A stretch of DNA of 44,376 nt from a virus. The notes under the pieces are model-generated. The model was not told the origin of the DNA. It did not search any database and saw nothing but the letters and a program-made list of their open reading frames with translations. The position numbers and the translations under genes are program-made. The stretch covers positions 1 through 44,376 of the IMG/VR virus record IMGVR_UViG_3300034736_000492. One strand, written 5' to 3'. Below are positions 1 to 44,376 of the stretch, piece by piece (within the stretch, counting starts at the first letter, position 1; the number at the start of each line of letters is the position of its first letter).

Positions 1-2
1 TA

Positions 3-3000
3 GGAAATCAAAGTGATACGGTAAAATCTTATGATTTGAGTGTATCTTATCGTATAAAAGTTCCAACTGATGACCCAAGAGGGTTTGCACAAGGTGATGC
101 TGGTCGTGGTGCCTGGATCGACGGGAACGAACTTAATTCAGCAAGTACGCTGGCAACAATGTTATTTCATAGTTGTACATTTATATCTCCAGGTGCAGAC
201 GTTATTAATATGACTAATGGCGTTAGAGTAGAATGGCTAAACAGTTTTACATACTTTGCTAACAGAGGACTGCATGCATTTAATGGTTCAGAGGGCAGAG
301 TGTCACAAGACGGTAGTACTGTTAAATACGGCGCTGAATTAAGATCGATTGGATCAGCAAACGTATACGGAACATATGGCGCAGTTGCAAACGGCGCTGA
401 TACATTAATGTACTTAATCCAGCACAATTTTGCATATATCGGAGCAGGGTCTAAAACTGACAATAACCAAGCAGATGTTATTCAAGCAAACGAAACTGTT
501 GAATTAAACAATGGTAAAGTACATTATGTTTCTACTGATCAGCTAGGTAATTTTAGAGTCGGCGAAAACTTCTTTATAAACTTAGAAGACGGGACTACTA
601 GTATTAACATTGACACTCTTGATGTTGACGCACTAAGTGGCCTAGCAATTAATTCTTCATCTCAGACAACAATAATTAAAGGAGACATTGTAACTACTGG
701 TAATATTGATATTCAAGACAATAACATAATATCGTTGTCTGGGGATTTAAATATCGCCGGCGGGACTAATATTGTTAATTTCAGTGACAATACTCTTATT
801 ACAAATAATTTAATTATTAGAGATAATTTTAGTTTTGGGGGAACACTAAATGTGTCAGGCGATCAGGAAGCTGACAGTCTTGACTTTAATGTTAACTTCG
901 AGCAAAACTTTAATCCTCATCAAACTCTTGTACACGATTTAGGCACTGTAACTAAAAAATGGTCTAATGTTTATTTAGGTAAGATGCAAGCAGGCAACAT
1001 TACTAGTAATGATAATTACATCACTAGTGATGAAAGTAATGCAAACTTAGAATTACGTGCAAACGGAACAGGTATTTTATCTGTTCCATCTAATAATGTA
1101 CGAATAGATAACAATCTTACTATTGTTAAAGAGACAACCCTTAAAGATAGTATTGTAACATACGAATACGGATCTAATTTAATAGACAATGGTTCATTCC
1201 CAACAGACGTATCATCTTGGACGCCATCGGGTGGCGGAACTATTTCTAGTGCAGGCGGCAACTTACGCATTGATGCTATAGGTTCAGCACAAAATGCATC
1301 ACAAGTAGTAACAGCAGTTGAATCAGGAAAAACATACGATTTTACAACCACCTTTAAGAGTGCTGTAAACTCTAATGCATTTTATTTAAGAATATTTGAA
1401 TCAGGAGTAGGTACATTATTTGAGTGGAATGAATCATCTGGTCTAATAAATGATCAAGTACTGACAGCATCAATAACACCTAATAGCACTACAATTAGTA
1501 TTATTTTTCGTGTAGTAGACAACACTGTAGAATGGGATGACGTAACTTTAATTGAGGACATAGGTCTTGTTGAAACTATAACTCCGGTGCAGGTTAATGT
1601 AACAGGAAATACAACTCAGACTAGTAATACAACTCAAGTTGGAAATATAACTCAGACCGGTAATACTGTAATTACAGGTAATTTAAATATAAGTGACGAA
1701 TATACTGCGGCTAGCTTTAAATTTAACGATAACGTGTTAAATGTATATAGAGAAGACTTGCGACTAAATCCTGATGACCCGTATGGGGCGTTATCACTTC
1801 CGCAAATAGTTAGCGCAATGCAAGGTGCTGGGGCAACAGCAGACGATTATGCAGGTCAAACTGAAAAAAACTTAATTAATTTTCTTGCTAACGGAACTAG
1901 TGCGCCTTATGCAAATTCCTATATTGATGTAAACAGTAGCGGAACTACTACCTCAAGCGATTCACTTGCCTGGTTACAATATGTTGCTAACGGAACTACT
2001 AGCAACACTGCAATAAACGAGTTTATAGCTCCTATTGTTGAGCAATTATTAGAAGACGAATTTGCAAATCCAGGAAAATATAATAGTACTATCTTTTTAG
2101 GAGATTACTTTAGGGCAAACTTTTTACTCAAAGCAAATGGCACTGGCAAAGTTTCTTTCCCAGCAAATGATGTTAGGATAACTAATAATTTATTTGCATC
2201 ATCAATAATAGCAAACGATATTAATGTCACACAAGACTTAGATATTAATGACATTGTTATCACTGATAGCATTATACAAATTGATGATAATTTTATTACT
2301 ACAAGTATATCAAATGCAGATTTAGAATTACGGGCTACTCAAGATGTGTCTGTGCCAGTAAATAATGTTATTGTAGAGAATATATTAACAGTTAACAGAA
2401 ACACAGATATTAATGACCTAACTGTTCTTGGCAACATAACACAAACAGGAAATAGAAATCAAACTGGCAACTTAAATATCATCGGTAATGTAACCGTTAC
2501 TTCTACAAATATCGATAGTGAAATACAATTTGATGATATATTATTTAATGATAATACTATTACAAGCAATGATAGTAATGCTGATTTAGAGTTACGTGCA
2601 AACGGAACAGGTGTTTTATCTGTTCCATCTAATGATGTTTATGTTATTAACAATGTATTAATTGGCACAATTAATTCTAATTCTATTAACACAACACTTG
2701 CAATTGCAGCAGAGGAATTAGAATTAAGTTCTGATATTAAACTTTACGATAATGTAATTACAACAACAGCTTCAAATAGTAATTTAGAATTACGATCATT
2801 TAATGCAGACATTCTTTTAGAAAATCTAAGATTTAATAACGATACAATACAAACTACTACATTAGATATTAATTTAATACCTGCACAAAATCTAATAATT
2901 GCAGCAACCGGGGCGATAAAAATCCCAGTAGGAACAACTGCACAACGACAAATAGCAGATAATCGTATACGATTTAATAATACTAACAACGTATTTGAAG

Positions 3001-3557
3001 CATCTAGTAATTCAAATACACTATCCTTTGGGGGTGTGTACTCAAGTGATAGAAGAACTAGTATGTTAGCGCATCCTGCAAATAATACTATTAATTTTGC
3101 TGTAAATCAAACAGGTGTAGGTAGTGTTAATGCTGCTGGACTTAATATTAACGGATTAACTGTTGATGACATATCAGTACAACTTAATGCAATTACAACA
3201 ACCTTGTCTAATAGTGATTTAGATCTACGTGCTAATGGTACTGGAAAGTTAAATATGTACAGTACTAATTTCACTGGAAATGAAATACAAAATACACATG
3301 CAGGCACATTAGATATTGTACATACTGGATACGGCAAGGCTAAATTTTCAACCGCAGGAGCAGTAGCACTACCAAGTGGCACAACTGCTGAAAGAGTATC
3401 TAGTCCTGAACTAGGAACAACACGATGGAATACTGAAAACACAATACTTGAGACTTGGGACGGTAACACTTACATTTCAGCAGCTGGTAACGCAGCAACT
3501 ATTTCTACTGAAGAGATGGAAGACCTTATGCTAGAATACACTTTAATCTTTGGGTAA
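3..3557 (+). CDS. Fibre-like virion structural protein, 5'-truncated by window edge
   Basis: The frame is open from base 3 with no start codon in context, so the N-terminus lies outside the window; 1184 codons are visible. A TTG at 36 is in frame but not preceded by a convincing ribosome site. The first ~190 residues match the end of the beta-helix of the next gene (shared phrases such as MTNG.RVEWLNSFTYFANR), ending in a YVSTDQLGNFRVG-type module near residues 173-187. A jelly-roll-like domain (about 387-520, opening NLIDNGSF and closing WDDVTL) resembles carbohydrate-binding modules of the CBM4/9/22 type. Six copies of an SN.nLELRANGTG-like repeat follow, then a GTTAQR/GTTAER C-terminal fibre motif and a W.G..Y/W ending. 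This is a paralogue of 3703-7977. Role in host attachment is inferred; virion location is likely from family resemblance to marine T4-like structural proteins. Confidence 0.8.
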   Translation, partial: GNQSDTVKSYDLSVSYRIKVPTDDPRGFAQGDAGRGAWIDGNELNSASTLATMLFHSCTFISPGADVINMTNGVRVEWLNSFTYFANRGLHAFNGSEGRVSQDGSTVKYGAELRSIGSANVYGTYGAVANGADTLMYLIQHNFAYIGAGSKTDNNQADVIQANETVELNNGKVHYVSTDQLGNFRVGENFFINLEDGTTSINIDTLDVDALSGLAINSSSQTTIIKGDIVTTGNIDIQDNNIISLSGDLNIAGGTNIVNFSDNTLITNNLIIRDNFSFGGTLNVSGDQEADSLDFNVNFEQNFNPHQTLVHDLGTVTKKWSNVYLGKMQAGNITSNDNYITSDESNANLELRANGTGILSVPSNNVRIDNNLTIVKETTLKDSIVTYEYGSNLIDNGSFPTDVSSWTPSGGGTISSAGGNLRIDAIGSAQNASQVVTAVESGKTYDFTTTFKSAVNSNAFYLRIFESGVGTLFEWNESSGLINDQVLTASITPNSTTISIIFRVVDNTVEWDDVTLIEDIGLVETITPVQVNVTGNTTQTSNTTQVGNITQTGNTVITGNLNISDEYTAASFKFNDNVLNVYREDLRLNPDDPYGALSLPQIVSAMQGAGATADDYAGQTEKNLINFLANGTSAPYANSYIDVNSSGTTTSSDSLAWLQYVANGTTSNTAINEFIAPIVEQLLEDEFANPGKYNSTIFLGDYFRANFLLKANGTGKVSFPANDVRITNNLFASSIIANDINVTQDLDINDIVITDSIIQIDDNFITTSISNADLELRATQDVSVPVNNVIVENILTVNRNTDINDLTVLGNITQTGNRNQTGNLNIIGNVTVTSTNIDSEIQFDDILFNDNTITSNDSNADLELRANGTGVLSVPSNDVYVINNVLIGTINSNSINTTLAIAAEELELSSDIKLYDNVITTTASNSNLELRSFNADILLENLRFNNDTIQTTTLDINLIPAQNLIIAATGAIKIPVGTTAQRQIADNRIRFNNTNNVFEASSNSNTLSFGGVYSSDRRTSMLAHPANNTINFAVNQTGVGSVNAAGLNINGLTVDDISVQLNAITTTLSNSDLDLRANGTGKLNMYSTNFTGNEIQNTHAGTLDIVHTGYGKAKFSTAGAVALPSGTTAERVSSPELGTTRWNTENTILETWDGNTYISAAGNAATISTEEMEDLMLEYTLIFG

Positions 3558-3702
3558 CGCCGCAGTATTACTTCATTACGATAAATACTATTATGTAAAA
3601 CGCGGCAATTGTTTTACATAAACAAACTGTGGTTAACCAGCAAAGAGTCGTTAGACTGAAAATTTGGCTAGAGGGACAGGATCCCCGTGTTGAGGAGCAA
3701 AG
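3558..3702 (+). promoter_or_regulatory. Late-promoter-like leader with inverted repeat
   Basis: This is the longest gap in the structural block (145 bases). It holds GATAAATACTATT at 3580-3592, close to the T4 late promoter core TATAAATA. Directly after it is an 11-bp perfect inverted repeat, 3591-3601 pairing with 3611-3621 around a 9-base loop. No T-tract follows the repeat, so it does not look like an intrinsic terminator. A GGAG ribosome site sits just before the ATG at 3703. The promoter reading follows from T4-type late promoter knowledge; nothing shows which polymerase cofactor is used. Confidence 0.5.
3591..3621. repeat. 11-bp perfect inverted repeat
   Basis: The arms TTATGTAAAAC (3591-3601) and GTTTTACATAA (3611-3621) are exact reverse complements around GCGGCAATT. 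The hairpin would lie at the 5' end of a transcript started at the adjacent ATAAATA box, so it may stabilise the message or bind a regulator (inference). Confidence 0.7.
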
Positions 3703-6700
3703 ATGGCTGTAGGTCGCATTTCGGGTCCGCTCTTAAAGGAGAATCTAATTCGTAATGGAATAGATTTAGCTTTTGAGACAGACTTATTATATCTAGATGT
3801 AAACAATCAGAGCATTGGTATCAAAACCACAAGCCCTACACACGAATTACAAGTTAACGGCACAACAAAAACAACAAATTTGATAGTAGATACTACAGCA
3901 AATCTTGCTGATGTTACTATTGAAGGTAATACAATTAGTACTACTAATCAATTCTTAAACTTAGCAACCTTAGATACTGTAGTTTCTCTTAATAGGATTA
4001 GGATCGATAGCATTGAGATAGAAGGTAATGCAATTACTACTAACTCATCAAATGCAAATTTAGAACTACGACCAAATGGCACAGGCTCAGTTGACATACA
4101 TAGTAACTTAAATGTTACTGGAAATATACACGCTACAGGTAACATTAGTGCCGACGGCAATATTATAATCGGCGATGCTAATACTGATAATGTAATATTT
4201 AATGCAGAAATTGCATCTGATATAATTCCAAATACTTCTAACACTTATTCCCTTGGTAGCGATCCAGACTCTGGGGGCAAAGAATGGAATGACGTTTATG
4301 TTAATAATCTTGTTGCTTCGAGTGTTAATTCACAAGATTTAAGCCTAAACGGAATTGACCTAACATTGCGCCACGGAAATATGATATATGTTTCTGAAAA
4401 TGGTAATGATTCTAATTCAGGCGATCACATATTAGATCCTTATGCAACTATCAAATTTGCATTAAGTCAGGCAACATCAGGCGATGTTGTTCATTTATCA
4501 TCACATGTCTACATAGAACAATTTCCGTTAACTATCCCTGAAGGAGTAACTCTGCAAGGTGAAAGCATTCGTTCAGTTTCAATTCAACCTACTACAGAAA
4601 CACGGTATAATGATGCATTTTTGTTAAATGGCCAAACTACTATTAGTAATTTAACAATTACTGGATTTCAAAGTGGTGGTAATTTTTATAACTCAACAGT
4701 TGCAAACATAAACTCAGTATCATTAAATGTTGGTCCAACAGATGTTGCACACACTTATGTCAACGGTGGCACAATTACAGAACGCGGAACTACATATACA
4801 GTTACTGGCGCTACTTACAACAATGTAACTGGCATCCTGGTAATTGCACATACTGGTCCAAATCAGCCTACAGGGAATAGCAACTTTATTAAAGGTCTTG
4901 TGTTTAGTTGTAATGGAGATACTAGAACATTTCCAGACAATGGTTATGCTTTCCGGTACGCAACAGATTACGAAGCAACTAGCCGTTCACCATACATTAA
5001 AGATATTACAGTAATTACTTCAGGCACTACAACTACTGTTGAAGATCCTAGAGGATTTAATTCAGAAGATGCAGGTAAAGGTGCTTACATTGACGGTGCG
5101 TATGGTTCTGCGAGTAGTGTAAACACAGCAATGTTATTCCACTCAGCAACATTTATTACGCCTGGCGTTGATGCAATTACAATGACTAATGGTGCAAGAG
5201 TTGAATGGTTAAACAGTTTTACATACTTTGCTAATCGTTCAATGTTTGCATATGATAGCAACGCTGGACGCAGATATGCGGGCAAAACAAAGCTCACACT
5301 AGCCGGTGTAACAGGTACCTTTGTACAAGGCAATACACTTACTATCACTAGCACAGACGCTTCTACGGTGCTTACAGGCACCATTAGTAGCGTAGATGGC
5401 GCTGACATCTACGTAGCTGGATATTTAGATTTAAACGGATTTGATTTAACACCGCAAAGCATTACAGATGGCAGCGCAACAGCAACAAGCATCACAAGTT
5501 TTGACTTACGGGAGTTTGGTGCAGAAGTACGCTTAATTGGTAGTGCTAGTGTTTATGGCAACTTTGGATTAGTTGGTGATGGCCCAGGCGTCATTATGTA
5601 CGCCGTTGGTCATAACTTAGCGTACATCGGCAACGGTAAAGAAGTAACTAACGAAACTGAATCAGTTATACAAGCAAATGAAGTAGTTGAAATACAAGGT
5701 GCTAAAATACGTTATAACTCAGTAGATCACAACGGTGACTTTAGAGTTGGCGATTTATTTTATGTTAATCAAAATACAGGATCGGTGACATTTGCAGTAC
5801 AAGACTTTGTTATCAATACAGCAAACGGTGTTAGTTTTGAAACAGGCAGCGATACTACATTTGTTGATGGCACCAAAATTGAAACTGGTGACTGGCGCTT
5901 TAGTGGAAACACTGTAGAAACATTAACACAAGACGCAAACTTTGAAGCAGCTAGTGGTGAAATTAATCTAAACTCGAATGTAAATGTTAACGGTAGTCTA
6001 GATGTTACTGGTAATGTAACAATCGGCGGCAACATTACAATTGGTGACGAAGCTTCAGACACAATCCAAATCATTGCAGGCATTGACAGTAACATTACTC
6101 CAAAAGTTGATAGTACATATAGCTTAGGCGAAGCAACTAAAATATGGAGTAATTTGTATGCAAATCAAATTAACCTCGATAATATTATTATCCGAGATAA
6201 TTTTATCGAAACAACAGATTCAAACAGTAATTTAGAACTACGTGCTAATGGCACAGGTGAAGTATATGTCCCTAGTAATAATGTAGTACTAGACGAAAAT
6301 TTACGAGTTTACGGAACTACTACTTTTAATAATGTAGATTTACAAGGCAACATTACGCAAACTGGTAATGTTACGCAAACTGGTAATATTAACTTAACTG
6401 GCAATTTAGGTATTACAGGAAACCTTACAGTTACAGCAGCATCGCAGTTTGAAAATATTAAAATTGAAAATAATATTATCACCACTACTGAAAGTAATAG
6501 TGACTTAGAGTTGCGTGCTACAGTATATGGCGATATTGTTGTTCCGTCTAATGACGTTAATATAACTAATGATTTGTATGTTACAGGAACAATAAGTGTA
6601 GGTGACATTAACAGTGCAGGAACTATTACTGCTAATAGATTTAGTACTGGTGACATTTTAATCGATGACAATATTATTACTACTACTGCAAGTAACAGTA

Positions 6701-7977
6701 ATTTAGAACTACGTGCTAATGGCACTGGTGAAGTATATGTCCCTAGTAACAATGTTATTATTGAGCAAGATTTAACAGTTAACAGTAATACTTACTTAAA
6801 AGACACTTCTATTATCGGTACAGTAACACATACAGGAAATGTTAATCAAATTGGTAATATTAACTTAACTGGTAATTTAGATGTAACCGGTGAGGTTATT
6901 ATTAGTGCAAGCGTTATACAGTTTGAAGAAATACAACTTTCGGGTAATAGTATTACTACAACTGATTCTAATTCAAATTTAGAGTTAAGGGCTAACGGAA
7001 CCGGAAATATACTTGTTCCTACTAATGATTTAGTAATTACTAATAACTTAACTGTAGACGGTACTATTACTGTCGGAAATCTTACTAGTACAAGTTTAAT
7101 TACTGCAAATAGCTTTAGTACTGGCGATATCTTAATTGACGATAACTTTATTGCTACTACTATATCTAACAGCAATTTAGAATTAAGAGCTGCCGGAACA
7201 GGATCAATAATTATTGATACATTTAGTATTAATAATTCTACTATTACAACTAGCGGTGACATTACAATTGAGCCAGGCAGTGATGTAGTAATTATCGACG
7301 CAACTGGTGCGTTAGAATTACCTGCAGGCACAACAGCACAACGACCAACAGCAGTATCAGGTCAAATACGTTTTAACACAGACTTAAATAGGTATGAAGG
7401 TTATAACGGAACTAACTGGATTAATCTTAAAGGCGTAGAGGATGTAGACGGAACTACTAGAGTTACTGCTGAACTCACTGAAGGAGCAAATGATAACACT
7501 ATTAGATTTATAGTTGATAATAATACAATTGCAACTATTGATTCTACTAGTTTAAGTGTTCCGCAATTAAATGTAGATAATATACGGTTAGACGGAAACG
7601 TTATTACAACAACTGCGCTTAACACAAATTTATCACTAAGTGCTAACGGAACTGGCGCAGTAACGTTTGACAACTTTGCATTTAAAAATAACAGTATAAC
7701 AAATACTGTAAATAACAGTATAACAAATTTTAATAATACTGCAAATGGGTATGTTAAGTTTGCAGGCACATATGGAGTTGTGCTTCCTGTAGGCGAGAGC
7801 GGAGAACGTCCACCGCTTGAATTTACAGAAACAGGCCAAGTAAGATTTAACACTACAGATAGTCGTGTTGAAATATGGGACGGATTAAACTGGGTATCAG
7901 TAGCTGGCGCAGCATCGGGTATCACAAGAAATGACGCAGAAGAAATTGCACTTTCGACTGTGCTAGTATTAGGATAA
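3703..7977 (+). CDS. Fibre-like virion protein with beta-helix and LELRANGTG repeats
   Basis: 1424 residues, ATG preceded by GAGGAGC. The N-terminus (GRISGPLLKENL...NGIDLAFETDLLYLDV) looks like an attachment domain. Residues ~225-310 read as the first rungs of a right-handed parallel beta-helix of the pectate-lyase type (YVSENGNDSNSG, then PEGVTLQGESIRSV), continuing to ~650 and closing with the NGDFRVGDLFYV module. Seven SN.nLELRANGTG-like repeats follow, most of them ending in VPSN.V...LTV. Two GTTAQRP..G.IRFNT-type motifs and a W.GLNWVSVAG end complete it. The closest relative in the window is the upstream partial gene. Likely a tail fibre or baseplate-attached adhesin (inference from architecture). 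No catalytic site for sugar cleavage could be identified. Confidence 0.85.
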   Translation: MAVGRISGPLLKENLIRNGIDLAFETDLLYLDVNNQSIGIKTTSPTHELQVNGTTKTTNLIVDTTANLADVTIEGNTISTTNQFLNLATLDTVVSLNRIRIDSIEIEGNAITTNSSNANLELRPNGTGSVDIHSNLNVTGNIHATGNISADGNIIIGDANTDNVIFNAEIASDIIPNTSNTYSLGSDPDSGGKEWNDVYVNNLVASSVNSQDLSLNGIDLTLRHGNMIYVSENGNDSNSGDHILDPYATIKFALSQATSGDVVHLSSHVYIEQFPLTIPEGVTLQGESIRSVSIQPTTETRYNDAFLLNGQTTISNLTITGFQSGGNFYNSTVANINSVSLNVGPTDVAHTYVNGGTITERGTTYTVTGATYNNVTGILVIAHTGPNQPTGNSNFIKGLVFSCNGDTRTFPDNGYAFRYATDYEATSRSPYIKDITVITSGTTTTVEDPRGFNSEDAGKGAYIDGAYGSASSVNTAMLFHSATFITPGVDAITMTNGARVEWLNSFTYFANRSMFAYDSNAGRRYAGKTKLTLAGVTGTFVQGNTLTITSTDASTVLTGTISSVDGADIYVAGYLDLNGFDLTPQSITDGSATATSITSFDLREFGAEVRLIGSASVYGNFGLVGDGPGVIMYAVGHNLAYIGNGKEVTNETESVIQANEVVEIQGAKIRYNSVDHNGDFRVGDLFYVNQNTGSVTFAVQDFVINTANGVSFETGSDTTFVDGTKIETGDWRFSGNTVETLTQDANFEAASGEINLNSNVNVNGSLDVTGNVTIGGNITIGDEASDTIQIIAGIDSNITPKVDSTYSLGEATKIWSNLYANQINLDNIIIRDNFIETTDSNSNLELRANGTGEVYVPSNNVVLDENLRVYGTTTFNNVDLQGNITQTGNVTQTGNINLTGNLGITGNLTVTAASQFENIKIENNIITTTESNSDLELRATVYGDIVVPSNDVNITNDLYVTGTISVGDINSAGTITANRFSTGDILIDDNIITTTASNSNLELRANGTGEVYVPSNNVIIEQDLTVNSNTYLKDTSIIGTVTHTGNVNQIGNINLTGNLDVTGEVIISASVIQFEEIQLSGNSITTTDSNSNLELRANGTGNILVPTNDLVITNNLTVDGTITVGNLTSTSLITANSFSTGDILIDDNFIATTISNSNLELRAAGTGSIIIDTFSINNSTITTSGDITIEPGSDVVIIDATGALELPAGTTAQRPTAVSGQIRFNTDLNRYEGYNGTNWINLKGVEDVDGTTRVTAELTEGANDNTIRFIVDNNTIATIDSTSLSVPQLNVDNIRLDGNVITTTALNTNLSLSANGTGAVTFDNFAFKNNSITNTVNNSITNFNNTANGYVKFAGTYGVVLPVGESGERPPLEFTETGQVRFNTTDSRVEIWDGLNWVSVAGAASGITRNDAEEIALSTVLVLG
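6223..6749 (+). repeat. Near-identical internal DNA repeat pair
   Basis: Bases 6223-6278 and 6694-6749 are 56-nt copies with a single visible mismatch, each encoding an SNLELRANGTGEVYVPSN repeat unit. Other copies in this gene are diverged at DNA level, so this pair is a recent duplication or was homogenised by recombination. Confidence 0.75.
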
Positions 7978-7981
7978 AAAA

Positions 7982-8311
7982 ATGGCAACTACATTTAGAA
8001 ACAAAGTGGTAGCAGGAATAGGAACTGCAAGAACAGACGTACTGGCTACTAACGATAATAATCGTATTACAGTAGTAGGCTTTAGTTTAGCAAATTTAAC
8101 TGAAGGAGTAGTACTCATTAACGTAGAAATGCAAGATGCAGATAGTACTATTGGATACTACGCAAAGGAAATGGTATTACCGCCAAACACAAGTTTGCGT
8201 GTATTAAACGGCGGCGAAAAATTAATTTTAACACCAAACAATAACTTATTTGTAAGTTCAAATGTTGCAGCTAGCATTGATTGCATTTTAAGTACAGTAG
8301 AAATTGTTTAA
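7982..8311 (+). CDS. Small beta-rich putative structural protein
   Basis: 109 residues, starting 5 bases after the previous stop. The text MATTFRNKVV...NNRITVVGFSLANLTEG followed by alternating hydrophobic strands and a C-terminal SSNVAASIDCILSTVEIV predicts an all-beta domain. It resembles the 106-residue protein at 28080-28400 in length and layout: N-terminal strand, 'S.aNlt' segment, a central PPNT or IPNG turn before the last strands, and a final V..i.stvE strand. Both sit immediately next to giant fibre genes. No catalytic motif is visible. A small decoration or fibre-joining protein is plausible but not demonstrated. Confidence 0.65.
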   Translation: MATTFRNKVVAGIGTARTDVLATNDNNRITVVGFSLANLTEGVVLINVEMQDADSTIGYYAKEMVLPPNTSLRVLNGGEKLILTPNNNLFVSSNVAASIDCILSTVEIV

Positions 8312-8322
8312 GGAGATATAAC

Positions 8323-8703
8323 ATGGCTTCGACACATTACGTAGGACAAACACCTAGCATTAACGAACTTTTAGGCGAAGGGCAGCCTAGGTATTTTTAT
8401 GCACTAAAGAGAACAGAAGACGGAACTTTATTTTTTGCAAAAATTGATCAGCTAAAAGATGCTGATACACTTACAATTAACAATCCAGGTGCGTCAATAG
8501 ATGACTTTACTGAATTCGAATACGGAGTTAATTTCTTTGATGGAAGAATTGAATTAGATCATTCTCGACCATATGATAACTTAGAATGGGATCAGTATCG
8601 CTGGGACAACAAAAATATGTATTATTATGTAAATGAGCAAGGAGAGTTAGTTGTACGAATTAATCAGTCTTATACGTATGACGCTACTCAGATAGTCACA
8701 TAA
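8323..8703 (+). CDS. Conserved-looking hypothetical protein in structural block
   Basis: 126 residues. The start at 8323 is chosen because AAGGAG (8310-8315) lies at the correct spacing; the longer open frame from 8281 would run back through the preceding gene. The protein is acidic and rich in aromatic residues (YFYALKR, EFEYGVNFFDGRIE, YDNLEWDQYRWDNKNMYYY), with no cysteine, signal peptide or membrane segment. Function is not recognised. Its position between a small beta protein and the first giant adhesin suggests a virion or assembly role (inference). Confidence 0.7.
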   Translation: MASTHYVGQTPSINELLGEGQPRYFYALKRTEDGTLFFAKIDQLKDADTLTINNPGASIDDFTEFEYGVNFFDGRIELDHSRPYDNLEWDQYRWDNKNMYYYVNEQGELVVRINQSYTYDATQIVT

Positions 8704-8706
8704 ATA
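8700..8706 (+). promoter_or_regulatory. T4-late-like ATAAATA box
   Basis: ATAAATA overlaps the stop codon of the 126-residue gene and lies 31 bases before the ATG of the 2700-residue gene. Similar boxes occur in front of the genes at 3703 and 16879, which supports it as a late promoter element. Confidence 0.4.
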
Positions 8707-8736
8707 TACAAATAACCATAATCAAGGAACCGAACA

Positions 8737-11700
8737 ATGTCAGAATTTAAGATCAGCAGATTAAGATTTTCCTGGGTAGGAGAATGGAACGATCAGACTG
8801 CTTACAACAAAGATCAAATAGTACAATATGAAGGTAAAGCATATGTATGTTTAATACCGCATGATTCAAACGGATTCTATCTTGATTTAGGTGCAGTTGT
8901 TCCTAAGTGGGAATTAATGATGACAGGACAAACTTGGAAAGGTCCGTGGCAGCAGTTTACTTTTTATAGTTTAGATAACATTGTAATCTTTGGTGGTATT
9001 GTTTATAAGTGTAATACCCAACACCAAGGTGGCGCAGTGCTTGGTACTGATATTGATAAGTGGGACGTTTATGCTGAATCTAAAACTTGGCAAAGTGAAT
9101 GGACTTCGTCTACATCTTATGGTGTTGGCGATATTATTCAATACGGCGCCTCGGCTTACGAATGTATAATATCACATGTATCGGCTGCAACTGACTTAAT
9201 AGGCCTTGAATCTGATTATATTGGTATTGATAGTACATTGGTTAAATGGAAATTAATTAACGAAGGTGTGTCATGGCGCGGTGAATATTCAACTGATAGT
9301 CAAGATAGTACACAAATTAGATATAAATTAGGCGATGTAGTTAAGTACGGTCCTAGCGTTTACAAATGTATTATAGGTCATGCTCCTTCTAACGAGTTTG
9401 TCGATTTTGCAGACAGTACAGAATTGTACGAAACATTTATTGAAGAGAACTGGGTACTTTGGTTGCCGGGTCTTGACTTTAATAATGTTTGGCTTGCAAA
9501 CACAGTTTACCAACCGGGAGAAATTGTACTGTATGGCGGATACTTGTACCAATCGTTAACTATTAACAACATTAATAATAAACCATCATTTAACGCTGAA
9601 GATTCTAGCGATAACTGGGAAATTGTTAGTGAAGCATATGATGTTACAGGTCCGTGGAACACTGTAACTGAATATCGTGTAGGTAGTGTAGTAAACTACG
9701 GTGGTGACTTATATGTTGCAATACGCGACAGTGCAGCAGAAGTTCCAGGTAACTTTGTAGTTAATGCAATTTATGAAGCAGACGGATCGTCAGGTACTAC
9801 TATTAAATTAGATACAGGTGATTCTACAAGTGCTGCGGCAATTACTGTTGGAATGACAGTTACTGGTGAAGGCTTTGCAAGAGGCCAGCAAGTTGAAGTA
9901 GTTAGTGTTTCTGATAATATAACAACTGTAACATTAAATTATGCACCAGACGGCGCAATATCTGATAGTGCTGTTCTTACATTTGCTGGAACAAATTATG
10001 TATATTGGCAATTGCTAATACCGGGATTTAACTGGGAAGGTAAATGGGTAACTAGTACACTTTACAATCAAGATGATATTGCATATTATAAAAATGCAAC
10101 ATATAAATGTATAAGAGAACACACCTCTGCACTAGTTAGTAGACCAGATTTAGATTTAACTAATTCTTACTGGGTAGTTTATTTGCAACATGATCAACTT
10201 AACGCAATGTCTGGCAAGGGTGAAATGATTGTTCGTTCAGGTGGTGAAAATATTGCATTATCAATTGGGTCCGAGACTCAGGTATTAAAAACAGTTAACG
10301 GCTTGCCGTTGTGGCAAGACACTGACTTTACGCCGAATGTATACTATGTTGCAACTAACGGAATTGACGCAATAAACAGAGGTACTACTGCTGACACTGC
10401 CTGGAAAACAATTAAATATGCATGCGAGCAAGTTGCTAAAGGCACATTAAAACAAAATGAAAAACAATTACTTGAATTAAATAAAGAATGGGTAATTGAA
10501 GAAACATTCAATTGGTTCTTATATCAACAAAATCAAAACATTGCACCTTTTGACACGTCTGTTAACTTTGATAACGAAAAAACAAAACGCGATGCTCGAT
10601 ACATTTTTGACGGAGTAGTTACTGACCTTGCAAGAGGCCAAAATGCAAGAACGGTATCAAATGCATTATTGTATTTTGATTTAGAAAGTACAAATAAATT
10701 TACTAACCAAACTGTTGCTGATCAAATTGTTTATTATACTAGTGTTATTCAACAAATGTTTAACCTTATAGAAAATGCACTAACAAACACAGCTCCTGCA
10801 CAGAGTTATCAAACTCTTGAAGGCGTAGCAAGTCCTACGGCACAATACATTAACGGTGCATTAACTATTGATGACAACACAATAACTATTGTTCAAAGTC
10901 TAGAAGGTATTATTGTAAAAGCATTTGAAGCTGGTTCACCAGACGGAATTCCAGCTGCTAACCAAGGCGCATACACAACTATTAATGTTAAGTCAGGCAC
11001 ATATGAAGAAAATCTTCCAATCGTGCTTCCTACAAAGACAGCATTAAATGGAGACGAACTACGCGGCGCCGCAGTTAAACCTGCTAATCCTGTTAACACA
11101 CTTTGCCGTAGAACAATCGGCGACATTAATCAGTTTGTTGTAGGTTCTACATTAAATATGTTCCACAACACACCAGTACAATTTGTATCTTTAAATCCTG
11201 TTGATGAAATTAGTACAATGATAGGCGGTGATTTAATTATACAGGGTATTACATACTATGTAATAGGTTCTAGCATTACAGACACAAGATTCCAAGTTAG
11301 TGCAACTAAAGACGGCCCAGCAGTTGAGCTTTTTACTAGCATTGGTTATATGTATGTATACGGCGGCGAAGCATTAGGCGATATGTTCCGTGTACAAAAC
11401 GGAACAGGTATCCGTAATATGACATTAAGTGGATTGTTAGGAACATTAACTCCGCAAAATGAGTTTGAAACAAGACGCCCGTCAGGAGGTTCGTTTGTAA
11501 GTTTTGATCCAGGCACCGGCCCCGGCGACACTACTACTTGGATTACTACTAAATCACCTTACATCCAAAATGTAACTAACTTTGGATTAGGTTGCACCGG
11601 AATGAAAATTGACAGTACCATACACAATGGCGGCAACCGCTCTATGGTATGTAATGACTTTACACAAATTATATCAGATGGCATCGGACTATGGTGTACA

Positions 11701-14700
11701 GGTGGCGATGCACTAGTTGAAGCAGTGTCGGTATTCTCATACTACAATTACGCAGGTTATTTTGCAGAAGATGGTGGTCGCATTCGTGCTACTAATGGTA
11801 ACTCGTCTTATGGCCAATACGGTTGTGTGGCAGAAGGATTTGATGATGCCGAAACACCTGCACTTGGAAATGTTAATAATAGAAACAATCAAGCCACTGC
11901 AACTCCTGTATCTGCACTAGGTGCAGCGGCAGAAATATTAAAATTACAATTTTCTCATGCCGGCGAAGCGTACTTTGAATCGACAACAAACATGCTTACA
12001 CGAAGTAATAACTTCTTAAATACAGCGTGGTCAAATGATTCCAATCTTAATATTACTAACGCAAATACTACTCCGTTTGTAGGACAAGATGCCTGGAAAG
12101 TTGAAGGCATTACAAACTTAACAGACTCGAGTTATTTTTACCAAGATATAGCAGTATCACCGCAAGGAAGAGTGTATACAGGGGTATCTGGGTCAAACGA
12201 ATCAGGATCTGGTATTGACGCAACATTTAATGTAACAGTGTTTAGTGACACTTATGTAGTTGCAGTTAATAACGGCGGCAGCGGCTACGTTGTTGGGAAC
12301 CAAATTAGACTTAGCGGCCAAGCTTTCGGCGCACAACCCGACGACAATGATATTATTGTTACTGTTGATTCTTTATCCATTACTGCAATCTTAACAATAA
12401 ATCATTCAGGAACAGTTCCTTCTGGTAGTGCTCTAGAATACACTGCAAGTATATATGCTAAAAAAGGAACAGCTCAGTACTTTGACCTTTATGCAATTTA
12501 TTCAGGGTATGAAACTAAAACTAGCTATGCAAGATTTAACTTTAACACTAACGCAGTATCTACAACACGATTAGCAGACTTTGGAGTTCAGCCTACTGTT
12601 AGAGCTGAATTTGTATCAGATGGGTGGTATAGAATATCAATGACCTTCTATGACGAAACTGCACAAAATGATGCCTTACAGATTAGAATATATCCGCGTG
12701 GCTTAGATGGCATTACAGGAATAAGTAATTTTTATGGTGCGCAATTACAAATTGGAGATTTACCATCTTTCTTCTTAGAAAATAAAGATTCTATACCTAG
12801 TGCATATGCAAACATTCATGTAAGTGGTGCTGGCAGAGATGCAGAAATTATTGCAGACGAACTTCGGTCAGGCGCTGTTTTTGAAACACGGATTTTAGAT
12901 AATCCAGACGGCGGCACAACTGGCGGCTTATTGTACAAACTGCAAACAAATAACGCACAGTCCGGCGACACTGAATCCTTAACATTGGCACAATCTGAAG
13001 TTGCAGAAGCCGTTGATTACGAAGGGTTACGCCTTACTATATCAAGTGGTCGTGGAGCAGGACAATACGGAATTATATCGAAATATAATCCTGGAACTAA
13101 GTCTGCATCTATTGTTAAGGAATCTTTTGATAACTTAACGATTATAAGTGCAAACGCAGGAACAGACAGCTTTAAATTAGATAGTAATACTGATTTTAAT
13201 ACAGTATACTCGGATCAACTAATACAGTTTACTCCTACATTCTTTGATACTAATATTTCATCAACAGCGCAAGCGTCTATTACTGCTACAGAAACGCTAG
13301 GTGATTTAAATAATACTATGATAGTTACAAGTACTGCCAGGCTAAAAGTTAATCAAAAAATTAACTTTACTGGAACACCGTTTGGTGGAATTATTACAGA
13401 ATTTGATTATTATGTGCTTAACATTGTAGACGGAACTACAATTCAAATATCAACAGCTTTAGGTGGCGGTGTATGGCCATTAAACAACGATACTGGAACT
13501 ATGACACTAAACTATCCGGCAAATAACAGTTACTTATATAGTGTCAGCGGCACGGCAGACATGGAAGTTGCATTGCCGATACAGTTTACTGGAGTAAGTT
13601 TAGGCGGAGTAACACTAGGCGATACATATTACATTCGTGACATTTATAGTGCTAACAATTTTTCTATATCAACAAACAAAACTGATCTTACAGTTACTGA
13701 TACTACTACTAGCACTAATGTACTTACAATAGCTGATACATCAGTTCTAATACCAATGACTCCTGTAATCTTTAATGGCGCTACACTAGGCGGGCTATTA
13801 GAAAAAACTCGGTATTGGATTAATAATATTGTAGACGGAACTACATTTACTATATCAAGTGCAGTACTTACGCAAACAGCAACAGCAACTACAGAAGTTT
13901 CAAACTTAATTACAGTTACAGATACTACTGGATTTATACCGGGATCGCCAATTGTGTTTACAGGAACAGTATTTGGCGGATTGCAAAACAACAAAGTTTA
14001 TTATATCCAAGTTGTTAACGACGGAACTACATTTACAATTTCTGAAACATCAGCTGGTTCGGCAGTTCCGTTATTATCAGCAGCAGGCGAAATTACAACA
14101 CGCACTACTGCTGATACTATTTCTTTAACTACTGAAGCTGGCACAATGTTAGGAGCAACACTAGGCGAAAAAGAAGAAGTTACTGCTGATGGCGGTAAAA
14201 TTATGGGAGCATCATTCTTTACAGAAGTGTTTGCTGGCATTGCTGCTGGTACTTCGTATTATGTAAAAGATAAGTTTACAACTATTCCGGCAGATGGATA
14301 TGCACAATCTTCTAACTGGCTCACTGCTTCAACGTCTTGGTCAGGCAATAATTTATCTTTAGAGATTGATGCAAGTGCTAGTGCAGAATTTATTCAGGCA
14401 CTGGCTACACTAGGCGAAGATTCAACAGAAGCAGGATTTACTATTGTAGACAATGCATTAGGCACAAAAACAATTAGATTAACAAATGGTGGTTGGGACG
14501 TGGCGCCTGCAGCAGGAGCACAAATTAATGCTGCTACTGTAGAACAATCAGATGGATCATATGACGATATCATAACTATAATTTTCCCAACAGGTGAAGA
14601 TGATATTAACGAATTTAGTATTAGTGCAACCGAAGGTGGCGCAGCAATAGCACTTTCGACGGAAGCAGGTTCTATGCAATTAAACTCAGTAGGATGGGAT

Positions 14701-16839
14701 CATATTAATCCAGGGACACCGTTAGTTAGTACGTTTGACTCTACATCGATATACACTATTCAACCTAGAATTAAGTATAGTGCTCCGGGATTTAGTCAAA
14801 TTGCAATAACAGATCTAGAAGATACTAGTATTGATTATTCTATAATAGCATCAAACGGCTTTTATCCAATTACTGTGCCAACAACAAGCAATTCAGCAAA
14901 AAGTACTTCTGATTATTTAAATTGGAATGTTAATATTGTTTTACCAGTTAGCGGCGACGATAGACTACAAATTGACGACCCAAATAATCCAGGATCAATA
15001 ATTTCTAACACTGATTACAACGGTGGATGGGTAGACATGGTATACGGAAACAAAACTTGGGTACTTATTTCAGGAACAGGAAAAGTATTGTATTCTGTAT
15101 CAGAAGGAGCAACATGGTTATCGGCATCACTTCCTGTATTATCTTCAGGCACATATACTGCAATAACATACGGCGACGGCTCATTTGTAGCTGTATCAAA
15201 TAGTTCAAAATCTGCATATTCAATTAATAATGGCAGCACTTGGACAGAAGTTGACACTAGTATAGGTGATGATGATTTTATTGGCATTACATATGGAAAA
15301 AATACATTTGTTGCTATTACAGGCAGTGCCCATACAGCAAAATACAGCACAGATAAGGGCGCAACTTGGACAGAAACGTCACTAGATACATCGCTAGACT
15401 CTACAGCAGGTAATTGGACACAGGTTAAATTTGGCAATGGTAGATTTGTTGCAGTGTCAAGTGATTATAAATCTTCAGTATATAGCTTCGACGGCATTAC
15501 TTGGTATATGTCATCCTTAGCAGTAGCAGGTTCAGTCCTTGAATACGGAAATGGTATATTTTTATTATTAAATCCGACAGACGACGAAGCATACCAAACT
15601 GAAGACGGCTTTAATTGGAAGGTAGTAAATGTTGCTACTTCACCTTACTTGGCATGCGGATTTACATTCGACGATGTTACTAAAAAGGGATGGTTCTTAA
15701 CAACTTCTACAGCTGGAAAAGCTTATAAAATATCAACAGGAGCAAGGGCTCAGGCACAAGTAATAATTACTGCTAGTACTATTACTAGTGTAAGTGGGTT
15801 CCAGTCAGGGTCTGGATATGATGTTTCTCCTACAGTACAAGTAGTTGACCCTAACAATTCACAAGATGCAACATTACAAGTTCGTGTAGGAAACGGTGTA
15901 TTAAGTTCACCTACATTTAATAACTTTGGTGGAGGGTATAATACTACATCTACTTCTGTTAGTGTAATAGGAAGTGGGTATGCTGATGGGTTCCAAACCG
16001 GATTAGTGATAATTCTTAAAAACTTAACAAGACTACCGCAGCCTGGGGATAACTTAGAGTTTGCAGGTAATAGCGAAGTATATCGTGTAGCAAAGGCAAC
16101 GATATTAAGAGGAACAACAGTGCCCAACTTAGAGTGTTCAGTACAACTTTCACCGGGGCTAACAGAGGATCTAGCACCTGTTCATGACACTGCATTATCG
16201 ATTCGTTCAAGATTTAGTCAAGTACGATTAACAAATCATGACTTCTTAAACATCGGCTTTGGTAACCAATTACAGTCTAACTATCCTAACTTACCGTTAA
16301 CTACAAATTTAGAACCACAAGACGAAATCCAAGAAACAAATAACGGACGAGTGTTTTATAGTTCAACAGACCAAGATGGCAACTTTAGAGTTGGCGACTT
16401 GTTTGCAGTTGAACAGGCAACTGGTATTGTTACATTGAGTGCAGATGAATTTGGATTAAAAGGTCTAGATAATCTAGAAATTGGCGGTGTTGCACTTGGT
16501 GGGTCACCAGTAACAATTACTGCATTTAGCACAGATGGCACATTTGTTGCTAACTCAAATAACTTAGTACCAACACAAAAGGCAATTAAAACATACTTAA
16601 CAAGTAGATTGTCGCAAGGTGGATCAGATACATTTACTGGCTTGCTAACAGCAGGTACAGTTAAGGTAGGTGGACCGGACGAAATTGCATCTACTGTACC
16701 AGAAGGTCAAGAAGGCAGCCAAGTTAAGATTGGAACAAAGGCAATGATTGATGGACCAACCGGTGCCTGGGCAGGCGATGGATTAGCAATGTCATATTTT
16801 ATGAAGACTTTGGTCGATCCTACACGCAGTGGGCAGTAA
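8737..16839 (+). CDS. Giant modular adhesin-like structural protein (2700 aa)
   Basis: ATG preceded by AAGGA. Residues ~5-485 hold seven modules of the form W....Y..GD.V.YGG..Y.C...H, the aromatic pattern of CBM5/12 chitin-binding domains. A beta-helix follows (YYVATNGIDAINRG near 535; SGTYEENLPIVLPTKTALNG near 755-775; GIRNMTLSGL and GGRIRATNGNSSYG, ~888-1035). Next is a lectin-like jelly roll (NMLTRSNNFLNTAW to GWYRISMTF and YGAQLQIGD, ~1085-1345) split by an inserted GSGY module; then about five ~65-residue 'I.FTG...GG....YYI..I.dGTTFtIS' modules (~1515-1850). Four Asp-box-like repeats (YG.G.FVAV...S.D.GATWTE, ~2098-2302), GSGY..SPTV repeats and the STDQDGNFRVGDLF C-terminal module (~2540) close the protein. 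Likely host-recognition fibre or baseplate protein (inference). Confidence 0.85.
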   Translation: MSEFKISRLRFSWVGEWNDQTAYNKDQIVQYEGKAYVCLIPHDSNGFYLDLGAVVPKWELMMTGQTWKGPWQQFTFYSLDNIVIFGGIVYKCNTQHQGGAVLGTDIDKWDVYAESKTWQSEWTSSTSYGVGDIIQYGASAYECIISHVSAATDLIGLESDYIGIDSTLVKWKLINEGVSWRGEYSTDSQDSTQIRYKLGDVVKYGPSVYKCIIGHAPSNEFVDFADSTELYETFIEENWVLWLPGLDFNNVWLANTVYQPGEIVLYGGYLYQSLTINNINNKPSFNAEDSSDNWEIVSEAYDVTGPWNTVTEYRVGSVVNYGGDLYVAIRDSAAEVPGNFVVNAIYEADGSSGTTIKLDTGDSTSAAAITVGMTVTGEGFARGQQVEVVSVSDNITTVTLNYAPDGAISDSAVLTFAGTNYVYWQLLIPGFNWEGKWVTSTLYNQDDIAYYKNATYKCIREHTSALVSRPDLDLTNSYWVVYLQHDQLNAMSGKGEMIVRSGGENIALSIGSETQVLKTVNGLPLWQDTDFTPNVYYVATNGIDAINRGTTADTAWKTIKYACEQVAKGTLKQNEKQLLELNKEWVIEETFNWFLYQQNQNIAPFDTSVNFDNEKTKRDARYIFDGVVTDLARGQNARTVSNALLYFDLESTNKFTNQTVADQIVYYTSVIQQMFNLIENALTNTAPAQSYQTLEGVASPTAQYINGALTIDDNTITIVQSLEGIIVKAFEAGSPDGIPAANQGAYTTINVKSGTYEENLPIVLPTKTALNGDELRGAAVKPANPVNTLCRRTIGDINQFVVGSTLNMFHNTPVQFVSLNPVDEISTMIGGDLIIQGITYYVIGSSITDTRFQVSATKDGPAVELFTSIGYMYVYGGEALGDMFRVQNGTGIRNMTLSGLLGTLTPQNEFETRRPSGGSFVSFDPGTGPGDTTTWITTKSPYIQNVTNFGLGCTGMKIDSTIHNGGNRSMVCNDFTQIISDGIGLWCTGGDALVEAVSVFSYYNYAGYFAEDGGRIRATNGNSSYGQYGCVAEGFDDAETPALGNVNNRNNQATATPVSALGAAAEILKLQFSHAGEAYFESTTNMLTRSNNFLNTAWSNDSNLNITNANTTPFVGQDAWKVEGITNLTDSSYFYQDIAVSPQGRVYTGVSGSNESGSGIDATFNVTVFSDTYVVAVNNGGSGYVVGNQIRLSGQAFGAQPDDNDIIVTVDSLSITAILTINHSGTVPSGSALEYTASIYAKKGTAQYFDLYAIYSGYETKTSYARFNFNTNAVSTTRLADFGVQPTVRAEFVSDGWYRISMTFYDETAQNDALQIRIYPRGLDGITGISNFYGAQLQIGDLPSFFLENKDSIPSAYANIHVSGAGRDAEIIADELRSGAVFETRILDNPDGGTTGGLLYKLQTNNAQSGDTESLTLAQSEVAEAVDYEGLRLTISSGRGAGQYGIISKYNPGTKSASIVKESFDNLTIISANAGTDSFKLDSNTDFNTVYSDQLIQFTPTFFDTNISSTAQASITATETLGDLNNTMIVTSTARLKVNQKINFTGTPFGGIITEFDYYVLNIVDGTTIQISTALGGGVWPLNNDTGTMTLNYPANNSYLYSVSGTADMEVALPIQFTGVSLGGVTLGDTYYIRDIYSANNFSISTNKTDLTVTDTTTSTNVLTIADTSVLIPMTPVIFNGATLGGLLEKTRYWINNIVDGTTFTISSAVLTQTATATTEVSNLITVTDTTGFIPGSPIVFTGTVFGGLQNNKVYYIQVVNDGTTFTISETSAGSAVPLLSAAGEITTRTTADTISLTTEAGTMLGATLGEKEEVTADGGKIMGASFFTEVFAGIAAGTSYYVKDKFTTIPADGYAQSSNWLTASTSWSGNNLSLEIDASASAEFIQALATLGEDSTEAGFTIVDNALGTKTIRLTNGGWDVAPAAGAQINAATVEQSDGSYDDIITIIFPTGEDDINEFSISATEGGAAIALSTEAGSMQLNSVGWDHINPGTPLVSTFDSTSIYTIQPRIKYSAPGFSQIAITDLEDTSIDYSIIASNGFYPITVPTTSNSAKSTSDYLNWNVNIVLPVSGDDRLQIDDPNNPGSIISNTDYNGGWVDMVYGNKTWVLISGTGKVLYSVSEGATWLSASLPVLSSGTYTAITYGDGSFVAVSNSSKSAYSINNGSTWTEVDTSIGDDDFIGITYGKNTFVAITGSAHTAKYSTDKGATWTETSLDTSLDSTAGNWTQVKFGNGRFVAVSSDYKSSVYSFDGITWYMSSLAVAGSVLEYGNGIFLLLNPTDDEAYQTEDGFNWKVVNVATSPYLACGFTFDDVTKKGWFLTTSTAGKAYKISTGARAQAQVIITASTITSVSGFQSGSGYDVSPTVQVVDPNNSQDATLQVRVGNGVLSSPTFNNFGGGYNTTSTSVSVIGSGYADGFQTGLVIILKNLTRLPQPGDNLEFAGNSEVYRVAKATILRGTTVPNLECSVQLSPGLTEDLAPVHDTALSIRSRFSQVRLTNHDFLNIGFGNQLQSNYPNLPLTTNLEPQDEIQETNNGRVFYSSTDQDGNFRVGDLFAVEQATGIVTLSADEFGLKGLDNLEIGGVALGGSPVTITAFSTDGTFVANSNNLVPTQKAIKTYLTSRLSQGGSDTFTGLLTAGTVKVGGPDEIASTVPEGQEGSQVKIGTKAMIDGPTGAWAGDGLAMSYFMKTLVDPTRSGQ

Positions 16840-16843
16840 TAAG

Positions 16844-16850
16844 ATAAATA
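16844..16850 (+). promoter_or_regulatory. T4-late-like ATAAATA box
   Basis: GATAAATAACAATAG lies 28 bases before the ATG at 16879, in the only gap between the two giant genes. The spacing matches that before 8737. Confidence 0.4.
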
Positions 16851-16878
16851 ACAATAGCAGAGAATTTATGGAGCAAAA

Positions 16879-19800
16879 ATGGCTGAATTTAAACTAGGTA
16901 GAATTAGATTTGTATGGCAGGGTGACTGGTCTACAAGTACAACATATGTTGCAGATGACGTTATAAGTTTTGGTGGAAAATCTTATATATGTATTAAAAA
17001 CCACACATCGGCCGCTGAATTTAACACAGATTTTACAGACGCAATACCAAAGTGGGAAATTGTTTCTGATGGTACTAGTTGGAAGGCTGACTGGGCACCA
17101 GAAATTGAATATGCACCTGGTGATGTTGTTAAGTACGGCGCAAACGTTTATATTGCAGAAACTGGACACACATCAGCTACATTTGTAAGCCCAACATTCT
17201 TAGGTTTAGAATCAGACTTAGAAAAATGGACACCCTTTGCAACTTCTTTTGATTTTAAAGGAGACTGGGGAGTTACTACTAGATACAAACTTAATGACTT
17301 AGTACGTTACGGCGGCTATGTATACGTTTGTAATACTGCTCACGTTTCTGCTGCAACAGCTACATTAGGATTAGAAAACGACCAAGGTAAATGGACACTT
17401 TTTAGTGACGGCATTGTTTACACAGGTGAGTGGGTAACAGAAACTAGATACCGTATTAACGACTTAGTTAAGTACGGCGGCAACGTTTGGATTGCTACTG
17501 CTTCTCACACTTCGAGTAATTTTGAATCAGACGAAACAAACTGGGCAGCGTTTGTTGAAGGTTTCCAATTTGAAGATTCTTGGAATGTAGGATCAAATTA
17601 TCAAACAGGCGACACTATAACTTACGGTGGTTATGTATATGTTGCTAAAAGAAATAACACAGGCGCACAACCAACAACAAGTGCAGACGACTGGGATGTA
17701 TTTACAACTGGATTTAGTTTCCAAGGTGATTGGACTGCATTAGACAACTACAAAGTTGGTGATGTAGTAAGACTAGGCGGATCGACATATGTTGCACTAG
17801 GCGACAATGATGATCAAGAACCGCCAAATCTTACTCACTGGAGTCTATTAAACAGTGGCATTAATTGGACATACAGTACTGAAACATTCTTGCAAGTACA
17901 AGGAGTTAATGCATCAGGAGTAAGTGGTTCTGGACTGCGCCTTGATGTTGTTAAGTCTAATACAGTTTATACTATTACAGTGTCAACTGGATTTGCAGGT
18001 ACAGGATATAATATAAACGATGTTATTACATTATCCGGTGCAGACATTGGCGGCACAACACCAGCAAACGATGCAATAGTTACAGTTACCGGAGTTAATG
18101 CCGGAGCAGCCACAACTATTACACAAACTGGTTATTCAACTACTTGGAAAACTGGAACAAGCTATCACGTAGGTGATGTTGTATTCTACGGTGCAAGTAG
18201 TTTTATTGCTGTTACTAAACACACAGCTGATTCGGCAAAAAGACCAGACAATGACTTAACAGCAACTTACTGGAATCTATTAACACTTGGTAGTGAAGTA
18301 CTTTCTTTAACTACCGAAGGCGACTTAGTTTATTACGGCGATCAAGGACCTACTAGACTTCCAATCGGAGTTGACGGACAAATTCTTCGTGCTACTGACG
18401 GCGCACCAGCGTGGGCTAACTATGGTCTAATTGATAACGTAGTTTATGTTGGACCATTAGGTATTAACGAACCAGCTCCTGCATCAGGATTAACCGTTGA
18501 CAAACCTTGGAGCAGTGTGCGATATGCACTAGAGCAAGTACGTGACGGATACTTAAATCCACAAGCAAAATTTATACTTAAGAATAACAAAGAATTCTTA
18601 ATGAAAGAAGTAACTAACTGGATTAGTTATAATTATAGAGTGAACATAACAGCGTCTACGGCCGGCGCACAGACCTTTACAGTAACATCAACTGCTAATT
18701 TAGATCCAGGTATGCCAATTGTGTTTGATAGCACACTAGGCGGCGTAACAGCAGGAACGATTTACTATGTTGAATCTGCTACATCTGCTACTGAGTTTAG
18801 AATTAGTACTGTACAAAATAGTGGCATTCCGCTAGTACTAACAACAGGCACAGGTGTTATGCAAGGCAATCTTGCATATAATAGTGTTAAGTGTGAAAGA
18901 GACACTGGCTACATTGTTGATGCATTGATATATGATATTTCTAGAGGCGGTACACTAAAGACAACGCAAGCTGCTAAGTCATACTATACTGTAGCAGGTA
19001 ATGAATATATTAACGGTACATTTGGTTCACAGGCTGCGCAAACTGTTGCAGCTTACAATCACTTAAAAGCAATAATTGCGTCAGTGTTAATAAACGAACA
19101 GCCACTTAATTACCAATCACTTAACAATATTAAAATTGAAGATCGCTCTCCGCAGATTATTGACACTACATTAACAGCAGAAACTAATGGAAAAACAAAA
19201 GCAAATACATTAATTGATATTGTTACAACTGGTCTTGCAGCAGGTTCTGCAACAGCAATTCCTACAGTAACAAACCCAAATACAACTGTGTTTATTAAAA
19301 CTGGTACATACAACGAAATACTTCCAATTATTGTTCCAGAATTTACAGCAATTAACGGTGACGAACTTCGTACTTCTGTAATCCAACCTGCACCAGCAAT
19401 AGCATTACTTGAAAATGATAAAAACAAAACTACTAGTGCGTTAAACCGAATTAAAGCTGTTATTCCTGATTTAATGCAAAACATCGAAGTTGCACCAACA
19501 ACAGGTAATGCAGTTAAGCAAGCATATATTAACGGGTACGGCGGAACAACTACCGGAACTGATAGACTAAACACTGGAATTGAATTGATTTCAGATGTCC
19601 TTAGCCAAGGCTTGAGTATAATTCCAGCATTGCCAGCTGTAGGTAGTACACCTACAAGTGGAGCAAACAACGCAAGTGATGCAGGGCATGCTAATGCTGT
19701 TGCACAACTTGAAGCAAACGTTGATTTTATTGTTGCAGAACAAACTGCCTGGATCCAAGCACAAGTTGACGGTGTAATTGCTCCATTCGCAGCAGACTTC

Positions 19801-22800
19801 CTTTTTAACACAGCAAATTGTGAAAGAGACACAAAGTACATTGTTGACGCTTTACGTTACGACTTAACATACGGTGGCAACTCAGAAACTACTGTTGCTG
19901 CAAGAAGTTACTTTGTAAACGGAAATCCAGTGTACGGTACAGACAAGAAAGACGAAACACTTGCAACATACGCACACTTAAAGTCGATCATTGGCGATGT
20001 AATTATTGAAACAGCAATATCTCCTTCGGCAGGCAATGGCGTAACACAAGACACTAGTGGTACTGCTGGTAGCAGTGCTGCTGAAACTTTTGCAGATACA
20101 CGCATACAAGAAATTTATGACACAATTGATACAGACGGAACACTAGCATCAGTAGTTGCTCCGGATATTACTTGGGTACCGACTACATTAACAACAGTTA
20201 ACACTGATATTTTAGCTGCTAAAGCAACAATACAATCTGGTGCAATTGACTGGATTAATGAAAATTATCCAGACTTAACATTCGATGAAGCTAAGTGTAC
20301 ACGTGACTTAGGTTATATCATTGATGCATTACGTTTTGATATTATGTTTGGTAGTGATTTCCGTTCACTCAAATCAGGTATGTCATATCGCAGAGGTATT
20401 TCATCCGCTGAAGTTGTAATAGAAAGCCAATTGGCGCCAACTATCGGATCTATCGATTATGTTAGATCTCAAATTAAATTAATTACTACAGGTACTAATA
20501 AAGTAAAAGAAAGTACTACTCTTATTGCTGATATTTTAGAAAACGGATCAGGGTCAGTTCTTTCAGGGGCTGAATTTGTAATTCCAGATCCAACTGGTTA
20601 TGACACTGGGTTCTTTAATGCAAGAAGATTAATTAAACTTAACAAAGACTTTATATCTGCAGAAGTTGAAGCATACATGACTGACAACTACAATGCATTA
20701 TGGGTTGCATTGGATTCGGACGATAAAGCATCGTGCTTACGTGACATTGAATACATTACTGACGCACTTGAATATGACTTAACATATCGCGGTAACTTAG
20801 AAACTAGTGTTGCTGCTAGAGCATATTATGTAGACGGAGTATTCCAAGAACCAAGTAATCAAAAGACCGCAGCACTTGCTGTACAAACTCGCATAGCAGA
20901 TATTATTGATAACATTGCTATTGGTAATACAGCAGGTTGGACAAAATCTTCAAGTAACGCAGGTACGCAAGATGTAACAGGAACAGCTGGTAGTGCAGGC
21001 GCAGCGGCATTTGCTGTAGATAGAATTAATGAAATTAAAGCAACTATTGACACAGGCGAAAGTCCTGCATTAATTAGTCCAACACTGGCTTGGGTTGATG
21101 ATGCGTTAGTAGATTTAAAAACCACAATTGATACTAGAAAACTAACTATACAAAAAAGTGCAATTGCATATATTAATTTTAAGTTTCCAGCATTAGTATA
21201 TAACGAAACTAAGTGTTCAAGAGATGTTGGCTTAATTATTGACGCAATTGGATACGATGTAATATTTGGTAGTAATTTCCGTTCAAACAAAGCAGGCATG
21301 TCATATCGCAGAGGTATTACATCAACTGATTATGTTCTTAATAATCAGCTAGAAGCAACACTTGCTACTATTACGTTTATTAACGAGGAATTAACAAAAC
21401 TTACTAAAGGATCTACAAGTGCAGTAGGCACAACTATTGCAGCGTTAACAGTAGCAAACAAAGCAGAAACTATTAAACAGATACTTCAAAACGGATTAAC
21501 TGCTGTTCCTGCTTTAGAACTACCAGTACCTACAGGCTATAATACTGCTACTTTAGTAGATACTGCATACGCAACAACAAGTAATGCAACAGGTGTTACT
21601 ACTACATACGGTAACGCATCAGATCAATTAGCAGTTAACCAAGCGTTTATTCAACTAGAAGTTCGTAAATGGTTAGAAGATTCAACAAACACGTATGATA
21701 CATTCTGGGCAACACTAAGTACAGACGCACAAGATAATTGTATACGTGACGCTGGATACATTGTTGATGCAATCCGCTATGATATGACATACGGTGGTAA
21801 TACGCAGTCGTTGATTGCAGGCAGTGCATACTATTCAAACTTTGTGCTAACAATTGGTGCAAACGAACTTCCAGCAACACTAGCAGCATATGCTAGAATG
21901 AAAGTAGTTATTGCAGAAGTTATTGCAGAAACAACTGTTACTAAATCACCTGGCAACAATTTAACACAAGATGTAACTGGCACAGCAGGTAACGCTAATT
22001 CTATAGAGTTTGCCGAAGATCGATTTGATGATATACTTGATTGGATCAACAATGCTGAAGCAAATGCAACTATCGAAGTTGCAACTGGTTGGGCAGGTCT
22101 TGAAGTTAAAGAGTCCTACGATGCATTAGTTGCAGCTAGAAGTGAAATTATTGAAGATACTGTATATTGGGTAGAAAAGTACCATCAGAAAATTAAATAC
22201 AACCAAGATACTTGTCGTAGAGATACAAGCTTAATGACAGATGCTATATCGCGTGATATGTTAACTGGTTCTAATTTTGCTTCAATCAAATCAGGCATGG
22301 CATATTACAGAGCACTTGCATCAACAGCAATAGTTATTGATACTCAGTTAGAAGCATCAGTAGGCGCAGTTAATTTCTTAAAACAGAAAGCTAAACATGT
22401 TGCCGCAGTAACAGCAGCAGCGCACTCAGAATTAATTATTGAAGATATTACAAAGTTTATTGATGGCGGCAAGAAACCAACACTTAAAATAAAAGCAACA
22501 ACGGTAGTTGACGAAAACGATGCCGCTGCCGCAACAGCAATTTGGGGAAATAAAAACTTCATCCAACAAGATGTAATTGCATATCTTAAAGTTGAATTTC
22601 CGTCAATATCTTATAGTGAAGCTAAATGTAAACGTGATGTAGGAATGATGATTGATGCATTGCGTTATGATTTAGTATACGGCGGAACTCACGCAATTAA
22701 AGAAGCAGCACTATCGTATTATGTAGGCACACAATTACAAATTGATGACGCAGACAAAAATGCAACTATCGGAGCATACCAGTGGGTTAAGTTCTTAGCA

Positions 22801-25800
22801 AGCGAAATAGCAGAAAATTCTTTAGGTAGTCCTTTTGCTGCTCAAACAGATGTAGTTCCGGTATTTAGAGATGCAGATGTTCAAGTTATTGGCAACGCCG
22901 ACTCGGCGCTACGAGTAGTGACACTACTAGATTATGCTATTACATTAATTGATCAAGGCGACTCTTCTATAGAATCAATTACAATTACTGGCATTGCTTC
23001 TAATGTTATAACATCTGAAAATGCACATAATTTTACTATTGGAAGTGAACTTATAGTAAACTCAGGGTTTAATAACTTTACAAGTGATAACACTTACTTT
23101 ATTACATCCATCCCAACTTCTACAACGTTTACAGTATCAACTTCGTTTAATGGAGCAACACTTGTATTAACTGATGATTCAAATACAGAAAGCTTTATTA
23201 TTAAAAGCCGCAATCCGGATATTTCCGGAGTTACTGCTGTTATTAAACAACAAAATCTTAACTTAGCAGGGTCTAAATCACTGATTCAAACTAGAATCAC
23301 AACTTATCTTGCTGATAATTATCCAACGCTAGTATACAATGAAGCTAAGTGTTCACGAGATGTTGGGTTAATTGTTGATGCAATTGGCTACGATATGATG
23401 ACTGATAGTAACTATCGTACATTAGTAGCAGCAAATGCTTACTACAGAGGTGCTCAAGCAGACTTAGTACTTGGAGCACAGAAAACTGCTACTGTGCAAT
23501 CTTACAGAGAACTTAAAAATGCAATAGCTTCTTATATCGGAGCTTCAAAAATAACAGTAGCTCGTGCTAATAATTTAATGGATATTATCATTGGTATACT
23601 TGACAAAGGCGCTAACGAAACTCCAGAAACAGTAGGTACTGTTGCTTATTATAACAATGTCGAAGTTGCTAAGGGTGCAGAGATACTTAAAGCAAATAAA
23701 GACTTCTTATCAAATGAAGCAACTGCTTGGGTTACTAAGAGCTTCGGCGGCACTGTTACACAAGTATCAAACGGTGATAACACAATTACAACATCAGCAG
23801 CACATTACTTTATAATAGGCGATCCTGTTATATTTGGTGCAGACATTGATGAACTAACACCTGCAATTACTTACTATGTAAAAACAGTTCCAAGTGCTAC
23901 TACATTTACTGTTGCAGCAACATCCGGCGGCGCAGAAATAGTTATTACAACAGGCGGCTCAACTGCAAGTACAGTTACATACTCGTTTGATCCAGTAGCA
24001 TGCCGCAGAGATATGACTAGATATATTGATGCAATTGTATATGATTTACAATATCCAGGCAACCATCATGCAATTAGATCTTCAATATTATATCTAAATG
24101 CTATAGAAGGTTCAGAACGTTCAGACATGTTCTATGTACGTAACTCAACTGGTGTTCGTAATATGACAATAAGCGGATTACGTGGCAACCTAACTGAAGA
24201 AAATGAATTTGGAACAAGACGTCCAACAGCAGGTGCGTATGTATCACTTGATCCAGGTTTTGGACCATGGGATCGACAAGCTTGGATCACTAATAAATCT
24301 CCGTATATCCAAAACGTAACAACCTTTGGTGTTGGGTGTGTTGGTAATAAAATTGACGGCGCATTACACGCAGGCGGTAACCGATCAACTGTTAGTAACG
24401 ACTTTACACAAGTATTAAGTGACGGCATCGGCGTATGGTGTACAGGTAACAACTCATTAACAGAGCTTGTGTCTGTGTTTGCATACTACAATTATTCAGG
24501 ATACTTAGCTGACCTAGGTGGACGTATTCGTGCTACAAACGGTAACAGTTCGTATGGTACTTTTGGCACCATAGCAGAAGGCACTGACACTGGTGAAATA
24601 CCATTGTTCTCAAATGTTGACAACTTGTCACAAGAAGCGTTTATATCAGAAGTTATTACTGACGGTGATCAAGAAGTACTACGTTTTGAGTTTGATAACG
24701 CAGGACGTGACTACACTAATGCACAATACGCAATTAGCGGATCAGGCTTTAACGCAGCGACAGTTTTTGACGAAACACGAGATGGTGCAATATTTGAAAC
24801 ACGTTTAATTGACCTAGACAACGGCAACGGAACAGGCGGCGCTGATTATGTTACTGCTAAAAACGTTGCCCAAGGCGGTACAGTAATACAAGCAACTATT
24901 GCTGCTACTGATACTGCACTACTTGGTGCATACAACGGCATGCGTATACAAATCACAGCAGGATCAGGAGTTGGACAATATGCTAATATTTTATCATACA
25001 ATAATGGTCTTAAAGTTGCTAAAGTTTACAAAGATAGTTTTGAAAACTTAACTGTTACTGGAACAACTATAACTAGTAATGTACTAACTGTAGCTAACAC
25101 TGCTAGTTTATATGTAAACATGCCAATATACCTAAGTACAGCAATTAGTAACTTAGCTGCTAACACAGTTTACTATGTACTTGCAATTCCAAATACTACT
25201 ACATTTACTGTAAGTGCAACTGAAGGTGGATCAGTCATAGGGCTAACCACTACAACTGCACAAACTGTAACGTTGTATGCAGCAGGATGGGATCATGTTG
25301 TTCCCGGAACTGTAATTGCAGCTGGATTAGACTTAACATCAGGCTACACAATTGAGCCGCGTATTAAGTTTACAGCACCAGGATTTGCTACTACTGCAAC
25401 AACTACAAGCGGTACAGAAGCTATTAAAGCAGCAGCTTATGCTGATGATCTCTTTATTGCACTACAGTATGGCGGAACAGCAACTTATGCTTCTTCGACT
25501 GGCAAAACTTGGGCGGCAAGTGGCGCATTAAGTGCTAGTGCTAATTGGAATGACGTAGCATTTGGTGGCGGCAGCGGAGCAAAGGCATCAGTTGTAATCG
25601 GCGGCAGCGGCGGTAGCGGAGCAACGTTTACAGCTGAACTAGGCGAACTAAACAGCATTGGCTTGCCAGGACCAACTCAGGTTAAATCAATTACAGTTGT
25701 TGATGGCGGCAAAGGCTATAGTAGCCCTCCAACAATTACTATTACTGCAACAAACGGTGGTAGTGGCGCTACAGCAGTAGCTACAGTACTTAATGGATCA

Positions 25801-28062
25801 ATTCAAAAAGTAATTATGACAAGTACAGGTGCAGGATTCGGCGGCGTGCCGACTGTTGCAGCAGAGACTGATAAAGTTACTGAAATTAATGTTAGTGCAT
25901 TTGGTAATGGTTATAGAACAGCACCTACCGTTACAATTAGCGGCGGTGGCGCATCAACGGCAGCAACTGCAATAGCAGTAATGGATAACCAGGGCGTAGC
26001 AAGTATTACTATTGATACAGCTGGCGACGGATATACAAGTGTACCGACAATTGAAATAGTTGACGGAGCATCTAAATTTGTAGCTATTGCAAACGGCACC
26101 ACAAACAACGCAAGCTTGTCAATTGCAGATGCTAAAGCAGATAATACTTGGACTGCTGGTACAGCACTTCCTAACAGCAACTTTACTTCTATAACTTACG
26201 GCAACGGTGTATATGTTGCAGTAGGCGGATCAGGCGGATCAGGAAGCGCAGCAACATCAACAGATGGTAATTCTTGGGTGTCAAGAACTAACATTACACT
26301 TAGTGCAGGTTCGTTATCAAGTGTAGCATACGGTGCAGCTACATATGTTGCAATTAATACTGGTGGCAACAAAGCAGCTACTAGTACAAATGGCATTGTT
26401 TGGACAGAAGGTGGTACATTACCTTCGTCAAATGCATGGGCTAGTGTAGCATACGGTAATGGTAGATTTGTTGCGGTAGCAACAGGAAGTAAAGAAGTAG
26501 CGGTTAGTTACGACAAAGGTGCTACTTGGGTAGAATCACCTGCAGGACTTCCAACTGCTGACAACTGGTCTAGTGTTAAGTACGGACAAGGGTTGTTTAT
26601 GGCAGTAGCCGAAGGCACTGCTGTGTGTGCTACTAGTGCAGACGGTATCACTTGGAATCAACAAGCATTAAGCGCAAGTGATGACTGGTTTGGATTAGTA
26701 TTTGGTAATCCTAATAATAACCCAATATGGGCAGCGTTTACTGACACAGCAAACAATGTTGTTAACTATGTTGAGACTGGCGCTAAAGCACTAGGTAGAC
26801 TATCAGAAGCAGATGGTGCTATAATTTCAACTAGAATGGCTGAGCCAGGAAGCGGCTATCCAAACGGAACTGTAACAAGCGTTACGGCTGCTAACACAAT
26901 TACATTAAATTCAACATCACGTTTAGTATTAAATCAACCAATTACATTTACTAATATTACTGCTGCTGGATTAATTAACGAAGAACAATACTTTATTAAT
27001 ACTATTCCAAACAGTACAACAATTACTGTAAGTTTAATTGCAGGCAGTGGCAGTCCAATTGCTGTTGAAACTGTAGCAACAGAAAACATAGGTGTTTCTA
27101 ATTGGAGAGCAGGACCGATTGCAACTATTACTGATCCAAACTCAACAATTGATGCTCCGGTATTTGCAAGACAGGGTAATAAATCACTTGCTAACCCAAC
27201 CTTTACAAATAGAGGTTCAGGTTACCAAACAGCAACAGTAGAAGCAGCTGGTGACGGATACTCAGACTTATTCCAAGCAGCTACATTTATTGCTGTAAGG
27301 GGATTATTTGATTTACCACAACCTGGTTCAAATGTTGAATTTGCAAGTAAAACAGGAACTTGGTATAAACTAGTAGCAGTAAGTGGCATACTTGGAAGTC
27401 AAGGTAATTATGATGCAACTTTCCAAATTAGTCCAGCATTAACAATTTTAGATGCGCCACTTGACGGAACATTAATTACTACAACTAACAAATATTCGCA
27501 AGTACGTCTAACAGGACATGACTTCTTGTACATTGGTACAGGAAACCAAGCTAAAACTAACTATCCGTTTGTTGATATTACAACAGCGTATATTGAAGCA
27601 CAACAGTTAGGTAGTGGCGGTGGACGAGTATTCTACACATCAACTGACCAAGACGGTAACTTTAACGTAGGCGGATTGTTTGGTGTTCAACAGAGTACAG
27701 GTACTGCGACATTGGATGCTGATGCGTTTAACTTAGCAGGCTTGCAGTCATTGCAGCTTAACGGTATTGGACTAGGTATTGGTTCGGCTGTTATTACACA
27801 GTTTAGTACAGATCCATTCTTTACTGCAAACAGTGATAACATTGTTCCAACACAACGTGCGATTAAATCGTACATTACAGCACAGATTGGTGGTGGACAA
27901 AGTAGCTTGAATGTTAACACATTAACATCAGGCGTTGTATTCATTGCAAACGATGAAATTACAACAACCAACGGCGGACAGCTAAATATTACAGCGAAGA
28001 TGAACTTTACAGGCGGAATCGACGGTGCACCAGTTGCACTTGGATTCTTCCTATCAAGATAA
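16879..28062 (+). CDS. Giant modular adhesin-like structural protein (3727 aa)
   Basis: ATG preceded by GGAG. Same plan as the 2700-residue protein: seven CBM5/12-like modules (~1-470), the seventh set apart by a GSGL/GTGYNINDVITLSG insert; beta-helix start (VVYVGPLGINEP, ~515; GTYNEILPIIVPEFTAINGDELR, ~810-830); and later rungs (GVRNMTISGL, GGRIRATNGNSSYG, ~2420-2560). Between these rungs lie nine of ten copies of a C.RD..yi.DA..YD...G.N.......Y repeat (~670-2400). Five 'F.....YYV..IP..TTFTVS' modules are scattered through it. Asp-box-like repeats (~2850-3290), G.GY..PPTITI repeats and the STDQDGNFNVGGLF module (~3590) follow. Long coiled or helical stretches separate the C.RD units. A very long adhesin is the best reading; no enzymatic site is seen. 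Confidence 0.85.
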   Translation: MAEFKLGRIRFVWQGDWSTSTTYVADDVISFGGKSYICIKNHTSAAEFNTDFTDAIPKWEIVSDGTSWKADWAPEIEYAPGDVVKYGANVYIAETGHTSATFVSPTFLGLESDLEKWTPFATSFDFKGDWGVTTRYKLNDLVRYGGYVYVCNTAHVSAATATLGLENDQGKWTLFSDGIVYTGEWVTETRYRINDLVKYGGNVWIATASHTSSNFESDETNWAAFVEGFQFEDSWNVGSNYQTGDTITYGGYVYVAKRNNTGAQPTTSADDWDVFTTGFSFQGDWTALDNYKVGDVVRLGGSTYVALGDNDDQEPPNLTHWSLLNSGINWTYSTETFLQVQGVNASGVSGSGLRLDVVKSNTVYTITVSTGFAGTGYNINDVITLSGADIGGTTPANDAIVTVTGVNAGAATTITQTGYSTTWKTGTSYHVGDVVFYGASSFIAVTKHTADSAKRPDNDLTATYWNLLTLGSEVLSLTTEGDLVYYGDQGPTRLPIGVDGQILRATDGAPAWANYGLIDNVVYVGPLGINEPAPASGLTVDKPWSSVRYALEQVRDGYLNPQAKFILKNNKEFLMKEVTNWISYNYRVNITASTAGAQTFTVTSTANLDPGMPIVFDSTLGGVTAGTIYYVESATSATEFRISTVQNSGIPLVLTTGTGVMQGNLAYNSVKCERDTGYIVDALIYDISRGGTLKTTQAAKSYYTVAGNEYINGTFGSQAAQTVAAYNHLKAIIASVLINEQPLNYQSLNNIKIEDRSPQIIDTTLTAETNGKTKANTLIDIVTTGLAAGSATAIPTVTNPNTTVFIKTGTYNEILPIIVPEFTAINGDELRTSVIQPAPAIALLENDKNKTTSALNRIKAVIPDLMQNIEVAPTTGNAVKQAYINGYGGTTTGTDRLNTGIELISDVLSQGLSIIPALPAVGSTPTSGANNASDAGHANAVAQLEANVDFIVAEQTAWIQAQVDGVIAPFAADFLFNTANCERDTKYIVDALRYDLTYGGNSETTVAARSYFVNGNPVYGTDKKDETLATYAHLKSIIGDVIIETAISPSAGNGVTQDTSGTAGSSAAETFADTRIQEIYDTIDTDGTLASVVAPDITWVPTTLTTVNTDILAAKATIQSGAIDWINENYPDLTFDEAKCTRDLGYIIDALRFDIMFGSDFRSLKSGMSYRRGISSAEVVIESQLAPTIGSIDYVRSQIKLITTGTNKVKESTTLIADILENGSGSVLSGAEFVIPDPTGYDTGFFNARRLIKLNKDFISAEVEAYMTDNYNALWVALDSDDKASCLRDIEYITDALEYDLTYRGNLETSVAARAYYVDGVFQEPSNQKTAALAVQTRIADIIDNIAIGNTAGWTKSSSNAGTQDVTGTAGSAGAAAFAVDRINEIKATIDTGESPALISPTLAWVDDALVDLKTTIDTRKLTIQKSAIAYINFKFPALVYNETKCSRDVGLIIDAIGYDVIFGSNFRSNKAGMSYRRGITSTDYVLNNQLEATLATITFINEELTKLTKGSTSAVGTTIAALTVANKAETIKQILQNGLTAVPALELPVPTGYNTATLVDTAYATTSNATGVTTTYGNASDQLAVNQAFIQLEVRKWLEDSTNTYDTFWATLSTDAQDNCIRDAGYIVDAIRYDMTYGGNTQSLIAGSAYYSNFVLTIGANELPATLAAYARMKVVIAEVIAETTVTKSPGNNLTQDVTGTAGNANSIEFAEDRFDDILDWINNAEANATIEVATGWAGLEVKESYDALVAARSEIIEDTVYWVEKYHQKIKYNQDTCRRDTSLMTDAISRDMLTGSNFASIKSGMAYYRALASTAIVIDTQLEASVGAVNFLKQKAKHVAAVTAAAHSELIIEDITKFIDGGKKPTLKIKATTVVDENDAAAATAIWGNKNFIQQDVIAYLKVEFPSISYSEAKCKRDVGMMIDALRYDLVYGGTHAIKEAALSYYVGTQLQIDDADKNATIGAYQWVKFLASEIAENSLGSPFAAQTDVVPVFRDADVQVIGNADSALRVVTLLDYAITLIDQGDSSIESITITGIASNVITSENAHNFTIGSELIVNSGFNNFTSDNTYFITSIPTSTTFTVSTSFNGATLVLTDDSNTESFIIKSRNPDISGVTAVIKQQNLNLAGSKSLIQTRITTYLADNYPTLVYNEAKCSRDVGLIVDAIGYDMMTDSNYRTLVAANAYYRGAQADLVLGAQKTATVQSYRELKNAIASYIGASKITVARANNLMDIIIGILDKGANETPETVGTVAYYNNVEVAKGAEILKANKDFLSNEATAWVTKSFGGTVTQVSNGDNTITTSAAHYFIIGDPVIFGADIDELTPAITYYVKTVPSATTFTVAATSGGAEIVITTGGSTASTVTYSFDPVACRRDMTRYIDAIVYDLQYPGNHHAIRSSILYLNAIEGSERSDMFYVRNSTGVRNMTISGLRGNLTEENEFGTRRPTAGAYVSLDPGFGPWDRQAWITNKSPYIQNVTTFGVGCVGNKIDGALHAGGNRSTVSNDFTQVLSDGIGVWCTGNNSLTELVSVFAYYNYSGYLADLGGRIRATNGNSSYGTFGTIAEGTDTGEIPLFSNVDNLSQEAFISEVITDGDQEVLRFEFDNAGRDYTNAQYAISGSGFNAATVFDETRDGAIFETRLIDLDNGNGTGGADYVTAKNVAQGGTVIQATIAATDTALLGAYNGMRIQITAGSGVGQYANILSYNNGLKVAKVYKDSFENLTVTGTTITSNVLTVANTASLYVNMPIYLSTAISNLAANTVYYVLAIPNTTTFTVSATEGGSVIGLTTTTAQTVTLYAAGWDHVVPGTVIAAGLDLTSGYTIEPRIKFTAPGFATTATTTSGTEAIKAAAYADDLFIALQYGGTATYASSTGKTWAASGALSASANWNDVAFGGGSGAKASVVIGGSGGSGATFTAELGELNSIGLPGPTQVKSITVVDGGKGYSSPPTITITATNGGSGATAVATVLNGSIQKVIMTSTGAGFGGVPTVAAETDKVTEINVSAFGNGYRTAPTVTISGGGASTAATAIAVMDNQGVASITIDTAGDGYTSVPTIEIVDGASKFVAIANGTTNNASLSIADAKADNTWTAGTALPNSNFTSITYGNGVYVAVGGSGGSGSAATSTDGNSWVSRTNITLSAGSLSSVAYGAATYVAINTGGNKAATSTNGIVWTEGGTLPSSNAWASVAYGNGRFVAVATGSKEVAVSYDKGATWVESPAGLPTADNWSSVKYGQGLFMAVAEGTAVCATSADGITWNQQALSASDDWFGLVFGNPNNNPIWAAFTDTANNVVNYVETGAKALGRLSEADGAIISTRMAEPGSGYPNGTVTSVTAANTITLNSTSRLVLNQPITFTNITAAGLINEEQYFINTIPNSTTITVSLIAGSGSPIAVETVATENIGVSNWRAGPIATITDPNSTIDAPVFARQGNKSLANPTFTNRGSGYQTATVEAAGDGYSDLFQAATFIAVRGLFDLPQPGSNVEFASKTGTWYKLVAVSGILGSQGNYDATFQISPALTILDAPLDGTLITTTNKYSQVRLTGHDFLYIGTGNQAKTNYPFVDITTAYIEAQQLGSGGGRVFYTSTDQDGNFNVGGLFGVQQSTGTATLDADAFNLAGLQSLQLNGIGLGIGSAVITQFSTDPFFTANSDNIVPTQRAIKSYITAQIGGGQSSLNVNTLTSGVVFIANDEITTTNGGQLNITAKMNFTGGIDGAPVALGFFLSR
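18871..24105 (+). repeat. Ten tandem C-x-RD protein repeats forming ~300-residue super-repeats
   Basis: Ten units carry C-x-R-D followed by y/l-i-x-DA-x-x-YD. From the second on they alternate between type A (YGGN.ET..AA.SYYV) and type B (FGSNFRS.KSGMSYRRG). A-type cysteines are at about 19819, 20735, 21738 and 22627, and B-type at about 20296, 21213, 22215 and 23346, giving a super-repeat of roughly 295-375 residues. A TQDVTGTAGSA...RI.EI segment recurs between A and B units. The pattern points to segmental duplication within the gene. Confidence 0.8.
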
Positions 28063-28079
28063 CATAACGGAGAAAAGAA

Positions 28080-28400
28080 ATGGCAACAGGAAGATTAGGT
28101 AACGTAGATATACCGGCAACAACAAATACAACAGCGTACACAGTGCCGGTAGGTACCTACGCTGTTGCAAATATCTCATTAACAAACCGAAACACAACTT
28201 CGGTAAATATAAGAGTAGCAATGGCAACAACTGCTACGCCGGGCGACCAAGAATGGATAGAATATAATACTGTATTAATTCCAAATGGAGTATTTGAACG
28301 AACAGGATTAGTGATGCAGGGCGGCTTAAACCTAGTTGTGTATAGTACTCAAGCAAACGTTGGTTGTACAGTATACGGCATTGAAACATCAACTACATAA
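28080..28400 (+). CDS. Small beta-rich putative structural protein, second copy
   Basis: 106 residues, GGAG before the ATG. The text MATGRLGNVDIPATTNTTAYTVP then VANISLTNRNTTSVNIRVA and a final GCTVYGIETS strand predict a compact beta sandwich. It is a likely distant paralogue of 7982-8311. The two copies flank the 126-residue gene plus the two giant genes, as though each fibre set carries its own small partner. A virion role is inferred from this placement. No domain of known function is recognised. Confidence 0.65.
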   Translation: MATGRLGNVDIPATTNTTAYTVPVGTYAVANISLTNRNTTSVNIRVAMATTATPGDQEWIEYNTVLIPNGVFERTGLVMQGGLNLVVYSTQANVGCTVYGIETSTT

Positions 28401-28414
28401 GGGATTAGAAGAAT

Positions 28415-30412
28415 ATGGCACGTTATAATACAGCACCCCAGACATTAGAGGTTACGGGAGACCAAACATTTACCTACGCATTTACCGGAGGAATTATAAG
28501 TCTTACTGGTACAACAGGATACACTGTAACACTTGTTAGTCCTGTATTCTTCCCTGGTAGTAAACAAACATTTTTTAATGCAACTGACGGTAATATTACA
28601 TTAGAAACAGCAGCAGGGCAAATGACAGGTAACGGTGTTACAATTGGCACAAGTTTAGATATACCAAAAAATTCAACTTATGTACTAACATCAGATGGCA
28701 CTAACTACGTTTTAACAAGTGCATTGTCAGGACCTACAACTTTTGAATTACCAGTAACGTTTAATGCATTATTAAACGCAGACGGAAAAGTAGAACTTAA
28801 TCCGCTAGATAATAATGTAGAAATTAAACCAACTGGAACGGGACTTGTTGACATTAGTCCACAAAGTTCAGTATCTATACAGCCTGGCGCACAAGCAACT
28901 ATTCGCCCAACTGGGGATTTAACATTAAGTTCTAGTACAGGCACAGTGTCACTAGGCGACTTAGGAAAGGCAACTAGTTTTCCAGGTAATATATCATTTA
29001 CCGCAGCAGACCAAACTGTAGATATTAGTCCAACTGGTACATCTAGTGCAGTAACTATTGATCCAGCTGGTGACACTATAATTGGTGCAGGCGGCACAGT
29101 TACTATTACTTCAGACACTGTTGGCGCAATGTCAAACATAGCAATCGGCGCTACTAATCCAAGTACTGGTGCATTTACATTGTTAACTTCGCCTACAATT
29201 ACTGCTACAAGTTCAGGAGCGTCTACTAGTACAAGTTCAGGTGCATTAATTGTAACTGGTGGCTTAGGTGTCGGCGGAGCGATTTATGCAGGAAGTATAA
29301 ATGGAGCAATCGGCGGCGGCACAGCGGCAGCAGGCGCATTCACTACACTTTCTTCAAATAGCACAACATCGTTTACAGGAAATGCAGCAGCAACTAATAC
29401 TACAACTGGAACATTGCGTGTTACAGGCGGAGTAGGCATTAGCGGCGCAATTTACGCTGGAGGTATTCAAAATACTCCAATTGGTAACACATCAAAATCC
29501 TCAGGTGCATTTACAACCCTAACTACTAACTCAACTGTAGATATTACAGGAACAACTGAAGCAACTAACGCAACTGGTGATACTGGTATTTTAAGAGTAG
29601 AAGGCGGCGCAAGTATTGCTAAAAAAGTTTACTCCGGTGGAGGCTTTATTGGTAATATTTCAGGCGGCACAGGATCATTTACAACACTAACTGCTAGTTC
29701 AACTGTTACACTAAGTCCAGGAGCAAACGTTACACTAAGCCCAACAGGCTCGGGTACAGTTACACTAGCACCGGCAGGTGGCGGATCAATTAACAATATG
29801 TCAATTGGTGCATCAACAGCAAGTACTGGTAAATTTACTACAGTAACAACTACAAGTAATGTAGCTATAACAGGAAATCTTGGTTTTACTGGAAATGGTA
29901 CATTTGGTAATGCCACAGGCGACAATCATACTATTAATGGTAGTGTAACTATTACAAACGGGTTTAATCACAATATCACAGGATACACCCGTATTGCTAG
30001 AGGTACTACAGCGCAGCGTGGTACTGGAGTAGATGGTGCAATACGTTATAACACAAGCTTTGATGTTCCGGAATTTGGTGACGGGTCTACTTGGAGAGCA
30101 ATGGGCCCAGGCTTTTATTATAGTGATGTATCGTCAAATATTACAGCGGCTGTATGGAATTGCTACTTTGTTGACACTAACGGTGGCGCAAGGACTATTA
30201 CTATGCCGGGATCAACTGGATTACTTAAAGGCGATACAATTAGATTTTTAGATTTAAGAAAAACATTTGATAGTAACGCACTGACTATTGCTAGAGCAAG
30301 TGGACAAGAAATTCAAGGCGATGCAGCAAACATGACAGTAACTACAGAAGGCGCAGCATTTGATTTAATATGGCACGGTACAACTTACGGATGGAGAATC
30401 TTCTCAATCTAA
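28415..30412 (+). CDS. Phage fibre-like structural protein (665 aa)
   Basis: ATG with AGAAG upstream. The N-terminal third is beta-rich with PTGTG and SPTG motifs (VEIKPTGTGLVDISP). Residues ~240-480 carry four to five repeats of the form 'G...STGAFTTLT..S...(I)TG', alternating with 'GTLRVTGGVGISGAIYAG', a repeat style common in tail-fibre-like phage proteins. A GTTAQRGTGVDGAIRYNT motif occurs near 527. The last ~95 residues (WNCYFVDTNGGARTITMPGS, then GDTIRFLDL and GWRIFSI) fit a C-terminal fibre domain seen in many phage tail proteins. Position before the cysteine-rich trio suggests that all four belong to one attachment apparatus (inference). Confidence 0.8.
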   Translation: MARYNTAPQTLEVTGDQTFTYAFTGGIISLTGTTGYTVTLVSPVFFPGSKQTFFNATDGNITLETAAGQMTGNGVTIGTSLDIPKNSTYVLTSDGTNYVLTSALSGPTTFELPVTFNALLNADGKVELNPLDNNVEIKPTGTGLVDISPQSSVSIQPGAQATIRPTGDLTLSSSTGTVSLGDLGKATSFPGNISFTAADQTVDISPTGTSSAVTIDPAGDTIIGAGGTVTITSDTVGAMSNIAIGATNPSTGAFTLLTSPTITATSSGASTSTSSGALIVTGGLGVGGAIYAGSINGAIGGGTAAAGAFTTLSSNSTTSFTGNAAATNTTTGTLRVTGGVGISGAIYAGGIQNTPIGNTSKSSGAFTTLTTNSTVDITGTTEATNATGDTGILRVEGGASIAKKVYSGGGFIGNISGGTGSFTTLTASSTVTLSPGANVTLSPTGSGTVTLAPAGGGSINNMSIGASTASTGKFTTVTTTSNVAITGNLGFTGNGTFGNATGDNHTINGSVTITNGFNHNITGYTRIARGTTAQRGTGVDGAIRYNTSFDVPEFGDGSTWRAMGPGFYYSDVSSNITAAVWNCYFVDTNGGARTITMPGSTGLLKGDTIRFLDLRKTFDSNALTIARASGQEIQGDAANMTVTTEGAAFDLIWHGTTYGWRIFSI

Positions 30413-30430
30413 TGAAGGTAAAGGTATAAA

Positions 30431-31207
30431 ATGGCAACTTACGATAGTTATAAAAAAATAGATGGCGCATCGATTGTTAACGGTACAGTACCCGAAGATG
30501 CACTTGGTACTGACGTACGACATAGAATGTGTACTAAATGGATAACCGGGGATCACTGTAGATGTAGCGCAGGATGCTGCTGCAACTGGACAGTACCTGG
30601 GTGTACTCGAAAGGCATTCTTTGAACTATGGGGTGCTGGCGGCAATGGCAGTGGAAACTGTAGTTGCAGTAGGTGTCATCACCATAAAGGTGCTGGCGGT
30701 GGAGCATACAATTCAAAAATGGTATCAACTGCACCAGGTTGTACATACCGAGTATGTGCAGGCGGAGTATACAGATGTTTAAGTCGCGAATGCTCTGCAT
30801 GTAATGGTTGCTTTAGTTATGTTTGCGGGTTTAATGCATGTAATTTATGTGCGCCTGGCGGGCATACTGGCTATGCAAACACTGACTGGACTCAATATTG
30901 CTTTAGTTGTTGGTCTTGTTGTTTACAGCCTGTTAACAACCAAGGTAACTTTGGTATGATAAATCATACTCCGCACTTTAGTGGAATATTTAACTGTCAC
31001 TGTCACCATCAGTATTTCCATCCTGCAAATGCACCATTCATGGGCGGTAACGTAACCACAGCAAACAACGTATGTTGGACACGTTGCGGATGTTGGATTG
31101 CACCCCCGGCTCATGGCGGCCAAAGCGGAAGTGCTTCTTACTGCGGCAGGTGTTGTGGTCAAGGCGGCACTGGTGGCCCTGGCGTAGTTAAAATAACGTT
31201 TACATAA
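30431..31207 (+). CDS. Cysteine-rich glycine-rich tail protein 1
   Basis: 258 residues with 31 cysteines. N-terminal MATYDSYKKIDGASIVNG resembles short fibre-attachment segments. Then comes a CRCSAGCCCNWTVP cluster, an ELWGAGGNGSG segment (the signature of phage glycine-rich domains), CSCSRCHHH, RVCAGGVYRCLSRECSACNGC, and a C-terminal CWTRCGCWIAPPAHGGQS...CGRCCGQGGTGG ending in the strand VVKITFT. Paired CxC and CxxC and several His suggest disulphides or metal binding, though neither is shown. First of three tandem paralogues, 10 bases before the next. A distal tail or adhesin tip is plausible by analogy with glycine-rich phage adhesins. Confidence 0.8.
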   Translation: MATYDSYKKIDGASIVNGTVPEDALGTDVRHRMCTKWITGDHCRCSAGCCCNWTVPGCTRKAFFELWGAGGNGSGNCSCSRCHHHKGAGGGAYNSKMVSTAPGCTYRVCAGGVYRCLSRECSACNGCFSYVCGFNACNLCAPGGHTGYANTDWTQYCFSCWSCCLQPVNNQGNFGMINHTPHFSGIFNCHCHHQYFHPANAPFMGGNVTTANNVCWTRCGCWIAPPAHGGQSGSASYCGRCCGQGGTGGPGVVKITFT

Positions 31208-32774
31208 GGATTAATAAATGGCAACTTATTCAAGTTATAAAAAAGTAGACGGATCGCAATTAGCATCTCAGACACTGTCTGATAATGATTTATCAGATAA
31301 TACACTAAACAATTTTGGTGTTAAATGGTTTTTTGGCATACCATGTAGATGTAGCCCTGGGTGCTGCTGTAATTGGACAGTGCCTGCCAACGTATGTCGA
31401 ATGACTATCGAATTATGGGGTGCTGGCGGCAACGGCAGTGGATCATGTAGTTGTAATAGATGTCACCATTTCCAGGCTGCATCTGGCGGAACATACAACA
31501 CTAAATCGCTTGCTACTAAAGGAGGCTGTACATATTCAGTATGTGCAGCTGGTGTATATAGATGCTATTCGAGAGAATGCTCTGGATGTAACGGGTGTAC
31601 TAGTTATGTAAATGGCTATAATTTAAGTGGATTTTGTGCTTGCGGCGGAACAACAGGCAGAGCTAACACAAGTTGGTCAACTGGGTGCTTTGGTACTATG
31701 CAATACTGCAGGGCGCCAGGAAATAACAACGGCGAGATGGCCATTGACCTTCCGCAACCAGGCTGGTCAACAGCGTCAGGCTATTGTCACTGTCACCCAC
31801 AAGAGATGCGCCAGGGTGCTGCACCGATAGTAAGCTCTTGGTCTTTCCAAGGTCTGCGCCAATGCTGGATAAAATGCGGCTGTTGGGCAGTGCCATATAC
31901 AGGCGGCGGCCAAAGTGCAATGAATACATTCTGTGGCAGGTGTTGTGGTCAAGGTGGCACAGGTGGCGCTGGTTTAGTTAGAATTACATACATTTAAGGA
32001 ATATTGAATGGCAAATTACTCAAGTTATAAAAAAGTGTCAGGCGCACAGGTAATAGATAAATCTATTACCTCAGACAAAATCGGAACAGGAGTTAGAGAC
32101 AACTTTTGTACTAAATGGTTTTATGGTATATCTTGTAGATGTAGTGCAGGGTGCTGTTGTTTATGGACTGTGCCTTCGTGTGTTAGACATACGAATTGGG
32201 AGATATGGGGTGCCGGCGGCAATGGCAACGGAGCGTGTAGTTGTAGTAGGTGTCATCATACTCAGGGCGCAGGTGGCGGCGCATATACTAGTAAAAGTAC
32301 GGCTACTAATGCAGGATGTACATATCGAGTATGCGCAGGTGGCGTATACAGATGTTTAAGTCGTGAATGCACTGCGTGTAATGGATGTACTAGTTATGTT
32401 TGTGGCTCAGGTATTAACGCATGCGCTTGTGGCGGCGATATGGGTCGAGCAAATACTTCTTGGACGAATATGTGCTATTCAACTACGCCATATTGTGTTC
32501 GACCAGGATGTGTAGGTACCACTGCTGGAGCAGACTTTGCAACATTTTCACATAACGGTGGCTTCCAAGCACAGTCTGGATATTTTTATCCAGGAAGTGC
32601 ATGTCACTGTTGGAAACACAACGGACAATCTGTTGGCGCACCTGGTTTAAGTTCCGGACATTATGAACAAAACTCAAACTACTGCTGGATACGTTGCGGA
32701 TGCTGGATTGCACCGTACGGACACGGCGGTCAAAGTGCAACATCTAACTATTGCGGCAGGTGTTGTGGTCAAGG
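31145..32774 (+). repeat. 20-nt block identical in all three Cys-rich genes
   Basis: The sequence GGCAGGTGTTGTGGTCAAGG is present at 31145-31164, 31935-31954 and 32755-32774, encoding GRCCGQG. Flanking codons differ, so conservation at third positions in this block suggests recent duplication or recombination among the copies. Confidence 0.75.
31218..31997 (+). CDS. Cysteine-rich glycine-rich tail protein 2
   Basis: 259 residues, 27 cysteines, TAAGGA upstream of ATG. The same frame of conserved blocks is present: CRCSPGCCCNWTVP, ELWGAGGNGSGSCSC, VYRCYSRECSGCNGC, and CWIKCGCWAVPYTGGGQS...CGRCCGQGGTGGAGLVRITYI. The middle (~135-215, ending YCHCHPQ and SFQGLRQ) is unlike the neighbours, so the paralogues share a scaffold with a variable central patch. 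It lacks several Cys present in copy 1, including the one just before TKW near the N-terminus and the one in the SYVCG motif. Confidence 0.8.
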   Translation: MATYSSYKKVDGSQLASQTLSDNDLSDNTLNNFGVKWFFGIPCRCSPGCCCNWTVPANVCRMTIELWGAGGNGSGSCSCNRCHHFQAASGGTYNTKSLATKGGCTYSVCAAGVYRCYSRECSGCNGCTSYVNGYNLSGFCACGGTTGRANTSWSTGCFGTMQYCRAPGNNNGEMAIDLPQPGWSTASGYCHCHPQEMRQGAAPIVSSWSFQGLRQCWIKCGCWAVPYTGGGQSAMNTFCGRCCGQGGTGGAGLVRITYI

Positions 32775-32817
32775 CGGCACTGGCGGTGGCGGCTTAGTTA
32801 AATTAAAATTTTATTAA
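32008..32817 (+). CDS. Cysteine-rich glycine-rich tail protein 3
   Basis: 269 residues, 30 cysteines. It conserves MANYSSYKKVSGAQVIDKS, CTKWFYGISCRCSAGCCCLWTVP, EIWGAGGNGNGACSCSRCHH, RVCAGGVYRCLSRECTACNGC and the CWIRCGCWIAPYGHGGQS...CGRCCGQGGTGG end. The central patch (~150-220) is the longest and most divergent of the three. It carries an extra GCVGTTAG segment and ACHCWKHN. It is followed 21 bases later by the probable assembly chaperone gene, a layout typical of tail-fibre loci. Confidence 0.8.
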   Translation: MANYSSYKKVSGAQVIDKSITSDKIGTGVRDNFCTKWFYGISCRCSAGCCCLWTVPSCVRHTNWEIWGAGGNGNGACSCSRCHHTQGAGGGAYTSKSTATNAGCTYRVCAGGVYRCLSRECTACNGCTSYVCGSGINACACGGDMGRANTSWTNMCYSTTPYCVRPGCVGTTAGADFATFSHNGGFQAQSGYFYPGSACHCWKHNGQSVGAPGLSSGHYEQNSNYCWIRCGCWIAPYGHGGQSATSNYCGRCCGQGGTGGGGLVKLKFY

Positions 32818-32838
32818 GAAAAATAGGAGAACAGAACA

Positions 32839-33555
32839 ATGGCAATGATATCAGTAGATTATACTTTTAATCTTCCAAACGAACCTTGTGTTGATCATGA
32901 GCAAACAGATGGCAATACTCGTACAGCTACATATGACGGCCCAGATACGATATTTTTAATTATTAATAACGAAACTGGCCTAGAAGAATGTGGCCCTGTA
33001 ACAGAAATTGAAAAAGCTGACGGACGTCCAGTACCAGATGGTTGTAGATATCTAGAAATAGATTGTATCACAAATCCACTAGTATGTGAGCTAAGGGCTC
33101 CTGTGCTAGATGAAGAACAAGAAGATTACACTTCAGATGCGAGACCACCAGGTGTTGTAGAAGTTGACGAACATCATGCAGTTTTCACTTATCAAACTCC
33201 GCTTAGTGTAACAGATGTATATGAACCGTTAGGAATAATAGTTGACAGTGACGATAATATTACACTAACGAAACGCTCTCCGTGTTGGTTAATTATGGGC
33301 GGCGACGGTCGTATGCCGACTTATGATGACGTTCGTAATAAACGCATGCAACTACTTAAAAATAGTGATAGTGAAATTACAGACGATATGCCAGCTGCTA
33401 TGAGACAACGGTGGTTAGACTATCGTCAACGATTGCGCGACTGGCCAAGTGTTATGGAAGCTTTAAATATTCCAGGAGAATTTGCATATAATATGGAACC
33501 AAATGATCCGGGCATGGATGAAGATCCGGATGACGGAACACTTTACACAATGTAA
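32839..33555 (+). CDS. Probable phage tail (fibre) assembly chaperone
   Basis: 238 residues, ATG preceded by AGGAG. The C-terminal part (~164-215), DVRNKRMQLLKNSDSEITDD followed by RQRWLDYRQRLRDWP, matches the pattern of phage tail assembly chaperones (R..RN.LL..SD......W..YRQ.LRD.P, the Phage_tail_APC type). The N-terminal two thirds are acidic and beta-like and not recognised. Placement directly after the three fibre-like genes and before a terminator fits a factor that helps fold or attach fibres. It may be a fusion of a fibre-capping part with the chaperone domain (inference). Confidence 0.7.
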   Translation: MAMISVDYTFNLPNEPCVDHEQTDGNTRTATYDGPDTIFLIINNETGLEECGPVTEIEKADGRPVPDGCRYLEIDCITNPLVCELRAPVLDEEQEDYTSDARPPGVVEVDEHHAVFTYQTPLSVTDVYEPLGIIVDSDDNITLTKRSPCWLIMGGDGRMPTYDDVRNKRMQLLKNSDSEITDDMPAAMRQRWLDYRQRLRDWPSVMEALNIPGEFAYNMEPNDPGMDEDPDDGTLYTM

Positions 33556-33579
33556 TAACTATTTAAAAATGTTATACAG

Positions 33580-33611
33580 AAAGCACTGCTTCGGCGGTGC
33601 TTTCTTTTCTG
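33580..33611 (+). terminator. Intrinsic terminator with cUUCGg tetraloop
   Basis: A 10-bp stem AAAGCACTGC / GCGGTGCTTT (33580-33589 with 33594-33603; one T-G pair) is closed by a TTCG loop and followed by a T-rich run to ~33610. It ends the structural block 24 bases after the chaperone stop. Confidence 0.85.
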
Positions 33612-33642
33612 CACATATAATCAATATAGGTTAATAAATATC

Positions 33643-33671
33643 TTGCAATTAGAGTATTTGTATGCTATTAT
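33643..33671 (+). promoter_or_regulatory. Sigma70-like extended -10 promoter of sugar operon
   Basis: TTGCAA (33643-33648), a 17-base spacer and TATTAT (33666-33671) with TGC directly before the -10 hexamer give an extended -10 promoter. A start near 33678 would leave a leader of about 16 bases containing AGGAG. An ATAAATA box (33634-33640) just upstream could add late expression. Confidence 0.6.
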
Positions 33672-33694
33672 AATAGCAACTATAGGAGATTAAC

Positions 33695-34726
33695 TTGACA
33701 AGATCTACAGCATTTTTTATTAATGGCGGCGCAGGTCGCGTATTAACTAGCATTCCGGCATTTGAACTTTACGAGAAAGAAAATCCAAATGACGACTTTA
33801 TTATTGTATGCGAAGGCGGAACTGACTTTTATAAAGGTCACCCTACGTTGCATGATCGGGCATATGATCATTGGCATAAAGGATTATTTGAAGAATATCT
33901 TAAAGATCGAATTTGTGTAACTCCTGAACCTTATCGAATCTGGGAATACTATAATCAAAAGTGTAGTCTTGCCCAAGCGTTTGATATTAATATTAATAAC
34001 AAAGGTGTACGAGCTCTTAATAAACCTACACTAGTTCTTAATAAGTCTGAAGTAGTACACGGTGCTAATATAGTAGACGAAATTAAACAAGTAACTGGGC
34101 ATGACAAAGTTCTAGTAATTCAGCCGTTTGGCAGGACTACAGAATCAGTTGGAAGCTTTATTATTGACCCTACTAGTAGGAGTTTTCAGTTAAACAATAT
34201 TGTTGATATTATTAATATTCTTAAAAAAGAATATGGCATTATTGTTATGAGCGAAATTCAAATACCTTTAGAAGAAAATGATAGTAATAAACATCCAGTA
34301 GCACAGCCTGAAATACAAGATATTAGAGCTTGGGCAGGCATTATCGAGTGTGCAGATCACTTTATGGGCTGCGACAGCTTAGGTCAACATATTGCCAAAG
34401 CACTTGACAAAACAGCAACTATTGTAACAGGTTCTACTTATCCTGTAAATATTAGCTATAATGACGATCCTAAATTTGATATTATTGACATCGGTGACGG
34501 TAAGCGTGTGTACTCTCCTATTAGACTTACTATGGAAGAACAGCAAGATCGCATGAATGATGAAACTATGGAAATGACAGAATTACAAATCAACCAAGTA
34601 TGTGATAGTGTACGTGCTGTGTTAGGTAAAAAGTCTACTAAAAAAACAACATTTCAGCCACTGAACCAAACTAAACTAATCCCAGGTAACTCGGCAATTA
34701 AACTGCCAGTTAAGGAGAAAAAATAA
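33695..34726 (+). CDS. GT9-like (heptosyltransferase-like) glycosyltransferase
   Basis: 343 residues. The start is TTG at 33695, chosen because AGGAG (33684-33688) sits six bases upstream and no ATG is well placed. The N-terminus FFINGGAGRVLTSIPAFELYEKEN matches the first strand and helix of GT-B family 9 enzymes. VLVIQPFGR (~140) resembles the nucleotide-side 'inPg' segment, and WAGIIECADHFMGCDSLGQHIAKAL (~214-238) resembles the family's A..f.g.DSG..H.A.AL motif. Family 9 enzymes move heptose from ADP-heptose to LPS core, which fits the heptose genes downstream. The match is remote, so another GT-B donor is possible. The Lys-rich tail is unusual. It overlaps the next start by one base (TAATG). 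Confidence 0.55.
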   Translation: MTRSTAFFINGGAGRVLTSIPAFELYEKENPNDDFIIVCEGGTDFYKGHPTLHDRAYDHWHKGLFEEYLKDRICVTPEPYRIWEYYNQKCSLAQAFDININNKGVRALNKPTLVLNKSEVVHGANIVDEIKQVTGHDKVLVIQPFGRTTESVGSFIIDPTSRSFQLNNIVDIINILKKEYGIIVMSEIQIPLEENDSNKHPVAQPEIQDIRAWAGIIECADHFMGCDSLGQHIAKALDKTATIVTGSTYPVNISYNDDPKFDIIDIGDGKRVYSPIRLTMEEQQDRMNDETMEMTELQINQVCDSVRAVLGKKSTKKTTFQPLNQTKLIPGNSAIKLPVKEKK

Positions 34727-36516
34727 TGAGTATATGGGTTGCTGGCATAACACGAGGGCATAACGCAGGTGTATGTTTACTTAAAGACGGTGAAATTGTA
34801 TTTGCGTTAGAAGAAGAACGTTTAAGCCGACATAAGTATGACGGCGGTCCGTTTGCTACTATGGTTAAAATCTTAGAATATACTGACAAACTAGATTACT
34901 TAGTTATTGCACACACGCAAGATTTAAACGAGTCGGCAGCACGTATTGACTTTACAGGCGATGATGTTTATACAGGATTAGCTAGAAAGCTAGGATTAAT
35001 CGACAATAGTCCTTCAGTAGATATTTATAAACATCCTCAAGTTGTAGATCTAAGCCACATGCACCACAAGTTACATGCGGCATGTGCATTTTATAGATCG
35101 GGGTTTGATGAAGCAGCGGCAGTTATCGTTGACGGTGCTGGAACATTTATTGATTTAAATATTCAAGAACAAAAAGAACTAGTATGGGAATTAGAATCTA
35201 TTTTTGACTGTAAATACCCTGCTAATTTTACAACTAAATGGAAACATTTAGGCGGACGCGGCCCTTGGCAAGGTGGCTACATATCTGATATGCCATCTGA
35301 TAAGTATGACGAACAAGGCACACACGAATGTATTATTGACGATACTGCTGGCATTGTAAAGGCATACGAAGCAGTAACACAGTATTGTGGCTGGAGTTCA
35401 ATCGAAGCAGGAAAAACTATGGGACTATTTCCATACGGCAAACCTAATGACAATATTCCGGAAATTTATACAGACGCCGGCGGCAAGTGGAGATCTTCAA
35501 ATAGACATTTAATTATTCCTACATATCCAAACGGCGCATTAGTAAATGAAGGTAGATACGAAGAATTAGAATCATCATCTACAGACGACCTTACATTGTT
35601 ACAGAATCGTCGAGACATGGCATATGCTATTCAGACAGAATCACAACAAGAAGTACTTAATGTTATTAGACAAGCCGTAGAAAAAACAGGCCATAATAAA
35701 GTTGTTATTAGTGGCGGCTATGGATTAAACTGTGTTGCTAACTATTGGTACTTGGAGCAGTTAAAAGACGAAGGCATTGAAATATATGTTGAGCCTATAT
35801 CCAATGATGCAGGCACTGCAATGGGTGCTGCATTGTATGCTCACTATAATATTACCGAAGACACAACGGTAAGAGACTTTGGCGAAAGCTTATATCTAGG
35901 TCCAACTTATACTTACTCTAGAGAAGACATTGAAGAAGTAGCTAACAAGTATAACGCAACAATTTCTAATACTTCAGTTAAAGAAGTAGTTGACACTATT
36001 CGTAATAAAAATATTGTAGCAATGTTTCAAGGTGCAGCTGAATCAGGGCCACGTGCTTTAGGCAACCGTACCTTGATGTTTGACCCAACATTAGAAGACG
36101 GCAAAGAATGGGTCAACCGTATTAAGCGCCGTGAATACTTTCGTCCGTTTGCAGGTAGTATTTTACATGAATACGCACACGAATGGTTTGAAATGCGTGG
36201 CTTAGAAGAAACACCGCATATGATGTACGCAATGAACTGTCAACCAGGTATTGCTGAAAAGATTCCTAGTATTATTCATATAGACGGCACATGTCGTATA
36301 CAAACAGTCAAGCAGCATCAAAACACTAGCTACTATTCAGTTATTGAAGAATTTTATAATCAAACAGGTGTTCCGATTATCTTTAATACTAGTTTTAACT
36401 TAGGTGGCGAACCATTAGTAGAGACACTAGACGATGCATTACGTACACTAGCTAATAGTGAAATTGAATATTTGTATTTGGCAGAACACGAGCTGTTATT
36501 AACGGTTAAAAATTAA
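34726..36516 (+). CDS. NodU/CmcH-type O-carbamoyltransferase
   Basis: 596 residues, normal family length. The N-terminal Kae1-like domain shows GHNAG (~14), EEERLSRHK (~29), and metal ligands H113, H117 and D136 in HHKLH and VIVDGAG. These enzymes make carbamoyl-adenylate from carbamoyl phosphate and ATP, then pass the carbamoyl group to a hydroxyl of a sugar or antibiotic. The C-terminal domain has SGGYGLNCVAN, EPISNDAGTAMGAAL, ESGPRALGNRTL and PIIFNTSFNLGGEP, all hallmarks of the family. All expected motifs are present, so it should be active. Substrate is unknown; the neighbouring heptose genes suggest a sugar acceptor. Confidence 0.92.
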   Translation: MSIWVAGITRGHNAGVCLLKDGEIVFALEEERLSRHKYDGGPFATMVKILEYTDKLDYLVIAHTQDLNESAARIDFTGDDVYTGLARKLGLIDNSPSVDIYKHPQVVDLSHMHHKLHAACAFYRSGFDEAAAVIVDGAGTFIDLNIQEQKELVWELESIFDCKYPANFTTKWKHLGGRGPWQGGYISDMPSDKYDEQGTHECIIDDTAGIVKAYEAVTQYCGWSSIEAGKTMGLFPYGKPNDNIPEIYTDAGGKWRSSNRHLIIPTYPNGALVNEGRYEELESSSTDDLTLLQNRRDMAYAIQTESQQEVLNVIRQAVEKTGHNKVVISGGYGLNCVANYWYLEQLKDEGIEIYVEPISNDAGTAMGAALYAHYNITEDTTVRDFGESLYLGPTYTYSREDIEEVANKYNATISNTSVKEVVDTIRNKNIVAMFQGAAESGPRALGNRTLMFDPTLEDGKEWVNRIKRREYFRPFAGSILHEYAHEWFEMRGLEETPHMMYAMNCQPGIAEKIPSIIHIDGTCRIQTVKQHQNTSYYSVIEEFYNQTGVPIIFNTSFNLGGEPLVETLDDALRTLANSEIEYLYLAEHELLLTVKN

Positions 36517-36547
36517 TCAATATTAATAGCAACAGAAAGGACATTAA

Positions 36548-37186
36548 ATGTTAATTAACGGAAAAGAATCTAGTAATCTATCTGAGTATGATTTATCAAA
36601 AGATCAAATGATAGTAATCGACGACATGTTTCCGCAATGGATGATTGACTATATTCATAATCAAGTTTTTAAAACCTATAGCTGGACATATGGTCACACT
36701 AGTAATTACCACGAAGATCCGTTTTATGATGTAGGCGCAGATCCAAATTGGACTGAAGTACCGGCATTTAAACAACAAATTTTCCCTCCAGAGAGTCCTA
36801 ATGCACAAGATAGTTGCTGGCAAATGGTTTACAATGCAGTTGCATCATTAATTCCGTTTGAACTTGAAATAGGCGAAATACTTGTTAACGGACAGCAATG
36901 GATTCATAATACAGTTGAACACACTGACTGTGAATGCGACAACGGAATTAGTTGGTTGTACTATGCTAATAGAGAGTGGAAGGAAGAATGGGGAGGCGAA
37001 ACCGTTATTAAATTAGGCGGCGAATGGAAAAAAGTTTATCCTAAGCCAGGTCGTATATTTTTATTTAAAGGAAACATTCCCCATCATGGATTGCCACCAA
37101 ATGATTCTTACAAAGGATTACGGGCAACGTTAGTATATAAAACAATGAGAAAAATTCCATTACCGACTAGGAAATTTAAAATATGA
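36548..37186 (+). CDS. 2OG-Fe(II) oxygenase, P4H-like
   Basis: 212 residues; AAAGG lies seven bases before the ATG. The double-stranded beta-helix core shows H125-T-D127 (in VEHTDCECD), a WGGET turn, PGRIFLFKGNIPHHG with distal H179/H180, and R192 in GLRATLVYK for 2-oxoglutarate. Such enzymes hydroxylate protein side chains or small molecules using Fe(II), O2 and 2-oxoglutarate. The stop overlaps the next ATG (ATGA). Substrate unknown; a sugar or a fibre protein are both possible. Confidence 0.85.
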   Translation: MLINGKESSNLSEYDLSKDQMIVIDDMFPQWMIDYIHNQVFKTYSWTYGHTSNYHEDPFYDVGADPNWTEVPAFKQQIFPPESPNAQDSCWQMVYNAVASLIPFELEIGEILVNGQQWIHNTVEHTDCECDNGISWLYYANREWKEEWGGETVIKLGGEWKKVYPKPGRIFLFKGNIPHHGLPPNDSYKGLRATLVYKTMRKIPLPTRKFKI

Positions 37187-37713
37187 GACTAGACATTTTT
37201 TCAATACCGATCTTTGTAGACAAAGTTGACTTAGATAAAATTGATATTACAGAAGATAAATTTGAAGAGTATTGGTTAAGTAAAACTCCTACGTCTATGC
37301 CGTGTGATGTGAAAATTTCACCATCTACATTTGAATACTTGTCAACAATAGTTGCTCGTAATATTGACGAATTAGGCCCTTATGCTAATCCAAGATTTGG
37401 GCAAATATGGCGCAATAAGTATTCTAAAACTGACTACCAAGATAGTCACATCCATCCTCGTAGTCAGTGGAGTTTTATTATCTATGAAACTGTAAAAGAA
37501 TCCAAAACAAATTTTATTAATCCGTCTAGAAGTTTAATAATTAATCAGTTAGAGTTTTATCCAGAACATTTACCGACTGAGTTTACACCTACACTAGGCC
37601 CTGGAGACATGCTTATATTTCCTAGTTTCTTAGAACATTTTGTTTTAGCAGGCAACGAAGGCACTACTATATCAGGAAATGTATATTTAGATCCACCGCC
37701 AAACGACGAATAA
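37183..37713 (+). CDS. Putative 2OG-Fe(II) oxygenase, 2OG-FeII_Oxy_5-like
   Basis: 176 residues, translationally coupled by a four-base overlap. Core motifs: IWRNKYSKTDYQDSHIHP with H89-x-H91 in place of H-x-D, and PGDMLIFPSFLEH with distal H152. The usual Arg that holds 2-oxoglutarate about ten residues on is not seen (GTTISGNVYL), so activity or cofactor may differ. Likely member of the marine phage oxygenase family by fold; function not assignable. Confidence 0.65.
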   Translation: MRLDIFSIPIFVDKVDLDKIDITEDKFEEYWLSKTPTSMPCDVKISPSTFEYLSTIVARNIDELGPYANPRFGQIWRNKYSKTDYQDSHIHPRSQWSFIIYETVKESKTNFINPSRSLIINQLEFYPEHLPTEFTPTLGPGDMLIFPSFLEHFVLAGNEGTTISGNVYLDPPPNDE

Positions 37714-37719
37714 TTTATC

Positions 37720-37748
37720 TTGACAATTACTCTAAAAGATAGTATAAT
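37720..37748 (+). promoter_or_regulatory. Perfect consensus sigma70 promoter for hldE
   Basis: TTGACA (37720-37725), a 17-base spacer and TATAAT (37743-37748) match the consensus exactly. The seventh base after the -10 is 37755, the A of the ATG, so transcription would start on or within a base or two of the start codon. Confidence 0.85.
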
Positions 37749-37754
37749 ATAAAT

Positions 37755-38897
37755 ATGAAAGTATTAGTTATCGGCGATGTAATAATCGACAAATATATCT
37801 ATGGCACTTCAGAACGTTTAAGTCCTGAGGCTCCTGTGCCTGTGGTTAAACACTTACACGAAGTTGAAACACTTGGTGGTGCAGGACTTGTTTATGAAAA
37901 CTTAAAAAGTTTAGGTGTTAATGTAACACTAATGGAATCTGATCATGGATACAGAAGTGTTAAGACTAGAGTCATTTGTGACGGACATTATGTTACACGC
38001 ATTGACAATGATAAACGTGCAAGCGGTAACGCAGTATTAGCTGATGTATTGTCTAATGACTTTTCGCAATACGAATATGTAATACTCAGTGATTATGACA
38101 AAGGTGTATTAGATAATGCAAAAGAAATTATTGCACACATTAATACATTTGGTTGTAAAGTACTTGTAGATCCAAAGAGACCTGCTGGTTACTACGAAGG
38201 TGCTTGGCTTATTAAACCTAATATGCTTGAAGAATCACAGTACGGATTTGGACAACATCATTGGAACTGGATTGTTACAGATGCCAAAGGACCAGTACGA
38301 GCACGTATTAACAAAGTTATGTACACAGTTGAACCTGAGCAAGTTGAGGTCAGTGACGTTACAGGCGCTGGCGATTGTTTCTTAGCAGCATTTGTATATG
38401 GATTAACAAAGGGCTACGAGCACAAACGCTGTTTAGAGCTTGCTGTCAAAGGTGCCACTGAAGCAGTTAAACACGTAGGCACACACACGCTCACTGTAAG
38501 CGATCTAGAAGAACGCATAGTGTTTACTAACGGATGCTTTGACATACTACACACGGGTCATTTTGAGCTACTAGCCGAAGCAAAATCGCTGGGCGGAAAA
38601 CTAATAGTAGGTATAAATTCAGATGACAGTGTTAGACGGTTTAAAGGTCCTAAGCGTCCTATTAACAATGTAAACAACCGTAAAAAGCAATTAGAATTAT
38701 TACCGTGGGTAGACGAAGTAATTGTGTTTGACGAAGACACTCCGTACAGATTAATTAAAGAGGTAGTTCCGCACGTTATTGTAAAAGGCGGTGATTACAC
38801 AGTAGAACAAGTTGTAGGGCATGATTTAGCTGATGTGCATCTTGTGCCTACAGTTGAAGGTTATTCAACAACACAGATTATTGAGGCAAGCAAATGA
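37755..38897 (+). CDS. hldE: HldE-type bifunctional heptose-7-phosphate kinase / heptose-1-phosphate adenylyltransferase
   Basis: 380 residues against ~477 in E. coli. The N-terminal ribokinase-type domain (1-~250) begins VLVIGDVIIDKYIYG...RLSPEAPVPVV, has LGGAG (~40) and ends in DVTGAGDCF with catalytic D207. It phosphorylates D-glycero-D-manno-heptose 7-phosphate at C1. The C-terminal nucleotidyltransferase domain (~253-380) has FTNGCFDILHTGH (HTGH 266-269) and YSTTQII, and transfers AMP to heptose 1-phosphate. The kinase domain is shortened in two places relative to E. coli: after LKSLGV and after the PNMLE segment. No ribosome site precedes the ATG. The last codon overlaps hldD by four bases. 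Confidence 0.9.
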   Translation: MKVLVIGDVIIDKYIYGTSERLSPEAPVPVVKHLHEVETLGGAGLVYENLKSLGVNVTLMESDHGYRSVKTRVICDGHYVTRIDNDKRASGNAVLADVLSNDFSQYEYVILSDYDKGVLDNAKEIIAHINTFGCKVLVDPKRPAGYYEGAWLIKPNMLEESQYGFGQHHWNWIVTDAKGPVRARINKVMYTVEPEQVEVSDVTGAGDCFLAAFVYGLTKGYEHKRCLELAVKGATEAVKHVGTHTLTVSDLEERIVFTNGCFDILHTGHFELLAEAKSLGGKLIVGINSDDSVRRFKGPKRPINNVNNRKKQLELLPWVDEVIVFDEDTPYRLIKEVVPHVIVKGGDYTVEQVVGHDLADVHLVPTVEGYSTTQIIEASK

Positions 38898-39700
38898 AAA
38901 TATTAATTACAGGGCATGAAGGATTTATAGGCAAAAATCTAGCACCGTTTCTTGATAAAGACCATGAGTTATTTGGGTATGAATGGAATTTAGATTCACA
39001 ACCTGATGTTACTGGATACGATTGGGTAATACATTTAGGTGCAATTAGTGCAACTACAGAACTTGATATTGATAAAGTAATGTTACAAAACTATGAATTT
39101 TCAAAATGGTTATTTAATGAGTGCAATACTAAAGGTGTAAATCTACAGTATGCAAGTAGCGCAAGTGTATACGGGACTAATATCAATTTTAACGAAGATG
39201 CACCTAAACAACCTCAAAGTTATTATGCAACTAGTAAGTATTTGTTTGATCGCTGGGTAATGCAGCAGACACATAATATCATAGTTCAAGGGTTTCGATA
39301 TTTTAATGTCTACGGACCCCACGAAGATCATAAAGGTGATCAAGCAAGCCCTATAACTAAGTTTTTTAAACAAGCAAAGACTGGCACTATTAAACTATTT
39401 GAAGATAGTGACAAATACAAACGAGACTTTGTATATGTAGGCGACTGCTGTAACATACATCGTTATATGCTAACTTCGCCCGAAACTGGTATATTTAATA
39501 TTGGAACAGGTGTAGCAACTAGCTTTCAGACTATTGCAGATATAGTTGCAAAAAAGTTTAATGCTAAGATTGAATACATACCAATGCCTGAAGCACTTAA
39601 TGGGCAGTATCAAGAATATACTTGTGCAGACATAAAAAGATTAAGTACTGTTGTAAATATTAATTTTACTACTCCGGAGGAATTTATTAATGGACGTTAA
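38894..39700 (+). CDS. hldD: HldD-type ADP-heptose 6-epimerase
   Basis: 268 residues against ~310 in E. coli. Short-chain dehydrogenase fold: NAD(P) loop GHEGFIG (~7-13), SSASVYG, and Tyr111-x3-Lys115 in YYATSK. Family-specific text is strong: GFRYFNVYGPHEDHKGDQAS, KLFEDSDKYKRDFVYVGD, GIFNIGTG, IEYIPMPEALNGQYQEYT. It converts ADP-D-glycero-D-manno-heptose to the L-glycero form used in LPS. Shortening lies mainly in the N-terminal third and the C-terminal helix. It overlaps hldE by four bases and the next gene by 11. Confidence 0.88.
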   Translation: MKILITGHEGFIGKNLAPFLDKDHELFGYEWNLDSQPDVTGYDWVIHLGAISATTELDIDKVMLQNYEFSKWLFNECNTKGVNLQYASSASVYGTNINFNEDAPKQPQSYYATSKYLFDRWVMQQTHNIIVQGFRYFNVYGPHEDHKGDQASPITKFFKQAKTGTIKLFEDSDKYKRDFVYVGDCCNIHRYMLTSPETGIFNIGTGVATSFQTIADIVAKKFNAKIEYIPMPEALNGQYQEYTCADIKRLSTVVNINFTTPEEFINGR

Positions 39701-40211
39701 CACAGTTGTTGTAGACAATTTTCTACCAAATCCAGATCTAGTACGAGAACAAGCACTTAAATTAGATTTTTTTATAACAGGCGGCTTTCCCGGAACTCGG
39801 TCAATGGCATGTGATGCTGATTATCAGCAGTATATAAATACTAAAATTTCAGCTATATTAGGTATCGATATTGACGCTTGGGTCCTAGATAGTTTTTCCT
39901 TTCAATTATGTTATGAAGGTGCAGACACTTGGGTACACAAAGATACATCAAACTGGGCCGGAGTGTTATATCTAACACCAGATGCTCCTTTAGACTCCGG
40001 CACCGGATTGTATCAAGAATCTACCGACGGCAGTGACGGCTTCGACTTAGTAACAGCGTTAGGCAATGTTTATAATCGACTAGTATTATATCGAGGAGAT
40101 ATGCTACACAGTAGTATGTTACCTGGATTTGGAACAACTCCAGAAACAGGTAGACTGACACAAGTTTTCTTTTTTAATTCAGATCAAAAGCCAGGAAAAG
40201 GTTACGAATGA
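39690..40211 (+). CDS. DUF6445-like putative 2OG-Fe(II) oxygenase
   Basis: 173 residues; GGAGGA lies eight bases before the ATG inside hldD. It opens VVVDNFLPNPDLVREQAL and PGTRS, then WVHKDTSNWAGVLYLTP (H83, D85), GTGLYQE, DMLHSS with H140, and GRLTQVFFF with R155. This H-x-D...H...R order is that of 2OG-Fe(II) oxygenases, and the text fits the DUF6445 group. Substrate unknown. Coupled to hldD and to the cupin downstream (ATGA overlap). Confidence 0.75.
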   Translation: MDVNTVVVDNFLPNPDLVREQALKLDFFITGGFPGTRSMACDADYQQYINTKISAILGIDIDAWVLDSFSFQLCYEGADTWVHKDTSNWAGVLYLTPDAPLDSGTGLYQESTDGSDGFDLVTALGNVYNRLVLYRGDMLHSSMLPGFGTTPETGRLTQVFFFNSDQKPGKGYE

Positions 40212-40570
40212 CACGTCTTACTGGCGAAGTAGAAAAGGGATGGGGTAGCGAAACAATTTTTGCTACTAATGACTTATATTGTGGCAAGCTTTTAAACTTT
40301 AATCAAGGCGCAAAGTTTAGTATGCATATGCACAAAGAAAAAGATGAAACTTGGCATGTGCTAAGTGGCAAGTTTGAAGTGCATTGGATTAACACTAAAG
40401 ATGCATCAACCGGTAGCCAGGAACTATTAATTGGCGACACCTGGCACAATCCTCCAATGTTCCCGCATCAAGTAATATGTATAGAAGAAGGCACATTATT
40501 AGAAGTTAGTACACCTGATAGTGTTGAGGATAATTATCGAGTTGGCAAAGGTAATAGTCAAGATGCTTGA
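40208..40570 (+). CDS. Small cupin protein with intact metal site
   Basis: 120 residues. EKGWGSETIF opens a single cupin domain. Motif 1 is canonical: H40-x-H42-x4-E47-x6-G54 (SMHMHKEKDETWHVLSG). Motif 2 shows PPMFPHQV with the fourth ligand. The form resembles stand-alone cupins related to mannose-6-phosphate isomerase and sugar-nucleotide isomerases; the exact reaction is not clear. Embedded between oxygenase genes in the heptose operon. A paralogue without the metal site lies at 43450-43797. Confidence 0.8.
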   Translation: MTRLTGEVEKGWGSETIFATNDLYCGKLLNFNQGAKFSMHMHKEKDETWHVLSGKFEVHWINTKDASTGSQELLIGDTWHNPPMFPHQVICIEEGTLLEVSTPDSVEDNYRVGKGNSQDA

Positions 40571-41108
40571 AGATAATTTTTATTTATTAAATGGAAGATG
40601 GATTGCAGAAACATCTGTTGAATGTTATTCAAATTATGAAAAATTATTTAATATTACTCAGCCTGACGGCAGTGCTGCTACATCAACAGTAAATGGCCAT
40701 CAACAAGGACATTCTATAGTAGAAACTAAAGAGTTAGCTGATGAGATAATGTCAACTACAAATGCTATGTTAGCTAATGCAAACGTTTTATGTAAAATTA
40801 ATAATCACTTAACCACCTGGAGTATACAATATAATCCAGGTGGATGGTCTGGACTTCACTGTCATAATCATGGCAATACTGGCGCAACTGCCGTAGTATA
40901 CTTTGATGAACCTAGTAACGGCGACAATGATGAAGGCGCACTTTATGCTGTATTAGCAGACGAGCATGGAGATAATTACACAAATTTATGGCACGGCGCT
41001 CCGGGTAAATTAATAGTAATGGATGCTAGAATTTGGCACGGTGTGTATCCGACTATCAACAACCGAAGAGTGCTAGTGTTTGACTATGAAGTAGAATATA
41101 ATGGGTAA
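40563..41108 (+). CDS. Putative 2OG-Fe(II) oxygenase
   Basis: 181 residues. The ATG at 40563, inside the cupin's last codons (eight-base overlap), is chosen over the longer frame from 40521. The core has GGWSGLHCHNHGN (H99, H101, H103), a TAVVYFDEP strand, PGKLIVMDARIWHGVYP with distal H159, and RRVLVFDYE with R168/R169. These positions fit the double-stranded beta-helix oxygenase pattern, though the acidic metal ligand is not obvious. Reaction unknown. Confidence 0.65.
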   Translation: MLEDNFYLLNGRWIAETSVECYSNYEKLFNITQPDGSAATSTVNGHQQGHSIVETKELADEIMSTTNAMLANANVLCKINNHLTTWSIQYNPGGWSGLHCHNHGNTGATAVVYFDEPSNGDNDEGALYAVLADEHGDNYTNLWHGAPGKLIVMDARIWHGVYPTINNRRVLVFDYEVEYNG

Positions 41109-41922
41109 AACATTGTTTATAGGTTGTAGCCATAGTATGGGATATAATGATTTTAATTTAAATACTCCAACAAACACTTGGCAAGAAAATAACTATGCAG
41201 AAATTTATTCTCAAATAAATAACAAGGAAGTAATAGTAATGGCAAGTGCTGGCTGCGGAAATAGAGTGTTTCCTAATTTTTTAGCCTATGCATTAAAGAA
41301 TCACAATGACATTGACGAAGTGTTTGTACAGTCAACATATTGGGGTAGATTTCCAGTAGCTATTAATCCAGACTTAAACGAGCAAGAGATATTTCCTTTA
41401 GACTTTTTTATTGAGAAAGAACCTAAGATGCATGAAAATGTACAACACTATAGTTTGGGCCTATCACAGCAAGGAAAATATTTAGAACAATATCTTAAAC
41501 CAGAAGTTGATGATTATGATAAAATGCCTTACATCAAAGACACTATTCCATTTCGTAGCGAACCTGATATTCGGAGAAGTTCAAAGGCATATATTCAGAT
41601 GTGGCATTATAATCAGACTCATTTAGAACAACAAGATTATATGAAAGATATGACGTTTATTGATATGCTATGCAACGATAAACAAATTCCAGTTTACTTA
41701 TGGAATATTAACAACAGATGTTTTATACCAAAAGAATTGAATGGGTTTTATACAAATCTAAAACAGACAACTATTGCAAATACTGATGCTATTAGTTTTC
41801 TAGGATCACATCTAGAAACTGAAAAAGTTGATTCAGAACATTACAACTACCATGTACATAAATTAATCGCAGAAAAATATATACCTTATATAAGAGAGAA
41901 CACACATGACCATAAATTATGA
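41101..41922 (+). CDS. SGNH-hydrolase-like protein
   Basis: 273 residues, overlapping the previous gene by eight bases. It starts TLFIGCSHSMG, the marine-phage variant of the GDS nucleophile block (Ser10 or Ser12). ASAGCGNR (~49-56) could supply an oxyanion residue, and DSEHYNYHVH near the C-terminus a D..H pair. SGNH enzymes add or remove acyl groups on sugars, which fits the operon. The match is motif-level only, and a non-catalytic member is possible. Confidence 0.6.
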   Translation: MGKTLFIGCSHSMGYNDFNLNTPTNTWQENNYAEIYSQINNKEVIVMASAGCGNRVFPNFLAYALKNHNDIDEVFVQSTYWGRFPVAINPDLNEQEIFPLDFFIEKEPKMHENVQHYSLGLSQQGKYLEQYLKPEVDDYDKMPYIKDTIPFRSEPDIRRSSKAYIQMWHYNQTHLEQQDYMKDMTFIDMLCNDKQIPVYLWNINNRCFIPKELNGFYTNLKQTTIANTDAISFLGSHLETEKVDSEHYNYHVHKLIAEKYIPYIRENTHDHKL

Positions 41923-42484
41923 CGGAATAGAAGAATATAAAAATATATACGAAAAAGAATTTTGTGATGAAATAATTCGCCACTTTGAAGTAATGTCTGA
42001 ACGAGACGTAACTTACAAACAAGACAACATTATTAAAAATCAAGACGAACGGTTAGTTTTTGATTGGGCACATACTCAAGGCCAATATCATTATGATTTT
42101 TCGTTGTGTAATTACTTTTACAAAAAGCTACATGAAGTATATACAACAGAATATATGGAAAAATATAGTATGCTTAAAAATAGTGAACAGCATAGTGCAA
42201 AAGGTATGAGTGTGCAGCGTAATAATCCACACCAGGGGTATCATACCTGGCATCAAGAAAGTGCTGATATCGGGTCAAGTACTCGGGTAGTAAATTATAT
42301 GTTATATTTAAATGATGTTGAAGAAGGCGGCGAAACAGAATTTTTATATCAAGGTAAAAAGATTAAACCAGAGGTAGGAAAACTAGTTATATTTCCTACT
42401 AACTTTGTATATCCGCATAGAGGAAATCCTTTATATAAAGGCAGCAAGTATATTATTACAGGATGGTATACCTATGACAAATAA
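41906..42484 (+). CDS. 2OG-Fe(II) oxygenase, prolyl-4-hydroxylase-like
   Basis: 192 residues, 17-base overlap with the preceding gene. The catalytic core is clear: YHTWHQE (H116-x-E118 in the H-x-D position), LYLNDVEEGGETEF, IKPEVGKLVIFP, distal H171 in YPHRGNP, and K181 in GSKYIITGW as 2-oxoglutarate anchor. This is the P4H arrangement, with Glu replacing Asp. Phage P4H-like proteins may hydroxylate fibre proteins or host factors; no target is evident. Overlaps gmhB by 11 bases. Confidence 0.85.
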   Translation: MTINYDGIEEYKNIYEKEFCDEIIRHFEVMSERDVTYKQDNIIKNQDERLVFDWAHTQGQYHYDFSLCNYFYKKLHEVYTTEYMEKYSMLKNSEQHSAKGMSVQRNNPHQGYHTWHQESADIGSSTRVVNYMLYLNDVEEGGETEFLYQGKKIKPEVGKLVIFPTNFVYPHRGNPLYKGSKYIITGWYTYDK

Positions 42485-43070
42485 ACATAGAATTGTTACA
42501 TCAGGTGCGCCACCGGGTAGTCAGTGTGTAATTGGAATTGATCGCGATGGCGTCATTAATCGAGACCTAGGAACATATGTAACACGACCATCTAGTTTTG
42601 AACCAATACCGGGCAGCTTAGAAGCAATTGCTGAATTACGGCGTAAAGGACATAGTATTGTTATCATTACTAATCAAGGCGGAATTGAAAAGGGGTTGAT
42701 GACCTCTGACGATGTAGATAGTATTCATAATCACATGCTTGATTTATTAGGAACAGCCGGATGTTCAAGTATCGATGCTATCTATTACAGCGAAAGCAGT
42801 AATAAAAAAGATTACTACGCAAAACCTAATATAGGCATGTTTAAGCGATGCCAGGATGAATTTAAACATATTAAATTTAACCAAGGGTTTTATGTTGGTG
42901 ATAAATTAAGTGATCTAAAGGCTGCTATTAAAATAGGAGCAAGACCAGTCTTAGTAAGAACCGGATACGGGCTCGAGACTGAACAACAGCTAAATAAGTT
43001 TACATATAAAGACATTAAGCGAAAAGCGTATGTTTTTGATTCTTTAGCTGACTTTGTAGAGCAGTTATAA
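42474..43070 (+). CDS. gmhB: GmhB-type heptose-1,7-bisphosphate phosphatase (HAD)
   Basis: 198 residues from the ATG at 42474, chosen because the longer frame from 42405 lies in the oxygenase gene. HAD motifs: D23-x-D25 in GIDRDGVINRD, Thr in IITNQGGIEKG, Lys in AKPNIGMF, and GDKLSDLKAA. The opening and the PIPGSLEAIAEL segment are as in GmhB, which removes the C7 phosphate from heptose 1,7-bisphosphate. The Cys/His zinc loop of E. coli GmhB is replaced by a shorter YYSESSNKKDYY stretch without Cys. It supplies the step between the two HldE activities. Confidence 0.85.
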   Translation: MTNKHRIVTSGAPPGSQCVIGIDRDGVINRDLGTYVTRPSSFEPIPGSLEAIAELRRKGHSIVIITNQGGIEKGLMTSDDVDSIHNHMLDLLGTAGCSSIDAIYYSESSNKKDYYAKPNIGMFKRCQDEFKHIKFNQGFYVGDKLSDLKAAIKIGARPVLVRTGYGLETEQQLNKFTYKDIKRKAYVFDSLADFVEQL

Positions 43071-43083
43071 TTTTGGCAGTATA

Positions 43084-43091
43084 TATAAATA
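43084..43091 (+). promoter_or_regulatory. Exact TATAAATA late-promoter box
   Basis: TATAAATACTTTAAGGAG lies directly before the 102-residue gene and matches the T4 late core exactly. The ribosome site AAGGAG (43096-43101) follows closely, so the leader would be very short. Confidence 0.5.
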
Positions 43092-43110
43092 CTTTAAGGA
43101 GACACAAATA

Positions 43111-43419
43111 ATGCCTTTTACAATTAAAAAACCACACCCTGATCACCCGACTGTTAAAGTCTGGCACACATGGGATCCAGACGGCGACGGATACGAAGAA
43201 GTTAGAAAATTCGTAGTACGAGAAAGAGCCGAAGCATTTGCAGCTCAGTTTGACGGAGCCGAAGTAGTTGAAATTGCTTATGAAATCACACAAGATGATG
43301 CAGAGATTGAAGCTAAGGAAAGACTTGCAGAAGATCCAGAAACGCCAAATGGGTTTCCAGGTGATGAAACTCAAGTAGGCGCACTGCACACATTTACCCC
43401 TGAAGGTAAATTAGGTTAA
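43111..43419 (+). CDS. Small acidic protein of unknown function
   Basis: 102 residues with a strong AAGGAG site. The N-terminus is basic (MPFTIKKPHPDHPTVKVWHTW), followed by a DPDGDGYEE loop that resembles an EF-hand-like acidic cluster, and a helical acidic part (ITQDDAEIEAKERLAEDPE). No known domain is recognised. A strong late-type promoter, a good ribosome site and its own terminator suggest a well-expressed late product, perhaps a minor virion or accessory protein. Confidence 0.65.
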   Translation: MPFTIKKPHPDHPTVKVWHTWDPDGDGYEEVRKFVVRERAEAFAAQFDGAEVVEIAYEITQDDAEIEAKERLAEDPETPNGFPGDETQVGALHTFTPEGKLG

Positions 43420-43423
43420 CACT

Positions 43424-43451
43424 AAAAAAGCTCCTTTATGGAGCTTTTTTT
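43424..43451. terminator. Bidirectional intrinsic terminator
   Basis: AAAAAAGCTCC (43424-43434) pairs with GGAGCTTTTTT (43440-43450) around TTTAT. A T-run follows on the plus strand and the A-run supplies one on the minus strand. It sits between convergent genes and overlaps the minus-strand stop. Confidence 0.9.
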
Positions 43452-43797
43452 ATGACGACAATTTATAAAAGTCTTCTGGATCGTTAATATTGCTAGTTTC
43501 TGATAGTGAACTATTTTCACTAAGTGATTCTAAACCACAGGGCATTAGTGCAGGCACATGGAATACTATGCCCTGGCTTAATTCTCTTTCAAATAGTTCC
43601 CCAGTTTTAGTATCAATCCATCTAATATTAAATGTTCCTGCATTTATAAACCAAGACTTAGTAGTGTTTTTATGGAACCCAATAGGTGTCTTACTATTTG
43701 CTTTTTCAAACACCCTTATCTTAGATGTATAAAATTCAGTTTCGATCCATGTAATATCATAGCCATAATCTGTTTTATTAATATTGTTATCTGACAT
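43450..43797 (-). CDS. Degenerate cupin paralogue
   Basis: 115 residues on the minus strand. The span IRVFEKANSKTPIGFHKN, then WFINAGTFNIRWIDTKTGE and FHVPALMPCGLES, aligns with the cupin at 40208-40570 (shared F.v.WI.TK, L..G...H.P, P, final ED.Y). Of the four metal ligands only the second His remains: the others read Gly, Lys and Cys. It is therefore probably non-catalytic, a binding or regulatory cupin, or it uses another chemistry. The start overlaps the Nudix stop by one base. Confidence 0.7.
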   Translation of the reverse strand: MSDNNINKTDYGYDITWIETEFYTSKIRVFEKANSKTPIGFHKNTTKSWFINAGTFNIRWIDTKTGELFERELSQGIVFHVPALMPCGLESLSENSSLSETSNINDPEDFYKLSS

Positions 43798-44240
43798 TAG
43801 TCTACCTCAATTAAATCTATAACCTTAAATACTGTTTCTAATTTATTTAAGTTTATTTTATTTTGTAATGTATTTTTTAATCCGTGGTGCAGTGGCTTTG
43901 GCCAATTGCCAAATTCTACCCAGGCATATCCGTTGTGCTCTTCATTTAGAACTGGAATAAATTCTTCATTAATAACACACAAGTACGTATGAAAGTGAAA
44001 CCGGCTATCATTACTAACAAAGGTTTCTAACGGCATTGTTTTCTTAATGGAAATTTCTCCAATCTCCTCAAAAATTTCTCGTGTTAACCCTTCCCACGGA
44101 GTTTCAAAATCTTCGTTAGTGCCGCCTACTAGTCCCCATAAATTTCCAGACCGGCCTCTTGCTCTATGTAAGAACAAAAATCTTTTAGTATTGAGGGAAT
44201 AGACAATTGCACCGCTGCAATTAATTTTAGTTGTTTTCAT
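43797..44240 (-). CDS. Nudix hydrolase
   Basis: 147 residues from the ATG at 44240; a longer frame to 44297 would need a TTG inside the upstream gene. The Nudix box is complete at 40-61: G40-x5-E46-x7-R54-E55-I-x-E58-E59-x-G61. RFLFLHRARG and LWGLVGG before it are typical. The family cleaves nucleoside diphosphates linked to another group, such as sugar nucleotides or NTPs. No residue fixes the substrate. Given ADP-heptose genes nearby on the other strand, an ADP-sugar is one option (inference). No strong ribosome site is seen. Confidence 0.88.
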   Translation of the reverse strand: MKTTKINCSGAIVYSLNTKRFLFLHRARGRSGNLWGLVGGTNEDFETPWEGLTREIFEEIGEISIKKTMPLETFVSNDSRFHFHTYLCVINEEFIPVLNEEHNGYAWVEFGNWPKPLHHGLKNTLQNKINLNKLETVFKVIDLIEVD

Positions 44241-44253
44241 ACTAATACTTATT

Positions 44254-44376
44254 TTAGTATGCCAGTCTCCATGTACCGTTTGGATATTCGCCGTCAAATG
44301 CTAGTATCCATTCACTATTATCAAATTTATATTGTTTACCGGTATTAAGATTTGATGTATATATAACTGTGTCGTC
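44254..44376 (-). CDS. C-terminal fragment of a gene running off the window
   Basis: The minus strand is open from the window edge to a TAA at 44254-44256, giving 40 residues that end GEYPNGTWRLAY. The text is compositionally protein-like (TGKQYKFDNSEWILAFDG) and ends 13 bases before the Nudix start, so it is probably the upstream gene of the same minus-strand operon. Too short to assign. Confidence 0.5.
   Translation of the reverse strand, partial: DDTVIYTSNLNTGKQYKFDNSEWILAFDGEYPNGTWRLAY

Follow-up and report, generated by a model that had tools for sequence, protein, structure and literature searches.

A conserved set of three cysteine-rich proteins as candidate receptor-binding fiber tips of T4-like cyanophages

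Our analysis points to three adjacent cysteine-rich proteins as the receptor-binding tips of a T4-like cyanophage tail fiber, cross-linked through their cysteines and used as a fixed set, plausibly in the form of a 1:1:1 heterotrimer; we assign this reading a probability of roughly 0.55. The genes lie in a 44,376-nucleotide IMG/VR virus record (G+C content, 37.9%), hereafter called the window. The trio is best read as a cysteine-cross-linked variant of a known glycine-rich fiber-tip adhesin. Close relatives always carry three such genes, which suggests that the three proteins act jointly as a single cross-linked tip. Little is known about the receptor-binding proteins of marine cyanophages, and this strictly conserved trio beside a fiber gene provides a concrete candidate for host recognition in a group of T4-like cyanophages; it is also readily testable, given its cultured carriers (S-SSM7, Sf-FS3, S-CAM1, S-CAM3, and P-SSM2).

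Three tandem genes with extreme cysteine content

The features of the window that are relevant to this analysis are as follows, all on the + strand.

28415..30412, +, tail fiber, 665 aa, the gene just upstream of the trio; match to PHROG 9648 (E = 3.9e-9), a tail-protein family
30431..31207, +, predicted Cys-rich adhesin, position 1; 258 aa, 31 Cys (12.0%); PHROG 4205, E = 3.1e-41; position-1 lineage in the protein tree
30893..31057, +, variable patch of copy 1, approximately residues 155-209; from the entropy profile, columns 161-240
31206..31210, +, AAGGA ribosome-binding-like site of copy 2, from sequence reading
31218..31997, +, predicted Cys-rich adhesin, position 2; 259 aa, 27 Cys (10.4%); PHROG 4205, E = 8e-50; the copy modeled with AlphaFold
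31680..31847, +, variable patch of copy 2, approximately residues 155-210; from the entropy profile
31996..32000, +, AAGGA ribosome-binding-like site of copy 3, from sequence reading
32008..32817, +, predicted Cys-rich adhesin, position 3; 269 aa, 30 Cys (11.2%); PHROG 4205, E = 2.1e-40; position-3 lineage in the protein tree
32467..32667, +, variable patch of copy 3, approximately residues 154-220; from the entropy profile
32839..33555, +, tail-fiber-assembly chaperone, 238 aa; Pfam Phage_tail_APC, 28.6 bits against a cut-off of 26.6

The trio ORFs are spaced by 10-base gaps, with an AAGG(A)-like site ahead of every ATG, and identity to copy 1 is 52% for copy 2 and 58% for copy 3. A preliminary description of this DNA had reported three tandem ORFs with 27 to 31 cysteines each, a content that it called extreme for an AT-rich phage. 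Both points are confirmed, as the proteins contain 31, 27, and 30 cysteines, and their 10.4-12.0% compares with 0.1-2.5% in the 18 other window ORFs that were counted. At a cysteine rate of 1%, the chance of at least 27 cysteines in 259 residues is P ~3e-19. Glycine makes up 15-17% of the trio proteins over their whole length.

The same description held that the ends of the proteins are conserved and that the center differs. Alignment across related phages, which it had proposed for mapping variable sites, bears this out in the C-terminal half, where the mean column entropy is 1.95-2.34 bits in columns 161-240 and 0.9-1.3 bits in columns 41-160 and 241-292. The N-terminus departs from that pattern, with columns 21-40 also being variable (mean, 2.23 bits). 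By analogy with gp24, the fiber protein of cyanophage Pam3, the patch of copy 1 probably represents distal, receptor-contacting loops.

A predicted glycine-rich adhesin fold resembling the Pam3 fiber

All three copies match PHROG 4205, a family with no assigned function, over nearly their full length. Gly_rich_2 (PF21722) is the only Pfam family matched, with 50 of 124 members of the group reaching E ≤0.01 (best E, 5.1e-9). The window copies score 15.5 bits, 17.2 bits, and no match against the family cut-off of 24.3 bits, for which reason we regard them as divergent relatives and not as members. In cultured phages, the Cys-rich genes that pass the cut-off are three in S-SSM7 (one of them only with its neighbors in frame), one in Sf-FS3, one in S-CAM1, and two in S-CAM3, the other copies being below it or absent among the matches listed; P-SSM2 passes solely through its Cys-poor protein.

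A structural model was obtained with AlphaFold for the position-2 protein, using an alignment of this protein and 123 relatives (124 rows, thinned at 90% identity, loci L001 and L002 excluded). The model is good (pLDDT 84.1, pTM 0.79), and its best solved match is Pam3 gp24 (7yfw, Z = 14.5, 3.2 Å over 188 residues; 7ypx, Z = 14.9, 8.1 Å over 221 residues; PMC9608196). Next among the solved structures come the tail tip of Bxb1 (Z = 10.4) and the glycine-rich ectodomains of ALK/LTK (Z = 7-9.8); the latter belong to the same supradomain by structure but are ectodomains of animal receptor kinases. In a comparison with predicted viral structures, the S-CAM3 and P-SSM2 relatives occupy the top two places. 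A sequence search of solved structures found nothing relevant.

Like Pam3 gp24, the trio would combine a TNF-like and a glycine-rich domain, and in both systems a gene for a tail-fiber-assembly chaperone adjoins (gp25 in Pam3; Phage_tail_APC in 79 of 79 loci here). The sections of PMC9608196 consulted here describe gp24 as having a conserved stem and a variable distal tip, which is a further likeness, and report that gp25 was not detected in virions. According to the same sections, gp24 is a single homotrimeric protein with a long N-terminal helical domain and a glycine-rich domain containing 39% Gly; the trio, in contrast, consists of three paralogues with a short N-terminus (only short helices in the position-2 model, at pLDDT 58-71), 15-17% Gly, and 10-12% Cys. 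Those sections also liken gp24 to the structure of gp38 from Salmonella phage S16.

The gp38 fiber cap resembles the trio in being a glycine-rich fiber-tip adhesin, although its structure (6F45) is absent among the matches listed for the position-2 model. S16 gp38 is a single adhesin.

The very glycine-rich lattice of Gly_rich_2 (approximately 40% Gly) is not found in the trio. An ordinary P-SSM2 member of the family, PSSM2_126, is 232 residues long and contains 97 Gly but a single Cys, whereas the mean content in the Cys-rich genes of the three locus types described below is 9.3-10.5% Cys and 15-17% Gly. It therefore seems that the Cys-rich branch has traded part of the glycine lattice for cysteines.

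Taken together, the glycine-rich adhesin scaffold that the preliminary description had proposed is upheld by the sole Pfam family match and the Pam3-like fold, and its idea of a binding tip with a variable patch gains support from the fold, the gene neighborhood, and the entropy profile. We consider the trio very probably to be an adhesin-type fiber tip, and we infer its "virion-type" nature from fold and gene neighbors. Our literature search found no virion proteomics of the trio proteins, and the portion of Sullivan 2010 (PMC3037559) consulted reports virion proteomes only for S-SM1, S-PM2, and Syn9. Among the open-license articles listed in our searches, no title or abstract opening described these Cys-rich proteins.

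A constant gene number beside a fiber and its chaperone

Relatives of the trio occur in the Synechococcus phages S-SSM7 and Sf-FS3 and in cyanophage S-SSM6a, and the window phage is therefore probably a marine T4-like cyanophage. The window-type set comprises 82 sources (79 IMG/VR loci, S-SSM7, Sf-FS3, and the window itself). The scans for relatives kept 80 of 202, 80 of 210, and, in the third, 55 distinct loci out of 59. Exactly three copies are present in 79 of the 82 window-type loci, the remaining 3 being cut by contig ends. Distant relatives in S-CAM1 and S-CAM3 likewise have three copies; P-SSM2 and AG-345-F15 have two, with the chaperone gene between them.

We then counted Cys-rich ORFs (at least 150 aa and less than 700 aa, 4.5% Cys, 10% Gly; thresholds of our own choosing) in 82 window-type, 82 S-CAM-type, and 57 P-SSM2-type loci. 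Where at least 1.2 kb was available on both sides, the count was three in 46/46 window-type and 67/67 S-CAM-type loci and two in 48/48 P-SSM2-type loci. Other counts were seen only in loci short of these flanks (4, 4, and 3, respectively). Many IMG/VR contigs are near-copies of one another, and after thinning the loci with the standard number amounted to 47, 46, and 46.

The surroundings are equally regular. A homologue of the fiber C-terminus (approximately 110 residues) lies immediately 5' of the trio in all 64 loci with room for it, and the 665-aa fiber is the probable shaft on which the tips would dock. The chaperone gene lies immediately 3' in 79/79 loci, and it is at its expected place in 77/77 S-CAM-type and 54/55 P-SSM2-type loci. 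Phage_tail_APC is matched by all 49 aligned relatives of the chaperone. Its AlphaFold model (pLDDT 93) has an N-terminal beta part and a C-terminal helical part; the fold search returned no convincing solved match (best Z = 6.0, an apparently unrelated protein), and Pam3 gp25 is absent among the matches listed.

Some features of individual loci may be mentioned here. In P-SSM2 (L086, 3914-6780) and 55 IMG/VR loci (L170-L224), the chaperone sits between two Cys-rich adhesins, and two is as constant there as three is elsewhere. In the S-SSM7 record (L002:8542-8871), an extra and possibly spurious ORF, SSSM7_117, starts within the third Cys-rich gene, SSSM7_116, and extends past its end. Relatives in bacterial genome contigs are limited to three loci (L225-L227), all in metagenome-assembled bins (Flavobacteriales, Rhodobacteraceae, and Actinomycetota), and these are probably stray phage contigs that represent binning contamination.

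Position-specific descent and the proposed assembly of the tip

The protein tree contains 196 of the 197 different rows (one 48-aa fragment was dropped), with identical rows collapsed and the 3 of 82 loci with fewer than three copies left out. Position labels change 5 times on this tree, as compared with a minimum of 2 and a mean of 92.6 after shuffling; in the S-CAM type they change twice (minimum, 2), and in the P-SSM2 type 3 times per label. By region, the labels change 7 times in the N-terminus, 16 times in the core, 5 times in the variable patch, and 16 times in the C-terminus. Within-locus codon identity, assessed in 43 of the 62 loci that have three distinct rows, shows its largest excess over expectation in the core (0.598 vs 0.476 expected). 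These data indicate that dock and tip remain specific to each position, whereas gene conversion has partly homogenized the scaffold. Judged by sequence, each position is its own lineage, mainly through the N-terminus and the variable tip; no position-signature residues passed the filter applied.

Since every position has an N-terminus and a tip of its own and the gene number stays at exactly three, the copies are not interchangeable spares, and the most likely arrangement is one fixed assembly, which the constant copy number also favors. In each tip, a short N-terminal segment for docking (approximately residues 1-33) would be followed by a TNF-like beta-sandwich and by a lattice of glycine-rich loops, with the variable patch at its distal end. 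The fiber encoded upstream would bear the tips, with their N-termini docking on its end, and the chaperone encoded downstream would fold the chains and aid trimerization. The variable distal loops would contact the receptor. Disulfides would probably form within a chain, and perhaps between chains, upon release into oxygenated seawater, and would stiffen the tip.

That the three proteins form one hetero-oligomer is, in our estimation, a little short of an even bet. A possible precedent for such a three-gene heterotrimer is the baseplate of mycobacteriophage Mysterious, in which, according to the portion of a preprint consulted (PMC13252515), three differently encoded beta-rich proteins, gp35, gp36, and gp37, form one fiber-like heterotrimer; the terms "glycine-rich" and "cysteine" do not occur in its main text.

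Alternatively, the trio may be three separate homotrimeric adhesins that share a fold, each with its own receptor or docking site and retained for a role of its own, and that never form a mixed complex. This arrangement is possible, if somewhat doubtful. It would fit the finding that what distinguishes the positions is the docking segment at the N-terminus (7 label changes) and the variable tip (5), whereas the scaffold is homogenized (16 and 16), and the consulted part of PMC9608196 describes the solved relative, Pam3 gp24, as a homotrimer; the P-SSM2 type, moreover, carries two genes instead of three. However, a number that stays constant in 46 and 67 complete loci, with neither gain nor loss, is less expected for independent receptor binders, and a single fiber end and a single chaperone serve all three proteins.

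Changes that occur in all three copies of a locus were also considered in relation to the heterotrimer. Among the 62 loci that have three distinct rows, six of one clade (L052, L065, L068, L071, L072, and L073) carry W, W, and N/S in place of the conserved cysteines at columns 83, 274, and 276, respectively, in all three copies. We rejected this change as proof of a heterotrimer and kept it as suggestive only, as codon identity and region trees favor gene conversion, and conversion of the core can account for changes common to the three copies. On the locus tree, pair tests for coupling between copies in these 62 loci were not significant.

A broader proposal, which we advance tentatively, is that an obligate hetero-oligomeric tip is built from three (in P-SSM2 relatives, two) divergent, disulfide-linked Cys-rich paralogues with a glycine lattice, that the fixed sets of the window and S-CAM types arose separately, and that each particle would present one asymmetric tip with three receptor-contact surfaces. 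Each of the three types is set apart from the others by a single branch (SH-aLRT 100 for the window type, 79 for the S-CAM type, and 99 for the P-SSM2 type), as would result from separate expansions or from homogenization within types, although long branches limit this inference. Long branches together with gene conversion between copies could mimic a separate origin of the fixed sets. A disulfide-linked heterotrimer would amount to an asymmetric multi-receptor adhesin with a redox chemistry unusual for a virus assembled in the cytoplasm.

Cysteine conservation and relocation

Across the 196 rows, 14 Cys columns are invariant, and two more are occupied by Cys in 194 and 195 rows. Regarding the repeated Cys/His motifs noted in the preliminary description, CCC and CHC show little or no variation (C in 196/196 rows; H of CHC in 193/196), but the HH pair, with both histidines present in only 112/196 rows, is poorly conserved. 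Cysteine is found at column 108 (C104 in the window) alone in 146 rows, at column 139 alone in 31, at neither in 19, and at both in none. On the tree, the cysteine was swapped between these columns in 10 of 15 independent pairs and changed the same way in 0, the most extreme result among 465 pairs of variable Cys columns. In a control with 2,512 randomly drawn pairs of non-Cys columns, not one reached even 5, with the qualification that the draws repeat column pairs and score "has commonest residue" as the state, so that the control is not an exact null. At columns 105 and 139, in turn, joint gains of cysteine account for 5 of 8 independent pairs and opposite changes for 0. Columns 148 and 170 (both, 0; one only, 51 and 142; neither, 3) were discarded as a second swap, as only 2-3 changes underlie the pattern.

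Cysteines that relocate while the need for a cysteine is kept, and that come in pairs, behave as disulfide partners do, although metal ligands could also relocate and pair in the manner of columns 105, 108, and 139. On balance, we think it likely that the cysteines are mainly disulfide-bonded, and the disulfide-knotted tip that had been suggested for this DNA is favored indirectly by Cys conservation and the independent relocation of a cysteine. Total Cys counts are odd in 100 rows and even in 96, and some cysteines must therefore be free, intermolecular, or otherwise bound. Phage assembly presumably takes place in a reducing cytoplasm, and disulfides would thus need late oxidation. No enrichment of Cys in loops was detected in the model (17 of 27 Cys vs 61% loop overall).

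The other suggestion made for these residues, tips loaded with metal held by Cys/His after the "Ferrojan horse" idea, which we considered for Fe or Zn, appears unlikely. The invariance of CCC and CHC would suit it, and the histidine of CHC leaves room for a metal site, but we found no positive evidence for metal, and the poorly conserved HH argues against it. Most of the conserved cysteines are also type-specific: of 31 columns with at least 80% Cys in one type, 15 are so in two or more types and 3 in all three, in an alignment of the three types that may itself favor matching Cys. In addition, a fixed metal site tolerates relocation of its cysteines poorly, and the best-matching fold is that of an adhesin described without metal in the consulted sections of PMC9608196. 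A conserved metal cluster was consequently set aside as the default reading.

Other roles and neighboring genes

Comparable predicted folds occur in giant-virus and other proteins, and a decoration or cement protein with the same fold and no role in receptor binding could be envisaged on that basis; the fiber gene 5' and the chaperone gene 3' at every examined locus with room make this quite improbable. A diversity cassette of exchangeable tips, to which the preliminary description had likened the trio, agrees with a central patch that differs between copies and between phages but is strongly disfavored by the fixed number and order of the genes, whose positions are separate lineages, orthologous across loci.

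Two further regions of the window deserve mention. Upstream of the fiber gene, positions 16879-28062 are occupied by a single ORF of 3,727 aa, which probably encodes a giant fiber or baseplate-associated protein. Downstream of the trio, two adjacent 2OG-Fe(II) oxygenase-like genes (36548-37713) follow a Nol-like carbamoyltransferase gene, and genes similar to these oxygenase-like and carbamoyltransferase genes are found at the same place in S-SSM7 and Sf-FS3.

Follow-up and report, generated by a model that had tools for sequence, protein, structure and literature searches.

The analysis of a viral DNA stretch of 44,376 nucleotides (the window, taken at its whole length) points, with a probability of roughly 0.55, to a complete ADP-heptose factory encoded together with a transferase and a modifying enzyme, by which heptose would be placed on the phage tail and carbamoylated. 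This reading draws on family, residue and fold evidence, comparative genomics and gene order. The genes form a single packed operon on the plus strand (33695-43070; all features described below lie on this strand), with gaps of 0-40 bp or short overlaps, and code for a divergent GT9-type transferase, a TobZ/NodU-type O-carbamoyltransferase, a fused HldE, HldD, a GmhB-like phosphatase, a cupin and several 2OG oxygenases. All genes named in the original prediction were present and intact, and its claim that HldE, GmhB and HldD are encoded with a carbamoyltransferase in one packed operon was borne out by profile and structure-sequence matches. The cassette was found again in more than 60 viral contigs, so that the operon is far beyond chance; a megablast search of the operon against named phages gave no match. 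Family, residue and fold evidence supports the identities of HldE, HldD, the GmhB-like protein, the carbamoyltransferase and the GT9 fold, and with them the reading of the operon as heptose synthesis, GT9-fold transfer and carbamoylation.

HldE (37755-38897) matched NF008454 with 282.6 bits over the whole protein (NCBIfam cut-off 521) and TIGR02199, which covers the adenylyltransferase domain, with 159.5 bits. It consists of a short heptose-7-phosphate kinase domain (about residues 1-250), which has internal deletions and is about 65 residues shorter than that of E. coli, and a heptose-1-phosphate adenylyltransferase domain (about residues 251-380). The alignment revealed both domains with the PfkB GAGD and the HxGH/STT motifs, and the segments SPEAPVPVV, DVTGAGD, FDILHTGH, VKGGDY and GYSTT are retained. 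HldE enzymes of the STTR5 type, which make CDP/UDP-heptose, have Arg at position 5 of (F/L)XXGXSTT (PMC11461863); the window protein is not of this type, as its motif counted in the same way is TVEGYSTT, with Tyr at position 5. The ADP-heptose 6-epimerase HldD (38894-39700) matched TIGR02197 (3e-73; 246.6 bits, cut-off 274.6) and 1eq2 (E 9e-50), and its alignment to E. coli HldD showed the GxxGxxG motif, the Ser/Tyr/Lys residues and the second catalytic Lys (in DHKGDQAS, at the position of E. coli K178). The GmhB-like HAD phosphatase (42474-43070, with the start probably at ATG 42474 rather than 42405) matched NF006506 (3.8e-40; 137.4 bits, cut-off 178), 4pnh (E 6e-23) and GmhB 2gmw (8e-18). 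Its best named matches were GmhB proteins and its HAD motifs (DxD, Lys and GDxxxD) are retained; the zinc-loop Cys/His residues of E. coli GmhB are not retained in the alignment. Profile searches, which had been suggested as a check of these three proteins, returned the expected families, with all scores under the NCBI equivalog cut-offs.

The original prediction stated that only GmhA was missing and could come from the host or the flanks. The search for gmhA outside the operon confirmed the first part, since no SIS-domain GmhA was found in the window, in five complete cyanophage genomes or in 15 related IMG/VR records; what had been overlooked is a cupin gene inside the operon (40208-40570), which is proposed to encode a sedoheptulose-7-phosphate isomerase in the place of GmhA. 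Supply by the host or the flanks is probably wrong, because GmhA is absent from whole relatives and the operon cupin replaces GmhA in archaeal operons. The cyanophage protein T4-GC306, labelled as phosphoheptose isomerase, was considered and rejected as GmhA, being a mini HAD protein.

The cupin matched PF01050 (MannoseP_isomer, 1.9e-6, above cut-off), has the invariant residues H40, H42, E47 and H87, and was modelled with a pLDDT of 93.8. The H, H, E, H metal site and the PF01050 match are those of PMI-like sugar isomerases, the match being weak and unspecific and the metal ligands common to many cupins of other activities. Sugar-isomerase relatives (the D-lyxose isomerases 2y0o and 7nzo) were found among its profile and fold matches, and the strongest fold matches were oxalate decarboxylases. 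With regard to its distribution, the cupin is present in 60 of the 61 HldE cassettes with enough downstream DNA, a frequency equal to that of HldD, and is retained in nine HldE cassettes that lack GmhB. In archaeal ADP-heptose operons, the arrangement GmhA-HldD-kinase-GmhB/HldE-C (loci L204, L210 and L222) is paralleled by cupin-HldD-kinase-GmhB/HldE-C (L203 and L205), and fusions of the kinase with GmhA (L212 and L217) are paralleled by fusions with the cupin (L218, L225, L226, L240 and L191). Adjacent to or fused with the kinase, the archaeal survey found GmhA in 18 cases, the cupin in 10 and both in none. Among 41 kinase-bearing archaeal genomes, 21 had only SIS/GmhA, 12 only the cupin, one both and seven neither (genome-wide Fisher p 6e-5, a value that ignores relatedness and includes MAGs that may be incomplete). 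The presence in 60/61 cassettes, the archaeal swap with GmhA and the near mutual exclusion together make it probable that the cupin serves as a non-orthologous sedoheptulose-7-phosphate isomerase, which would complete the phage pathway.

It has also been considered that the cupin is a sugar enzyme of a different kind or has an accessory role, with heptose-7-phosphate provided by the host GmhA. Cupins are functionally diverse, and relatives of this one occur fused to NTP-transferases and NeuB, or alone in Marinoscillum, so that the family at large extends beyond heptose. Some kinase-bearing genomes have neither GmhA nor the cupin, including five from one Bacteroidota family. Against this explanation stand the exact exchange with GmhA in both gene position and fusions, the near mutual exclusion across genomes and the retention of the cupin where GmhB is lost, and it is regarded as unlikely. 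As a second-clade test, 78 Bacteroidota genomes were weakly informative, with a high-score cupin in one of them, which was kinase-positive and GmhA-negative; the kinase-cupin fusion appeared nowhere in the Bdellovibrionota survey except in the seed MAG. The phage and archaeal cupins are likely orthologous within the family, short of proof because the deep branches of the cupin tree are poorly resolved.

In the proposed route, sedoheptulose-7-phosphate would be converted by the metal-dependent cupin into D-glycero-D-manno-heptose-7-phosphate. The HldE kinase domain would phosphorylate this to the 1,7-bisphosphate, GmhB would remove a phosphate to leave the 1-phosphate, the HldE adenylyltransferase domain would turn the latter into ADP-D,D-heptose, and HldD would epimerise it to ADP-L,D-heptose. 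Heptose would then be placed by the GT9-type transferase on phage tail proteins whose genes lie immediately upstream, perhaps at residues that the adjacent 2OG oxygenases have hydroxylated, the TobZ-like enzyme would carbamoylate the transferred sugar, and the decorated tail would show changed adsorption, stability or host range. Gene order alone suggests that the tail proteins accept the heptose, that heptose is the sugar being carbamoylated, and what the oxygenases do.

The transferase (33695-34726) is a GT-B fold glycosyltransferase of phrog_8954 (E 3e-143) and a divergent relative of GT9. Taken alone, the window protein had no match in Pfam or NCBIfam; even so, the GT9-like assignment held, as PF01075 matched 17 of 44 homologues (best 3.6e-6), hhalign related the family to GT9 (E 5e-6), and the protein has the GT-B fold and the C-lobe DSxGxH motif. 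In a Foldseek search, its AF2 model (pLDDT 87) was closest to TibC (4rap, 1.7e-9), a protein heptosyltransferase, followed by GT9 3tov, WaaC and WaaF. Like the TibC/BAHT enzymes, the window protein would transfer heptose from ADP-heptose to a protein; it differs from them in that it begins at the GT-B N-lobe, without the N-terminal beta-barrel and the four-Cys iron finger (Cys90 is the sole invariant Cys), and in that the catalytic N-lobe Asp of GT9 (WaaC Asp13, TibC Asp110) is replaced by Arg15, invariant in the 44 homologues and placed at this position by a remote hhalign profile alignment. Because of these three features its activity may be altered.

The O-carbamoyltransferase (34726-36516) is of the TobZ/NodU/CmcH type, with both domains (PF16861 1.8e-55, PF02543 1.7e-27), the HxxxH metal motif (HHKLHA) and matches to 7xb6 (1e-56) and TobZ 3ven (4e-42). 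It shares family and both domains with TobZ and WapO-type enzymes, and WapO, with its putative carbamoylation of heptose O7 in the Pseudomonas LPS core (PMC8005017), is a precedent for an O7-carbamoylated heptose. The 2OG-Fe(II) oxygenases are ox1 (36548-37186; PF13640 1.5e-7), which is FlmC-like (NF052475 4e-15, below cut-off), ox2 (37183-37713; PF13759 7e-11) and ox4 (41906-42484; PF13640 3e-15), accompanied by the putative 2OG oxygenase ox3 (40563-41108; phrog_81 1.6e-7, start inferred from frame) and a DUF6445 protein that is probably 2OG-oxygenase-like (39690-40211; PF20043 6e-13). An SGNH/GDSL-like protein (41101-41922) has the start motif GCSHS, is conserved in homologous loci and had no Pfam match. 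Three PHROG labels (DNA endonuclease V, minor coat protein and cysteine dioxygenase) were rejected because Pfam assigns the proteins to the 2OG oxygenases, DUF6445 and the cupins.

In outline, this set of genes is already known and the operon is not a unique find, since cyanophages P-SSM2, S-SSM7 and S-CAM1 have an equivalent tail-linked module with a split hldE, part of which was reportedly recorded in 2010 as "LPS genes". This module (T4-GC 302-308, also in S-CAM3 and Sf-FS3) shares the order tail fibre, small proteins, glycosyltransferase (phrog_8954) and carbamoyltransferase, then heptose genes, cupin and epimerase. It differs in that the C part of the split hldE comes first and a mini HAD (T4-GC306) occupies the phosphatase slot, whereas the window has a fused hldE, the GmhB-like HAD and more oxygenases. 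Four of the five activities of the classical ADP-L,D-heptose pathway of Gram-negative bacteria (GmhA, HldE, GmhB, HldD) are represented here by homologous proteins, the first step being that in which the classical route uses a SIS-fold GmhA and a cupin is proposed here. Archaeal ADP-heptose operons of Woesearchaeota and relatives likewise combine cupin, HldD, kinase, GmhB and HldE-C (e.g. L179/L207, L203 and L205), but are cellular, have WaaF-like transferases and in part use GmhA. The novelty probably lies in the first step, with a cupin for GmhA.

Upstream of the operon are encoded a giant tail-fibre-like protein (16879-28062), whose relatives are annotated as tail fiber protein in S-SSM7, P-SSM2 and S-CAM1, three tandem Gly/Cys-rich ORFs (30431-32817, 10-12% Cys) and a tail assembly chaperone-like protein (APC; 32839-33555, PF16778 1.3e-6); the fibre and the Gly/Cys-rich proteins are possible acceptors. 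The transferase gene is preceded by the tail-fibre gene in 41/41 loci and by the chaperone in 66/75, is followed by the carbamoyltransferase in 81/84, and is linked to the Gly/Cys-rich proteins in 51/57. The transferase, carbamoyltransferase and GmhB also occur in many fragments without HldE, which some, not all, of the larger records carry elsewhere.

Alternatively, the pathway and both transferases could remodel the host LPS or surface glycan during infection, for instance excluding co-infecting phages. The GT9 relatives WaaC and WaaF work on LPS, carbamoyl-heptose is known from the Pseudomonas LPS core, and pelagimyophage LPS genes in a host recognition cluster have been interpreted likewise (PMC7029224). 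However, the module is strictly linked to the genes for the tail fibre and the chaperone, it showed neither a flippase nor a ligase or polymerase, and Sf-FS3, which carries it, grows on Synechococcus WH8102, whose LPS is described in the literature as free of heptose and Kdo; remodelling of the host surface is thus doubtful. The tie to tail fibres, the TibC-like fold and the heptose-free LPS of WH8102 favour decoration of the virion tail over that of LPS or DNA. That the product is a small nucleotide sugar for secretion or signalling, or that phage DNA is decorated, is highly improbable: phage glycosyltransferases can glycosylate DNA and, in vertebrates, NDP-heptoses act as signalling agonists (PMC11461863), but the module has no DNA-modification gene, is co-conserved with tail genes, and ALPK1 is known so far only from vertebrates (PMC11573728), which makes masking of ADP-heptose signals implausible. 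Of the four products first proposed, the virion glycan is consequently favoured, LPS is less likely, DNA is unsupported and signal masking is judged implausible.

It is tentatively proposed that the cupin represents a new class of sedoheptulose-7-phosphate isomerase that has taken over from GmhA in archaea and in marine phages, and that the phage pathway leads to carbamoylated heptose on tail fibres, a virion glycosylation system with no earlier description in the searches made. If true, the missing first enzyme of ADP-heptose synthesis in these phages and archaea would be supplied, and misleading labels would be corrected, both for T4-GC306 (an HAD named phosphoheptose isomerase) and for the cupin (named cysteine dioxygenase). 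A phosphatase would be added to viral heptose pathways, from which it is reported to be absent in a commentary accompanying Tang et al. 2024. The abundant tail-linked carbamoyltransferase and oxygenase genes of marine phages would gain a testable role, in which the host-binding apparatus is decorated and not the host LPS.

The operon reported in the original prediction (33695-43070) is real, with its genes packed and all in the plus strand of a virus fragment whose record length is 44,376 bases. The proteins encoded upstream resemble baseplate and tail-fibre proteins of T4-like marine phages, and in related phages the operon is flanked by tail fibres on one side and by the gp13/gp14 neck genes on the other, a position within what has been described as the host recognition cluster of marine T4-like phages (PMC7029224). 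HldE, HldD, a GmhB-like HAD protein and a two-domain O-carbamoyltransferase were identified by profile and PDB sequence matches. HldE retains GAGD, FDILHTGH and GYSTT with a short kinase domain, HldD retains the NAD motif, Ser/Tyr/Lys and the Lys of DHKGDQAS, and the GmhB-like protein, present in 52/61 cassettes, retains the HAD motifs and lacks the zinc loop of E. coli. HldE, HldD and the GmhB-like protein all score under the NCBI equivalog cut-offs, and therefore they are homologues of the named families for which identical function is plausible, not certain.

No SIS_2 (GmhA) domain was found in the window, in five complete cyanophage genomes or in 15 IMG/VR records. The cyanophage 'phosphoheptose isomerase' T4-GC306 was rejected as a candidate, being a HAD protein of 107-114 amino acids whose cellular relatives match EcbF-BcbF capsule phosphatases. 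A cupin (40208-40570 in the window) is found in 60 of the 61 HldE cassettes with sufficient downstream sequence, as frequently as HldD, and is retained in nine cassettes without GmhB. Among named phages, the marine records that account for most of HldE carry the cupin as well, and the 13 GmhA records include none of these. Isomerase chemistry would fit the cupin: GmhA turns the phosphate of a ketose into that of an aldose with manno configuration, and cupin-type phosphomannose isomerases carry out the same conversion one carbon shorter. The cupin matches PF01050 and, weakly, D-lyxose isomerases. A paralogue in the window (43450-43797, minus strand; 84 bits to the cupin profile) has lost several metal-site residues, such as His87 replaced by Cys, and is probably non-catalytic. 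Weak minus-strand cupin matches occur in two further loci (L116, L118). Clusters of cyanophage-type HldE-C (adenylyltransferase part), HldE-N, mini HAD and cupin in MAGs labelled Euryarchaeota TMED129 and Thaumarchaeota ASW8 (L174/L176) represent either horizontal exchange or viral contigs.

The decisive comparison for the cupin as isomerase came from cells. Cellular genomes scanned with the cupin alignment yielded archaeal operons of the order cupin-HldD-kinase-GmhB-HldE-C (L179) as well as fusions of kinase and cupin (L191, L182). The phylum of L191 was then surveyed for HldE-type kinases and their neighbourhoods were compared, revealing that GmhA and cupin versions of the operons are interchangeable: GmhA-HldD-kinase-GmhB+HldE-C (L204, L210, L222) versus cupin-HldD-kinase-GmhB+HldE-C (L203, L205), GmhA-kinase-HldE-C (L220) versus cupin-kinase-HldE-C (L206), and kinase+GmhA fusions (L212, L217) versus kinase+cupin fusions (L218, L225, L226, L240, L191). 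By adjacency, GmhA was found in 18 cases, the cupin in 10 and both in none. Genome-wide, the 41 kinase-bearing genomes included 21 with a full SIS only, 12 with the cupin only, one with both and seven with neither (Fisher p 6e-5, uncorrected for relatedness). The SIS protein of the sole genome with both, G035, scores 117 bits against a GmhA cut-off of 209 bits, and G161, with HldE and no SIS, lacks a cupin next to HldE but carries one on another contig. An independent second comparison, within one Bacteroidota family, was weakly informative, and the wider cupin family also has partners other than heptose genes. The cupin is likely the isomerase; no report of a cupin-type sedoheptulose-7-phosphate isomerase was found in the literature.

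The transferase (33695-34726) was named by none of the libraries searched, PF01075 (heptosyltransferase) matches 17/44 of its homologues, and hhalign related it to GT9 with E 5e-6. Every one of the first 30 Foldseek matches of its AlphaFold model (pLDDT 87) was to TibC, a GT9 protein, WaaC or WaaF (E 1.7e-9 to 1.5e-7, TM about 0.41-0.58). TibC uses ADP-heptose to attach heptose to adhesin proteins (PMC4358343). Unlike TibC, the phage family lacks the beta-barrel and has only one invariant Cys, and its invariant Arg15 aligns to the catalytic Asp of GT9; the modelled enzyme may therefore work like TibC, but it is not a member of the BAHT (TibC-type protein heptosyltransferase) family.

The cyanophage module has been sequenced since P-SSM2, T4-GCs 304, 305, 307 and 308 were noted in 2010 as co-occurring LPS genes (PMC3037559), and functional heptose enzymes of viruses were described in 2024, when viruses were said to lack the phosphatase (PMC11461863). 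New here are the GmhB-like phosphatase in these phages, the cupin as likely isomerase, a corrected label for T4-GC306 and the resemblance of the tail-linked transferase to TibC in fold.

Several other genes accompany the operon. An operon-conserved SGNH/GDSL-like protein without Pfam match (41101-41922) could be a sugar esterase, and a NUDIX hydrolase (43797-44297, minus strand), retained in relatives near the heptose cassette and gp13/gp14, is possibly an ADP-sugar hydrolase. Three tandem paralogues (30431-32817) of about 260 amino acids contain 10-12% Cys and 15-17% Gly, which is unusual for virion proteins, and most related loci keep them, located between tail fibre and chaperone. The same phage locus is present in both L169 and L170, contigs of one Neomarinimicrobiota MAG, and these are probably viral contigs binned into it. 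Flavin-dependent, tryptophan-halogenase-like proteins adjoin the transferase and oxygenases in the tail-linked operon of relatives, as seen by eye in L114 (13523-15034), L143 (14361-15842), L151 (16469-17938) and L168 (16708-18183) and annotated in S-SSM7 (SSSM7_125, L081), which suggests a broader tail modification.

The transferase was located in 89 loci. Upstream of it come a tail-fibre gene (41/41 with enough sequence), the tail chaperone (66/75) and the Cys-rich proteins (51/57), and the carbamoyltransferase follows downstream in 81/84. The heptose cassette varies in position: it is inside the operon in the window, convergent in others (L119, L121 and L125) or in a different part of the record, so the transferase and carbamoyltransferase are tied to the tail and the sugar supply is added on. 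In Pseudomonas LPS, carbamoylated heptose is already known, with WapO as the putative enzyme (PMC8005017). The LPS of Synechococcus WH8102, host of Sf-FS3, contains no heptose or Kdo, which argues against the LPS core as target in that host. The best inference is tail decoration, with a tail protein as putative acceptor.
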